This document shows, one piece after another, positions 1 through 64,000 of a stretch of DNA of 64,000 nt. Numbering within the stretch: the stretch's first letter is position 1; every line of letters begins with the position of its first letter. Source of the DNA: Arbacia lixula. Taxonomy: Eukaryota > Echinodermata > Echinoidea > Arbacioida > Arbaciidae. The stretch lies in assembly GCA_963669155.1 (NCBI GenBank), contig OZ022597.1:10806811-10870810 (forward strand), written 5' to 3'. The position numbers were made by a program, and so were the translations under genes. Below the pieces are notes generated by a model that worked only from the letters and a program-made list of their open reading frames with translations, did not search any database and was not told where the DNA came from.

Positions 1-145
1 ACTTATGTCTTTACGTGTGATGGCGTGGGGAATGGCGCTGAAGGCAGTGGAAGATGGGGGGGGGGGGTTCCCAGGGGATAGGCAGGGGGGACCTGGAGTG
101 GGGGGGGGGGGGGGGTTGATCACTGGGTCGATGGGAGAATCTTAC

Positions 146-358
146 GTTCGCACGTAGAGAGGTCATCCCAGTGGGGGTTTCCTGGGTCCACATCGCCGCC
201 CTGAGCGAGGGCGAAGTCGATGTGGGACACACAGGTCGCTGTGGGGTTGCCAACCAGCTCGTAGCCATTGTCACACTCGAAGGTAGCTGTGCCATCGATG
301 AGGTCAGAGTCGATCACCATTAGCCCGTTCTCAATGATCTCCTCGCTGCATCGCTTGT
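146..358 (-). CDS. CCP-HYR gene exon 5: second CCP/sushi domain
   Basis: The exon has 213 nt, phase 1-1. It encodes KRCSEEIIENGLMVIDSD, TATFECDNGYELVGNP, TATCVSH, then a 24-residue insertion-like loop and HWDDLSTCE. Four cysteines and the Trp are in sushi order. The acceptor is GTCTGCAG and the donor GTAAGA. The loop between Cys3 and Trp is longer than usual. Confidence 0.8.
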
Positions 359-1781
359 CTGCAGACAGAGAACAAACACGATGACGATGTGGGTTATGAT
401 AGCACTACCCCGATCTTTAAAACTAAAACTAATGCTATCTAATGTTAGGAGCAAGACAGCACGGAGCCAGCCTTTGTGCATATATCATACTGTTTAATAA
501 CGTGCATCTACTATATAGCCCTTTATTCTTCCACTACAATCACGAAAAGGTGGATGTCAATTGCAATTATACAGTCTATTGCCGATGGTACTGAAAACCC
601 TTCGAATAGCATATCGAAGGTTTATAACTTGCCTCTACTAACTAGCCCGTGAACAACCCTTACTAAATGGCCCTTTTACCTTCCACTAAAAACACTAATA
701 GGCGAATTGCAATACAGTCCTTTGCCGATGGGAGTGAAAACTCAATTCAATCGGTTAACTTCATAATTATCTAACATGTCGTTTGCTTATAACATGCCTC
801 TACTAACCAACCCTTAAATAATACTTACATAGCCCTTGAATAACCCTTGAATAAACCCTTGAAAAACCCTTAAATAACCCGGTTACCATGGTACTCACCT
901 AAGACGGTAACGGTGTACTGCACTTCGCAGCAGTTGTCTGCATGGTCGCATCCCTTGCATGTGATATCACACGCTCCGGGAAGAAACTACGTGGATCGTA
1001 GATAGGTTTAAAGATGTAAAGACGAAGGAATGAGATAGATATAACGGCAAATGTACCCAAAACTTTCGAGGGGAGGTGGCGGAAATTAGTCCAGCGGCAT
1101 AGTTTAATTTTTGACCAAATTGTTCATTTTTGTCTCAAAGCACAACATTTGCAACCATGTAGAAATAATATATTTTACTCATCTTAAAATATTTAGCTAT
1201 CTCAAATTTTATCCAGGAGAGCGCTGGCGGCCATGCTGCCATGGAAAAGTAGTACTGACTAATTTTATAAAAACAACACATTTGAATGGTATGTCCTCTC
1301 ACATTTTATAAGGTGTCATATTAAAGAGGGTTAATTTTACTACAAGATACATGTAGTATCAGATTTCAAGGGCCCTCGGGTGATTTTGGGGGTGATGTGT
1401 ATTTTCATCGAAATACACATTTGCTTTATATTCTCGATATTTCGCTGCTACACATAAGCCATGTTTACTGTTCTGTCTATGTATCTTTGAGTGCCTCTTT
1501 CTACTCTCCATTTATATAATCTTCTTAGATATATATATATATCTCTCTCCCTCTCTCTCTCTCCCCCTCTTTATGCATGTATGTATAATTATATATATAG
1601 TATATCCATTACATTTGTGTGTGGCGGGGGTGTGAGTGTGTGTGCGTATCTCTTGTCCTTTAATGTGACTCAATATTACATTAATTTTACAATTTTGTCT
1701 TTCGCTCTCTCAGTATCCATATCACCACATATTCCTGATTCTCTCTCCATCTATTTCCCTCTCTCTCCCCTCTCTCCCACC

Positions 1782-1832
<51 letters not shown>

Positions 1833-1853
1833 CCTCATTCCTCTCTCCCCATC

Positions 1854-1891
<38 letters not shown>

Positions 1892-4800
1892 TCTCTCCCC
1901 CCTTCTCTCTCTATCTACTCCTTACGTTTAGCTCCTCTCCCGCGTTGTAGTTACACTCCCTCGCCTCAACTGGCGGACTAGGGTCTTCTCCGAACGTCCA
2001 TTCATTGAGCGTTGCCGCATAGTATGAGCTGCCATCGATGATGAAGTAATACTCGTCTGCGTGAGTCACGGTCGGGCAAGTCGTATCTGGGAGGGAGTTA
2101 AAGAACGATCCAGAATGCAACAGCGTAAACATCTCCGTCAGAAACAGCTTCCAAATTTACGTGTTTCACCTCTGCAGTTCGATTGAATGTAGAAATGAGT
2201 ATTCAATGCTTGAATTTGAAGATTGAATTCGTACTTAATGACAGCGTCTGAATCGTCCAAAATGTGTTTGAATTATTTTCCTATAACTTCATCGAAGCTT
2301 CTCAAGATAAGTGTAAGTAACATCGGTAATATTGATTCTCGGTATCACGATATCGTTTTGATATCGCGTGCTACCAGTAAATAAAAATTGCATGGTAATT
2401 ACAGGTAATTAACCATTAACAAGGTTGCCGAGATTCTGATACCCACTCTATAATACAGTCTTGGGAACTCTCTTCACGACTTTCAGATGTGCGTGAGCCC
2501 GTGTACAATTACCAAAGAAATATAAAATTTTGATGACGTTAACGGATACTATATTGGAGAAAACATGTTTATTGTTTGTGGGATGGGGCTTAGCAATGCT
2601 GAAATAAATATTTAAAAATATATTTTATATGTATGATACATAATTACATTGAAGAGTTAGCGATTTTGTAATGTACATACTAATATACATCATTAGGGCT
2701 CTGTTGCATAAAACTTACCATTAAGAGAAACTCTACCATCATGACCATGGCAATATATCTTGACAGCCAATCAAATTCAAGGTTTTCACAGAAGTTGCCC
2801 ATTGGGAACAAACCTAACACAAGTAATGGTAAGTTTTTATGCAACAGGGCCTTGGAGGTGACATACATTTTAATGTCAGGGACCTTTGAAGGATTAAAGG
2901 AATAGTTCACCTGAAGATAAGTTGATTTTGATAGAAGCAAAAAACATGAAAGAAACATATAATTCAACGTTTGACGAGAAGGTTTTGATTTAAAATGTTT
3001 ATTTTGTGACCTCACGTGCGAGGTCCTCTCCCATTTTTGTGTACATTTTTTTTAATGTCAGTTTTCTTAAAAGAATATTTACCATTTCACCTGTGCTTTT
3101 GATGAATAGATACATGTGTTTACACAAAAACCGCTATAAAGAGAGTGTATTCCTTCACTGGAGAACAGGAAAAGACAATTTATGGAAAAAGTAGTACACA
3201 ACCTATGGGAGAGTACCTCACACGTGACGTCACAAAATCAAAATTTTAAAATCAAATAACTTTCTTTCCCTTTGAGCAATTTTCTTCAAACCTTCACTTA
3301 TATGTTTTTTTCCTCTTTCTGTTTTTATCAAAACCAAATTAATTTCAGGATGAACTATCCCTTTTAATGATGAGCCGGTTCATACCGGTGCATTCGAGTG
3401 GCGGTGGATTCCATTCCCCGAACTCGCACACCGCGTACCCCTGGCCCTTCGCCTGGAACCCGTCGTGACATGCGTAGTAGATCGTGTCCCCCTCGTCAAA
3501 AGAGTCCTGATCTGGAGCAATGGCATACCCTCCCGGGGGGTCCTCGGGTGGGGTACAAGCTGTATGGGAGGGGGGGGGGGTGAGGTGAGGAGAAGGGGAG
3601 AAGCAGTATCATGAATGATTAATTAAACTGTGATGGCAGCTGCTAGTGGATTGACAGGTGTGATACACAATGATCATTCATTGTTGTATTCTGAATTAAT
3701 TATCTGATATAAACACTCTTCTAGGTGAACGTTTGTCCAAAAGTGAAGGGGGTGGGGGTGCGGAAAGGAAAAAATCATATAATGAGATTCAAATTTTACA
3801 AGTTGCGGCCAATGCGTTCCTCAGCTTTTTCAATTTCTTTTTTCTCAAGTAAAATATTTGTTCTAGCGTTACGTTTATTTCAGAAGGTAGCGTAATTTTC
3901 AACATTTATAATTCATTTTACCGCTGCATCAACACATCAATGCATTGGTACATTTCCATTTCAATGGATATGCCTCAATTATGATAACAAAGCCAGACTA
4001 CACGACTACAGACGACGACTACAATGGCTAGTTGTAGTAAGCCGTTTCAACAATATGTTCAAATACATTCATTAATTATTCAGTAGCGGTTTATTATAAA
4101 ACAAACGTTTACAGTGGGTACAATGCGCTTTGAATCTATACCATTGTGACAATAGTGCCATTTTCATTGGGCTTAAAAAATCGAGAAGTTAGAAAAATCG
4201 AGAAGTTAGGGTGAAAGTTGACTAGCAACCGTACCAAAAGCCGAATGGTCCTATTGTCCCGGCCCCCTAACTTCAAGATTTTTCTAACTTCGCAATTTTT
4301 TAAAGCCCAATGAGCATGGTGAGAATGGCACTTTTGACGCACTCTGAACAATTATATATTATAGTGTTCTGCTCACTATTGAGATGTATACCATTATGGT
4401 TAATAATGATAAAGGTGTTTTCTTGGAATTATTAAATTGAGTGATGATGAATACTTATCAAATACTAGGTGTTAAAGGGTTACCAAATTAAAAATATAAG
4501 TTCCCACTAATCTATGTAAAATCATTCACTGAAAACGAATTTCACATTTGTTTGCCAGAATAAAGTCTCATTTTGACGAAAATTTGAAAAAAAAATGCAC
4601 ACCTCCAGTGACGTCAGAAAAGTCAAAATGCCATAAAATGCCAACGGCGTGTACGGAAGTCAACAACAAACGCGTTATTGCATTCACCTGTATCTTGTCA
4701 TTCATATTTTATGGATGAAATGCACTGTGAATCTATTAGTTGTTGCTACTCGGACAATCCTCGGACAAGCTTTGGGGTTCCCACTGGTAACGTATTGTTT

Positions 4801-6083
4801 GAACGGCGTGAATAAAATATTTTATTCAAGCCGTTGGCATTTATGGCATTTTTTTTTTTCAAATTTTCGTCAAAATGAGATTTTATTGCGGCAAACGAAT
4901 GTGAAATCCGTTTTTCAGTGGATAATTTTACATAGATTAGTGGGAACTTATTTTTCTAATTTAGTAATCCTTTAAAGAAAAAATGACACTTAAACATTAT
5001 AACACACAACTAAAATAGGGAGCATTTTATCACTTCATATTTCTGCTCAGATCCTTTAAACACTTGATTCAATTTTGACAAGACGTGTCTATCAGATGAT
5101 AAATTCAGATGACAGCTATGACCATTGTGCATCACACAAAGGGCATGTCAATCCACAAAGTCTTTACCGCAAGAAGCATGGTAAATCATTAATGAACCTA
5201 CGATTGCAGTTAGTTTGATAGTGTGATGCGCAGTGGGCATTGTTCTAGTCTGAAATAATCATCTAGTACTAACACAAATTGTCTATCCGATTAATCAAGA
5301 GTTGAATACTAATTAGATATTCAAAGGATTATTAAAAGAATATGAATTCTTCTAAATCTAACTCTAAGTTTCTCCAACAGAAAAGACATCCTTCGACTTT
5401 ATGATTTGTATATTTCAGCTTAATTCAAGTGCAAATTTTGTTTTATCATTTGTTATAATGTGTCAAACGTTTTGATAATACATGTAACTAGCTCTAATTA
5501 TGGATATGCATTTAAACCCATTCGGGACCAAATGACACAAAATGCGGTGGGTTTTTTTTGTCTGTAACTTTGATACTAACCATAAGAAATGAAGAGAGAG
5601 ATGCCTCAAGTAAAACACAGATCATTCAATTCTTCATACGATGTATCCAGCTTTGTCGTTAAGTGATAGGCCTGTGTATCACCTTCGTTGTGATGTTTCA
5701 AAACGAAATAAGGTAAAGTGGTCGCTTAATCTTTAAATTGGAAACGCAAAATATAGGTTTAAATAACGTTTTCCTGATTAACTTGTACAATAATTATTTC
5801 ACTGAATTGTAATGTTTTAGGTCATGTTCATTGAAGATGGAATGTACGTTCCGTTTAGTGATAAAATCTCACTGAACACAAAAAGTGTTACCAATATGGA
5901 AGCCAAATAATGATAAGTTTTACTTTTAAAAAGGCCTTGTTCAGGAATTAGTTAGCTGCGACCCCCCCCCTCCCCCCCCCCTCCCCCCCCCCCCCCCGGA
6001 TTATACTTACTAAGAAGCTGGAAGAGGTTCGCTTCTGTCCCCATGATAGAGGTAACGAGGATCAGTCCGAAGACGCCCCACAT
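146..6083 (-). CDS. Secreted CCP (sushi)-HYR-CCP protein, 5' part; gene continues beyond the left edge
   Basis: Five exons can be joined on the minus strand with matching phases: 6083-6011, 3559-3386, 2086-1926, 986-899 and 358-146. They give 236 codons and then a phase-1 donor at 145, so the 3' end lies outside the window. The product starts with a hydrophobic signal peptide (MWGVFGLILVTSIMG). It is followed by a CCP/sushi domain, a HYR-like domain and a second CCP domain. CCP domains are about 60-residue disulfide modules of complement regulators and adhesion proteins, and CCP/HYR mosaics are common in echinoderms (family knowledge). Symmetric 1-1 phases around both CCP exons are the classic shuffling pattern. 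The ligand and function cannot be told from this part. The start was chosen because the signal peptide begins there and a consensus donor (GTAAGT) follows. Exon joining is by inspection, without transcript support. Confidence 0.8.
899..986 (-). CDS. CCP-HYR gene exon 4: C-terminal half of the HYR-like domain
   Basis: The exon has 88 nt, from phase 0 to phase 1. The peptide begins FLPGACDITCKGCDHADN and ends CCEVQYTVTVL. The D-x-x-x-N...C-x-V-x-x-T-V-T-V pattern is the usual end of a HYR repeat. The acceptor is ACGTAG and the donor GTGAGT. Its phase fits exon 3 without adjustment, which supports the split-HYR reading. Confidence 0.65.
1530..1915. repeat. CT-rich simple repeat
   Basis: Long (CT)n and (TCTCCC)n runs, interrupted near 1575-1700 by TA- and GT-rich DNA. 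The block sits in the intron after HYR exon 3. The open frame across it (Leu/Ser only) is a composition artefact. Confidence 0.9.
1926..2086 (-). CDS. CCP-HYR gene exon 3: N-terminal half of a HYR-like domain
   Basis: The exon has 161 nt, from phase 1 to phase 0. It encodes TTCPTVTHADEYYFIIDG, a Trp in TLNEWTFGED, then SPPVEARECNYNAGEELN. This matches the first half of a hyalin (HYR) repeat, with an initial CP, a central W and an x-V-x-C strand. The acceptor is CTCCCAG and the donor GTAAGG. A long CT tract lies just downstream in the intron. Confidence 0.65.
2696..2852. mobile_element. MITE family A (GGGCCCTGTTGCATAAAAC termini)
   Basis: The ends are inverted copies of AGGGCYCTGTTGCATAAAA. 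The core has paired strings around an ACCATGG-like centre and the shared internal CAGCCAATCAAATTCAAGG. It has no coding capacity. At least eight relatives occur in this window. Confidence 0.85.
2896..3364. mobile_element. MITE family C (AGTTCACCCTGAAAATAAG termini)
   Basis: The left end reads AAAGGAATAGTTCACCTGAA and the right end is its complement (ATGAACTATCCCTTTT). A palindromic interior with TGTGACCTCACGTGCGAGG is mirrored at 3215-3232. Near-full relatives lie at 16422-16913 and 45210-45692. Confidence 0.8.
3386..3559 (-). CDS. CCP-HYR gene exon 2: first CCP/sushi domain
   Basis: The exon is 174 nt with phase 1 at both ends. It encodes a complete sushi module: Cys in TCTPPED, an acidic IYYACHDGF block, then AVCEFGEWNPPPLEC. 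This gives the four cysteines and the conserved Trp. The acceptor is a pyrimidine tract ending CCCATACAG; the donor is GTATGA. Confidence 0.8.
3600..3760. mobile_element. MITE family B fragment
   Basis: Carries the shared block GGATTGACAGGTGTGATACA followed by CAATGATCATTC and AATTAATTATCTGATA. Matching blocks recur at 5060-5420, 12610-13050, 34070-34530 and 39145-39580. Confidence 0.65.
4467..4976. mobile_element. Long palindromic element (about 510 bp)
   Basis: The left half (from TTAAAGGGTTACCAAATT) and the right half (ending TTTAGTAATCCTTTAA) are inverted. Shared strings include ATCTATGTAAAATCATTCAC with its complement and CATTTTGACGAAAATTTGAA with its complement. The loop is near 4640-4800. 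It is consistent with a foldback or MITE-like transposon. Confidence 0.75.
5060..5420. mobile_element. MITE family B
   Basis: Mirrored blocks around ACCATTGTGCATCACACAAA and TGTGATGCGCAGTGGGCATT, followed by TCATCTAGTACTAACACAAA and a terminal GACATCCTTCGACTTTATGA. It shares these with the copies at 34070 and 39145. Boundaries are approximate. Confidence 0.65.
6011..6083 (-). CDS. CCP-HYR gene exon 1: signal peptide
   Basis: ATG is at 6083-6081 and 24 codons follow, with a hydrophobic core (VFGLILVTSIMG) and a likely signal cleavage near GTEA. The donor GTAAGTATAA lies at 6010-6001 (phase 1). A C-rich run of more than 40 bases lies immediately inside the intron (5961-5998). Confidence 0.75.
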
Positions 6084-6460
6084 TTTCTTATTTTGCTTGC
6101 CTTTCTTACGACCTGAATCAAGTAGAACTCCGAAACGTGTGTTGTGCAAGCGGTGCTCAGCGACAACTATGATGATTCGCAAGTGTGATTTCTCTTTTTA
6201 GTGAGTTTCTCTTGTATTCTCGCAAATTTCTTCATAGAGTGTGCTTTTTGTGGTATTGATTTAATCCTCGTCTGCATCTCGGTGTGAAATTTTGATCGTG
6301 TTGGCTGACAGGTGCGCGCGTGTGTGTGCGTGCGCATGTGTGTGTGTGTGTTAATGTAGAGATCAGTGGTGTGTGTGCGTGTGTGCGTGTGTGTTTACGT
6401 GTGTATGTGTATGTATTATTGCGTGTGAGTGTGTGTACGTTTGTTTGTTTTATATGTGAG

Positions 6461-6674
6461 ATAGCCTAGGTCCTCGGCTGCGAGGTACTATGGACACAAC
6501 CCAGTCTGTTAATAACTATGTCTGGTAAAACAGAATAGGCCCTAATTGCGTCATGGCTCGGCTGACTCTAGAGGAGGAACGAGGGTGAGTTTAGGGAAAA
6601 GTCCTTGTTACCAGACCTAGTTGTTAACAGACTGGTTTGTGTCCATGCACCTCACAGCCTAGTACCAAGGCTAT
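6461..6674. mobile_element. MITE with about 60-bp inverted ends
   Basis: The left end ATAGCCTAGGTCCTCGGCTG and the right end CAGCCTAGTACCAAGGCTAT are inverted, and the match continues inward through ATGGACACAACCCAGTCTGT and its complement. No relative was noticed elsewhere in the window. Confidence 0.8.
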
Positions 6675-7139
6675 ATGCAATATAGCCAATACACGCGCGT
6701 AATGTAATATCCAAAATTGTTCAAAAGAAACACAGGAAAGTACTTTGTTCAAGAAATATGGTAGACGTTACGTTGGAGTGGTTGTTTATTTAATTTTATA
6801 CATAGTTCACTAATTTTGTAGAAAAGAATCAATTTCTACAAATTTTTCTCCCCTGTTGGGAGGCTATAGCTGTCATTTGTACAACAATACATACTGTGAT
6901 CTTGAGAATATCATCATTTTGTTAGGTCGCTTTTGTTTCACACGCCACTAAAACTCAATATTTGTTTAAAATTGATACACTTTTCGTCTATTTTCACACC
7001 ATTTGTTTATAGGGCGTCTCCTTGCGTGGCGTCGACTAGTATCAACGGCTATCAATCGATAGAGTTCCGAAGTAGTGTCGTTATATCAAGTATTGCCATA
7101 CACGTTGCTGGTTCGAAACAAAAATATCGCTCAAGTGAG

Positions 7140-7335
7140 AGTTCCACTGGTCCGACATTGTCTAGCGGGCTAGTGGCAGGCACTCCAAAAGAAAGTCCCC
7201 GCTATGACATGTGTGATCAACTATGTTTACTCTACTCATGCACTTTAGAACCAGTTGTCTTGACAATATGGTCGTATGACGTCACACTTCGGTACTCTAT
7301 AGCGTGTAGAATGGGTGAACTGGTCTGGTGGTTGT
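7140..7335. mobile_element. Fragment related to the palindromic MITE at 20704-20996
   Basis: Shares CACTGGTC-GACATTGTCTAG, TTTAGAACCAGTTGTCTTGACAA-type sequence and TGACGTCACACTTC with the element at 20704. Only the left half is preserved. Confidence 0.65.
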
Positions 7336-7529
7336 GAACTAGAACTGAAGATCTCAATGTCCAGGCATTTGCCAGGTTCGAACCAAACCATGGCCCTGTA
7401 GTGTCCTTCAGCAAGATACAGATGCCCATAATTTACAGATCTCCACCAAGGAGTATAAATGGGTAGCTGCTGGTAGGAGGTGGATGATTATGAGAATGAT
7501 CTTGACCCAGCGCTGATAGGGAAGCACTC

Positions 7530-7702
7530 GTTATTCCGAAGGTTCGTTATTCCGAACGTTACGTGACAAATGCTCAGATAAACGAACCCTTTCGTTTTCG
7601 GACTAACGAGCATTGAGTTATAGGCAATTAAAAAGTGTTTCTGAATTACGAACCTTCGGAATATCGAATCTTCGGAATAACGAACCTTCGGAATATCGAA
7701 CT
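7530..7702. mobile_element. MITE with repeated TTATTCCGAAGGTTCG termini
   Basis: The left end has two GTTATTCCGAA motifs. The right end has four inverted TTCGGAATA motifs flanking a short spacer. Subterminal repeated motifs of this kind suggest transposase-binding sites (inference). Confidence 0.75.
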
Positions 7703-8034
7703 GTAACCCGCTGATACCGTGCAGCAGGCACAGAATACTCCCCAGAAAGTGGAGATTCTATCCAACAACCTGGGGTATATTCATGAAACCATACTAAGCC
7801 TAGTTAGATACTAAAGTGCATCAAAATGCATGCATTGTAGTAGGCTAGGCAACTAGGCTAGCAAGCTTTCGTGATTATGGCCCCAGGGCTCTTATTGTGG
7901 CAACCCTGATAATTCAATCTGCGGACTTCCAAAAGAGAAAGCCCGTGAACACTATGTAAACCAAATATAGTTACAATGGCACAGAATGTAGACATATCGT
8001 GTCCGTAACCACCTTTACCACCACCATCACCGTC

Positions 8035-9440
8035 ACCATTATCAAACCCTATATCTTTATCATCATTACCAACACTATTATGATCTTTATCATCATTATT
8101 AATACCATTATTATCTTGATCATCATTACTTATACCATTATGATCTTTATCATTATTACTAATATCATTATGATCTTTATCATCATTACTAATACCATTA
8201 TGGTCTTTATCATCATTATTAATACCATTATGATCTTTATCATTATTACTAATACCATTATGATCTTTGTCATTATTACTAATACCATTATGGTCTTTAT
8301 CATCATTACTAATACCATTATGATCTTTATCATCATTACTAATACCATTATGATCTTTATCATCATTACTAATACCATTATGATCTTTATCATCATTACT
8401 AATACCATTATTATCTTTATCACCATTACTAATACCATTATTATCTTTATCACCATTACTAATACCATTATGGTCTTTATCATCATTACTAATACCATTA
8501 TGGTCTTTATCATCATTACTAATACCATTGTGATCTTTATCATCATTACTAATACCATTATGGTCTTTGTCATCATTACTAATATCACTATGATCTTTAT
8601 CATCACATCCAGTACCATTATGGTCTTTATCATCATTATTAATACCATTATGATCTTAATCATCATTACTAAAACCATTATGATCTTTATCATTATTACT
8701 AATACCATTATGATCTTTATCATCATTACTAATACCATTATGGTCTTTATCATCATTATTAATACCATTATGATCTTTATCATTATTACTAATACCATTA
8801 TAATCTTTGTCATTATTACTAATACCATTATGATCTTTATCATTATTACTAATACCATTATGATCTTTATCATCATTACTAATACCATTATGATCTTTAT
8901 CATCATTACTAGTACCATTATGGTCTTTATCATCATTACTTATACCATTACGATCTTTATCATCATTACTAATACCATTGTGATCTTTATCATCATTACT
9001 AGTACCATTATGGTCTTTATCACCATTACTAATCATCATTTTATCATCATTTCTAATACCATTATGATCTTTATCATTATTACTAATACCATTATGGTCT
9101 TTATCATCATTATTAATACCATTATGGTCTTTATCATCATTACTAATGCCATTATGGTCTATATCATCATTACTAATACCATTTTGATCTTTTTTATCAT
9201 TACTAATACCATTGTGATCTTTATCATTATTACTAATACCATTATGGTCTTTATCATCATTACTAATACCACTATGATCTTTATCATTATTACTAATACC
9301 ATTATGGTCTTTATCATCATTACTAATACCATTATGATCTTTTTTATCATTACTAATACCATTGTGATCTTTATCATTATTACTAATACCATTATGGTCT
9401 TTATCATCATTACTAATACCACTATGATCGTTACCAATCC
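8035..9440. repeat. 30-bp minisatellite, about 46 units
   Basis: The unit consensus is CATCATTACTAATACCATTA plus TGATCTTTAT (30 bp). Variants differ at a few fixed positions (TGATC/TGGTC, CATCATT/CATTATT/CACCATT). Because 30 is divisible by three, stop-free frames open on both strands for hundreds of codons. Only repeats such as ITNTIMIFI are encoded, so I treat those frames as artefacts. A short deletion disturbs the register near 9030-9045. Confidence 0.95.
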
Positions 9441-10045
9441 CACGATCATCGATCGTATTATGACTACTATCCACTTCATAACGCTTTTTTACTATCATGA
9501 ACATCATAAGCATCGGCACCTTCATGAACAATATCCTTATCATCATCTTGAGAATCAACATCGTCGTCTTCAATACCACCATCAGTATTCAAGTATTAGG
9601 TCAGTGAGTCACATTCATTCCCGTTGATCAATTTTGTGGACGAATATCCACAACCATCACGACCACCGTCGTCATCACAACCGAGACTATTTTCAAGGGG
9701 TTTGATGTCGCAATGTTAGATGTGACATATACACGTATCACAGGATCAGTTGCCAATGGGTCATACTCATTATTACTTTATTACCACAAAAATAAGATAT
9801 TGTGTGGAAATTATTCGAATTCTGAATATGCTTTCTCACTTTTAGGAGACTACAATGGGAAAAACAAAAGGACAGTGTGAGCGTGGGAACCTCATAAAAT
9901 CGTTTCGCGCTTTTGTCTCAGCCGCCAAGAAAATCTATATGTATATTTAGGATGAATACATATTTGTTGTATTACTATCATAACGATATTTAACAACTCT
10001 CAACACAGCTGCTGCTACACAACAGCGGCACAATGGCGAAGGTTA

Positions 10046-10201
10046 GGGTCCTGTTGCATAAAACTTACCATCGATGGTTACCTCGCTACCAATGCAAACT
10101 TTTCTTGAAATTTTGAATTTGATTGGCTGTCGAGTGATAAACATGGTAGTTACAATTGATGGCAGAGTTACCATTGACGGTAAGTTGTATGCAACGGGCC
10201 C
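10046..10201. mobile_element. MITE family A
   Basis: The left end is AGGGTCCTGTTGCATAAAAC and the right end is the inverted GTTGTATGCAACGGGCCC. The internal TTTGATTGGCTG and mirrored CCATCGATGG / CCATTGACGG cores match other family A copies. Confidence 0.85.
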
Positions 10202-10494
10202 ATATGTCGACCCGTCGAATCGTTTTTATGACATCGCTGGCGGTTGGGAGGGGCTTGGAACGAAGTAACAGAGCCAATAGGTTCGCTCATCACCGCCCGG
10301 TGGCGCCCGGTGGCGCCACATTTCATTGACTGTCATTGGCTGTTATTACCATCTAAGAAATATATGGCGTATTCGAAAATTCATTGCTACTGACATGACT
10401 GAAACTTTCCATCATGTGGTTAGAACCGTGATAATGTCCAGATTAAACTATAAGAATTCACTGTTCATAGTTTTATCAGGAGGTGACAGGAGAA

Positions 10495-10870
10495 AGTTGT
10501 AAACAGTTCAAAATCATGCAGGTAGACTGATATTTGGTGTTGGTCGTAGAATGCATACGACTCCACCTCTTAGAGAACTTTATTGGCTTCCCATTAAGAA
10601 ACGCATTTACTTCATAATGTGCATGTACATTTATAAGATTCTCTCACACTCTGCTCATGTCTATCTCCAAGACATGGTTTCCTTATACCTGCACGTACAC
10701 TACGTTCAATGTCAGATAAAAGCCTCCTGAAAATTCGGAGAAGCTATCAATTGGTGACAACATTTTTGGTATTATCTGCTCCAAAAACATGGAATAGTCT
10801 CCTGATGTAAGAGGATGTTCATCACAAGAAACTTTTAAAGAAACCCTTAAAACATACCTATTGTGTGGAG
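10495..10870 (+). pseudogene. LINE (CR1/L2-type) reverse transcriptase C-terminal remnant
   Basis: Translation from 10497 gives VQNHAGRLIFGVGRR, TPPLRELYWLPIKKRIYF and YKILSHSAHVYLQDMV. After a frameshift it continues RSYQLVTTF, SAPKTWNSLL and LKKPLKTYLL. These follow the well-known end of CR1/L2-like LINE proteins (AARLI, LHWLPV..RI.FK, aP.lWNsLP, FK..LK..L). At least one frameshift and internal stops show it is dead. The 5' part of the element is missing. Confidence 0.75.
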
Positions 10871-11154
10871 TGGAGTTTGTTTGTGTTCTTGAAATGTTAC
10901 GTGTGTTTGAGAGAAAGTGTACTTCAGAGAAAGTATACTTAAAATGTAAATTAATTGATTCGTTTTGGGGCCTACTTTGAACTGATTTCGTGTATACAGG
11001 GGTGAAAATTCCGGAAACTGTTCATGACATCGGGAGAAATAGGGCTATATGATATTTGACTTCGACTTCGAATAGAAAGTGGGCGAAGGGTCATCCTAGA
11101 ATACTGGTCCCATGGTACAGAGGGAGACTGTCCTGCTTTTAAATGAAACTTCTT

Positions 11155-11460
11155 TAAAGGGAATGTCCGCCGCCAGCCCCAAAATTAAGTTGGTTTGGAC
11201 GGTTTTGATAAAAGCAAAAACATTAGGATAAATATATATTGGTGAAGATTTTACGAAAACCCGTCAAACGATAAGATAGATGCTCTTTCATCAAGGATGA
11301 TGTGTACAAGTTTGCCCATAAATTCGGAATAAATCATTTTCACAGAGGTAAGTGTCTGAAAATATGTGTGTAATAATATGTCAAATGCACAGATATTAAC
11401 ATGGTCATGATGGTATATATCTTTTTGAAAAAATTACAATTTCAAAGAAATTAGTACGCA
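11155..11460. mobile_element. MITE family C, left-half fragment
   Basis: Begins AAAGGGAATGTCCGCCGCCA and continues with AAGTTGGTTTGGACGGTTTTGATAAAAGCA-type sequence, as in the copies at 2896 and 16422. The right end is lost. Confidence 0.55.
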
Positions 11461-11779
11461 AATATATAGGGCATTTTGAATCTTGAATTGAATTGAATAT
11501 ATAATTCTTTTAATACAGAAATTGAATACATCATTTTCTCCATTACATTATGTCAATGGTATGTCTAATTATCAAATTGTAATGATTGTCTATGTTATGT
11601 TTGTTGTCCGATGTGCCCAAGACGATGGAAACCAAATGTATCATCGCACGTTCTGTAATTAGGGGTTGAGTTACATCTCTTTCAGGACGGGAAAGTCAGA
11701 GCTAGTGAGTGGCCACTCACAAGGATTTAATTTAATAACATTACGGCATTGATTTACCTCCGAACATCACAGGGCACAC

Positions 11780-11984
11780 ACAGAAATTGATTTACGGATA
11801 CTGCAACTACAGTACTGTTCAAGGGGAACAACACTCTCTCTCTCTTTCTAATGATCTTATGATTAAATTGTCATGATTGTCTATGTTATGTTATGATTGT
11901 TATGTTTGTTGTTCCATGTACCCAGGGCCCCCGGGTAGAAATTGATTTACGGATACTGCTACTGCAGTACTGTTCAAGGGGAAC

Positions 11985-12026
<42 letters not shown>

Positions 12027-12110
12027 AATCATCTAATGATCAAATTGTCATGGTTGTCTATGTTATATTATGATTGTTATGTTTGTTGTCCGATGTACAC
12101 AGGGGCCCCG
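11780..12110. repeat. Two direct copies of a 155-175 bp unit with CT tracts
   Basis: Both units start AGAAATTGATTTACGGATAC, continue TACTGTTCAAGGGGAACAAC into a CT run, and end near GTTATGTTTGTTG plus a CCAGGGGCCC-like string. A partial third copy of the 3' portion lies near 11570-11630. No coding content. Confidence 0.8.
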
Positions 12111-12609
12111 TAGAGAATAGTGCTTTGCTCGCTGATGGGGATAGCCTTGTAAAAGAAGACGAAATAAATGAATAAATGAATATAAATGAACGTGCTGAAC
12201 ACAATAGCACGCATAGATAGCACAAACATAGATCGATATTAAAACCCAACATCTGGCATACTTCACAGAGAGGATCATATTGACACGCGCATGCGCATCT
12301 AATCCTCGAAAAGGGCAAGGATTGGTGACGTGGCATCTCTTCCTACAGGAGCCAAATAGAAGTTTGCTCTATGGGATTTGTTTGTATTGCTGGTAAAAAA
12401 AAAAAAATCCATGACACGTAAATAGTGAGCCGAAGAAAAATGTGCTGCAGTGACTGTTTTGAAAATTATTTTTTAAAAAAAGTTGCAACTCGAATCAAGC
12501 TGAATGTACACAATTTATAGATTCAAAATGTGTCACATATATTAGAGACAGGTTTCGTTATATTTCATCAATTATTATTCTTGTATTAATTCTTAGAATG
12601 TTTGAGATT

Positions 12610-13060
12610 TAAATTCTTGGACAAATGTTTACCTAAAAATATGTGCGTATCAGATGATTAATTCGGGGTCCCGATGCATATAAACCTTAGCATTAATGGT
12701 AACTCTGCAATTAATGGTAACTACCATGGTAACATAGCTTGACAGCAAGTCGAATTCAAGGTTTCCATAGAAGATGCAATTGGGAGGAAAGTTTTTATGC
12801 AACAGGGCCCAGAACACTACAATGACCATTGTGTATCATACCTGACAATACATTCATAATGCATGATGCTCCTGGCAGAAAAGAAGTGGTGGTTTGACAG
12901 GAGTGATGCACGATGGCCATTTCTTAGATTCATATTTTTAGATCCAAATTTGTCCAAAAGTTAAAACAAAATGTCATCAAATATTAACAGGATTATAATA
13001 AGAAAAGGGATTGATGAAATGTCAACCTGGTTCTAATAAATGACATCCCTTGACTTTATG
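12610..13060. mobile_element. Family A MITE (12665-12810) nested in a family B element
   Basis: The outer element shows the family B signature (CAGATGATTAATTCGGGGTC on the left, CAATGACCATTGTGTATCAT and ACATCCCTTGACTTTATGAT on the right). Family A ends (GGTCCCGATGCATA and TTTTTATGCAACAGGGCCC) interrupt it, so family A inserted later. Confidence 0.65.
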
Positions 13061-13946
13061 ATCTGTCAGTCTCAAAAGGTTTTTGACTAAACATAATAGA
13101 ATCCCTGGAGAAAACGCGAAAGATAGCCAATTAGGGCATTTTAGGATGGCCTTTCACGATGTTGCCCTTGTTTGATGAGAACATTTTCTTTCCTTTTTTC
13201 CGAAGAAATATATACTCTGCTTTTCTCTTTACTTTGTATTTTGAAGAACAAAATCTTTCGCTCTATCCTTTTCCAAAATCATTCCAATTATTTTACGGGG
13301 GAGGCATTTCATCAACATTTTTCGTCTGACAAGTTATCTTTCTCTGACAGCTACCAGAGTAACAGTCAGATGCTAGTGACTCTCAGCCAATCAAAGCCGA
13401 GGATTTCACTGAAATTGCCAGCACTGACTATTTAGTCAGTGCTGACAACTTTCATGAAATGCTCTACGGGGCTCATTTTCGAAAACAAACAAACTAAAAT
13501 GCATTCGGCCTTATGGTGGTTTAACTTGGACCGCGGACTAAACGTATTTATATGGGGCGCAAAATTAATTATATCACGCTGTCACATAAATCATTGATTC
13601 TCAGTACAGAATCACAGCATGCTGGATGATTTCAGTAATTCGCTTAGGCGGAACAGTGTGAAATCGAGACTTTTGTGATGCAACTTGATGTCACGTTTCG
13701 AGCCTTTTTACTTTATTCTAACAATATTCCCTTGAATCTTTATAAATGCATGTTATGTATCATAATTATGTCAAAACTGCGCAAGGGATCAAAGAGGAAA
13801 TGTTTGTTTCGCATTCTTTTGTGAGTAGAAGACTACAATGCATAAACATGCATTAATTAAACGGCTGATATTGTACTCAGTGTAACTTAAACATCATTGG
13901 TGTAGAAAGGAATTAAGCATAGTGGTGATAAAACTGAACTCCTGAA

Positions 13947-13977
<31 letters not shown>

Positions 13978-14229
13978 ACACTTTCCCGGACCCCTGACTC
14001 GCCTATCATAAACAGTTTAGTCGTAATACCGACATATTGTGTGCCCATGTGCCCTATCCCCTTATTGACTTTTTAAAAGCATGGGGCTACCTTATCAAGC
14101 CCGAAAACTTGGGGTTGTAGTCTTTATTACCAGACATGTAGTATTATCAGTTGTGTTCATGTACTCACAGCCTATAACTATCCTTAATCGTACTGCCCGA
14201 TGATCATATCATTATGGTCCCCCGCCGCC

Positions 14230-14458
14230 GCCTTTTTATCTCTCTCTCCCCCTCTCTCTCTCTTTCTCCCTATGTCTCTCTCCAACTTTCCCATCACATC
14301 ATCTTTCTATAATTTCTCTTTTTATCTCCTCCATTACGCTTACATAGTTATCTCTCTCTCTCTCTCTCTCTCTCCATCTCTCCGCCACCCCCCCCCCCCC
14401 CAATCACATTCCTTATCTTTCGATCTCCATCTCTTGCTCGATCTCCCCCCCCCCCCCC

Positions 14459-14517
<59 letters not shown>

Positions 14518-14520
14518 CAT
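14230..14520. repeat. CT/C-rich simple repeat
   Basis: (CT)n runs of up to about 60 bases with poly-C interruptions (14388-14401, 14446-14459), about 280 bp upstream of the ARHGAP1 start. Encoded frames are Leu/Ser or Arg/Glu repeats and are not counted as genes. Confidence 0.9.
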
Positions 14521-14755
14521 CTCACATCATCTCTATTTCTTTGCCACCTGTCGGGAAGCGATTATACCTGTTTTTTAAGCATATGTGCAGTATGTTCTAC
14601 TTGCGCTGTGCATACATGTAGACGATATAATATGCATAGGCCTACTCTTCAATTGTTTTGTTTTGAATGAAACAACTTGTTCACTCTTTTTTCTTTTCGC
14701 AGAAGTGATTATGGTGGGTTGACCTGTAACATAATCCATGTACCAATAAATATAC

Positions 14756-14764
14756 CCGGAAGTG
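14756..14764 (+). promoter_or_regulatory. ETS-type site (CCGGAAGTG) in the ARHGAP1 promoter
   Basis: CCGGAAGTG is the consensus for ETS/GABP factors, often at TATA-less promoters of broadly expressed genes. It lies 32 bases before the ATG, followed by CGCGCG. The start context AACATGGCGG also resembles a YY1 motif. Function is inferred from position only. Confidence 0.45.
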
Positions 14765-14795
14765 CGCGCGAAGTTCACACGCTATTTATGTCAAC

Positions 14796-14997
14796 ATGGC
14801 GGAAACTGTAGATGATCCGAACATGAAAGATGCTGGAGCTGGAGATGTGACCACAGATAAGGAAGTGGCTGTAAAAAGCAGTGACGACATTGGGCAACCT
14901 TTCGAGAATGGTGACGGCGTAGACATGGAAGCTTCCCTAGACACAGAGGAGGAATTTGGAGCTGATACTGCAGCCGGAGATGTACAAAATGTCTTGA
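14796..14997 (+). CDS. ARHGAP1: ARHGAP1 exon 1: start and acidic N-terminus
   Basis: ATG at 14796 in the context AACATGGCGG. The peptide [18 protein letters not shown] and what follows are rich in Asp, Glu, Gly and Ala. The donor is A|GTAGGT, phase 1. Reading on past the donor would stop five codons later. The site was chosen because its phase fits exon 2. Confidence 0.75.
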
Positions 14998-17900
14998 GTA
15001 GGTTAAGTTAGCTTCGGCCTCACAATACGTGTACGTAGTTAGTGCATGCAGACCGGCTGCATGCAGTGCAGTTAGTACAGTGCATGTATAACGCAGCTGT
15101 TTGACACAGTTCACCTAATTCGTGCTCCGGAGCAGGAGCACGGTTATCCTGCAGGCCAATAGTTACGGCATCGCCAGTGGCCCAAAACTAGCTTCATTTT
15201 TTTAGGCTATAGTGCTCCACATTTTATCAGTTTTTTGCGATATTGAAAATAAATCAAACACGTCATAATAAAGTAGAATTTAGTTTAAGTCTATTAAAGT
15301 AGGAAAATGTGAAGTATTCTAGCCTATAAACTAGCTAGATCTAAATTCTAAGTAGAAATGTAATTCTATATCATTGAATTGATATTGAAGTTTTAATCAT
15401 ATCAAATCATTGTACAAGTAGGTCAATGTGAAGTTTATGCATTATTGAAAATATGTTGAATATAGTGATTATAAACTAGATCAAGAATCTAGGCCTAAGT
15501 CAATATTTAATTAATTAATAGAGTGACTCTCACAGGAAAAATTGACATGACATATCATCAACATTCAAGTTTTAATCATCATTGTGATTGTGCAAGCGAT
15601 TTGTGTGAAAGAGGGTGACCCCACATCATGAAGAAAGGGTTATTATTTCCAAGAAAGTGAAGCTTGCATCACACTAGTGCAGTCTCTGCATGCATGTAAT
15701 GCCCGTGCTAATCAGCTCATTACCCTGCGGATCAGCCGGCCGTGCGTGGTACTTGACGTACATGGAGAATATGCGAGTTTGCGATTGATGAAGTTCCGTC
15801 CCTATACATTTGGGCTTTCACTGATCCTAACAGGACCTAGAATCTAAGTTTTACAAACACTTCCCTCTCTCTATATTTGTGTTTTCATTGATTGTAAATT
15901 TTACATAGACAAGCTTCTTATCTGCTGATTTGCATCATCTATGTACAAAATGTATTACTTAACTTACTTTACTTTACGATGATTGTAGGACTTGACCTGT
16001 TCATCAATCATAGATTCAATCGCAAAAGGTTGTACAGTTTCCTTGACTTATCACATTAAAATACATGCATGTGGGTCAGGACAGTGTGTATTCTTTCTCA
16101 AAACCATGTCTGATTGTGCCAAATCATGTTTACGAAGTGTAGGTTGTATGTCATCCTCTGTCTTGAATGTAAATTCTGTATCCTAGAAGACTCGAAGGAT
16201 ATAAAGATGTACATTTTGTTATTTTCTCGTTCTCAGAATAGCTCTTTTAGAGCTATTCCGAATGAATAACTGAACAGTCCTTTTAAGAAATTTCTCATGG
16301 TGCACTGTAAAACTCCTTTTATACTTCTCACCATGTTACAACATTTCTTACTTTCTGAGTTCCTCTCTGAGAAGCTAATTTCAGAGCTATTCTGGAAGAA
16401 TTACTCTTCAGTCCTTTTAAAGGGATGCATGTAGTTCAGCCTAAAGTGAAGTTGGTTTCAATAAAAGCAGAAATATGAAAGAAACATATTAGTGAAGGTT
16501 TGAAGAAAATCTGCCAAAGGATTTATTAGAAAGTTATGATCTTTTGAAATTTCAATTTTGTGGTGTCACATGTGAAGTGCTCTTCCATATGTTGAGTGCT
16601 GTATGATTCCACGAATTGCTCTCTTTCTGTTTTTAAAGAAGGAATATTTTTATTCGTAGAGGTTTGTAAAACCCATTTTTCATGATGTATCAAATGCACA
16701 GGTAAAATGATATCCTTTTGAGGAAATTGACATTTTCCAAAAAAATTGTACACAACATATATGGGAGAGCACCTCGCACGCGGCGTCACAAAATCAAAAC
16801 TTTAAAATATCATAACTTTGTTATCCTTTGAGGGATTTTCATCAAACTCTCATTAATATGTTTCTGATATTATTGAAACCAACTTAATCTCGGGGTGGAC
16901 TATCCATTTAAGAACTTTCTCATGGTGCACTGTGACACTCCTTAGAAACTTCTAACCATGCAAGAACTTTCCTTCAAAGAACATGCATAATGTTGAGCAT
17001 GATCCTGTTTGTACTCACCAGAGCTGCAGTCTCCATCGGATGATGCCATTGCAACCATGGGGGTGTCAGAAGCACCGCAGTCGCAGGGGTCAAGAGGCGT
17101 GACCGACGCCACAGCCGATCAAGCCATGGAGCCTGATAACTATGAGGACATTGCCAAGCACAATATCATTCAAGTTGGAGGTAGGTTGGGGTATGATGAA
17201 CTTGTGATGCATTTGCTTTTGTATTCATAGTTTTAAAGGGCATATATACTGTACTGGGAAGGCGAAAAAGCCTTCAAAATTTAATTGTTAGCAATCTTCT
17301 TGCCAATGGTCTTAAATTCATGTATTGCCTATTTTAGAAGCTTGCTGAAAGTTATTTGCCCTCAAATGATCCACATATGGAGTAATTAATGATTAATGAT
17401 TAAATCCTCAAAATGTTCAGCCCCAACATTTCGAGGATTTGTGATTTAATCACTCATTACTCAAAATATAGATCATTTGAGGGCAAATGACTTTCAGCAA
17501 GCTTCTAAAATAGACAATACATGAATTTCAGACCATTGGCAAGAAGATTGCGAACAATTACATTTTGAAGGCTTTTTTGCCTTCCCAGTACAGTATATGC
17601 CCTTTAAAGGGGAGCAGAGGAAGGTAATCTTGAACGGAATTATTGATCTTAAGATTTTGAGTAGGTTTTAGACGGTTCGTCCTAAACCGCCGCAGTTCCT
17701 GTAGCCTACAGCCCGAGACTGCAAATCGCAGTTCACCTCTCCGAACGGTTTGCACAGAGGTCAGTGAATGTCTGCGGTAAAGCAAGCAGTGTGTGCAAGA
17801 ACAGCGCCACGGCTGCTCGCTGCAATACAGTATATGAATGTAGACTATGGATGCTGCATTTCAAACATAAACATAAATGAGACTCTTCGGTATTTGTTTC

Positions 17901-20900
17901 CATGTTGTCGTGTCTTGATCCGTGAATTACAGCTTGTATGGTTAAGTCACTGCCCAGTAAGCAGCCTAAAATTTCTTTGTAAAATTAAAATAACCCCAGA
18001 AAGCCCTTTCACTAAAATGAATGAGAATAGTTTTCCACCTTTCCTGAAAATGTTTGTGAAGCTATGACTGAAATTTCAGGTATACTGCTGATTCCTGCCG
18101 AGTTTCATGACTTGAGCAAATGGGGCAGCCTGTATTTAAGTGTACATGTAAAACAATTATTATTTTGTTGATGTTTGTTTCATTTTTTTTTTGTCTGCAG
18201 GAGATGACAGCGCTGGAAGAAAGCTGATCCTGTTCCATTGCAGCCGCCTGCCGCCAAGTAAAAGTTACAACCAGATGAGGCTGCTAGGGTAAGGACTAAA
18301 ACTTACACTTGCACTGTGGTTGTGTTGTGGTGTAGTAGGGACTAAAACTACACTTACACTGTGGTGGTGTTGTGGTGTAGTAGGGACTTTAACTACACTT
18401 ACACTGTGGTGGTGTTGTGGTGTAGTAGAGACTATAACTACACTTACACTGTGGAGGTGTTGTGGTGTAGTAGGGACTAAAACTACACTTACACTGTGGT
18501 GGTGTTGTGGTGTAGTAGGGACTTTAACTACACTTACACTGTGGTGGTGTTGTGGTGTAGTAGAGACTAAAACTACACTTACACTGTGGAGGTGTGGTAG
18601 TGTAGTTGCACTTGTCTACTTTGGCAAAAATATATGTATTGCTTCTTTATGGCTGACTGAAGATCTCAAGGTCTAATCGATCACAGCCAGCAAAGAAAAT
18701 CTCAACAATTGTTTGTGTTCGCGCCACTCAGCACATACGGTACGTAGAGATATCTTCAGGGCAGCGAGAGCCCAGCCGGCCGCATCGTACTCACACGACA
18801 AAGCTGTCACCCACCTCGTAAATGTGAGGTTGCCCATCAGAGCTTGGAAACTTGAACAGCGAAACCGCTGGATTAGTTCGTTCACAAAGTGGGGTTGCAC
18901 TCCATTTACTATCGTTTCCACTGAGCGGTAGATCGCTGTAACGTACGTGCAAAACAAATAGATGCATGGAACATCAAGATAGTCGATGTTCCGTGCGACA
19001 TATTGATTATATGCATTTTTCTCAAATCACAGAAACGTATGAGACCTCTCAACAAAATGATCGATATTCAATTCTAGTACCAAAACAACGAAGCATTGGT
19101 TTTGTAATGCCTGGAAGTCCCCTTTAAAGACTTCGTACCTTTATTTCCTTGTAGACATTTTGGGTGTGAAGACCACCTGTTCATGAAGATTGTTTTTTCA
19201 CACTGAAACGGCCGGGAACTACCGGTATGTATGTTGAGATTGACTACAGCTTGGTCTGACATGCGATTACATAATGTTGCATAATCTCTGAACAGAGTGT
19301 CCGATTTTGTCAAAACTTGGGGTCAAAAGTTAGGAGGCGCTTCAAAAGAAGAATGTCACCCTTGAGCTTAGCAACGATAATTTTCTTTCTCATGGTTATT
19401 GTCTTTGTCCAATGGTTTTCTTCCTGTAGATTCATGAAGGAGACCGTAGGGAACTATGTTGAGAGCGATTACAGCTTGGTTATCACCCTTGGTCCAAGTA
19501 CTGGTTATTCTCTTTCTCATGGTTATTTTCTTTGTCCAATGGTTTTCTTCCTATAGATTCATGAAGGAGACCGTAGGGAACTATGTTGAGAACGACTACA
19601 GCTTGGTCATCACCCTTGAGCCTAGCACTGGTTATTCTCTTTCTCATGGTTATTTTCTTTGTCCAATGGTTTTCTTCCTATAGATTCATGAAGGAGACCG
19701 TAGGGAACTATGTTGAGAGCGATTACAGCTTGGTCATCACCCTTGAGCCTAGCACCGATATTCTCTTCTCATGGTTATTGTCTTTGTCCAATATTATTCT
19801 TCCTATAGATTCATGAAGGAGACCGTGGGGAACTATGTTGAGAACGACTACAGCTTGGTCATCACCCTTGGTCCTAGCAGTGGTTATTCTCTTTCTCATG
19901 GTCATTGCCTTTGTCCAATATTATTCTTCTTATAGATTCATGAAGGAGACCGTAGGGAACTATGTAGAAAACGACTACAGCTTGGTCATCACCCTTGGTC
20001 CAAGTACTGGCTATTCTCTTTCTCATGGTCATTGTCTTTGTCCAATATTATTCTTCTTATAGATTCATGAAGGAGACCGTAGGGAACTATGTTGAGAACG
20101 ACTACAGCTTGGTCATCACCCTTGGTCCTAGTACTGGCTATTCTCTTTCTCATGGTTATTGTCTTTGTCCAATATTATTCTTCCTATAGATTCATGAAGG
20201 AGACCGTGGGGAACTATGTTGAGAACGACTACAGCTTGGTCATCACCCTTGAGCCTAGCACCGATAATTCTCTTTCTCATGGTTATTGTCTTTGTCCAAT
20301 GGTTTTCTTCCTATAGATTCATGAAGGAGACCGTAGGGAACTATGTTGAGAACGACTACAGCCTGGTCATCTTCCTCTATGGCCTCAACAGGCAGAACAG
20401 ACCCAGTTGGAAGATGCTGGTACAGGCCTACAGAGATCTGGAGAGGAAGTAAGTAAGCCAGCTAAAGAGTGGCGAAGCAGTGTCGTCACTTCCGTTGTTC
20501 TGCAGGGCCCTGTTGCATAAAACATACCATTGATGGTAACTCTGTCATCAATGGTAACTACCATGGTAACATCACTCACCAGCCAATCAAATTCAAGGTT
20601 CCCAGAGAAGTTGCCATTGGAAGCAAAGTAACCACCAATGGTAAATTTTATGCAACAGGGCCCTGGTGTGTGATTCTGAACAACAACCCCGAAGAGAAAA
20701 ATTCACTGGTCTGACATTGTCTAGATGGCTAGTGTAGGCACTCCCAATGACAGTCCCTGCTATGATCACCGCTGCTTGCTCTACCCACATAGTTTAGAAT
20801 CTGTTGTCTTGACAACATGCTCATCTGACGTCACACTTCCTTACCCTACAGAGCACCAAAGGGTGATGTCATGTGAGCATGTTGTCGAGACAACTGGTTC

Positions 20901-23900
20901 TAAACCATGTGGGTAGAGCAAACAGCGGAGATCACAGCAGGTAAACATTGGAAGTGCCAGAAACAAGTCTGCTAGGCAATGTCAGACCGGTGAAACTCTC
21001 AATTCAGTGATGTTGTCGAGAAGCAGAAATGTACATGGATATGATGACGCCACTTCAATACTATATTGTCAGCCTTCTGGAAAACATATGAAAATGAAAT
21101 GCACATTGTGTTGAATTAATTTGTATTTGTACATGAATGTTCATTGTAAAATCACAAACTATTCAGTGAGATTGTAAATGAGTGTCATATTTTAAAGAAC
21201 ATTTTTAGAAATCAGCACTTTGCTATTAAAGGCCCTCCAAAAAATCACTCAGCCCGTAGTTCCTGAGATTACATCATAAAATGGTAGAAATAAGTTGAAA
21301 AATAGACAAAGTGTATTTTACGAGAACATCACATGTTTGTGGACAATACAAACTGTTCACCTCATTGTTTGACAGTTGCGACAAAGATTAAATAGCCACC
21401 CTACTTTTGATTGGGCAATAGCACCTTAAAACTGCTATTGACCGGTGAATAGTACGTTTTCTTTTGTGGCGACTAGCATGTGTGATGAAATTAGGTCAAC
21501 CCTAATCAAGGTTATGGGGGGGGGGGGGGGCACGTAATGGCCCCCCTTAATATGTCACTCAATCAAAGATACGGCTGCATGATTTTGTGATTATTCTTTT
21601 TTTGCAGTGTCGCACAATTTTTTATCATAAACAGCGGATAAACTTTGTGTTGTTTCAATATTTGCACTTAACTCAACATCCACTAACACTTTCTTTTATC
21701 AATGTCCATAGAAAGACGTCACTTCTTTATCACAGAGTACTTCTGTTACAGTGATACATGTACATGTACAGTTCACGTTTCAAATTTGTTTACTTTTTTA
21801 GCGAGGAGGGCCAAAGGTAAACCAGAAGTGTCAACTTTTGTTCATTTTAGCTTTATTTGCTGTCCTGTGCTTTCTTTGGGATATTTATTTCAAACATCAT
21901 GCATACAGACAGATAGCAACCCACATTTTCTTAAAAGAGAAAGAAAGAAGAAATCTGAAGCTAAGAAATATAATTACCATTACACATTTAGATTTGCTGT
22001 CTGTCACATGTTAGTATTGTTTGAATATTCTTCAAACTCTATGATTTATTTTATTTATTTTATGTGTACAGTACTATTTGTATTTCGAATAATTACAGAT
22101 CAATTGCCCTGTACTGGCTGCAATTTATTGCAGTCAAATTCAGCACCATGCATTTCAACACATTGATTACAATCACTTACTACAAACATTGGAATTGTAT
22201 ACCTTGGGCTTAAAGGTAGCCCATCCCTTTTGCAGACCTAATTCTGAAAGTTCCCTGACTTTGTTATCATTTGAGAGAGAGTGGTTATATGACCTTTCCC
22301 TGGAATCGACAAAGCATAATATTAAGTTTTAAGGAAATAATCTTCGATAATTGATCACGCTTTCTTTTCTGTACCACAAAAACAGTCAAATCTCATTGAA
22401 AATTAGTTAGATTTTCATTTATTCTACGGGAGTTATAGTACTTCTGACGTTACAATACGGTGCTAAATATGTACAGATTTTCATGAAGTTTGCAGATTTT
22501 TGTAAAAGAGATGGGCCATCTTTAAATCAACATTGTGATGACTTTAAAAAAAATGAAAACAGTTGATTCCTTTATTGAATTCAATATATGCATTTTTTTT
22601 CCTATACTTAGTTTTCACTGAGGCCTAAATTTGATTCTCTCAAAGTGTTTTTTATTTGATGATGCATCAACTTTGCACAACATTTTAAAGGGAATATAGT
22701 GTACTGGAAGAAAAGCCTTCAAAAGGTGATCATGAGCATTCTTCTCAAAATGTTTTGGCCGAACACTTTGGAGATTTATGATTTAATCACTAATCTTCAA
22801 ATGTGGATCATTTGAGGGCAAATAACATTCAGCAAGTTTCTAAAATGGACAATACATGAATTTAAGACCATCGACAAGAAGATTGCTCATGATCAACTTT
22901 TGAAGGCTTGTTTGTCTTCCCAGTATAGTTTATTCCCTTTAAGGTATCTCCCAGCATGCATTTGGCAACAGGTTTTCTTTTCTGTCCTTGCTCATTAACT
23001 CTGTGCGTTCCAAAGGTGTATATTGGCAACAGTGATACACACAGATGACATGTCCATCAAAAAATATCTGAAAATGACTCTGTTCATGAGGGGATCACTT
23101 TGATCTCACTGTAGGTTTGTGATGAGTGGGATTGTGTGAATCATTACCCTGGGCCATGTTGCATATAGGTGTTTCAATTATTGTAACTTGCCATCAATGG
23201 TAACTACCATGGCAATATCAGCCGTTATGAGAGCTCATTGGCTGTTGCAATGATTGAAAACCTATATGCCTGATGTGTATTAACCTCTTGCTGTGCTGTG
23301 TCTCACATCCATCAAGTCAAGGGTAGAAGCTCGCTACAATTGTGGAAATAATCTTCTCTTCTGTCTGAGCTGTAAGTTTTGTGACTTGTGCTGCAGGCTC
23401 GCGAATTTAACACATAAAAATAGTGCTGCATAATATTGAATGCGTTTGCATTGCAAAAATATTCACAAATTTTTGCTGAGCATCGAGATAGTAACACATC
23501 CCAGTTGATGTCTGTTTTCTACCAGTCTAGTCAGTCTACAATGTAGAGCAGTGAGTAGCGTGTGAGCAATTGGAGAAGTTTATAGTACCGGTAGCTTGAG
23601 GGCGTCAATTGCGAAGAGAACAACCAGGGAAAATGTCTAACAAAATGATCAATTCACCCTGGAGTTTGATATTGATCGTAACTCTCTTTGTGATGAGGAT
23701 TTATGATAGATATCATTTGTGTGATTCATAGATCAGTTGTACGAATGGTCTAGCAATCGTATTCATGGAGTAGTTCTTCGTGCAGTTTTTTATGCTCAAC
23801 CAGAATTCCACTTCAATCAAATGGAGGGGAGATTTTGAGTAAACAGCCCAAATGAGGTGGCATTTTGGTGAGTGATAGACATCTGGAAAAATCTGTTCGG

Positions 23901-26900
23901 TCTGGAAGTTCATGGAGAGATAAAGGAAGGCCGGAAACATCTGTTAAACACCTCAAATCATTTAACTTTCTAGTTTGATGATCACTTATGGTTATTTATA
24001 ATTCTCTTTGTAATTTTGCTGATTTCTTACGAGTAGGATGCAAGTTGATGGTGCTAGAAAGTAAAGACCAGACTTTTCTGAACTTTTACATTTTTTGCGG
24101 GGAATTTATTTTGGTGCAAAGTACTTTACACATGGTTGTAGATGTAGTTTATTTTTATTTAAAGGTTTGTATTTGGGGTGTAATTTTGAACCACATTTAG
24201 CAATCATTATCTTGTTCTTGTCTCTCTGTAATTACCTTTGAGTGGTTACACATGTACAGAAAAAAATATACAATTTTGACTACTTTTCCATTGATCCTTT
24301 ATGTACAATGCTTGATGTAGACTGTACATACTTACAGTTGAGGCCAAAAAATTCAAAGAAAAGTTAACACTTGCCAAACATCATAAAATTTACTGTATCT
24401 TATAAAATATTTGTGCTATCATGACAAATTTGATATCGAACAAATGAGTACATTTATGTCATGCCCCTTCACCACATTGTTTTGTCAACTGGAGCTGAAA
24501 AATATTTAGGTGTCATTATTTCCCAAAAAATATTCATATTTTAGACAAATTAAAAATTAAAATTTGACAAAAACATTTCATATTTGTGTTAGTTACTTCT
24601 CAACACAAACATTTCAGATTACACCTTTTTGTTCCGTGGTGATATATGATAGAATATGTAATATAAATCATAGATTTTGACATTTATATATCTCTATGAA
24701 ACGATGTTTGAAAATATGATAAACAATAGAATACATTTAGCATGAAAAGTACTTTTTTTTCTTCAAAGAAAATTCCACCTGAAATATAATCTAATCTGAA
24801 CGGCATCCCAATCATGTGAAAGAGCTGAATACGCTCTTTCATTTGATACCAAACTTGTCACGGTAGCATTTATATTTCTGAAGATATAAATTTTACAATG
24901 TTTGACAAGCGAACAAATTTTACTGAATTCTATGGGTGTATGTAAACTTTTGGCCTCAACTGTACATGCACGATTATCGGTTAGTAGTAATACCATAAAA
25001 CAAATAGAAGGTGGCCTCCTGTGTACAATTTAATTAGAAGGCACTGTTGGGCGCTAGCACGGTAAGTGATATTGGTTCTGGAGTGGAGATGGTGCACATT
25101 TGTAATGCTTTGCAGTGTGCAGTGTATGCTAGGTATGCGCTGCTAGCCTGGGCTCCAAGCTGCCGGACATTTCTGATCCTAACTGATTAATAGAGTCTAG
25201 TACTCTGAAGGTGCGTCTTCATTAGCCCGATCAGACGAAATAGTGAGCTATTTTGCTGATCTGGGGAACTAGCCTGAAGTTGCAATCGCGTCTTCATTAG
25301 CTCGAAACTCGGGATGCATAAATTATCCCGATGTTCGCACATGCGTAGTGTGCGACGGGAATAGGCCACGACTGTGTGGCTTCGGTTGTGACCTCGCATT
25401 CACGCACGTATAAAAACTTGACGTAAACAATGCTCGTGCGCGTGGTGCGTGCTAGGGTCGGAAAATTTTGGGGCTAATGAAGACGCTCCGAGCTAGCTCG
25501 AGCTATTTCGCGAACTAGCTGGAGCTAGCTCCATCTTTTCTTGAGAAATTTTCTCGACCAAATAGCTCGCTATTTTGCCTGATCTGGCTAATGACAACGC
25601 AAATAGCGAGCTATTTCGTGATCTGGCTAGCTAACCCGATCAGAACAAGCTCGCTATTTCGCCCACATCGGGCTAATGAAGACGCCCCTTAAGACTAGTT
25701 TCTGTGTCATCCTGCTCTTTCCTTGGCTCAGGCGAGCCAGAGAGGAAATTGAGAATGATTAGTCTACTGCAGCCAGACCCCTTCATTGAAAAGCGTGGTG
25801 TAGAAATGCCAAACAGACTGGAAGCCAGGCTAATGCTGTGGTTTAGGTATGAGAGTGGTTGAGGGAGGAGGAAGCTTAAGGGTTTGTTTCATGGTAAGGG
25901 AAGTATCGGTGCAGCATGGCATTGACACCATGTACTTATTGTGAACCCTCTTGAGGTTGTCTGTTTTGCCTCATGTTGCTCTCTTTCTTTCTCTGTCTGT
26001 CTCCCTCTCTCTCTCCCTCTCTGTCTCTGTCTCTCTCTCTTTCACTTTCGTTCTTTCTCTCTCTCTTTCACTTTCGTTCTTTCTCTCTCTCTCCCTCCCT
26101 CTCTCCCTCCCTCTCTCCCTCCCTCCCTCTCCCTCTCCCTCTCCCTCTCCCTCCCCCCCTGTCCCTCTCCCTCTCCCTCTCCCTCTCCCTCTCCCTCTCT
26201 CTCTCTCTCTCCCTCTTCCTCTCCCTGTCCCTGTCCCTGTCCCTCTCCCTCTCCCTCTCTCTCTTTCTCTCCCTCTTCCTCTCCCTCTCCCTCTCCCTCT
26301 CTCCCTCTCCCTCTCCCTCTCTCCCTCTCCCTCTCCCTCTCTCCCTCTCCCTCTCCCTCTCCCTCTCCCTCTTCCTCTTCCTCTCCCTCTCCCTCTCCCT
26401 CTCCCTTTCCCTCTCCCTCTCCCTCTCCCTCTCCCTCCCTCTCCCCCTCTATCTCTCTCCCTCTCTTCAGTGTATGTCTCTCTCTCTCCCTCTCACTCTG
26501 TCTGTCCTCCCTACCTCCTTCCTCCTCTAACTCCCTCAAGTGAAGGAATACATGATGTTTGATGGGCTGTGTAGCTGTGTTTATTGTACATCCTTTCCAT
26601 GTTTTTATATATATTTTGTTTTGCTCTCTCTCAGGTACAAGAAGAACCTGAAGGCACTGTATATCGTGCACCCGTCTCAGATCGTCAAGATGATCTGGGG
26701 TGTCTTCCGCCACCTGGTCAGCACCAAGTTCAGCCGGAAGGTTACCTACGTCCACTTCCTGTCCGAGCTGGAACAGCAGCTGGACCTTAAACGTGTCGAG
26801 ATTCCCCAGCTCATCAAAGAGTGCGTCCAAGTTTTTTTCATCATTCCTAACTCTTGTATCCCTCCGCAACATTTACGTCAATTTTGCTGATGCATACTGA

Positions 26901-29900
26901 TACCTGTGCATATGAACCCACTCAAATAATTCAGTATTTGCTTCCTCCTTTTTTCTGGCAATTTTGCACATCAAGACCTAGTGAAAATACCGGTAAGGGA
27001 ATTTTATGAAAGATGGCGTTCTGGCATGTGATTCGCTAATCACAATATTCGTATTGCTTAGCAGAGCATGTCATCATATTGTCTTTGCCTTAGCTAGGGG
27101 TGTTGGGATCGTCTACCATGTCAAAAAACTGCAATATTTCGGCTTTTTCAGTGAATATGAAGTATGTTTTAAAAGCTCCACAGCAACTTTCTTGCTGACG
27201 TGCATCAGTCATGTTTTTATAATGATTATGGTTTATGAGCGGGGCTACTGTCATAATATCACACAAGGAGTACAGTACAATGCAAAGGTCATTTGAAGTG
27301 ACAGGAGGTACTTTTGTAGCGGCTGTATTATTTCTTTTCAATTCTTTGACTCATGAATACAATTAAGAGAATGAAAGCCTCTTTCACACACCAGAAAAAA
27401 AAGTGAGATTGCAAGATATTTGCGTGTGTGAACTTTGCAGTTCTTCTTGCGATTTTTCAAAACCCTCACAATAATTTGCCGAGTGCTGCATGTGTGAATC
27501 TGTTGCGGATTGAAAATCGCTTTATATATCCCACAATGCACAGCGCATAATGTAAACATCTATTTGCTAGTCTGTCATCTCTTCGCAGATTCCCTTCGCT
27601 TGCACGCGTGCAGTACCATATGGAAACACGGAAAGACAAAGTGTTGTGTTTTTCGCACGATATTGTTACTATTTATTGTTTCTAGTCATAGTGCCCTACG
27701 GGTCACACAGTATAGGGCTAAGATTGATTGAAAGGACAAAAGGTTGTGTATTTTGTAGTAACCTGAATTGATTCTGTTTGTTGTTCAGTCATAATGCCAG
27801 GCTGGTTGCTCAGTACAAGGCAAAGATTAGTCATAACCTGAATTATTTCTGTTTGTTGTTTTTAGTCATGATGCCAGGCTGGTCGCTCAGTACAAGGCAA
27901 AGATTAGTCATAACCTGAATTATTTCTGTTTGTTGATTTAGTCATGATGCCAGGCTGGTCGCTCAGTACAAGGCGAAGATTAGTCATAACCTGAATTATT
28001 TCTGTTTGTTGTTTTTAGTCATGATGCCAGGCTGGTTGCTCAATACAAGGCGAAGATTAGTCATAACCTGAATTATTTCTGTTTGTTGTTTTTATTCACG
28101 ATGCTAGGCTGGTCGCTCAGTACAAGGCAAAGATTAGTCATAACCTGAATTATTTCTGTTTGTTGATTCAGTCATGATGCCAGATTGGTCGCTCAGTACA
28201 AGGCAAAGACTAGTCATAAGCTGAATTATTTCTGTTTGTTCTTCAGTTATAATGCCAGGCTGGTCACTCAGTACAAGGCAAAGATTAGTCATAACCTGAA
28301 TTATTTCTGTTTGTTGTCTCAGTCACGATGCCAGATTGGTCGCTCAGTACAAGGCAATGATTAGTCATAACCTGAATTATTTCTGTTTGTTGTTTCAGTC
28401 ACGATGCCAGACTGGTCGCTCAATACAAGGCAAAGCACTCTGTACCACAGCCTGCTTCAACCAGCCCTGATGGTCTTGATCAAAGCACAGAAGTCTTACC
28501 CACTCAGCAATTTGGAGTCTCCCTCGAATAGTGAGTAAAAATCCAGAAAACGAACTTACAGTTTGACGTTAGTTGTGACTTGGGTCCTCCACGATCCCTA
28601 TCTGTGATTAGCACTCTGTACTACAACCCCCTTCAACCAGTCCAGGGCCCCGTTGCATAAAACTTACCATTGATGGTAACTCTGCCATCAATGGTAACTA
28701 CCATAGTGATACCGCTCGAAAGCCAATCAATTCAAGGTTTGCAGAGAAGTTGCCATTGGAAGCGATGTTGCCATCAATGGCAAGTTTTATGCAACAGGGC
28801 CCTGATGGTCTTGGACAAAGCACGGAAGTCTAAACCACTGAGCAGTTTGGAGTCTCTCTCGAATAGTGAGTTCAAAAACTGGGGTGAGATCCTGAAAGCA
28901 AACTTACAGTTTGACATTAGTTGCAACTTGGGTCCTCAACGATCCCTATCTGTGATTAGCACCCTGTAGTACAACCCCTTCAACCAGTCCATTGCCCCAT
29001 TGCATAAAACTTACCATTAATGGTAACTCTGCCATCAATGGTAACTACCATAGTGATACCGCTCGATAGCCAATCAATTCAAGGTTTGCAGAGAAGTTGC
29101 CATTGGAAGCAATGTTGCCATCAATGGCAAGTTTTATGCAACAGGGCCCAGATGGTCTTGGACAAAGCACAGAGGTCTTTCCCACTCAGCAGTTTGGAGT
29201 CTTTCTCGAATAGTGAGTTAAAAAAACGTCGTGGGATAGAGGAAACAAACTTACAGTTTGACGTTAGTTGTGACTTGGGTCCTCAACGATCCCTATCTTT
29301 GATTAGCACTCCGTAGTACAACGCCCTTCAACCAGTCCGGGGCCCGTTGCATAAAACTTACCATTAATGGTAACTCTGCCATCAACGGTAACTACCATGG
29401 TGATACCGCTCGATAGCCAATCAAATTCAAGGTTTCCATAGAAGTCACCATTGGAAGCAATGTTGCCATCAATGGCAAGTTTTATACAACAGGGCCCTGG
29501 TGGTCTTGGACAAAGCACAGAGGTCTTTCCCACTCAGCAGTTTGGAGTGTCTCTTGAATTGTGAGTTCAAAAACCATTGTGGGATCCAGAAAACAAACTT
29601 ACAGTTTGATGTTACTAATAAATACTATTTAGAAAATAGCAAAACTTTCGGTAACACCATGTGGTTGTATTCTTTCGGATAATTGGCCCACTTATGGGGT
29701 GAAGAAAGGAAAGGAAAGTGAAAAGTGAAAAGGAGAGGTGAATTTTTATATTTTATAACACTTACACAAGACTATTTTTAGCTTTAGTTTTCGGTATTTT
29801 AAACCGAAAATGAATGGGATGGAATGGAAGTAGAAGAAGAGGGTGGGTGTTGATGAAAGTTGTGAACTAGTCACAAAGTAGTGATAAAGAGAAAAGAAAA

Positions 29901-32900
29901 GAAAAGAAAAAGAGAAAAGTGTAGAAAAGTTATAGTCAGTTCTGCAACTAACTATAGATTTCTTTCAAAATCTGAAAGAGGGAGTATCAGTCTCGACGTT
30001 TCGGGCAGTTTGCTCTGTCCGTCATCCGGAGAATAACTCGAAGAAACTAACGAGCGCGCCGGGTATTTATGTGATCCGAAGGGATCCGAAATAACCCGAG
30101 AGTGTCCGAAATCAGCCAATAGGAATATAGCGTTTCGGCGCGAATGTGCTGTGTGCACTAGAGCGTGAAACAGCTGAATAGGTGCGAAAGTGCGGCGCGA
30201 ATGCGCGGTGCGCACTGAAGCGCGAAACGGCGCGAAAGCGCGGCGCATTCAATTCCCCGAGCCTTCGGGTAGGTCGTCGTCCCGTGTGCGTTGTGCGTGG
30301 TGGTGCTGCCGGTGTGCGTGGTGAAGAAGTGGCATCCAGACATCGCTGATCACAAGTCCGCTCTCCTGTGGTACCGTGTCGTGTTGAAGAATCTCGATGG
30401 CTTCTCTCACGCGCCGGGTGTGCCAGTGCTTAATGGATGTGATGAGTTCTGCGTTGGACCAGTCGATGCGATGATTCTGTTGCTGAGCATGTTTGACGAT
30501 AGCTGATTTCTCCCACTCGTTCCGTCTAAAGCTGGTCTGGTGTTCCTTGAGTCTGGTCCTAAGGCTTCTTCCGGTTTCTCCAACGTAGAACTGACCGCAT
30601 TCACACGGTATCTTGTAGACTCCTGGTTGAGTGTCCGGCGGCTTCCTGTCTTTGTGGGTGAAGAGCTTGGAGTGCAGCTTACCTGAAGATCGGTGCCTGA
30701 CCTGGATGTTGACGTTCTTGAGAATCCGCTGAATCTTGTGAGAAGCTTGTCCTATGTAAGGGAGAAAAACTGAAGCTAAATGTGGCGGAGGAGGAGTGCG
30801 CGGACGAGGTAGAGATGTCTTCACCTTTCGAGGTGGGTATCCGTTGATGCTGGTGAGCGCTGTCTTGATGTGCTGAAGCTCTTATTGAAGGTGTTCCTCG
30901 TCGCTGATGTCGTGTGCTCGCCGGATGAGAGTACTGGATACTGACTGTAAAACAGAAGGGTGATGAAACGATTTAAAATTGAGGTACCTGTCCGTGTGCG
31001 TCGGTTTCCGGTAGACTTGGTGTGATGCCTTTCCCTCAGCTGTCCTTGTAATGCGTACGTCTAGAAATGGGATGGAAAGATCCTGCTCTATCTCCATGGT
31101 GAACTTGATGCTTGGGTGCCTGTGATTAAGATGGTAAAGAAATTCCTGGAGATCAGTTCTGCTGTGCTGCCACACGACGAAAATATCATCAACATATCTA
31201 ACCCATAATTTGGGGCAGAGAGTCGATGTTTGAAGTGCTGCTGTCTCAAATTCCTCCATGTAGATGTTGGCGACGATGGGGGAGAGAGGTGACCCCATTG
31301 CTGCTCCTTCAACCTGTTTGTAAAAAGAGTTACGCCACTGGAATGAAGTCGAGTTGAGGCATGTGAGAAGTAGATCCTGGATGTGCTCTGGAGACATAGC
31401 TGTCCGTTCTGGTAGGGCGTCGTCTTCCTCTAGTCTTTGTCGGATGATACTGCAGGCTTCTGAAACAGGAACATTGGTGAAGAGAGATTCAACATCAAAA
31501 CTGACAAGCGTATCTGTAGGACAGATTTGAATTGCGTTGAGTTTCTCAATGAAATGCTTGGAGTTGGCGATGTGATGAGATGAGTTCCCAACAAGTGGTT
31601 GAAGAATCGTAGCAAGATGTCGAGCCGTGTCGTATGTCGGAGATCCCCTTGTTGCGACGATGGGCCTAAGTGGCGTATCTGGCTTGTGTATTTAAGGTTG
31701 TCCAAAGATCACAGGGCAGGTTGATGACGAACATCGAAGCTTGAAGTATAACGGCTTGGGTATGATGTCCTCTCGATGAAGTTTCAGCAATTTCTCGTTG
31801 ATTCTCCTTTCTGTAGCAGCCGTTGGATCTCTGGACAGTTTGGTGTAGGTTGAAGTGTTGAGGAGGCTCTCCATCTTGCTGTCGTATTCGTCCTGTCGCA
31901 TGATGACTGTTGCGTTTCCCTTGTCGGCCTTGAGAATGTGGATGGATGGATCCCTACGAAGTCCTTGGATGGCAGCTCGTTCTTCCTTGCTGATGTTGGC
32001 TCTAGGTGGCTTGGCAGTAGAGAGAACCTGTGAAACTTGAAATCTAACGCTGTCAGCTGTTGTCTTGTTCAAAACACGAAGATTAGGCTCAATTTGCTGA
32101 ATGACCTCTGCGAAAGGAATTTTCTTAGGTGCCACAGCAAAATTGAGACCAAGTTGTAAAACTTTTTGTTCGTCTTCAGAGAGGCTCCGGTCGCTGAGGT
32201 TGATGACAGTCTTCCTCCTGGCTGGTGCTGACGTATCCGCTGGTTGTTCTCTAGTAGGGTGCAATGTGCTAAATTTCCGGAGCTGCTTGGCCCTAGACCT
32301 ATTAAAGGTCTTCTTGTAGATTTCGTCGTTAAATGCCCCAATCTTCTTGAAGTCTTCTTGGCTCAGCTTTCCTTGTAGTAGAATCTGGAGTGAGTCGATG
32401 TCCTGGGTAACGACGTGTAGCTGCTCTCTGGTGTGGCTGATCCGTTCTCTGGTGAGGGCCATGCTTGCTTCCTTGACATCTCTACCTCGTCCGCGCACTC
32501 CTCCTCCGCCACATTTAGCTTCAGTTTTTCTCCCTTACATAGGACAAGCTTCTCACAAGATTCAGCGGATTCTCAAGAACGTCAACATCCAGGTCAGGCA
32601 CCGATCTTCAGGTAAGCTGCACTCCAAGCTCTTCACCCACAAAGACAGGAAGCCGCCGGACACTCAACCAGGAGTCTACAAGATACCGTGTGAATGCGGT
32701 CAGTTCTACGTTGGAGAAACCGGAAGAAGCCTTAGGACCAGACTCAAGGAACACCAGACCAGCTTTAGACGGAACGAGTGGGAGAAATCAGCTATCGTCA
32801 AACATGCTCAGCAACAGAATCATCGCATCGACTGGTCCAACGCAGAACTCATCACATCCATTAAGCACTGGCACACCCGGCGCGTGAGAGAAGCCATCGA

Positions 32901-35900
32901 GATTCTTCAACACGACATGGTACCACAGGAGAGCGGACTTGTGATCAGCGATGTCTGGATGCCACTTCTTCACCACGCACACCGGCAGCACCACCACGCA
33001 CAACGCACACGGGACGACGACCTACCCGAAGGCTCGGGGAATTGAATGCGCCGCGCTTTCGCGCCGTTTCGCGCTTCAGTGCGCACCGCGCATTCGCGCC
33101 GCACTTTCGCACCTATTCAGCTGTTTCACGCTCTAGTGCACACAGCACATTCGCGCCGAAACGCTATATTCCTATTGGCTGATTTCGGACACTCTCGGGT
33201 TATTTCGGATCCCTTCGGATCACATAAATACCCGGCGCGCTCGTTAGTTTCTTCGAGTTATTCTCCGGATGACGGACAGAGCACACTGCCCGAAACGTCG
33301 AGACTGATACTCCCTCTTTCAGATTTTGAAAGAAATCTATAGTTAGTTGCAGAACTGACTATAACTTTTCTACACTTTTCTCTTTTTCTTTTCTTTTCTT
33401 TTCTCTTTATCACTACTTTGTGACTAGTTCACAACTTTCATCAACACCCACCCTCTTCTTCTACTTCCATTCCATCCCATTCATTTTCGGTTTAAAATAC
33501 CGAAAACTAAAGCTAAAAATAGTCTTGTGTAAGTGTTATAAAATATAAAAATTCACCTCTCCTTTTCACTTTTCACTTTCCTTTCCTTTCTTCACCCCAT
33601 AAGTGGGCCAATTATCCGAAAGAATACAACCACATGGTGTTACCGAAAGTTTTGCTATTTGCTAAATAGTATTTATTAGTACACTCTCACCATGGAAACA
33701 TTCAAAGAACATTTAGTTTGATGTTAGTTGTGACTTGGGTCCTTGACGAGCCCTATCTGTGATTAGCACTCTGTAGTATAACCCCCTTCAACCAGTCCAT
33801 GGCCCCATTACATAAAACTTACCATTTATGGTAACTCTGCCATCAACGGTAACTACCATGGTGATACCGCTCGATAGCCAATCAATTCAAGGTTTGCAGA
33901 GAAGTTACCATTGGAAGCAATGTTACCAGCAATGTCAATTTTAATGCAACAGGGCCCAGAATGTTTTGGACAAAGCACAGAGATCTTCCTCCCTCAGTTG
34001 TTTGGAGCATCTCTTGAATTGTGAGCTCAAAAACAGGGGTGGGATCCAAAAAACAAACTTAAGTTTGACTTCAGTTATTGCTTTACTTTTTTCACGGCAG
34101 GTTTCGTGACATTTCATAAATCATTATTCTTGTAATAATCTTTGGAATATTTAATGAGAATTTTACTTTTAGACTAATTTGGACCTAAAAATGTGTGTGT
34201 ATCAGATAATTCATTCAGAACACAAAACAATGACCAATATCAATCCCCTAGCAACTGTCATCAAAGTGTCATTAATAAGGCATGATTCTTCTGGCAGAAA
34301 AGAATTTGTGAGTTGACATGTGTAATGCACACAAATTAATTAAATTCAAATTTGTCCAAAAGTGAAATCTTGTGAAATATTCACAGGATTACTACAAGAA
34401 AACTATTTGATGAAATGTCACAAAACCTACTTCTAAAAAAAATTGACATCCCTTCACTGTATGATGTGTCAATTTCAGCTTTATTTGAGTTGTAACTTTA
34501 TATTTTTGATTATTTATCAAAAGTATCATAGGTTTCTTTTAACTCCTAGTATAAGTTGCATGGAAGAAATCCCATTTGTTATCTGATGTCTTTCCTGCCA
34601 GAACTTGGTGAATGAATGATTGCATGAGTGAGATTTATTTTTTTATTAATTCATTGTCTCATTTTATATTTGCAGTCTACGAGAACACGGGGAGACGGAT
34701 CCCATACCCAAGGTTATTCGAGAAACTGTGGAGTACCTAAAACGAAATGGTGAGAAACTGTTTATTCGCCTTTTTGTCTCGCCTGAGCGAAGTTTGGCTG
34801 AGACCTAGTAATCGCTCTCCCTGTTAGTCTGTTACTAGTGTTAAAGGTTTGGTTTAACTTGCTCTCATTTTTTGTATTTCTGCATCAATTTTGTTCATAT
34901 GTAGTACGAATGATCCTTGGGTAATACCACCTGTGTATTGATGAGAATGATGAGGTCAAAGGTCATCTAGGCACCATTTGAAATATTTGAAAAAAAACGT
35001 AGTCCTGTTAATTGATTGCAAAATCAGGCGAGACACATGGTTTGCCAACCACCTTGTTTCTTTTTTTTTTTTTTCCCGGGAGGGGGGGGGGGGGGGGGGG
35101 CAAACGATTTATAATTTGATGTATGCTTTTTCACACACAACTTTATGGAAAAGATTGATTCCTTCATAAAAAAACAGAAAAGTGGTTAGAATTATACAGC
35201 ACACAACATATGGGAGAACACCTAGGAAGTGCTGTCACAAAATATGAACTTAAGGAAGTCATATTGTCGTCAAACCTTTGCTGTTATGTGGCTTCAATAT
35301 TTCTGCTATAATCAAAACCAATTGGACATCAGGGCGTACTTTCCCTTTGAGTATGACTTTGTTCTTTTTCTTCCAACTTGTGCAGGTCTGAGAACGGAGG
35401 GCTTGTTCAGACGATGTCCAAATGCAATAACGGTCAAGAAAGTGCACGGCATGTACAACAAAGGTAATACTGGTCTCTCGGTTTGGTGGAGTACTGCAGA
35501 ACTGCCATGTCTTCTTGATTTCGCAGGAGATTCCCAAAAAATAGACCAATATTATTGCAATGGATTTCATCACATCACCCAATCTCCCTAATTATTGATA
35601 GATTATTGTCATTAGGTTGTATGCATTTGACAGACATCTCCTTGATTTCTCATGAAATTTCCCCAAATCTTCCAGATTGTTGAAGTTCAAATTTGGGAGC
35701 TCTCTTACTCCACGACCTATTATTGGTTGCAGCGAACTTGCCAATTTCCAATTTTGGGGTCAACAACTCAGCCTAGTGCCAAAATATACTAACGACATTC
35801 AATGAAAGGAACTATGCGGCATATATTGTTTACTCTAATTTAATGTACAGATAGAATAGCTAAGCCCAGTATACAGTACATGGTCACCACCAAGCCGTGC

Positions 35901-38900
35901 GTACGCCATGGCCTTATATTTTTATGTCGGCCATTTCCCATGAGGCATTGCAGATTTTGTCTTGTCCGCTGCCATCAATTGGTAGTAAGCAAATAATCAA
36001 CGTTGGTGAAGGTGATGGGATGAACTATCACTTCCGAGGCAATCTGGATGTAACTATCTTTCCGAAGCGCAGCTGAGGAAAGATAGCGTATACATTCAGA
36101 TCGCCGAGGAAGTGATAGTTTGTCTCATTGCCTGAAACCAAAAGTTGATTATTTGATTTATATTCCACATCTGAAACCAACTTTCTATACCAAAAATGAC
36201 AATTTGACGTACAAAAGTAATGTTTACTTCTCTACCTAACCCAGAGCCGCTGCCATGGGGAACACGCGTTAGGATGCGCGTTGATTAGGACGCACATTAT
36301 GACGCGCATTATGACGCGCGTTTGGACGCGTTAGTGGGAGCTGATAGTCCGAGTGTAACGCACTTTTATTTCACGCGTACTCAAAATATTAATCACGCAT
36401 TAGGACTGTGAGGAGTGAAGAGATCAGCGAAACCAAAAAGTTCTATCACCTAGAGTGTAACGAACTTTTATTCTCAGGTGATCTGATAGGAAAAACTACG
36501 CCTCATCAAGTGATCAACTCTTGACCAATTATATAGCAACATTCTTAGTATGTGGAATATAAAGCATTATATCACGACAGTGTAAAAGGAAAGACGTCCC
36601 ATCGCGCAGCCCCACTCAGATTTTGTTTGCAGTCATGTACGCTTCCAGTCTAGTTCAATAGGATATCAGACTGGAAACAGACAAACTGCAAACAAAATCG
36701 GGATGTTACTGCGTGGTGCATTATGGGATAACTTGCTTGGTGTGTTTTATCTACAATGATATCAATATATGTTTATATGGTCTGGAATCTTCCATTTTGT
36801 GACAGGGGAGCCAGTGAATTTCGCTGATATTGGAGACATCCACGTTCCGGCTTTGCTGCTGAAGGCCTTTTTCAGAGAGCTGCCGGAACCGATCATGACC
36901 TTTGACCTATACGAGGATGTCCTGAAAGTTCACAGTGAGTTCGGAGTGTGTGACTCCACCCCAGTTACGACTAATTTGCAATTGATTGATTTTCTTTCCC
37001 ATCAATCTATTTAAACAAAAAAATCCTTCATGCAGCCATTATGGTATTGACTTACTGATTGGTTGGTGTACTGATTCTATGACTGACTTTAACCCTGTAT
37101 CTGAAAAAAATATGTTATTTTGGTCTAAATTTGGGACATTTTGTTACTTTATCCCTAGACTTGTAAGATATATTCATTATTCTGGTCCAAATGTACCACT
37201 GTTCCTGCAACTTAACCCATGATTTGGTAACGATAGTTATTGCTCTGGTCCGAATTTTGAACCTTAAAATCACATACATTTTGTTTGATTCAAATCAAGG
37301 GCTGTAATTTGTGACTTGATCTTTAGATTTAGAAAACTGTCCATACCAAATCTCTGACTTATTCTGTGATTTCCTTTTATTTCCCAAATTGCCTTGCGTA
37401 GACTAGGCCAAATCTAGGACCATTTCTATGACTTTGTCCCTCGATCAGTGATATCTCCATGTTGGTCTAGTCCAAATCTAGGACTGTTTCTGTAGGACTG
37501 TATTCCTAGATCTCCAAATTAAACCTGTTGTACTAGTTCAAATCAAGGACTGTTTTGTGACTTTATTACTAGATCTCCAAAATATACCTGTTGTACTAGT
37601 CCAAAGCAAGGACAGTTTTTGTGACTTTATTACTAGATCTCCAAAATATACCTGTTGCACTTGTGTAAATCAGGGACTGTTTTTGTGACTTTATTACTAG
37701 ATCTCCAAAATATACCTGTTGCACTAGTTCAAATCAAGGACTGTTTTTATGACTTTATTACTAGATCTCCAAAATATACCTGTTGCACTAGTTCAAATCA
37801 AGGACTGTTTTTGTGACTTTATTACTAGATCTCCAAAATATACCTGTTGCACTAGTTCAAATCAAGGACTGTTTTTGTGACTTTATTACTAGATCTCCAA
37901 AATATACCTGTTGCACTAGTTCAAATCAAGGACTGTTTTTGTGACTTTATTACTAGATCTCCAAAATATACCTGTTGCACTAGTTCAAATCAAGGACTGT
38001 TTTTGTGACTTTATTACTAGATCTCCAAAATATACCTGTTGCATTAGTCTAAATCACAGACTGTTTTTGTGACTTTATTACTAGATCTCCAAAATATACC
38101 TGTTGCACTTGTGTAAATCAGGGACTGTTTTTGTGACTTTATTACTAGATCTCCAAAATATATCTGTTGCACTAGTTCAAATCAAGGACTGTTTTGTGAC
38201 TTTATTACTAGATCTCCAAAATATACCTGTTGCATTAGTCTAAATCACAGACTGTTTTTGTGACTTTATTACTAGATCTCCAAAATATACCTGTTGCACT
38301 TGTGTAAATCAGGGACTGTTTTTGTGACTTTATTACTAGATCTCCAAAATATATCTGTTGCACTAGTTCAAATCAAGGACTGTTTTTATGACTTTATTAC
38401 TAGATCTCCAAAATATATCTGTTGCACTAGTTCAAATCAAGGACTGTTTTGTGACTTTATTACTAGATCTCCAAAATATACCTGTTGCATTAGTCTAAAT
38501 CACAGACTGTTTTTGTGACTTTATTACTAGATCTCCAAAATATACCTGTTGCACTTGTGTAAATCAGGGACTGTTTTTGTGACTTTATTACTAGATCTCC
38601 AAAATATATCTGTTGCACTAGTTCAAATCAGGGACTGTTTTTGTGACTTTATTACTAGATCTCCAAAATATACCTGTTGCATTAGTCTAAATCACAGACT
38701 GTTTTTGTGACTTTATTACTAGATCTCCAAAATATACCTGTTGCACTAGTCCAAATCAAGGACTGTTTTTGTGACTTTATCCCCAGATCTCCAGGACAAC
38801 TCTGACCGGGCTGCGGAGTGCAAGGTGTTAATACATCAAAAGTTACCTGAGCAGAACCGAGCCATCTTCATCCATCTCTTCAAGCTACTCAGAGAGGTAC

Positions 38901-38932
38901 AATTTGTTTCCTCCTATACAACCCCCCCTCCC

Positions 38933-38972
<40 letters not shown>

Positions 38973-40633
38973 TCGCCTCCAAACTCAATTCCATGCATCC
39001 CATATTTTCATAAAATGTAAGTAAATGTGTTTTAATTCATGATTCTCACACTAAATGTTACCAATCTTTGTTCTCTCTTGGGCTGTTTGTACTAATAGGA
39101 GTTAAAAACAACTTTTGACGAATAAGTTGTAGTTCAAATCAAGGTGAAATTGACACAACATGAAGTGAAAGGATGTCAATTTTTTTGAAGCAGGTTTTGT
39201 GACATTTCATCAATTACCTTTCTGGTAATAATCCTGTGAATATTTACTGAGATTTTTCACTTTTCAACAAGATTGGGTCCAAAAATTTGTGTGTATCAGA
39301 TAATTAATTCAGAACACAGCAGTGGCCATTGTGCATCACACATGTCAACCCACAACTGGCAGTTGCTAGTAGATTGACAGGTGTGAGACACAATGGTCAT
39401 TGTTGTGTTCTGAATTAATTATCTCATACACACAAATGTTGAGGTCCGAATTTGTCCAAAAGTGAAAATCTCATTAAATATTCCAAGAACTTTTACAAGA
39501 ATGATGATTCATGAAATGTCATGAAAACTGCTTCAAAAAGATTTGACATCCTTTGACTTCATGATGCGTCAATTTCAGCTTGACATTACTTGTGGTTTAG
39601 TTTGTGTTATTTTTCAAGTGTCAAAATGTTTTTTTAACACCTAGAAGTGTATGCTCCATTGCTAGTTAATAGCTATAAATGGACGGCCTGTTTTTTATTT
39701 ATTGTATGATCACTAGCTAGCTAGCTATAGCCGCAATGCATCTCTTGTCAGCTTACTAGTACGATGCGTTGGGACTTTTCCACCGCACGTTGTATCATTT
39801 TCTAGCTCTGTGTGTGTCAGATCCTGGGATATGAGCCAGTGACATAACAAGCTCGCCAAATGGTGAAAATATCTGGACACAAAATAAACCACATTTACAA
39901 TACTCCCCTTCCAAGTCACAAAAGAAAATTTGACATTGGATTTCTCTTTGATCCCATGTTTACTGTCACTGAATATCTGGTTGAAATGTATGCATGTTTT
40001 AAGATATGCATGACCTATTGTAATTTCCATGTGGACGTGACGCATCGAGTATGCATCATATATTGAAGAGCATGTATCCAAACCATACAAATGTGTGTCA
40101 CTACCATTTTTTAATGTATTTTGCTTATTTTGTAGTGTACTGAAATGCAGAATAAATAATGATAATAATTGTAGAAGTTGTCTGTCACAAAGGAATTTAT
40201 ATTCTTTTCTTGAAACATCCTTGTTTTAAGAGAGCAGTATCAGACTTAACTCCAGAAGAAATGGAGATGGTTCATCTCTATGTGTAAAAGCTCCTTCATG
40301 TGATCTCCATTGTTTATACTGCCCCAGGTTTCCCTACATAGCAGCGAGAATCAGATGTCGGCATCAAACTTAGCCATTGTCTTTGGCCCCAACTTGATCT
40401 GGTCACGTGACGCGTCCGCCTCCCTCTCGGCCATGGCTCAAATCAACTCCTTTGTCGCCACGGTGCTCTTCAACTACGACGAGATATTCCCAGCGACGCC
40501 CGGCGACGATGCCTCGTCTCCGGGTGGGGTCAGCCCTGCGACCATCCCACCTGAGGAGATGGAGAGAGTGGAGGGTGACGGTGCGAATGAGAAAGAGCTG
40601 TGCTCGGTGGAGGATAAAGCGGCAGAGGCTTAA
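14796..40633 (+). CDS. ARHGAP1: p50RhoGAP (ARHGAP1-like): BCH/CRAL-TRIO plus RhoGAP, 11 exons
   Basis: The protein is a GTPase-activating protein for Rho-family GTPases, in which the RhoGAP domain supplies an arginine finger to speed GTP hydrolysis. The BCH/CRAL-TRIO domain binds lipids or partner proteins. Coding exons are 14796-14997, 17022-17180, 18201-18288, 20317-20448, 26635-26820, 28399-28530, 34676-34749, 35386-35463, 36806-36934, 38787-38896 and 40328-40633. They total 1,596 nt (531 residues), and every junction keeps frame. Residues 1-117 are an acidic, low-complexity N-terminus. The BCH domain is about 118-258 ([51 protein letters not shown]). The linker is 262-290, with [11 protein letters not shown] at its end. 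The GAP domain is 295-480: [10 protein letters not shown] with finger Arg about 333, [12 protein letters not shown], and [15 protein letters not shown] with the conserved Asn. The last about 50 residues are Pro/Glu-rich. Human p50RhoGAP is 439 residues, and the difference is mainly at the N-terminus. ARHGAP8 is the other close paralogue. Confidence 0.93.
16422..16913. mobile_element. MITE family C in ARHGAP1 intron 1
   Basis: Same organisation as the copy at 45210: AAAGGGATGCATGTAGTTCA and a right end GGGGTGGACTATCCATTTAA, with GGTGTCACATGTGAAGTGCT mirrored by GCACCTCGCACGCGGCGTCA. Confidence 0.8.
17022..17180 (+). CDS. ARHGAP1: ARHGAP1 exon 2: low-complexity linker
   Basis: 159 nt, phase 1-1, between CTCACCAG and GTAGGT. 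It encodes [18 protein letters not shown] through [15 protein letters not shown], leading into the BCH domain. It has little conservation of its own. An internal in-frame ATG (near 17057) could serve as an alternative start. Confidence 0.75.
17235..17609. mobile_element. Palindromic MITE (375 bp) in ARHGAP1 intron 2
   Basis: The left end AAAGGGCATATATACTGTAC and the right end CAGTATATGCCCTTTAA are inverted. Inside, TTTGCCCTCAAATGATCCAC is mirrored by ATCATTTGAGGGCAAATGAC. A relative lies at 22686-22941. Confidence 0.85.
18201..18288 (+). CDS. ARHGAP1: ARHGAP1 exon 3: start of the BCH domain
   Basis: 88 nt, phase 1 to phase 2. Encodes [20 protein letters not shown] then [10 protein letters not shown], close to the human p50RhoGAP BCH start. 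The acceptor is TTGTCTGCAG and the donor GG|GTAAGG. A 45-bp tandem array starts directly at the donor. Confidence 0.9.
18289..18612. repeat. 45-bp tandem array starting at the exon 3 donor
   Basis: Units begin at about 18316, 18361, 18406, 18451, 18496, 18541 and 18586 (exact 45-bp spacing). The first intronic bases, GTAAGGACTAAAACTTACAC, are matched in each unit by TAGGGACTAAAACTACACTT. The array is therefore derived from the 5' splice-site region itself. The GTAAGG donor is not kept in the copies (GTAGTAGGGAC instead). The open frame ([13 protein letters not shown] repeats) is an artefact of the 45-bp unit. Confidence 0.9.
19430..20316 (+). repeat. 127-bp tandem array of the exon 4 acceptor plus exon 4 5' end (7 decoy copies)
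   Basis: Decoy exon starts lie at 19430, 19557, 19684, 19809, 19936, 20063 and 20190 (spacing 127, once 125). The true exon start is 20317. Each unit contains TTCTTCCTATAG followed by ATTCATGAAGGAGACCGT and about 50 more near-exonic bases, including [10 protein letters not shown] codons. It then diverges into CACCCTTGG and intronic sequence. No unit except the last continues into FLYGLNRQ. In the exon frame each copy runs to the TAG that is the acceptor of the next unit. Confidence 0.95.
20317..20448 (+). CDS. ARHGAP1: ARHGAP1 exon 4: BCH domain core
   Basis: 132 nt, phase 2-2. Encodes [20 protein letters not shown] then [24 protein letters not shown]. It matches the human YVENDYTLV..HYGLNSRNKPS segment. 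The acceptor is CTTCCTATAG and the donor AA|GTAAGT. This is the eighth and only complete copy of the array upstream. Confidence 0.92.
20505..20663. mobile_element. MITE family A
   Basis: Nearly perfect GGGCCCTGTTGCATAAAAC ends and the full internal palindrome with ACCATGGTAAC. Inserted 57 bp after the exon 4 donor. Confidence 0.9.
20704..20996. mobile_element. Palindromic MITE with CACTGGTCTGACATTGTC ends
   Basis: The left CACTGGTCTGACATTGTCTA and the right GGCAATGTCAGACCGGTGA are inverted. Mirrored interior pairs include GAATCTGTTGTCTTGACAAC and GTTGTCGAGACAACTGGTTC. Located in ARHGAP1 intron 4. Confidence 0.85.
22686..22941. mobile_element. Palindromic MITE, shorter relative of 17235-17609
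   Basis: Shares AAAGGGAATATAGTGTACTG, the GAAAAGCCTTCAAAA block, GGATCATTTGAGGGCAAATA and the CCCTTTAA end. Internally deleted relative to the intron 2 copy. Confidence 0.8.
24335..24962. mobile_element. Tc1/mariner-type non-autonomous element (about 630 bp)
   Basis: The termini CAGTTGAGGCCAAAA and its inverse TTTTGGCCTCAACTG are flanked by TA on both sides (24333-24334 and 24963-24964), the Tc1/mariner target duplication. No transposase frame remains; the inside is AT-rich. The termini resemble those of Tc1-family elements, where GAGGYCAAAAGTTTACATAC is typical. Confidence 0.8.
25208..25691. mobile_element. Palindromic MITE with AAGGTGCGTCTTCATTAGCC ends
   Basis: The left AAGGTGCGTCTTCATTAGCC and the right GGGCTAATGAAGACGCCCCT are inverted. 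The same TCTTCATTAGC motif and AGCTCGCTATTT / AAATAGCGAGCT motifs recur inside in both orientations. A second internal pair (25290 and 25475) suggests a composite or nested copy. Confidence 0.8.
25975..26535. repeat. 560-bp pyrimidine tract (CTCCCT)n just upstream of exon 5
   Basis: Almost uninterrupted polypyrimidine on the plus strand, mostly (CTCCCT)n and (CT)n, ending about 100 bp before the exon 5 acceptor. Open frames on both strands (Leu-Pro-Ser, Glu-Gly-Arg) are composition artefacts. Such mirror-like homopyrimidine DNA can form triplexes (general knowledge). Confidence 0.95.
26635..26820 (+). CDS. ARHGAP1: ARHGAP1 exon 5: BCH domain end
   Basis: 186 nt, phase 2-2. Encodes [40 protein letters not shown] and [20 protein letters not shown]. 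This is highly similar to human p50RhoGAP (KNLKALYVVHP, ISHKFGKKVIYFNYLSEL). The acceptor is CTCTCTCAG and the donor GA|GTGCGT. Confidence 0.93.
27789..28398 (+). repeat. 76-bp tandem array of the exon 6 acceptor plus exon 6 5' end (8 decoy copies)
   Basis: Decoy exon starts are at 27789, 27866, 27942, 28019, 28096, 28172, 28247 and 28323 (spacing 75-77). The true exon starts at 28399. Each unit has TTTGTTGTTTCAG followed by TCATGATGCCAGGCTGGTCG and CTCAGTACAAGGCAAAG, then ATTAGTCATAACCTGAATTA in place of the remaining exon. The copy at 28096 has lost its acceptor (AT for AG). A more decayed copy lies near 27686. Confidence 0.93.
28399..28530 (+). CDS. ARHGAP1: ARHGAP1 exon 6: linker between BCH and GAP domains
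   Basis: 132 nt, phase 2-2. Encodes [20 protein letters not shown] then [13 protein letters not shown] and [12 protein letters not shown]. The final [10 protein letters not shown] motif is identical to human p50RhoGAP and anchors the alignment. The donor is TA|GTGAGT. Copies of its 5' part lie upstream and copies of its 3' part lie downstream. Confidence 0.92.
30249..32498 (-). pseudogene. Penelope-like RT/GIY-YIG polyprotein, two in-frame stops
   Basis: One frame of 750 codons runs from 32498 to 30249, interrupted by TAA at 31694-31692 (after PVIFGQP) and at 30884-30882 (after SDEEHLQ). The N-terminal part is a lysine/arginine-rich region followed by [19 protein letters not shown], an early RT motif. 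The middle has [20 protein letters not shown] and [10 protein letters not shown] (catalytic Asp pair). The end has [28 protein letters not shown], the GIY-YIG nuclease with its Cys-x-Cys. Both stops look like recent single-base changes because no frameshift is present. The start codon itself lies in the neighbouring inverted arm, so the natural 5' end is uncertain. Confidence 0.85.
32475..33045 (+). CDS. GIY-YIG endonuclease domain, partial, in the plus-strand Penelope arm
   Basis: About 190 open codons ending at 33045, with no ATG of its own at the truncation point. It carries [13 protein letters not shown], then [20 protein letters not shown] and the downstream Asn/Arg-rich helices. It is nearly identical to the same domain on the minus strand (one noticed difference: HDTVPQ versus HDMVPQ). 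It lacks the reverse transcriptase and is not an autonomous gene. Confidence 0.8.
33261..33300 (+). ncRNA. Hammerhead-like motif in the Penelope 3' region (second copy 30033-29994, minus)
   Basis: CCGGATGACGGACAGAGC followed by GCCCGAAACGTCG resembles the CTGATGA...GAAACGTC layout of hammerhead ribozymes known in Penelope-like element pseudo-LTRs. The first core box deviates (CGGATGA), and I cannot pair stem II cleanly. It may therefore be a decayed or minimal version. Confidence 0.35.
34070..34530. mobile_element. MITE family B
   Basis: Contains TTTCGTGACATTTCATAAAT on the left mirrored by GATGAAATGTCACAAAACCT on the right. It also has the shared TGTATCAGATAATTCATTCA and GACATCCCTTCACTGTATGA. 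Adjacent to ARHGAP1 exon 7. Confidence 0.75.
34676..34749 (+). CDS. ARHGAP1: ARHGAP1 exon 7: start of the RhoGAP domain
   Basis: 74 nt, phase 2 to phase 1. Encodes [20 protein letters not shown] then YLKRNG, aligned with human YLKDKNQGELIPPVLRFTV. The acceptor is TATATTTGCAG and the donor G|GTGAGA. Confidence 0.9.
35386..35463 (+). CDS. ARHGAP1: ARHGAP1 exon 8: arginine finger
   Basis: 78 nt, phase 1-1. Encodes [20 protein letters not shown] then HGMYNKG. The GLFRR motif carries the catalytic arginine finger, which inserts into the Rho active site (family knowledge). The acceptor is CTTGTGCAG and the donor G|GTAATA. Confidence 0.93.
35987..36158. mobile_element. MITE family D (GCAAATAATCAACG ends)
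   Basis: The left AAGCAAATAATCAACGTTGG and the right AAAAGTTGATTATTTG are inverted. The interior CACTTCCGAGGCAATCTGGA mirrors AGATCGCCGAGGAAGTGATA. A close relative is at 47083-47253. Confidence 0.8.
36806..36934 (+). CDS. ARHGAP1: ARHGAP1 exon 9: RhoGAP core
   Basis: 129 nt, phase 1-1. Encodes [40 protein letters not shown] and KVH. LK.F.RELP.P is the second signature of RhoGAP domains. The acceptor is TTTTGTGACAG and the donor A|GTGAGT. Confidence 0.93.
37510..38786 (+). repeat. 64-bp tandem array of the exon 10 acceptor plus exon 10 first bases (about 20 copies)
   Basis: Each unit contains GTGACTTTATTACTAG followed by ATCTCCAAAATATACCTGTT. The true exon junction is GTGACTTTATCCCCAG followed by ATCTCCAGGACAAC. 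Units therefore carry a 3' splice site (CTAG) and 7 exonic bases. Three unit variants (TTCAAATCAAGG, TCTAAATCACAG, TGTAAATCAGGG) alternate from about 38040 on, giving a roughly 192-bp higher-order repeat. More decayed units extend upstream to about 37320. Confidence 0.93.
38787..38896 (+). CDS. ARHGAP1: ARHGAP1 exon 10: RhoGAP helices
   Basis: 110 nt, phase 1 to phase 0. Encodes [20 protein letters not shown] then [17 protein letters not shown]. It aligns with human RSLPEHNYVVLRYLMGFLH. The acceptor is TTATCCCCAG and the donor GAG|GTACAA. It follows directly on the 64-bp array. Confidence 0.92.
39145..39580. mobile_element. MITE family B, most complete copy
   Basis: The outer pair AAGTGAAAGGATGTCAATTT / GACATCCTTTGACTTCATGA and the inner pair CCATTGTGCATCACACATGT / GACAGGTGTGAGACACAATG are inverted. 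About 430 bp, non-coding, in ARHGAP1 intron 10. Confidence 0.8.
40328..40633 (+). CDS. ARHGAP1: ARHGAP1 exon 11: end of the RhoGAP domain and C-terminal tail
   Basis: 306 nt including TAA, phase 0. Encodes [40 protein letters not shown] and [20 protein letters not shown], then a Pro/Glu/Asp-rich tail ending EDKAAEA. SNLA..FGPNL carries the conserved GAP asparagine. An AATAAA lies about 30 bp after the stop (near 40663). Confidence 0.95.
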   Translation, partial: VSLHSSENQMSASNLAIVFGPNLIWSRDASASLSAMAQINSFVATVLFNYDEIFPATPGDDASSPGGVSPATIPPEEMERVEGDGANEKELCSVEDKAAEA

Positions 40634-40709
40634 AGCCATTTTCCTCTTTATATAGAAGGAGAAATAAACCCTTCTGAGAAATTGAATTGGCTAGAAAAGC
40701 ACAGAAACA

Positions 40710-40960
40710 GGGCCCTATCTTATAATGAGTTGCAATTAATCTGAATGTACAGAGTTACAATTGATGTCAATCACAACTCGTTATAAGACAAGACCCAGAT
40801 CAGCAACATTTTGCCATAAATTAGACTTTTCTCTGTGTAATAATGAGTTGCGATTAATCTGTATCGATCGCAAGTCCAATCCCCTATCTCTAGTGTACAG
40901 AGTTGCAATGTATGTCAATCGCAACTCGTCATAAGGCGGGACCCAGATCAGCAACATTTT
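40710..40960. mobile_element. MITE pair with GGGCCCTATCTTATAATGAG ends
   Basis: 40710-40798 is a complete element: GGGCCCTATCTTATAATGAG on the left and ACTCGTTATAAGACAAGACC on the right. A second, related copy follows (about 40838-40946, ACTCGTCATAAGGCGGGACC). Both are followed by the same CAGATCAGCAACATTTTGCC flank, so a larger unit was duplicated. Confidence 0.75.
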
Positions 40961-41400
40961 GCCATAAATGTAATTTTTCTCTGTGTATGTACAAATCCAA
41001 ATCACCATCCGTGTAATCATTCTGCTCTTCAATTCCATTCAAGGTTTATTAAAATCACTTTTGCAGCCATACAGCTGAATTGGACAATTTACAAGATAAA
41101 AACAAGTATAAATACATAATGAAATAATATACATGTATCCTCTGCAAGTTTTAATCATGGAAGTATGAAGAGGTTTAACAATATAAAAAAACGGATGCAC
41201 GACAAAAGTATGATTATTGCAGCTGCGATGAAGGTGAATTGAAACATAAATTTTGAGGCATTTCAAAACTGAAAGAAAGTACTTTTGGTCCAATTCAAGT
41301 CAAAGTTCTTATTAATAATATGAAAAACTAACAAAGATCAATGTACATTAAAAAGATAGTGAGTTTCTTTAAAATGTGTTGTAAGTTTACTGTACGACAA

Positions 41401-41780
41401 TCAATTTGATTTGCTCTTCAAATCAAAGATAGACAAATAATGCTCCAGGTATCGTCTTGTTTCCACATGGTAAATAAAATCAATGAAAGCATTGTACTCT
41501 ACATCATCGCGTACCAATGGAATTCTCCCTATCGCATATAGCTCTCCGAATCTGAACGCATGTGGCGCTCTAAGTTTTTTACCTTCAATTCTTGGGATAT
41601 GAACTTCCGGTTCAAGAACATTCTATAGCCATCATCTTGCTTGTGTCTTTTCATTCTTTCATTAGTACATCCACAATCAATGTTGAGGTCTAGGCAAAAA
41701 CATTGCCGTAAGTGATTGGCGGTAGTTTTTTCAAGTACCACGTAAGTGTCCATGTAACAACCCTCCCATTTCAATATTAC
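41401..41780 (-). pseudogene. Broken coding remnant, family unknown
   Basis: Two minus-strand frames read like one interrupted protein. From 41622 down to TGA at 41403-41401: NVLEPEVHIPRIEGKKLRAP, HAFRFGELYAIGRIPLVRDD and VEYNAFIDFIYHVETRRYLE. Upstream in another frame (about 41774-41630): MDTYVVLEKTTANHLRQCFC then LDLNIDCGCTNERMKRHKQD. The composition is ordinary for a globular protein, unlike the random frames nearby. CTATAG just before 41622 could be a splice acceptor, or there may be a frameshift. I do not recognise the family. It could be a transposon fragment or the last exon of a minus-strand gene. Confidence 0.35.
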
Positions 41781-42887
41781 GAGGTTTACGAGGGTCGAAA
41801 TTACAGATTCTGTACGTTATTGCGTGAATTGAATATGCACCAAACTCTTACCGGAAGTATACATTCCAAAAGCAATCGATCAAATGTCGGTATCGCGAGG
41901 TGATATCGCTTTATATCGGCTGTATGCGATAGGGAGAATTTGCCCTGGAGGATTCATGATCAGACATCAGTGCTAGTAATCTGATTTTTTTTAGTCACAA
42001 CTTCATTTATGATACCTCTGATTTCTTTCAAATTTATGCCAATATGTGTTTTTTTTCTGATTTGCCAGCTTTATTCAATGCAACCGATTATCAGGGTTTC
42101 ATCGTCTGTAATACTACCCAAGCATCCATGGAGTACTAAGAGTAGAGGTTTAGAATCTCGTTTTTAAAAAGGTATACAATGCACTATCAGTATCGGCTTA
42201 AAAGCTTAAGGTGGTGTAAGAATTTTGATGTCAGTAGAGGACAAGACTATATTCTTCTGATTACAATTCTGTATTTAAAGTCAAGCAAAATAACATTTTC
42301 CTCTTATCTCCTCCAGGCAGATTAAGGACTGTTTATGCTAATTTCTCAGTGATAATGAGATCACCTTTATTGCCTGATCATCCAAAATCCACAATCAAAC
42401 TAACAGAAAGCCCAAATTTTGTTCACATGTCAAAAATGTCTTTTTCTTCATAGAATTATTCCTTTGTGTAAGTTTTACATGTAGATATTTCAGTGTTGAT
42501 ATGAAAACCTTCCAAGGTAGAATATTCTGACCACTCCTGCTGGTCAAACCTGACCAGTCCCCTACCCCTTGACCAGGCTCGATTAAATGTGACCGCTAGT
42601 GGGAACCTAGGATAAGGGCCGAGTTTCTTGGAAGTCTTGCATGTATCAGAGAGCTGGCCCTGGTCTCCGAGGTGAGAGTTGGCATTGAGTTCCTTATTTA
42701 AAAGCGAATATGGCACGTATGATTGCCATGGGTGGTTGACTGTTATTAGATGTGCTCAATCGCAGCTGAAAACCAGCTCTGTCATCAATAGCAGTGCGGA
42801 ACTCTTGCATTGAACACTGCCGAGGAATGCCTGCCATATTTTCAGATATTTATATAATATTGGATGCACTTGAGTGCTATATAAGAT

Positions 42888-42958
42888 ATATTGCATTCAT
42901 CAGTATGAATATTGAGTCGAACATGAGCGCAATATTCGTGCTGATGAATGCAATATAC
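42888..42958. repeat. Short hairpin repeat within a larger palindromic element
   Basis: TATTGCATTCATCAGTATGA and GTGCTGATGAATGCAATATA are inverted around a GAATATTGAGTC...GCAATATTC centre. Additional weak mirrored strings extend to about 42855 and 43000 (ATATTGGATG / AATCCAATATT). Confidence 0.6.
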
Positions 42959-44269
42959 ACGTATCTGATATACCACGAAAGAAATCCAATATTATTATTA
43001 TACATACAAACCACTTTCCACAAAAACAGCAATGGGTTCGACTTAAACAAAAAAAGAAGGAAAAGGGAAACAGGGATCTACTCACCTGTATCATATCTGC
43101 CTCGCGTATGTTTAAAAATGCACACACGCAATCAAACTCATGCGCAATTGTCATGGCGAGAGTTGAATATTGTAACAATAATGCACTCACTTTCCCCATT
43201 GATACTGGTAACACAAAATACATAGGACAGCTAATATGCCAACAATATTGCATGCCAGCAAGCAAACCTCTGGAAGGATAATTAATATGTGGTTTTATTG
43301 TATCGAAAAAGTGGTTTGTATGTGTAATATTGTACTATATAAGCCATGTTCTCACAGTACACTCATAGTTTTTAAAACTTGAGAGTAGTATTCTCACAAT
43401 GTGCTAAAAAACCAGGACAGCTCATAGTTTAAGAAGCAAAGAGCTGTGCTCATTGTTAAAAACAGGCAGTACTTACGAGCAGCGGGGCAGTTTCTCATGA
43501 CCCTGTGACTAGATAGAGCCTCATCTGTTTCTCTCCCTATACTGCTCTTCTATTGCTTAGAGTTTTTGAGCCTCGTCATGATTATGAAAAGACGAGCACA
43601 ATTTAAAAGCTATGTATTGATCTTGTATACATGTATAAGATTAGTGAAGGAGGCGAATTGAAAATAATGCAATAATTCTTTGACTGTAATAGCAATTGAT
43701 GAGTTGTGTGGAAATCTGGTTGTTTTTTGTTTAAAGTAGTGCAGTATGAGTTTCATTACATGTCTCGGCAGAGTCAATATTAATACGATTTAATGAATGG
43801 CCCGAATCTCCAATGAGTGTTCCCTAGATCAATATTCTGATATATATTCATTAATTAATCATTGTGATAATAGTACTGAAAAAATATTATAACAAATCAG
43901 CCTTGGTGTTGAATGTTAGATTCAATGGGTAATGTATATCATCAGTGTTGTAACAATTATAACTATTCAGGTTTTTACATTTATTTGTTTATCATATGGT
44001 TGTTATATGTCGCCATTATCAGTCCAGATTTGAACTTGTTTAAGAACAGTGAACGAGTAATTGAAAAATAGAGAATTGTAGAATGAATTACAAAACATTT
44101 ATGCAACAGGTTCTATCCAGGATGTTACTTGTTTAGATTATGATTGTGTTTTATTATTCATTGTTTACACCTGGTTTATCTAAACACTAATGTTAACTCA
44201 TTCCATATTAGTTTCCTATAGGCCATGTGTATGAAACAGCAGTCACTTGTTTCCTTGATATATTGTAGA

Positions 44270-44735
44270 TTTGTCCGCCATGTTGTTGCAGGCCCTTTGT
44301 TGAAAGTACTAAAGGGACGATGCGGCAGGACTCCTACAGTCATGGAAAATCCTGGAAAAAATTGTGGTAATGGAAAGTCAGGGAAAAGTCAGGGAATTTG
44401 GCAAATTTGTCATGGAAAGGGGATTCTGGTCATGGAATTGCATTGAATTTTGTGTGTAGGTGAAACGAGAATGGATCCTGGTCAGAAACAGCCCATATAA
44501 CTAATGATAATAGATGTACATGTCATAAGTAAGATAGTGGGTGGAACGGATTGCTGTGAGGGGAGGTGGAGGCCATCATAACGTGTCTGATTTTGGAAAC
44601 CGTGGAAAGCGGCAATTTAGTCATAGAAAAGTCATGGAATTCTGTTTTCAAATTTCTGTGGGAACCCTGCCTTGATATAGATTTGCCCACCATCTTGTCG
44701 TAGGTCCTTTGTTGAAAGTACTAAAGGTACCGTGC
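44270..44735. repeat. Direct repeat, about 65 bp, 420 bp apart
   Basis: Near 44270-44325 and 44690-44735 the strings GATTTGTCCGCCATGTTGTT / GATTTGCCCACCATCTTGTC and CCTTTGTTGAAAGTACTAAA recur. A block of GTCATGGAAAATCCTGGAAA-type repeats lies between them. No coding frame supports an exon here. Confidence 0.55.
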
Positions 44736-45209
44736 TGGTACCTTGCTAACAATTTCTACAACGGTAGCAAAGTGTATGGAGTGTTGAACCGACCGTGATG
44801 GTACACACACTTGCGTTACCGTCGTGATTTATAAGCGCTTTCGCTGTCTGTGAACGAAACGATGACACGAGCTGAAGGTAGACATACCATCTAAGGCCCT
44901 CTATCGTTGCCCTTATATGTCATCCTCACAAGTAATCACCATCAGTAATCAATCAAAATAAACAAATTGAAGAAAGCAATGAAGTAAAATAACTATAATT
45001 GAAAATTATAAACCATGACAAATCGACATTAAGTCAAAGATCGTTATTTTTTGGACAGATTTCAAGCAATTAAATCTATTGGATATGATTGATTCTAATC
45101 ACTCGCCAAGAGGACTTTTACTGAAATTTTTAGAAGGTTTCATTTTGATGGCACCAACACACAAACAGTACACACAACCTAAGCTCCAGATCGGCAGCTT
45201 CCCTCGTCT

Positions 45210-45692
45210 TAAAAGGATAGTTCACCCTGAAAATAAGTTTCTTTCAATTAAAGCAGAAACGTGAAAGAAACATGTTATTGAAGGTTTGTTAAATATGTCA
45301 AAGGATAAGGAAGTTATGATCTTATGAAGTTTTGATTTTGTGACGTCATGTGCAAGGTGCTGGCCCATATGTTGTGTACAATATATTTGAAAATGTCAAT
45401 TTTCTCCAAAGGATATGGATCATTTCACCAGTACACTAGATTAGAAACATGTTTTTACACACAGGCCTCTGTGCACAAAAGTTATTCCTTCATCTTATCA
45501 GAGGAAGATCAATTTATGGAATCATACAGCACACATTATGGGAGAGCACCTCGCACGTGATGTCACAAAATCAAAATTTCAAAAGATCATAACTGTCTTA
45601 TAGTTTGACAGACATCAAACCCTCGCAATTATGTATCATGGTTTTGCTTTCATTGAAACTAACTTAACTTTAGGGTGAACTATCCCTTTAAT
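45210..45692. mobile_element. MITE family C
   Basis: The left AAAAGGATAGTTCACCCTGA and the right AGGGTGAACTATCCCTTTAA are inverted. The interior TGTGACGTCATGTGCAAGGT is mirrored by CCTCGCACGTGATGTCACAA. Confidence 0.85.
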
Positions 45693-46205
45693 TAACACGA
45701 CAGAGCGGCTTCGGTGCGCACATGGGCAGATCAACACTTCTCTAGATTTACCGTACCATCGTGTTTGTGAAAACCCCCTAGCGTCAACTGACTGCACTAG
45801 ATTGTATTAACTTTGTTGAAAACAAATCGCTATGACATACTTGCAAGAGAAAGGCAACAGTGTGGAGTCTTGCCTTTTTACTTCCTATAAGCATCATTCC
45901 TGTATGTGTTGTTTGGTGAGATTGCCAAAGTTTTAGAGACTTCCGCAAATTGTGAAGACCTTTAGTTTGTGACATTAATGTAGATTGTGACATTAATTTT
46001 CTGAAATATGGATTTTAATGAGTTTACCTTGATTTATATTGTTTGAATTGATCCATGTGTATTGTTCTGTAAATACAAAGTTGTAGAGTATATATATTGA
46101 TGTATTTTCTCTTAGAGAGAGAGAGAGATATTATATGACCCATAATGATGATAAGGGTATATTTATATATGTAGTTCTATCCTGGGTGTGATGGTTGTGT
46201 TGTAG

Positions 46206-46274
46206 TGTGCGTCAGTACAAGAGAGTGCTGGCCAATGTGATGTCCAGTATCATGTAGGGACACATTTCAATAAA
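46206..46274 (+). CDS. Putative 3'-terminal exon of an unidentified gene
   Basis: After the acceptor-like GTTGTGTTGTAG, one frame reads VRQYKRVLANVMSSIM and a stop at 46255-46257. AATAAA lies 12 bases later (46269-46274), a typical distance for a very short 3' UTR. The entering phase would be 2, so it does not follow ARHGAP1 exon 10 (phase 0). No partner exon was found between 40640 and 46200. It may belong to a gene whose earlier exons are too short to recognise, or be chance. Confidence 0.3.
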
Positions 46275-47082
46275 GAAGTAAAACAAGTACTTGTATTTGC
46301 TTTTATTTTTTGTTGGCTGTATCTTGAATATCATATTATTTCTTAAATTGATTCTCTATTTGTTTTCAGTGGAACACATATATCAGGTCTGTCCAAGATT
46401 ATTTAAAAACTATTCCGTATTTTGGCTCCTCGATAGGCAAGACTGTGTTCTCTAGTGTTTGGTATGTTACTTGAGCAAATCGACGGAAATTCAAGTTGCG
46501 CCTCGGCCACAACACCACGGGACTTCTCCAGTCGCGCCCCATGGCTTTCCGCTAAAATGAAGGGGAAAAAAACAACTGGAAATAAATGTATCGGGTAGAT
46601 TTTTTGCGCGTCGCGCATTCACTGGGGATGAACCTATATCGAGACAGAGCTAGGCTCTATATCATTAAAGATGATATATTTCTCTTACCCTGACTGTCAC
46701 TGATCGATGTACGGGGAGTGGGGGGTATCATTAATTTTTCTCCAACTTGTCAAACTGCAAAACGCGATGCTGGTATGAGTGCAGTGGTAAACTATGTAGA
46801 GTGAACAATGCGCGTGTGCGCTCGGTGTACGTACGTGTCGCATCACTCAGTGTAAGCCGCTTTCTTTCCAATATTATCAATTATTTTGCCAATCGTCGAT
46901 GTATGATGTAAAACAATTATATGGGCTGCTGTGATAAAGCCTCGGGTAATAGTAATTTCCATCCTACTTCGGTAATAGATTTACCATGCCACAACAACCC
47001 ATAGCTTAGTTGTACATGGTTTGAGGGATAAACCTAGTTTATTTTTAAAGAAAATTAAAATCTTAGAATCGTGTATTGAGCA

Positions 47083-47253
47083 AATAATCAACGTCGGTGA
47101 AGGTAATGGGACGAAATATCACTTCCGAGGCGATCTGGATGTAGCTATCTTTCCGAAGCTCTTAGCTGAGGAAAGATAGCGTATACATTCAGATCGCCGA
47201 GGAAGTGATAGTTTGTCTCATTGCCTGAAATCAAAAGTTGATTATTTGCTTTA
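47083..47253. mobile_element. MITE family D, present only in duplication copy 1
   Basis: The ends GAGCAAATAATCAACGTCGG and AAAGTTGATTATTTGC match the copy at 35987-36158. The corresponding site in copy 2 (after 56310) lacks it, so insertion or loss followed the duplication. Confidence 0.75.
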
Positions 47254-47279
47254 TTTGCAAAAATTTAACTATATAGGAC

Positions 47280-47405
47280 CTATGTGATAGAGTACGCGCG
47301 ACCCCGTTGGCTAAGATTATGGTGCACGCGCAACCCCAATGTCCCAGCTAAGATTAGTGTGAGGGTGTAGGTTGGGGATAACTCGGGTGGCTGTCGCAAA
47401 GGGAA

Positions 47406-47470
<65 letters not shown>

Positions 47471-48200
47471 CTTACAATATGATATTACGTTTTGCTGGGA
47501 TTTTGATTGACTGATAAAGAAACATTTCACTAACAGAATCTACATGAAATTTCAACAAAAATCAACTAGGAAAATAGGACTTGTTAAAAGGCTACGTGTA
47601 ACTAGTGACGTCACGCATGAAAGGCAGGAATAAAAGCATGACGAGGTGGACTCTGGACTCGTGTACAGGAAGTCGACCAACCGAGTCATAATGCGAAGAG
47701 AAAGAACGCCATTTTTATGAAACATATATCATAATACGTGCTGTATTATACTACGCTGTATCAGGGAGGTAGATACACGCGCAACCCCAATGTCCTAGGA
47801 TTAGTATGAGGGTGTAGGTTGGGGATAACTCGGGTGGCTGTTGCAAAGGCAACTCTTTCTTGGCTTACAATTTGATATTACTTTTTGCTGGGATTTCGAT
47901 TGATTGATTTTCATATTAAGAAACACTTTCCTAGCAGAATCAACAAGAAATTTCAACAAAAATACATCTTACAAAAATGGGACTTGTTAAAAGGCTATAC
48001 TGTATGTGTTACTAGTGACGTCACGCATGGAAGGCAGGAATAGAAACATGACGAGGTGTATTCTGGACTCGTGTACAGGAAGTCGACCAACCGAGTCATA
48101 ACGCGAGGAGAAAGGAAACCATTATAAAAGAGCAGGTACATGTATCATGATACGTGCAGTACTATACTACGCTGTATCAGGGAGTTAAATACAGGTTGTA
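47280..48200 (+). promoter_or_regulatory. Tandemly doubled TRIM promoter region, CRE motifs and TATA box (copy 1)
   Basis: Two related units (about 47280-47720 and 47760-48190) share CGCGCAACCCCAATGTCC, GGTTGGGGATAACTCGGGTG, GTGACGTCAC (47605-47614 and 48015-48024), ACTCGTGTACAGGAAGTCGA and the CTGTATCAGGGAG end. The second unit ends with TATAAAAG (48123-48130). GTGACGTCAC is the palindromic CRE bound by CREB/ATF factors (known motif). Transcription start is inferred about 30 bp past the TATA box. Confidence 0.55.
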
Positions 48201-48527
48201 AATTGTTGAAGCACAGGGAAATGGCTGGTGCTATCATTTGAGCTGGCTTCTAGTAGATTGACACGACATCGACTTCGTTTGACTAAAACTGTTGTGGCCA
48301 AAAGATTTCAACAGAGACGGAATTTGTATTGGTCTTCTTTCAAAGACATGCAGTAGCTGTCAGTGCCGGGGATTGGAACGATACCCGTTTTTTGTACTGA
48401 ACGGCCGCCGGACAATTCAGTGAAATTTAACCAAGGTTGAAGAACGCCTTACAAAAACGTGGGCTTACAATCCCCTTTTTCGGAAGTTTAAACTCAAAAC
48501 AGCTTTGTTTCTTTTCAGCTGATCAAG
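48155..48527 (+). other. Probable 5' non-coding exon of TRIM copy 1
   Basis: From the inferred start after the TATA box to GATCAAG|GTAAGA, a strong donor at 48528. The matching acceptor TTTTCGTTTCAG lies at 49899-49910, just before the TRIM start. Both sites are conserved in copy 2 (donor after 57619). The 5' boundary is approximate. Confidence 0.55.
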
Positions 48528-48599
48528 GTAAGATCAATCGACGGCTCCTTTTTTGATAGAAAACGTATATACATATATACTATATAAAGACGATCATAG

Positions 48600-48990
48600 C
48601 GACATGGTTTCGCCATTGCTGAGATAGGGTGAGGAGGGCATAGATAGGGAGAGAAATGAGAGAGGGAGGGGCTGAGAGAGATTAAAAGATGGGGTAGAGA
48701 ATATCAGTGAGATGAGGAGAGAGGGAGAGACGTGGAGGAGATAGAGAGACGGAGGGAGGAAGAGACGAGAAAAGAGCGAGATAAATCGACGGTGATAGAG
48801 GGGATCGAGTGAATGGGGTGAGAGGGGAGGGTGGAGGGGAGGGAGGAGGGGAGGGTGCTGGGGAGGGAGGAGGGGAGGGAGGAGGGGAGGGTGGTGGGGA
48901 GGGAGGAGGGGAGGGGTAGTGGAGGAAGGAGAGGGTAGGGGATCGAGGGGGGGAGGAGAGGGGACAAGCGGGGGGACAAGAGACCGGCCA
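48600..48990. repeat. Purine-rich GGGAGGAGGGG minisatellite
   Basis: In the TRIM intron. 48815-48960 consists of GGGGAGGG(T/A)GG units with many runs of three or more G on the plus strand, so it can form G-quadruplexes. Copy 2 has a much shorter version (57895-57970). Confidence 0.85.
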
Positions 48991-49919
48991 CGCTATGCGC
49001 GATGGTGCGCCATATCAAATCCTTTGACGCCATAAAAAAGACCCATTATTGAAGAGCACGGCCGTGCGCATTGCGCGCGCGCGCGCAGGTAAGTACGTTT
49101 GCATGCAAAGTGAGTCGATGAGCCAGACTTTGCCATTGGCTTGTGGTCTGATAACTATTTCTTTAACGATAGAAGTCGAACACAATTTTTAACCTATCAA
49201 CATCATTAATGGAAAGCGAAGGAAAAATTGCAAGATGACTCGATTGGGACTATAAGCTGATCGATATTAATTCAATTCAATTATTTACATAATGTTTATA
49301 TTAAAGAGAAAACAAAACATCCACACACACAAAAAAATCACAAACACACAGTCATAGATCAGCACATCCACACATGCATTCTAGAAAGTAATTGCATGTA
49401 TGTATTTGAAATCGGTCATGTTATGCTTACCAAAAGAGTGGGAAGATTTGTGTATTTCATTCATGTTTTTGCTCAGAAAGGGCTCTGTTTGACCTCCAAA
49501 CACGAATGCAATTGACATATTTGCATTACCTCCAAATAAGATATGTAAACAACTCAATATCATCCTCATCACATCAGTAGAACTTAAGATGAAAGTTAGT
49601 ACTTTGTTCACAAATGACAAAAATGTGCACACAGTATTATATTTTAAGTGGCGTACGCGCGCGCGAGGAAATCAAGCGTGGGCCGGCATAGCAGTGCGAA
49701 GAAAACTAATTAAGAAAAAGCACATATACCTTCAACAATTAGTGATGTTGTAGAATTTCCATTTCAAGATTTTATGGCGGGAGGGGTTGAGGGGGAGGTT
49801 GCTTTTTATCCCAAAATAACACTCACGTTTTCTTGTTTATCCACATCATGATGTGTGCAAGTAGTATGTTTATATTCTGTATTTTCTCTCTTTTTCTTCT
49901 TTTCGTTTCAGAATACAAA

Positions 49920-52175
49920 ATGGCGAGTAAACAGGTAATAGACACGACAACGTTGGAATGTTCTCTGTGCCTCCAGATTATGACAGAACCCAAGCTGCTG
50001 AAATGCTCTCACACCTTTTGCAAGAAGTGTTTAGTCAAGTACAGTGATTCACAAGGTGGGGTGAGCCAAATACCATGTCCGCTCTGTCGAGAACTAACTC
50101 CTTTGGAGGAAGGCGGCGTCTCGGAGCTTCAGACGAACATTCCCCTGAAATCCGTGATTGAAGAGGTTACATCGTGCGTCACGATATGTACCATGTGTGA
50201 TCAGGAGAGCCAATCTCCAGCGGTGCGTTTCTGTGAGGAATGTTGTGACTTCATGTGCGAAGCGTGCCTGGGTGATCACGGAACATTCAAGAAGACAGCG
50301 CGTCACGAGACAATCACCGTAGAGGACGCTGTCAATGTGAAGTTCAAGGTCAAACGCAAATGTGCAAAACATCCGCAAGAAGAAAAAGAATGGATGTGCT
50401 CGACATGCAATGAAACGGTATGTTTCAAGTGCCGTATGCTTGATCACAGTGGGCCAGATCATGAGATTGAAGATGTTGCAAAGTACAGGAAGGCGCTGAC
50501 AGATAACATTAAATCTCTTCAAATCGAGGTAGACGCTGCCCGCAATTCAATCGGAGGTGAGATGCACGAAATAGAAAACGACGAACTGACAATAGTTGAC
50601 CCGCCTGTTGACAAGATTATAATGACAATAAATGAAGCGTATAATGAAAATATGCAAAAGTTCAAGGAGAGGCGATGTGAGCTCATTAAAGAATGTAACA
50701 TTGTGAGGGACGAAATCAAAGGACAACTGCGCCAAATAAGAGACAAACAAGCCTCGAAATTAGGATGCATCAACAGTGCTAACGACTTGATCGAGACTGG
50801 GTTAGAACATTTGATAGAGGGACACGCACGGTCTGTCCACGATAATGTCTGTGGTAGACTACGCGATGTGTTAGCTAGCATCAATGGGGAAGATTTGAAG
50901 AGGGCGAAAGAGGTTGCGCGCCGGGCTGAACGTCTAACTTTCACTCGACACAAACTTGATCATGAGCACATTCTGGGTGAGGTCAGTGTGGAAGAAGGAG
51001 AGACCAGTCAAAACCAGGGTTTGCTTAGCCAAAATCAAGGTGCATCGAGCCTAAATCAAGCTGCACCAAGCCAAAACCAAGGTGCGCCAAGCCAAAACCA
51101 AGGTGTGCCTAGCAAAAACCAAGGTACGCCTAGCCAAAACAAAGGTACGCCTAGCCAAAACAAAGGTACGCCTAGCCAAAACAAAGGTACGCCCAGCCAA
51201 AACAAAGGTACGCCCAGCCAAAACAAAGGTACGCCCAGCCAAAAGCTTAAACAATTCGGGATTCGTGCTGGTATCTTTCCTCGGGCGGAACCTCCGAGCC
51301 AGATTGAGCCAATCGCAAGCATCGACCAGAGTGGGCAGAGCCCCGCTCAGGGTCAGCCGACATCTAACCAGCCTAACAGCTGGGTCCTGTGCCATCAGCG
51401 AGGCTTTCTCCACTTCTCCAACTCCAACAGTGTCCCACAGAGCATGGTGGCTACTCATGACGGCAGGATGGCAGTGGCCATGGTAGGGCAGTGGGGTAGC
51501 CAAGGCGGTGGGGTAGAGGTGTTTGGTATGAGTAGGTCACAGGGAGTAAAGCTACAGGGGGTTCAAGTTCTCGGTGTATCTGTCTTGCGCGATGGGCGCT
51601 GTGTAGTCCGTGACTCTGATGGCAAGATATCTCTCTACTCGAGGCAGTGGAAGAAACTTGACGCTGTATTTCAAGGGGTGGATGGTACATCCGGTGGTAT
51701 GTGCGTCGATAGAAACGATCGCATATATGTCGGGTGTGGTGCTGCCAGGGTGGTGCGCGTGTTTACACCAGAGGGTGGGGCACCAGTCAAAGAGATCCCT
51801 TGTCATGGCTACAAACCATGGATCGTCTGCACCATGAATCACAGTGAGATGCTGGTAGTGAGTGATCACTCATCAGTCAGAGTGATGGATGGAGAGGGGA
51901 AGGTGATGTATGACATCAAGGGTGAGGGTTTCGATGCGCGCGTTGTTGTGCTGCGCGATGACAACATCCTGATTGGATGGTGGAAGGCTTATCAGCTGAA
52001 TGTCCATCTGTACACGAATCAGCTGAGGCTCGTCAGGAGAGTCTTCGCTTATTGGAATGCCTTTCGAAGTATTAGTGATATCATGGAATTTTCGACAGGG
52101 CAAATCGCTGTATGTGGCGAGTCTAAACTGCTGATCCTCCATAAGACAGAGCACTCGCCTGTTCAGAGTACATAA
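49920..52175 (+). CDS. TRIM protein (RING, two B-boxes, coiled coil, propeller-like C-terminus), intact copy
   Basis: 751 residues, single coding exon, start MASKQVIDT just after the acceptor at 49910. Likely an E3 ubiquitin ligase. The RING is at C14, C17, C29, H31, C34, C37, C53, C56. B-box 1 is at C90, C93, C105, C108, C113, C116, H120, H129. B-box 2 is at C148, H151, C160, C163, C168, C171, H176, H181. The predicted coiled coil is about 190-340. About 12 heptads of (A/T)PSQN(Q/K)G cover residues 362-440. The C-terminus (about 470-735) has six motifs such as VVRDSDGKISLYSRQ and MCVDRNDRIYVGCGAARVVR, like NHL-type propeller blades. This fits the TRIM2/3/56-like groups that are expanded in marine deuterostomes (family knowledge). 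No orthologue can be named. Methionines upstream in the same frame (from 49833) fall before the acceptor and were rejected. Confidence 0.9.
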   Translation: MASKQVIDTTTLECSLCLQIMTEPKLLKCSHTFCKKCLVKYSDSQGGVSQIPCPLCRELTPLEEGGVSELQTNIPLKSVIEEVTSCVTICTMCDQESQSPAVRFCEECCDFMCEACLGDHGTFKKTARHETITVEDAVNVKFKVKRKCAKHPQEEKEWMCSTCNETVCFKCRMLDHSGPDHEIEDVAKYRKALTDNIKSLQIEVDAARNSIGGEMHEIENDELTIVDPPVDKIIMTINEAYNENMQKFKERRCELIKECNIVRDEIKGQLRQIRDKQASKLGCINSANDLIETGLEHLIEGHARSVHDNVCGRLRDVLASINGEDLKRAKEVARRAERLTFTRHKLDHEHILGEVSVEEGETSQNQGLLSQNQGASSLNQAAPSQNQGAPSQNQGVPSKNQGTPSQNKGTPSQNKGTPSQNKGTPSQNKGTPSQNKGTPSQKLKQFGIRAGIFPRAEPPSQIEPIASIDQSGQSPAQGQPTSNQPNSWVLCHQRGFLHFSNSNSVPQSMVATHDGRMAVAMVGQWGSQGGGVEVFGMSRSQGVKLQGVQVLGVSVLRDGRCVVRDSDGKISLYSRQWKKLDAVFQGVDGTSGGMCVDRNDRIYVGCGAARVVRVFTPEGGAPVKEIPCHGYKPWIVCTMNHSEMLVVSDHSSVRVMDGEGKVMYDIKGEGFDARVVVLRDDNILIGWWKAYQLNVHLYTNQLRLVRRVFAYWNAFRSISDIMEFSTGQIAVCGESKLLILHKTEHSPVQST
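51003..51243 (+). repeat. 21-bp coding minisatellite in TRIM copy 1 (about 12 units)
   Basis: In-frame units ACGCCCAGCCAAAACAAAGG-like encode TPSQNKG; earlier units are more diverged (LLSQNQG, ASSLNQA, VPSKNQG). The last six are nearly identical, which indicates recent expansion at the 3' end. Confidence 0.9.
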
Positions 52176-52624
52176 ATCCTCTGTGACCAGCTCTAAGCCA
52201 ATCAAATTACAGAGTCCCTCAACGTATCCTATGAATAGAGTAATGATAAGGATACTCGTGCGCAGTAGAAAAATTTGTGACCAGTTGTTTCCTAGCAATG
52301 CCAGATCTACGTGCAGTTTTCTCACTTCATATGAAGTTCCTAGTGTGTGTTTTAAATGACCGTTTAAAGGAACTTTTTAATAATATTAGTATTATTATGC
52401 GGTGATACTGAAACAGCATTATCATTATTCTATGTAAAATTTGAGTCATATTTCAACATCAATATTCTTTAAAAAAAAAAAAACAAATTTGAGAGGAGAC
52501 TAAAAAAACCTCAAAATCTGAATTATATAAATGAAAGGAAACATTGTAATAAGTCTTCAAGAACATGGTGAGCACAACTGCGTTCATATTTGTTATAATA
52601 ACACATATCGAAAATGATAATAAT

Positions 52625-52915
52625 ATTTAGAAACTGGTAAAACTTTCGGTAACACCATGTGGTTGTACTCTTTAAAGATACTTGACCCACTTATGGGGTG
52701 AAGAAAGGAGAAGAGGAGAGATGACTGTTTTATAACACTTACACAAGATTATTTTAGCTGTCGATGTTTTAAACCGAAAATAAATGGGATGAAATGGAAG
52801 TAGAAGGAGAGGGTGTTGATGAGAGAAAAGGGGAAGAAAGTAGAGAGGCAAAGTGTGGAGAAACTATAGGTTGCTATAGAAACCTCTAGTTGCAAAACTT
52901 ACTATAATATCTCCA
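52625..52915 (-). mobile_element. Penelope 3'-tail fragment (duplication copy 1)
   Basis: Contains AAAACTTTCGGTAACACCAT, CCACTTATGGGGTGAAGAAA, AACACTTACACAAGATTATT and TTTTAAACCGAAAATAAATG, all found in order in 29630-29850 of the young element. It is more diverged, so it is an older, heavily truncated relative. Confidence 0.8.
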
Positions 52916-52959
52916 TCCTACTAATCACGTTAATCTTGCACTAATGCAGTTCTTTGACG

Positions 52960-53520
52960 GAGTATAAGATGTTTTGGCTAACAATAAGCATATGATTGGT
53001 ATATTTATTGATCTTAGCAAGGGTTTGATACTCTTAACAATAATATTTTATTATGGAACCTACAACATTATTGCATTCTGGATATTGCACTGTTGATGTT
53101 TGATTATTACTCATCACAAAGACAACCATTCGTTTCTTTTGACTCAACTCAGTCAAACACATTACCCACAATAGGCGGAGTTCTGCAAAGCTCAGTATCA
53201 GGCTCGTAATTATTCTTGATTGATGTTTAATTATATTTCAAATGCGTCCCCTGCGTTATAGTATATTATTTTTCCTGATAATGTGAATGTTTTTGTTTTC
53301 ACCATAATTGTAATCCCTTGATTACTATTTGGTTTTACGAATAACCGAAATTATCCACATGGTTCAAAAGTAAAATGATGTTCCTCAATCTAAGCCTAAC
53401 GAACTTCATTTACTTTAAAGATAGTAAGAAAACTGTTCTGGCTAACTTTGATTTCATTGACGGTAATTCGATTGAATGAACTAGAATTACTACATTTCCT
53501 GGTAATACAGGCCCTATATC
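52960..53520 (+). pseudogene. LINE reverse transcriptase remnant (duplication copy 1)
   Basis: Translation shows IGIFIDLSKG then DTL, a GGVLQ-S-SG block near 53170-53200, and degenerate F-x-D-N near 53270. These are the RT motifs of LINE elements (FIDLSKAFDTL; GVPQGSVLGPLLF; YADD). Frameshifts are present. Downstream KTNFIHFKD-like residues follow. It is a dead fragment shared with copy 2. Confidence 0.6.
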
Positions 53521-54019
53521 AATGTGTCAGAAAAAGCAATTCGATTATGTTGTTATACCTCACAATACAGGGATCCCATATACCCACATTTTCGTCAGCT
53601 TAAATCATCAGATTAATGATATCAATTTCCAACAAAAAACTTTTTTTATGTTTCACCTCAATTCAGACCTTTTACCCCAAACATCAAATACAATATGTCA
53701 AGCTTATTCGCAAGTTCATCCATACTGAACTAGACAATCAACCAACCCAAGGAGTGCACTTTCGTATACCTCAAGTAGACACTCTGGCCCTCATACTCGG
53801 AATTCCCTCCCCACCGAAATGAAAATGATATACATGTACTTTTTATGGAAAGCTGTAAAGTTTCACCTCCTCAATCAAACTCTTTATGATTGTACGTTAG
53901 TATGCCCAGATAATACATGTAATTGTATTATTGTGTTGATCTCCCACGGCTTGCAACGACAATGCTGTCGCCTGCAAAATTGCTCTCATGTAAAATAATA
54001 ATATAAAGCAGTTGGAGTG

Positions 54020-54026
54020 GGAGACA

Positions 54027-54064
<38 letters not shown>

Positions 54065-54075
54065 TCTTTCCCTCT
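54020..54075. repeat. CT simple repeat
   Basis: (CT)n, with a matching tract in duplication copy 2 at about 63250-63290. Confidence 0.9.
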
Positions 54076-54795
54076 TTCTATTCCTTACTCTATCCTGTAC
54101 ATACTGTGATAAGTATAAAGGTTTTTCATACTTTCAGGTTTCGGCTTATTATAAAAACCCTTCTGCTTGATTTACATTAATTTTGTACTATGGTACTATG
54201 GAGTATTTGATATACTTTGGGCTTTCATTCCGTCAAGCTTCGGCTTATGAATAGCCCGTTATTTGGATTTCATTCATTTTGTTATATTAGTTATCTTAAA
54301 TATCCATGTACGATCTAACATATGTATCTATATTTTTATTCTCAGTTGATGTATAGGAAATCAAGCAGAAAAGAAAAAGGTCAAATCAAATCAAGCCGAA
54401 TATGAAAGAGGAGATTTGTTTTAAAAAAAAATATATCCTTGTCAAAATGTCGCTCTGTGAAAATTGTACAGGTATACCTCTTAAACACTGTATGGGCGGC
54501 GCATATTATTCACGTAACATCAGTGCGTGTAAGCCTTGCTTGTAACAATTGTTTTGATATAAATTTGATTTTACGTTACACTAAAAGGAAATTAGTCACA
54601 AGCGGATTTACTGATGATAAAGCTACAAGAAAAATTATCATCAGTCTATTAATAGGCAATGCATCTTATTTAGGGATCTTGGGAAACAAATTGTACATGA
54701 TGTAGATATAAACCAGATAAAAGAAATGTACAATATCATGTATATTCGTATAGAGCTGTAATACCTTGTTAATATGAAAAGCTATTATATTAATT

Positions 54796-56256
54796 CAATA
54801 TAATATATACCGATCAATATATATATATATATATATTTATAACATTATCACTATCATGTATAGCTCTTAGAATCTGGAAATGATAATAGCCAATCTTGTT
54901 CTTTTTCTCTATTGGGGAACTGCTTTGCATACATGCTTGTTTATCAAAATAAAAAGCTTTGTACATTTTGTACTTATAACCAATGATGATAATTTCTGCA
55001 GTCCTGTATTGTTTCCTCGGAGGTGATTTGCGAAAGGATACACTAAGTCGTAACTTGCTTGTAATAGGACCGGGGGTGTTTCACCAAGCTGTTCGTAAGT
55101 TACGAACGACTGGTGATCCCTTCTTGTGCTAAATCAGATTCTCAATTAACAAAGTGTGGTATCGCACTTAGCACAAGAAGGGATCACCAGTCGTTCGTAA
55201 AGTCGTTCGTAACTTACGAACAGCTTGGTGAAACACCCCCCGGGAGTGAGACAGAGGGGACATAGTGATGATGGTAGTGGTGGAGAGAGGAAGAGGGACA
55301 AATCAAAGAGAGAGACGGGAGATAGTGAGAGATGGGGTGAGAGAGAAGAAAAGGTGGGAAGAAAGAACGAGAGGAAAGGTGAGATAGAAATAAGGAAGCA
55401 TTCATAGAGAGAAAGGGAGAGAGAACTAATAAAATGATAAACTAAAAGAGATCGCGATATATAAGACATGACTTTTCTTTGTGTGTGTTTGAAATAAGAA
55501 TATATGACGTTGCGATGGCGTTGAAAATGCAAATGTAAACACAAACAGGTAAAAATAGCACGCCGGAGAAGAAAAGTTATCTTGATAAAGGTCTATGACA
55601 GAAATATCGGTAAACTTTTCTTCTCCTGCGTCTTATTTAATTTCTATCCCTCTCTGCCCATCTGTCATGTCTGTCTCCTAATGTGCTCTTAATTCTTTTT
55701 CTCTTTCCCCTCCCCTCTTACCATCTTTTATTTTCTCTTGCTCATTTTCTATCCCAATGACTATATCAATATTTTTGCGCCTTTTCAAAACATATCTCTT
55801 CGTGTTCATACCTTTAGAGAGAATCATGTTAATTGTGTTATCTTGTGTAATGGTTTGACCCGGGATCTAAAATGTCGACGGCGTAATCTCGCTATACAAA
55901 GGACCGCTAGTCATAACGCGCAATATCCCATACCCGACTGCGACTCATAGCAGGAAGTCGGGGTCGTAGGTCATAAAACATAAGCACACATTAAAAGGAA
56001 AGTCCACCCTGGAGTTAATTTGGTTTTAATAAAGGAAGAAACATGGAAGAAAGACATTAGTTCAGGTTTAATGAAAATCTGTCGAGAGATAAAAAAAAAG
56101 TTAGGATCTTTAAATGTTTTTATCTCGTGGCGCTGCGAAATGCTCTCCTATAATATTTTGTATACTCATTTTTATAAGAAAAAAACCCTCAATATTTTGA
56201 AACGGACCTCCATCCATTTACCTGTGCATTTAATATATCATTGGACACGTTCTTTG
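54796..56256. other. Spacer between the duplicated TRIM segments
   Basis: Contains an AT-rich TA repeat (54820-54838), the foldback MITE, a GA-rich tract (55250-55440) and a fragment with family C features (about 55995-56250, AAAGTCCACCCTGGAGTTAA). I saw no gene. Confidence 0.6.
55071..55243. mobile_element. Foldback MITE with CGGGGGTGTTTCACCAAGCT ends
   Basis: The left GGTGTTTCACCAAGCTGTTC and right GAACAGCTTGGTGAAACACC are perfect inverted copies. The match continues through CGAACGACTGGTGATCCCTT and AAGGGATCACCAGTCGTTCG, giving stems of about 75 bp around a 25-bp loop. It lies between the two segmental copies. Confidence 0.9.
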
Positions 56257-56389
56257 AGGGATATACCTAGTTTATTTTTAAAGAAAATTAAAATCTTAGA
56301 ATCGTGTATAAACTAATAATACACTATATAGAGGTGGTTTAAGGGTTATATAGGCCTATAGTTTTTTTTTAAAGAAAATTTAACTATAT

Positions 56390-56531
56390 AGGACCTATGT
56401 GATAGAGTACGCGCGACCCCGTTGGCTAAGATTATGGTGCACGCGCAACCCCAATGTCCCAGCTCAGATTTGTGTGAGGGTGTAGGTTGGGGATAATTCG
56501 GGTGGCTGTCGCAAAGGGAACTCTCTCTCTG

Positions 56532-56571
<40 letters not shown>

Positions 56572-57300
56572 CTTACAATATGATATTACGTTTGGCTGGG
56601 ATTTTGATTGACTGATTTTCATATAAAGAAACATTTCACTAACAGAATCTACATGAAATTTCAACAAAAATCAATCTTAGGAAAATAGGACTTGTTAAAA
56701 GGCTACGTGTAACTAGTGACGTCACCCATGAAAGGCAGGAATAAAAGCATGACGACGTGGACTCTGGACTCGTGTACAGGAAGTCGACCAACCGAGTCAT
56801 AATGCGAAGAGAAAGAACGCCATTTTTATTAAACATATATCATAATATGTGCTGTATTATACTATGTTGTATCAGGGAGCTAGATACGCGCGCAACCCCA
56901 AGGTCCTATATGTGAGGGTGTAGGTATACCTCGGATGGCTGTTGCAAAGGCAACTCTTTCTTGGCTTACAATTTGATATTACTTTTTGCTGGGATTTCGA
57001 TTGATTGATTTTCATATCAAGAAACACTTTCTTAGCAGAATCGATAGAAAATTTCAACAAAAATCCATCTAACAAAAATGCGACTTGTTAAAAGGCTATA
57101 TGTGTTACGAGTGACGTCACGCGTGAAAGGCAGGAATAGAAACCTGACGAGGTGGATTGTGGACTCGTGTACAGGAAACTCGATCAGCCGAGTCATAACG
57201 CGAGCAGAAAGGAAACCATTATAAAAGAGCAGGTATCATGATACGTGCAGTACTATACTACGCTGTATCAGGGAGTTAAATACAGGTTGTAAATTGTTGA
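56390..57300 (+). promoter_or_regulatory. Doubled TRIM promoter region, copy 2
   Basis: CRE motifs GTGACGTCAC at 56716-56725 and 57111-57120 and TATAAAAG at 57220-57227, in the same order and spacing as in copy 1. Conservation of these motifs in both copies supports, but does not prove, function. Confidence 0.5.
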
Positions 57301-57619
57301 AACACAGGGAAATGGCTGGTGCTATCATTTGAGCTGGCTTCTAGTTCATTGACACGACATCGACTTCGTTTGACTAAAACTGTTTTGGCCAAAAGATTTC
57401 AACAGAGACGGAATTTGTATTGGTCTTCTTTCAAAGACATGCAGTAGCTGTCAGTGCCGGGGATTGGAACGATACCCGTTTTTTGTACTGAACAGCCGCC
57501 GAACAATTCAGTGAAGTTTAACCAAGGTTGAAGAACGCCTTACAAAAAAAGTGGGCTTACAGTCCCTTTTTTCGGAAGTTTGAACTAAAAACAGCTTTGT
57601 TTCTGTTCAGCTGATCAAG
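57245..57619 (+). other. Probable 5' non-coding exon, TRIM copy 2
   Basis: Equivalent of 48155-48527. Ends GATCAAG|GTAAGA at 57619. The acceptor TTTTCATTTCAG lies just before 58938. Confidence 0.5.
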
Positions 57620-58946
57620 GTAAGATCAATCGACGGCTCCTTTTTTGATAGAAAACGTATATACATATATACTATATAAAGACGATCATAGCGACATGGT
57701 TTCGCCATTGCTGAGATAGGGTGAGGAGGGCATAGATAGGGAGAGAAATGAGAGAGGGAGGGGCTGAGAGAGATTAAAAGATGGGGTAGAGAATATCAGT
57801 GAGATGAGGAGAGAGGGAGAGACGAGGAGGAGATAGAGGGACGGAGGGAGGAAGAGACGAGAAAAGAGCGAGATAAATCGACGGTGATAGAGGGGATCGA
57901 GGGAAGGGGTGAGAGGGGAGGGAGGAGGGGAGGGTAGGGGATCGAGGGGGGGGGGGAGGAGAGGGGACAAGCGGGGGGACAAGAGACCGGCCACGCTATG
58001 CGCAATGGTGCGCCATATCAAATCCTCTGACGCCATAAAAAAAAGACCCATTTAGTGATGCGCACGGCCGTAAGCATTGCGCGCGCGCGCGCAGGTAAGT
58101 ACGTTTGCATGCAAAGTGAATCGATGAGCCAGACTTTGTCATTGGCTTGTGGTCTGATAACTATTTCTTTAAAGATAGAAGTCGAACACAATTTTTAACC
58201 TATCAACATCAATATTGGAAAGCGAAGAAAAAATTGCGAGATGACTCATTGGGACTAAGCTGATCGATATCAATTCAATTCAATTCTTTACATAATTTTT
58301 ACATTAAAGAGAAAACAAAACATCTACACAAAAAACAAAGAAATCACAAACACACAGTCATAGATCAGCACATCCACACATGCATTCTAGAAAGTGACTG
58401 TATCTATTTGAAGTCGGTCATGTTATGCTTCCCAAAAGAGTGGGAAGTAATGTGTATGTCATTCATGTTTTTGCTCAGAAAGGGCTCTGTTTGACCTCCA
58501 AACACGAATGCAATTGACAAAACACGAATGCAATTGACATATTTGCATTACCTCCAAATTAGATACGTAAACCACTTAATATCATCCTCATCATATTAGT
58601 AGAACTAAAGATCAAAGTTAGTACTTTCTTCACAAATAACAAAAATGTGCACACAATATTATATTTTAAGTGATATGTCCCTAGAGTACGCGCGCGAGGA
58701 AATCAAGCGTGGACCGGCATAGCAGTGCTAAGAAAAATAATTAAGAAAAAGCATATTTACCTTCCATAATTAGTGATGTTGTTAAAGTTTAATTTCAAGA
58801 TTTTATGGCGGGGGAGGGGTGTAGGTTGCTTTTTATCCCAAAATAACACTCACGTTTTCTTGTTTATCCACATCGTGATGTGTGCAAGTAGTATTTTTAT
58901 AGTCTGTATTTTCTCTCTTTTTCTTCTTTTCATTTCAGAATACAAA

Positions 58947-61357
58947 ATGGCGAGTAAACAGGTAATAGATACGACAACGTTGGAATGCTCTCTGTGCCTC
59001 CAGATTATGACAGAACCCAAGCTGCTGAAATGCACTCACACATTTTGCAAGAAGTGTTTAGTCAAGTACAGTGATTCACAAGGTGGGGTGAGCCAAATAC
59101 CATGTCCGCTCTGTCGAGAACTAACTCCTTTGGAGGAAGGCGGCGTCTCGGAGCTTCAGACGAACATTCCCCTGAAATCCGTGATTGAAGAGGTTACATC
59201 GTGCGTCACGATATGCACCATGTGTGATGAGAAGAGCCAATCTCCAGCGGTGCGTTTCTGTGAGGAATGTTGTGACTTCATGTGCGAAGCGTGCCTGGGT
59301 GATCACGGAACATTCAAGAAGACAGCGCGTCACGAGACAATCACCGTAGAGGACGCTGTCAATGTGAAGCTCAAGGTCAAACGCAAATGTGCAAAACATC
59401 CGCAAGAAGAAAAAGAATGGATGTGCTCGACATGCAAGAAGAAAAAGAATGGATGTGCTCGACATGCAATGAAACAGTATGTTTCAGGTGCCGTATGCTT
59501 GATCACAGTGGGCCAGATCATGAGATTGAAGATGTTGCAAAGTACAGGAAGGCGCTGACAGATAACATTAAATCTCTTCAAATCGAGGTAAACGCTGCCC
59601 GCAGTTTAATCGGAGGTGAGATGCAGGAAATAGAAAACGACGAACTGACAATAGTAGACCCGCCTGTTGAAAAGCTGATAATGACAATAAATGAAGCGTA
59701 TGATGAAAATATGCAAAAGTTCAATGAGAGGCGATGTGAGCTCATTAAAGAATGTAACATTATGAGGGACGAAATTAAAGGACAATTGCGTCAAATAAGA
59801 GACAAACAAGTCTGGAAATTAGGATGCATCAACAGTGCTAACGACTTGATCGAGACTGGGTTAGAACATTTGATAGAGGGACACGCACGGTCTGTCCACG
59901 ATAATGTTTGTGGTAGACTACGCGATGTGTTAGCTAGCGTCAATGGGGAAGATTTGAAGAGGGCGAAAGAGGTTGCGCGTCGGGCTGAACGTCTAACTTT
60001 CACTCGACACGAACTTGATGATAAGCACATTTTGGGTGAGGTCAATGTGGAGGAAGGAGAGCCTAGTCAAAACCAGGGTTCGCTTAGCCAAAATCAAGGT
60101 GCACCGAGCCTAAATCAAGGTGCGCCCAGCCAAAATCAAGGTGCACCAAGCCAAAACCAAGGTGCGCCAAGCCAAAACCAAGGTGCGCCCAGCCAAAATC
60201 AAGGTACGCCCAGCCAAAACAAAGGTACGCCCAGCCAAAATCAAGGTACGCCCAGCCAAAATCAAGGTACGCCCAGCCAAAACAAAGGTACGCCCAGCCA
60301 AAATCAAGGTACGCCCAGCCAAAACAAAGGTACGCCCAGCCAAAATCAAGGTACGCCGAGCCAAAACCAAGGTACGCCCAGCCAAAACAAAGGTACGCCC
60401 AGCCAAAACAAAGGTACGCCCAGCCAAAAGCTTAAACAATTCGGGATTCGTGCTGGTATCCTTCCTCGGGCGGAACCTCCGAGCCAGATTGAGCCAATCG
60501 CAAGCATCGACCAGAGTGGGCAGAGCCCCGCTCAGGGTCAGCTGACATCTAACCAGCCTAACAGCTGGGTCCTGTGCCAGCGAGGCTTTCTCCACTTCTC
60601 CAACTCCAACAGTGTCCCTCAGAGCATGGTGGCTACTCATGACGGTAGGATGGCAGTGGCCATGGTAGGGCAGTGGGGTAGCCAAGGCGGTGGGGTAGAG
60701 GTGTTTGGTATGAGTAGGTCACAGGGAGTAAAGCTACAGGGAGTACAAGTTCTCGGTGTATCTGTCTTGCGCGATGGGCGCTGTGTAGTCCGTGACTCTG
60801 ATGGCAAGATATCTCTCTACTCGAGGCAGTGGAAGAAACTTGACGCTGTATTTCAAGGGGTGGATGGTACATCCGGTGGTATGTGCGTCGATAGAAACGA
60901 TCGCATATATGTCGGGTGTGGTGCTGCCAGGGTAGTGCGCGTGTTTACACCAGAGGGTGGGGCACCAGTCAAAGAGATCCCTTGTCATGGCTACAAACCA
61001 TGGATCGTCTGCACCATGAATCACAGTGAGATGCTGGTAGTGAGTGATCATTCATCAGTCAGAGTGGTGGATGGAGAGGGCAAGGTGATGTATGACATCA
61101 AGGGTGAGGGCTTCGATGCGCGCGTTGTTGTGCTGCGCGATGACAACATCCTGATTGGATGGTGGAAGGCCTATCAGCTGAATGTCCATCTGTATACGAA
61201 TCAGCTGAGGCTCGTCAGGAGAGTCTTCGCTCATTGGAATGCCTTTCGCAGTATTAATGATATCATGGAATTTTCGACAGGGCAGATCGCTGTATGTGGC
61301 GAGTCTAAACTGCTGATCCTCCATAAGACAGAGCACTCGCCTGTTCAGAGTACATAA
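58947..61357 (+). pseudogene. TRIM copy 2, frameshifted in B-box 2
   Basis: Reading from MASKQVIDT (58947), the RING and B-box 1 are intact. A 32-bp tandem duplication (59403-59434 repeated as 59435-59466) shifts the frame after KEWMCSTC. Translation then ends at 59558, giving 203 residues. The original frame resumes beyond the duplication and is open to 61357, with intact coiled coil, a longer heptad array (about 17 units, 60063-60429) and propeller. All else is near-identical to copy 1, so the break is young. Alternatives are an assembly or sequencing error, or a truncated RING/B-box 1 product with its own role. Confidence 0.85.
60063..60429 (+). repeat. 21-bp coding minisatellite in TRIM copy 2 (about 17 units)
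   Basis: APSQNQG and TPSQN(K/Q)G units. K and Q versions alternate in blocks, unlike copy 1 where the last six are all K. This shows independent expansion after the duplication. Confidence 0.9.
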
Positions 61358-61799
61358 ATCCTCTGTGTCCAGCTCTACGCCAATCAAATTACAGAGTCCC
61401 TCAACGTATCCTATGAATAGAGTAATGATTAGGATACTCGTGCGCAGTAGAAAAATTTGTGACCAGTTGTTTCCTAGCAATGCCCGATCTACGTGCTATT
61501 TTTTAACTTCATATGAAGTTCCTGTGTGTCTTTTAAACGACTTTTTAAAGGAACTCTTTAATCATATTATTTTTATTATTCTGTGATAGTGAAACAACAT
61601 ATTCATTATTCTAGGTAAAAATTTGAGTCATATTTTAGCATCAATATTCCTAAAAACCAAACTTAAAAGGAGACTAAATAAACCCTTAAAAACCTGAATT
61701 ATATCAATGAAAGGAAACATTTTATAAAATAAGTCTTCAAGAACATGGCGAGCATAACTGTGTTAATATTCGTAATAACACATATCTAAAATAATAATA

Positions 61800-62140
61800 A
61801 TACTATTTAGAAAATAGTAAAACTTTCTGTAACACCATGTAACCACATGGTGTTACAGAAAGTATTCTCTAGAGATATTTTCCCACTTGTGAGGTGAAGA
61901 AAGGAGAAGAGGAGAGATGATTGTTTTATAACACTTACACAAGATCATTTTAGCTTTAGTTTTCGATGTTTTAAACCGAAAATAAATGGGATTAAATGGA
62001 AGTACAAGGAGTGAGTGGTGATGAGAGTTGTGAACTAGTCACAAAGTAGTTATACAGAGATAGAAAAAAGAAGAAAGCAGAGGGGCAAAGTGTGGAGAAA
62101 CTATAGGTTGCTATAGAAACCCATAGTTGCAAAACTTACT
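61800..62140 (-). mobile_element. Penelope 3'-tail fragment (duplication copy 2)
   Basis: Same order of motifs as 52625-52915. It contains a local inverted repeat at its start (ACTTTCTGTAACACCATGT and its complement, 61821-61862) that copy 1 lacks. Confidence 0.75.
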
Positions 62141-62169
62141 ATAACTTGCACTAATGCAGTTTTTTTAAC

Positions 62170-62730
62170 GGAGTATAGGATGTTTTGGCTAACAATAAGC
62201 ATATAATTGGTATATTTATTGATCTTAGCAAGGGTTTGGTATACTTGACAATAATATTTTATTATAGAAGCTACAACATTATGGCATTCGGGGTATTGCA
62301 CTCTCGTGGCTTAATAATTCTTCATCACAAAGACAACCATTCATTTCTTTTGACTCAACTCAATCAAACACAATACCCACAATAGGTGGAGTTCTGCAAA
62401 GTTCAATATCAGGCTCGTAATTATTCTTGATTGATGTTTAATTATATTTCAAATGCGTCCCCTGCGTTACAGTATATCATTTTTGCTGATAATACGAATA
62501 TGTTTGTTCTTACCATGATTTTAATCGCTTGATTACTATTTGGAATAACGAATAACCGAAATTATCCACATGGTTCAAAAGTAAAATGATGTTAGTCAAT
62601 CTAAGCCAAACGAACTTCATTTACTTTAAAGATAGTAAGAAAACTGTTCTGGGTAACTTTGATTTCATTGACGGTAATTCGATTGAATAAACTAGAATTA
62701 CTACATTTCCTGGTAATACAGGCCCTATAT
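62170..62730 (+). pseudogene. LINE reverse transcriptase remnant (duplication copy 2)
   Basis: IGIFIDLSKGLVYL, then IGGVLQS, and SIFADNTNMF-like residues near 62480-62510, the counterpart of the remnant at 52960. The active-site box is altered (FADN). Not functional. Confidence 0.6.
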
Positions 62731-63247
62731 CAATGTGTCAGAAAAAGCAATTCGAGTATGTTGTTATACCTCACAATACAGGGATCCCATATACCCACAT
62801 TTTCTTCAGCTTAAATCATCAGATTAATGATGTCAATTTCCAACAAAAAACTTTTTTATGTTTCGCCTCAATTCAGACCTTTTACCCCAAACATCAAATA
62901 CAATATGTCAAGCTTATTCGCAAGTTCATCCATACTGAACTAGAAAATCGACAAATCGACATTTATTTAACCCAAGGTTTGCACTTGCGTATACCTCAAG
63001 TAGACACTCTGGCCCTCATACTCGGAATTCCCTCCCCACCGAAATGAAAATGATATACATGTACTTTTTATGGAAAGCTGTAAAGTTTCACCTCCTTCAA
63101 CAAACTCTTTATGATTGTACTTTAGTATGCCAAGATAATAATTGTATTATTGTGTTGATCTCCCACGGCTTGCAACGACAATGTTGTCGCCTGCAAAATT
63201 GTTCTCATGTAAAATAATAACATAAAGAAGTTGGAGTGGGACAGTCA

Positions 63248-63285
<38 letters not shown>

Positions 63286-64000
63286 TCTTTCCCCCTTTCT
63301 ATTCCTTACTCTATCCTGTACATAATGTAATTAGTATAAAGTTTTTTCATACTTTCAGGCTTCGGCTTATTATACAAACCCTTCTGTTTGATTTACATTC
63401 ATTTTGTACAATGGTACTACGGAGTATTTGATATAATTTGGGCTTTCATTCCGTCAAGCTACGGCTTATTATAAATAGCCCGTTACATGTATTTCATTCA
63501 TTTTGTTATATTATTATTCTTAAATATGCATGTACGATGTAACATACGTATCTACATTTTTATTCTCATTTGATGTATAGGAAATCAAGCAAAAAAAATA
63601 AAAAGGTCAAATCAAATCAAGCCGAATATGAAAGAGGAGATTGTTAAAAAAAAAATATATATCCTTGTCAAAATGCCGCTCTGTGGAAATTGTACAGGTA
63701 TATTTCTTAAACACTGTATGGGCGGCGCATATTATTCATGTAACAACAGTGCGTGTAAGCCTTGCTTGTAACAATTGTTCTGATATAAGTTTGATGTTAC
63801 GTTACACTAAAAGAAAATTAGTCACAAGCGGATTTACTGATGATAAAAAATTATGATCAGTCTATTAATAGGCAATGCATCTTATTTAGGGAATCATGGG
63901 AAGAAAATGTTACATGATGTAGATATAAACCAGATAAAAGAAATGTACAATATCATGTATATTCCTATAGAGCTGTAATACCTTGTTAATATATATTAAT

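Follow-up and report, generated by a model that had tools for sequence, protein, structure and literature searches.

An ARHGAP1-like gene with tandem arrays at five splice junctions

The window analyzed here is a stretch of 64,000 nucleotides from contig OZ022597.1 of the Arbacia lixula assembly GCA_963669155.1, and all positions refer to it. It contains an ARHGAP1-like gene on the plus strand, whose hand-built model has 11 exons and introns that are all of the GT-AG type. The coding span (14796-40633, plus strand) rests on this model, a domain search, and a structure match. Its exons, all on the plus strand, lie at 14796-14997 (E1), 17022-17180 (E2), 18201-18288 (E3), 20317-20448 (E4), 26635-26820 (E5), 28399-28530 (E6), 34676-34749 (E7), 35386-35463 (E8), 36806-36934 (E9), 38787-38896 (E10), and 40328-40633 (E11). 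The donor of E5 was picked by reading frame and is therefore the least certain junction of the model. Read through the exon-proximal copies of the arrays described below, the model gives an unbroken open reading frame of 531 amino acids. The protein has a RhoGAP domain (Pfam, E = 2.7e−42) and a CRAL-TRIO domain, and its nearest solved structure is Rho GTPase-activating protein 1 (6r3v, E = 3e−105).

The initial annotation of this stretch described five tandem arrays in this one gene, with units of 45, 127, 76, about 175, and 64 bp. Tandem Repeats Finder (TRF) recovered all five from the window, each with one end on a splice junction, and its unit lengths agree with those figures. The TRF output for the window has 57 rows, and the in-gene rows were merged by hand into nine arrays. 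All five arrays with units of at least 40 bp touch a splice junction, while none of the four short-period arrays (units of 2, 6, 12, and 23 bp) does; the array with the 23-bp unit lies within an RT-bearing insertion. The array-bearing junctions are the E3 donor (18288/18289), the E4 acceptor (20316/20317), the E6 acceptor (28398/28399), the E6 donor (28530/28531), and the E10 acceptor (38786/38787), and we refer to the respective arrays as A3, A4, A6a, A6b, and A10.

All five arrays are on the plus strand. A3 (18289-18606; TRF, 45 bp × 7.0 copies, 92% matches) has its first unit beginning at position +1 of the E3 donor and carries 6 decoy GT sites. The units of A4 (19357-20371; TRF, 19380-20371, 127 bp × 7.8, 93%) comprise the E4 acceptor and the first 55 bases of the exon, with 7 decoys. 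Those of A6a (27758-28435; TRF, 27759-28435, 76 bp × 8.9, 91%) comprise the E6 acceptor and the first 37 exon bases, with 8 decoys, one of which has lost its AG. In A10 (37460-38793; 64 bp × 20.9, 92%), which has 20 decoys, the E10 acceptor is accompanied by an exonic part of only 7 bases, ATCTCCA. A6b (28436-34083) has a unit of about 175 bp made of the last 95 bases of E6, the donor, and about 80 bp of intron. TRF reports it at 28464-29614 as 347 bp × 3.3 (88%), which equals the unit of about 175 bp plus a MITE. It has one real donor and four decoys (motif starts at 28857, 29204, 29552, and 34012), with the MITE in the decoy units, and it resumes beyond the RT-bearing insertion to reach about position 34083.

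The exon end of each array is the real copy, and unit alignments bore out the earlier observation that only the exon-proximal copy runs on into real exon sequence. The accompanying claim that all units contain the exon-intron boundary holds for four of the five arrays (A4, A6a, A6b, and A10); A3 departs from it by adjoining the donor from intron position +1, with no exon sequence in common. Decayed old copies, all on the plus strand, were found on the intron-distal side of A4 (19211-19256) and beyond the intron-distal ends of A6a (27662-27722) and A10 (two matches, 37289-37446).

Within A3, A4, A6a, and A10, mean similarity between units is 89 to 91% (a difference of about 9 to 11%); there are 19 pairs of identical units in A10 and 2 in A3. 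As the initial annotation had stated, the units are unrelated between arrays: one unit per array, searched against the window, had no match outside its own array (blastn, word size 7, E of 0.05). The absence of cross-array matches at this threshold rules out a single spreading repeat family.

Judged by eye, the joints between units have 0 to 2 bp of homology. Blocks of units repeat at a lag of three in A3 (P = 0.031) and A10 (P = 0.002), and these multi-unit block repeats are compatible with unequal exchange. A trimeric higher-order repeat in all arrays was rejected, with the lag-3 test negative in A4 (P = 0.66) and A6a (P = 0.17). A simple model of growth from the exon end alone was also rejected: in A4 and A10, identity to the real copy does not change steadily with distance.

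Founders of the arrays lie at junctions more often than expected

For a founder unit placed at random in the whole gene, the probability of touching an exon-intron boundary is 0.037, 0.094, 0.062, 0.119, and 0.052 for the units of A3, A4, A6a, A6b, and A10, respectively. The product of these values, taken for the one gene tested, which was chosen for its striking look, gives P = 1.3e−6 for all five founders touching by chance. With the gene length taken without the RT element, P is 3.1e−6, and if the exon-6 arrays are counted once, at the larger value, P is 2.1e−5 for four founders.

Coverage per boundary gives no such signal. Four of the 20 boundaries are spanned by at least three local copies, and a fifth, the E3 donor, is merely abutted; the share is equal among random intron points (60/300). 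Forty-eight of those 60 points fall inside the five arrays, whose ranges were taken widely, with the RT insertion included, and total 9,503 bases. The shares come out equal because about 17% of the gene consists of the arrays in their amplified state. Since amplification inflates coverage in this way, non-randomness is argued from founder positions, and by that measure random founders would sit at junctions far less often than these arrays do.

Decoy splice sites mostly keep their signals, and use of the decoy acceptors would lead to stops

AG is kept in 34 of the 35 decoy acceptors (A4, 7/7; A6a, 7/8; A10, 20/20) and GT in all 10 decoy donors (A3, 6/6; A6b, 4/4); these counts omit the four matches to decayed edge copies. 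Were splicing to occur at any of these 35 acceptor positions, an in-frame stop would follow, and the coding frame, read on beyond the real donors of E3 and E6, hits a stop within two codons. The decoys are therefore non-coding.

In two arrays, the decoy sites differ from the real one. All six decoys of A3 read GTGTA/GTAG (GTGTA/GTAGGG or GTGTA/GTAGAG), compared with CTAGG/GTAA at the real donor (CTAGG/GTAAGG), and the decoy context looks weaker. All 20 decoys of A10 end in TAG, compared with CCCCAG at the real acceptor. Because its splice site differs from that of every decoy, the real copy stands partly outside homogenization in A3 and A10. Decoy sites in A4 and A6b are close to the real site. 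Selection for clusters of splice sites, which the initial annotation had raised as a cause, found no evidence here, given that every decoy of A3 and A10 is unlike the real site and every decoy acceptor leads to a stop.

The two arrays of exon 6 share a breakpoint

The units of A6a stop at exon base 28435 (AAAG), and those of A6b start at 28436 (CACTC), so that unit alignments place one exonic breakpoint, AAAG/CACTC, at 28435-28436 on the plus strand for both arrays. The joints of A6a carry a filler between the exon and intron parts, ATTAG in seven of eight cases and ACTAG in the other, and in A6b, ATTAG precedes CAC at all four joints found. Across the gene, ATTAG occurs 1.16 times per kb, with the joints counted in. 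The shared breakpoint and filler suggest a single origin of A6a and A6b. Independent growth at several boundaries, as originally put forward, is thus only partly upheld: founders do lie at junctions beyond chance, but five independent events are too many, because A6a and A6b are linked by the same breakpoint and the same ATTAG filler. Most economically, the whole of exon 6 (132 nt, in frame) and its flanks would have been duplicated in tandem once, and each extra copy would later have lost one half, so that upstream copies kept just the acceptor and downstream copies just the donor.

The RT-bearing element within A6b lies on the minus strand at 29613-33681, has inverted arms of 1,207 nt (29613-30819 and 32475-33681), and is likely Penelope-like.

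Exon-derived parts of decoys show a synonymous bias in two arrays

Compared with the real exon, the decoys of A4 have 7 distinct differences, of which 6 are synonymous, and those of A6a have 11, of which 7 are synonymous. Joined, the two arrays give 13 synonymous changes of 18, against an expected fraction of about 0.27 (transition weight of 4; P = 1e−4), a bias drawn from just these 18 changes in the two arrays, with A3 and A10 offering 0 and 7 exon bases, respectively. Read in the two wrong frames, the same changes are synonymous in 2 of 18 and 4 of 17 cases (one change falls outside a full codon). Over transition weights from 2 to 6, single-array P values range from 0.001 to 0.003 for A4 and from 0.01 to 0.03 for A6a. 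When changes common to all decoys of an array are removed, 12 of 17 are synonymous.

In A6b, where the MITE interrupts the exon-derived stretch of the decoys, 11 of 33 distinct changes are synonymous, as under neutrality; the count is 7 of 25 without changes found in all four decoys and 4 of 20 among private changes. The difference between A4 plus A6a and A6b is significant (Fisher's exact test, P = 0.010; P = 0.011 without shared changes). The A6b decoys are more diverged than those of A4 and A6a, and age instead of the MITE could be behind this contrast. Some of the bias could also stem from changes that the exon itself underwent once the decoys had split off. Coding constraint on the decoys themselves was ruled out, with stops after every decoy acceptor position and neutral-looking decoys in A6b.

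The bias is compatible with exchange between exon-alignable decoys and the functional exon, and we read its absence in A6b as a sign that the MITE may have halted such exchange there. In the tree of A4 units, the real copy groups with decoys d1, d3, and d4 (support of 81/91), and in that of A6a units it belongs to a cluster of seven rows (74/67). Neither tree has a branch that reaches the strict 95/80 support mark.

Relation to known junction-spanning repeats

The initial annotation knew of no named phenomenon that would describe these arrays, and in this it was mistaken. Tandem repeats that span splice junctions are called mirages in amphioxus, in passages of PMC3087553 and PMC3902484 that trace the name to Canestro et al. 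2002 and the Adh3 gene. The same passages describe such minisatellites across exon-intron boundaries of Adh3 and the globins BflGb6 and BflGb9 (PMC3087553) and of TnC (PMC3902484), and repeats in PGBD5 are likened to them (PMC3902484). Reported units are 150 to 160 and 157 bp in the globins, 10 to 72 bp in Adh3, and 60 and 108 bp in PGBD5, with AG or GT retained in many units, not all (PMC3087553, PMC3902484). In the globin clusters, the edges are described as excluded from homogenization, and the mechanism is called unclear (PMC3087553).

The arrays of the ARHGAP1-like gene resemble mirages in their boundary-spanning units (in all but A3, which only adjoins its junction), in the splice signals kept by nearly all decoys, in unit lengths (45 to about 175 bp) and sequences that vary between loci, and in having both acceptor-side and donor-side anatomy. 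Unlike the mirages described, they number five in one gene, include the amplification of each half of an exon from a common breakpoint, and show a synonymous bias in the decoy exon parts of two arrays. The feature is real and belongs to a known kind, and its density in this one gene is unusual; what is new is the synonymous bias in exon-alignable decoys, a testable hint at how such arrays persist. Records of mirages have so far come from lancelets, with only a few genes in each, and no echinoderm case of a junction array was recognized by title or start of abstract among the open-licence papers listed.

Similar repeats are indicated elsewhere. According to part of PMC5941971, a variable tandem repeat lies across a junction, as here, and is indicated as affecting alternative splicing, although at a single locus. 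Genes in human segmental duplications are described as having variable internal tandem repeats, minisatellites that may form novel introns where they lie at exon-intron boundaries (PMC2812944); unlike the arrays here, those repeats have an average unit of 30 bp, lie in coding sequence in half of the cases, and belong to recent primate paralogs. According to a passage of PMC3887541, tandem repeats are more frequent close to the borders between introns and exons, most of all in two green algae.

How the arrays may arise and persist

We propose that the arrays are mirage-type minisatellites, probably tolerated and kept by exchange with a working exon that is under selection. The proposal builds on the observed anatomy, the common exon-6 breakpoint, the synonymous bias in A4 and A6a, and the lack of bias in the MITE-broken A6b; from these we infer that splicing works by exon definition, that arrays exchange sequence with the exon and survive longer, and how the two exon-6 arrays originated. 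A short segment across a junction (at E3, beginning at it) would be duplicated in tandem by ordinary slippage or end-joining, and the array would then expand by unequal exchange. The splicing machinery probably recognizes the acceptor and donor of an exon as a pair, and the decoys would leave with the intron; arrays would be tolerated because only the exon-proximal copy has a nearby partner site. Arrays that can be aligned with the exon may go on exchanging sequence with it, and through this exchange purifying selection on the exon would filter and refresh the array. Refreshed junction arrays would outlive purely intronic ones, and this longer life could explain why all five are at junctions.

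The arrays might instead owe their positions to mutation alone, if breakage or slippage is more frequent at exon edges (through R-loops, transcription, or nucleosome edges) and the arrays persist without selection. Acceptor and donor edges are both affected, at unrelated sequences, and the scant homology seen by eye at the joints suits break repair. However, breakage at exon edges is itself putative, and a hotspot predicts neither the synonymous bias nor its absence in A6b, which makes this explanation doubtful to us. Plain coincidence seems somewhat less plausible still: minisatellites would be common in this genome, five would lie at junctions here by luck, and nothing would maintain them. 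The equal shares of boundaries and random intron points spanned by at least three copies (4/20 and 60/300) would be expected in that case, and the gene was picked for its striking look, but founder placement (P of 1e−6 to 2e−5) and the restriction of junction contact to arrays with units of at least 40 bp (5/5, compared with 0/4 short-period arrays) weigh against luck.

That the decoy clusters act in splicing, by binding factors, slowing the intron, or yielding stop-carrying transcripts, with the sites under selection, is improbable. Retention of AG in 34/35 acceptors and GT in 10/10 donors, as well as the stop from every decoy acceptor position, could be taken as signs of such a function, but homogenization by itself preserves sites, the decoy sites of A3 and A10 differ from the real ones, A6b harbors both a MITE and an RT element, and its decoy exon parts look neutral. 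Least credible is that the assembler expanded or invented the arrays. A published amphioxus mirage does appear aberrantly assembled in a draft genome, according to a passage of PMC3087553, and some units of A10 and A3 are identical (19 and 2 pairs). An assembler would rather give identical copies, however, than units that differ on average by about 9 to 11%, and decayed copies lie outside three arrays (A4, A6a, and A10), while one (A6b) contains an insertion.

If the arrays are kept by exchange with the exon, junction minisatellites may, more tentatively, form a self-sustaining class, in which recombination couples decoys to the exon, selection on the exon keeps the array coherent, and arrays live longer than intronic repeats. 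Genome-wide, and outside lancelets, junctions would then become reservoirs of decoy sites and exon halves for new introns and exons. A gene with five arrays, one of them split from its exon by a MITE, is a natural test of array persistence, in that exon-alignable decoys change in the manner of coding sequence and those of the split array do not. If true genome-wide, this contrast would explain the gathering of arrays at exon edges and make mirage-based intron gain testable.

Other repeats and mobile elements in the window

A MITE with inverted ends (TTGCATAAAACTTACCAT...) lies at 10054, 20513, 28653, 29000, 29347 and 33808, and gives 11 matches over the two strands when up to 3 mismatches are allowed. 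In A6b, the tandem array at 28436-34083 built from the 3′ part of exon 6 with its donor, a single MITE insertion was multiplied along with the units. The same array contains an RT-bearing element (29613-33681) with inverted arms of 1207 nt, which are fully (100%) complementary in one comparison and 99.75% by BLAST. RVT_1 is the sole Pfam domain match on this element, which looks like a recent insertion and appears to have Penelope-like affinity.

Elsewhere in the ARHGAP1-like gene, a 500-bp CT-rich tract (25979-26507) lies upstream of the exon 5 acceptor, stopping about 130 bp short of it.

Outside the gene, a minisatellite of 46 copies of a 30-bp unit (8053-9433) carries long open frames on both strands, as is expected because the unit length is a multiple of three. 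There is also a segmental duplication of about 7.5 kb (copies at 47260-54775 and 56375-63992; 91-94% identity over the main pieces). Each copy contains a RING/B-box (TRIM-like) gene with a 21-bp coding repeat array, and the second copy is spread over two overlapping frames near 59303-59558.
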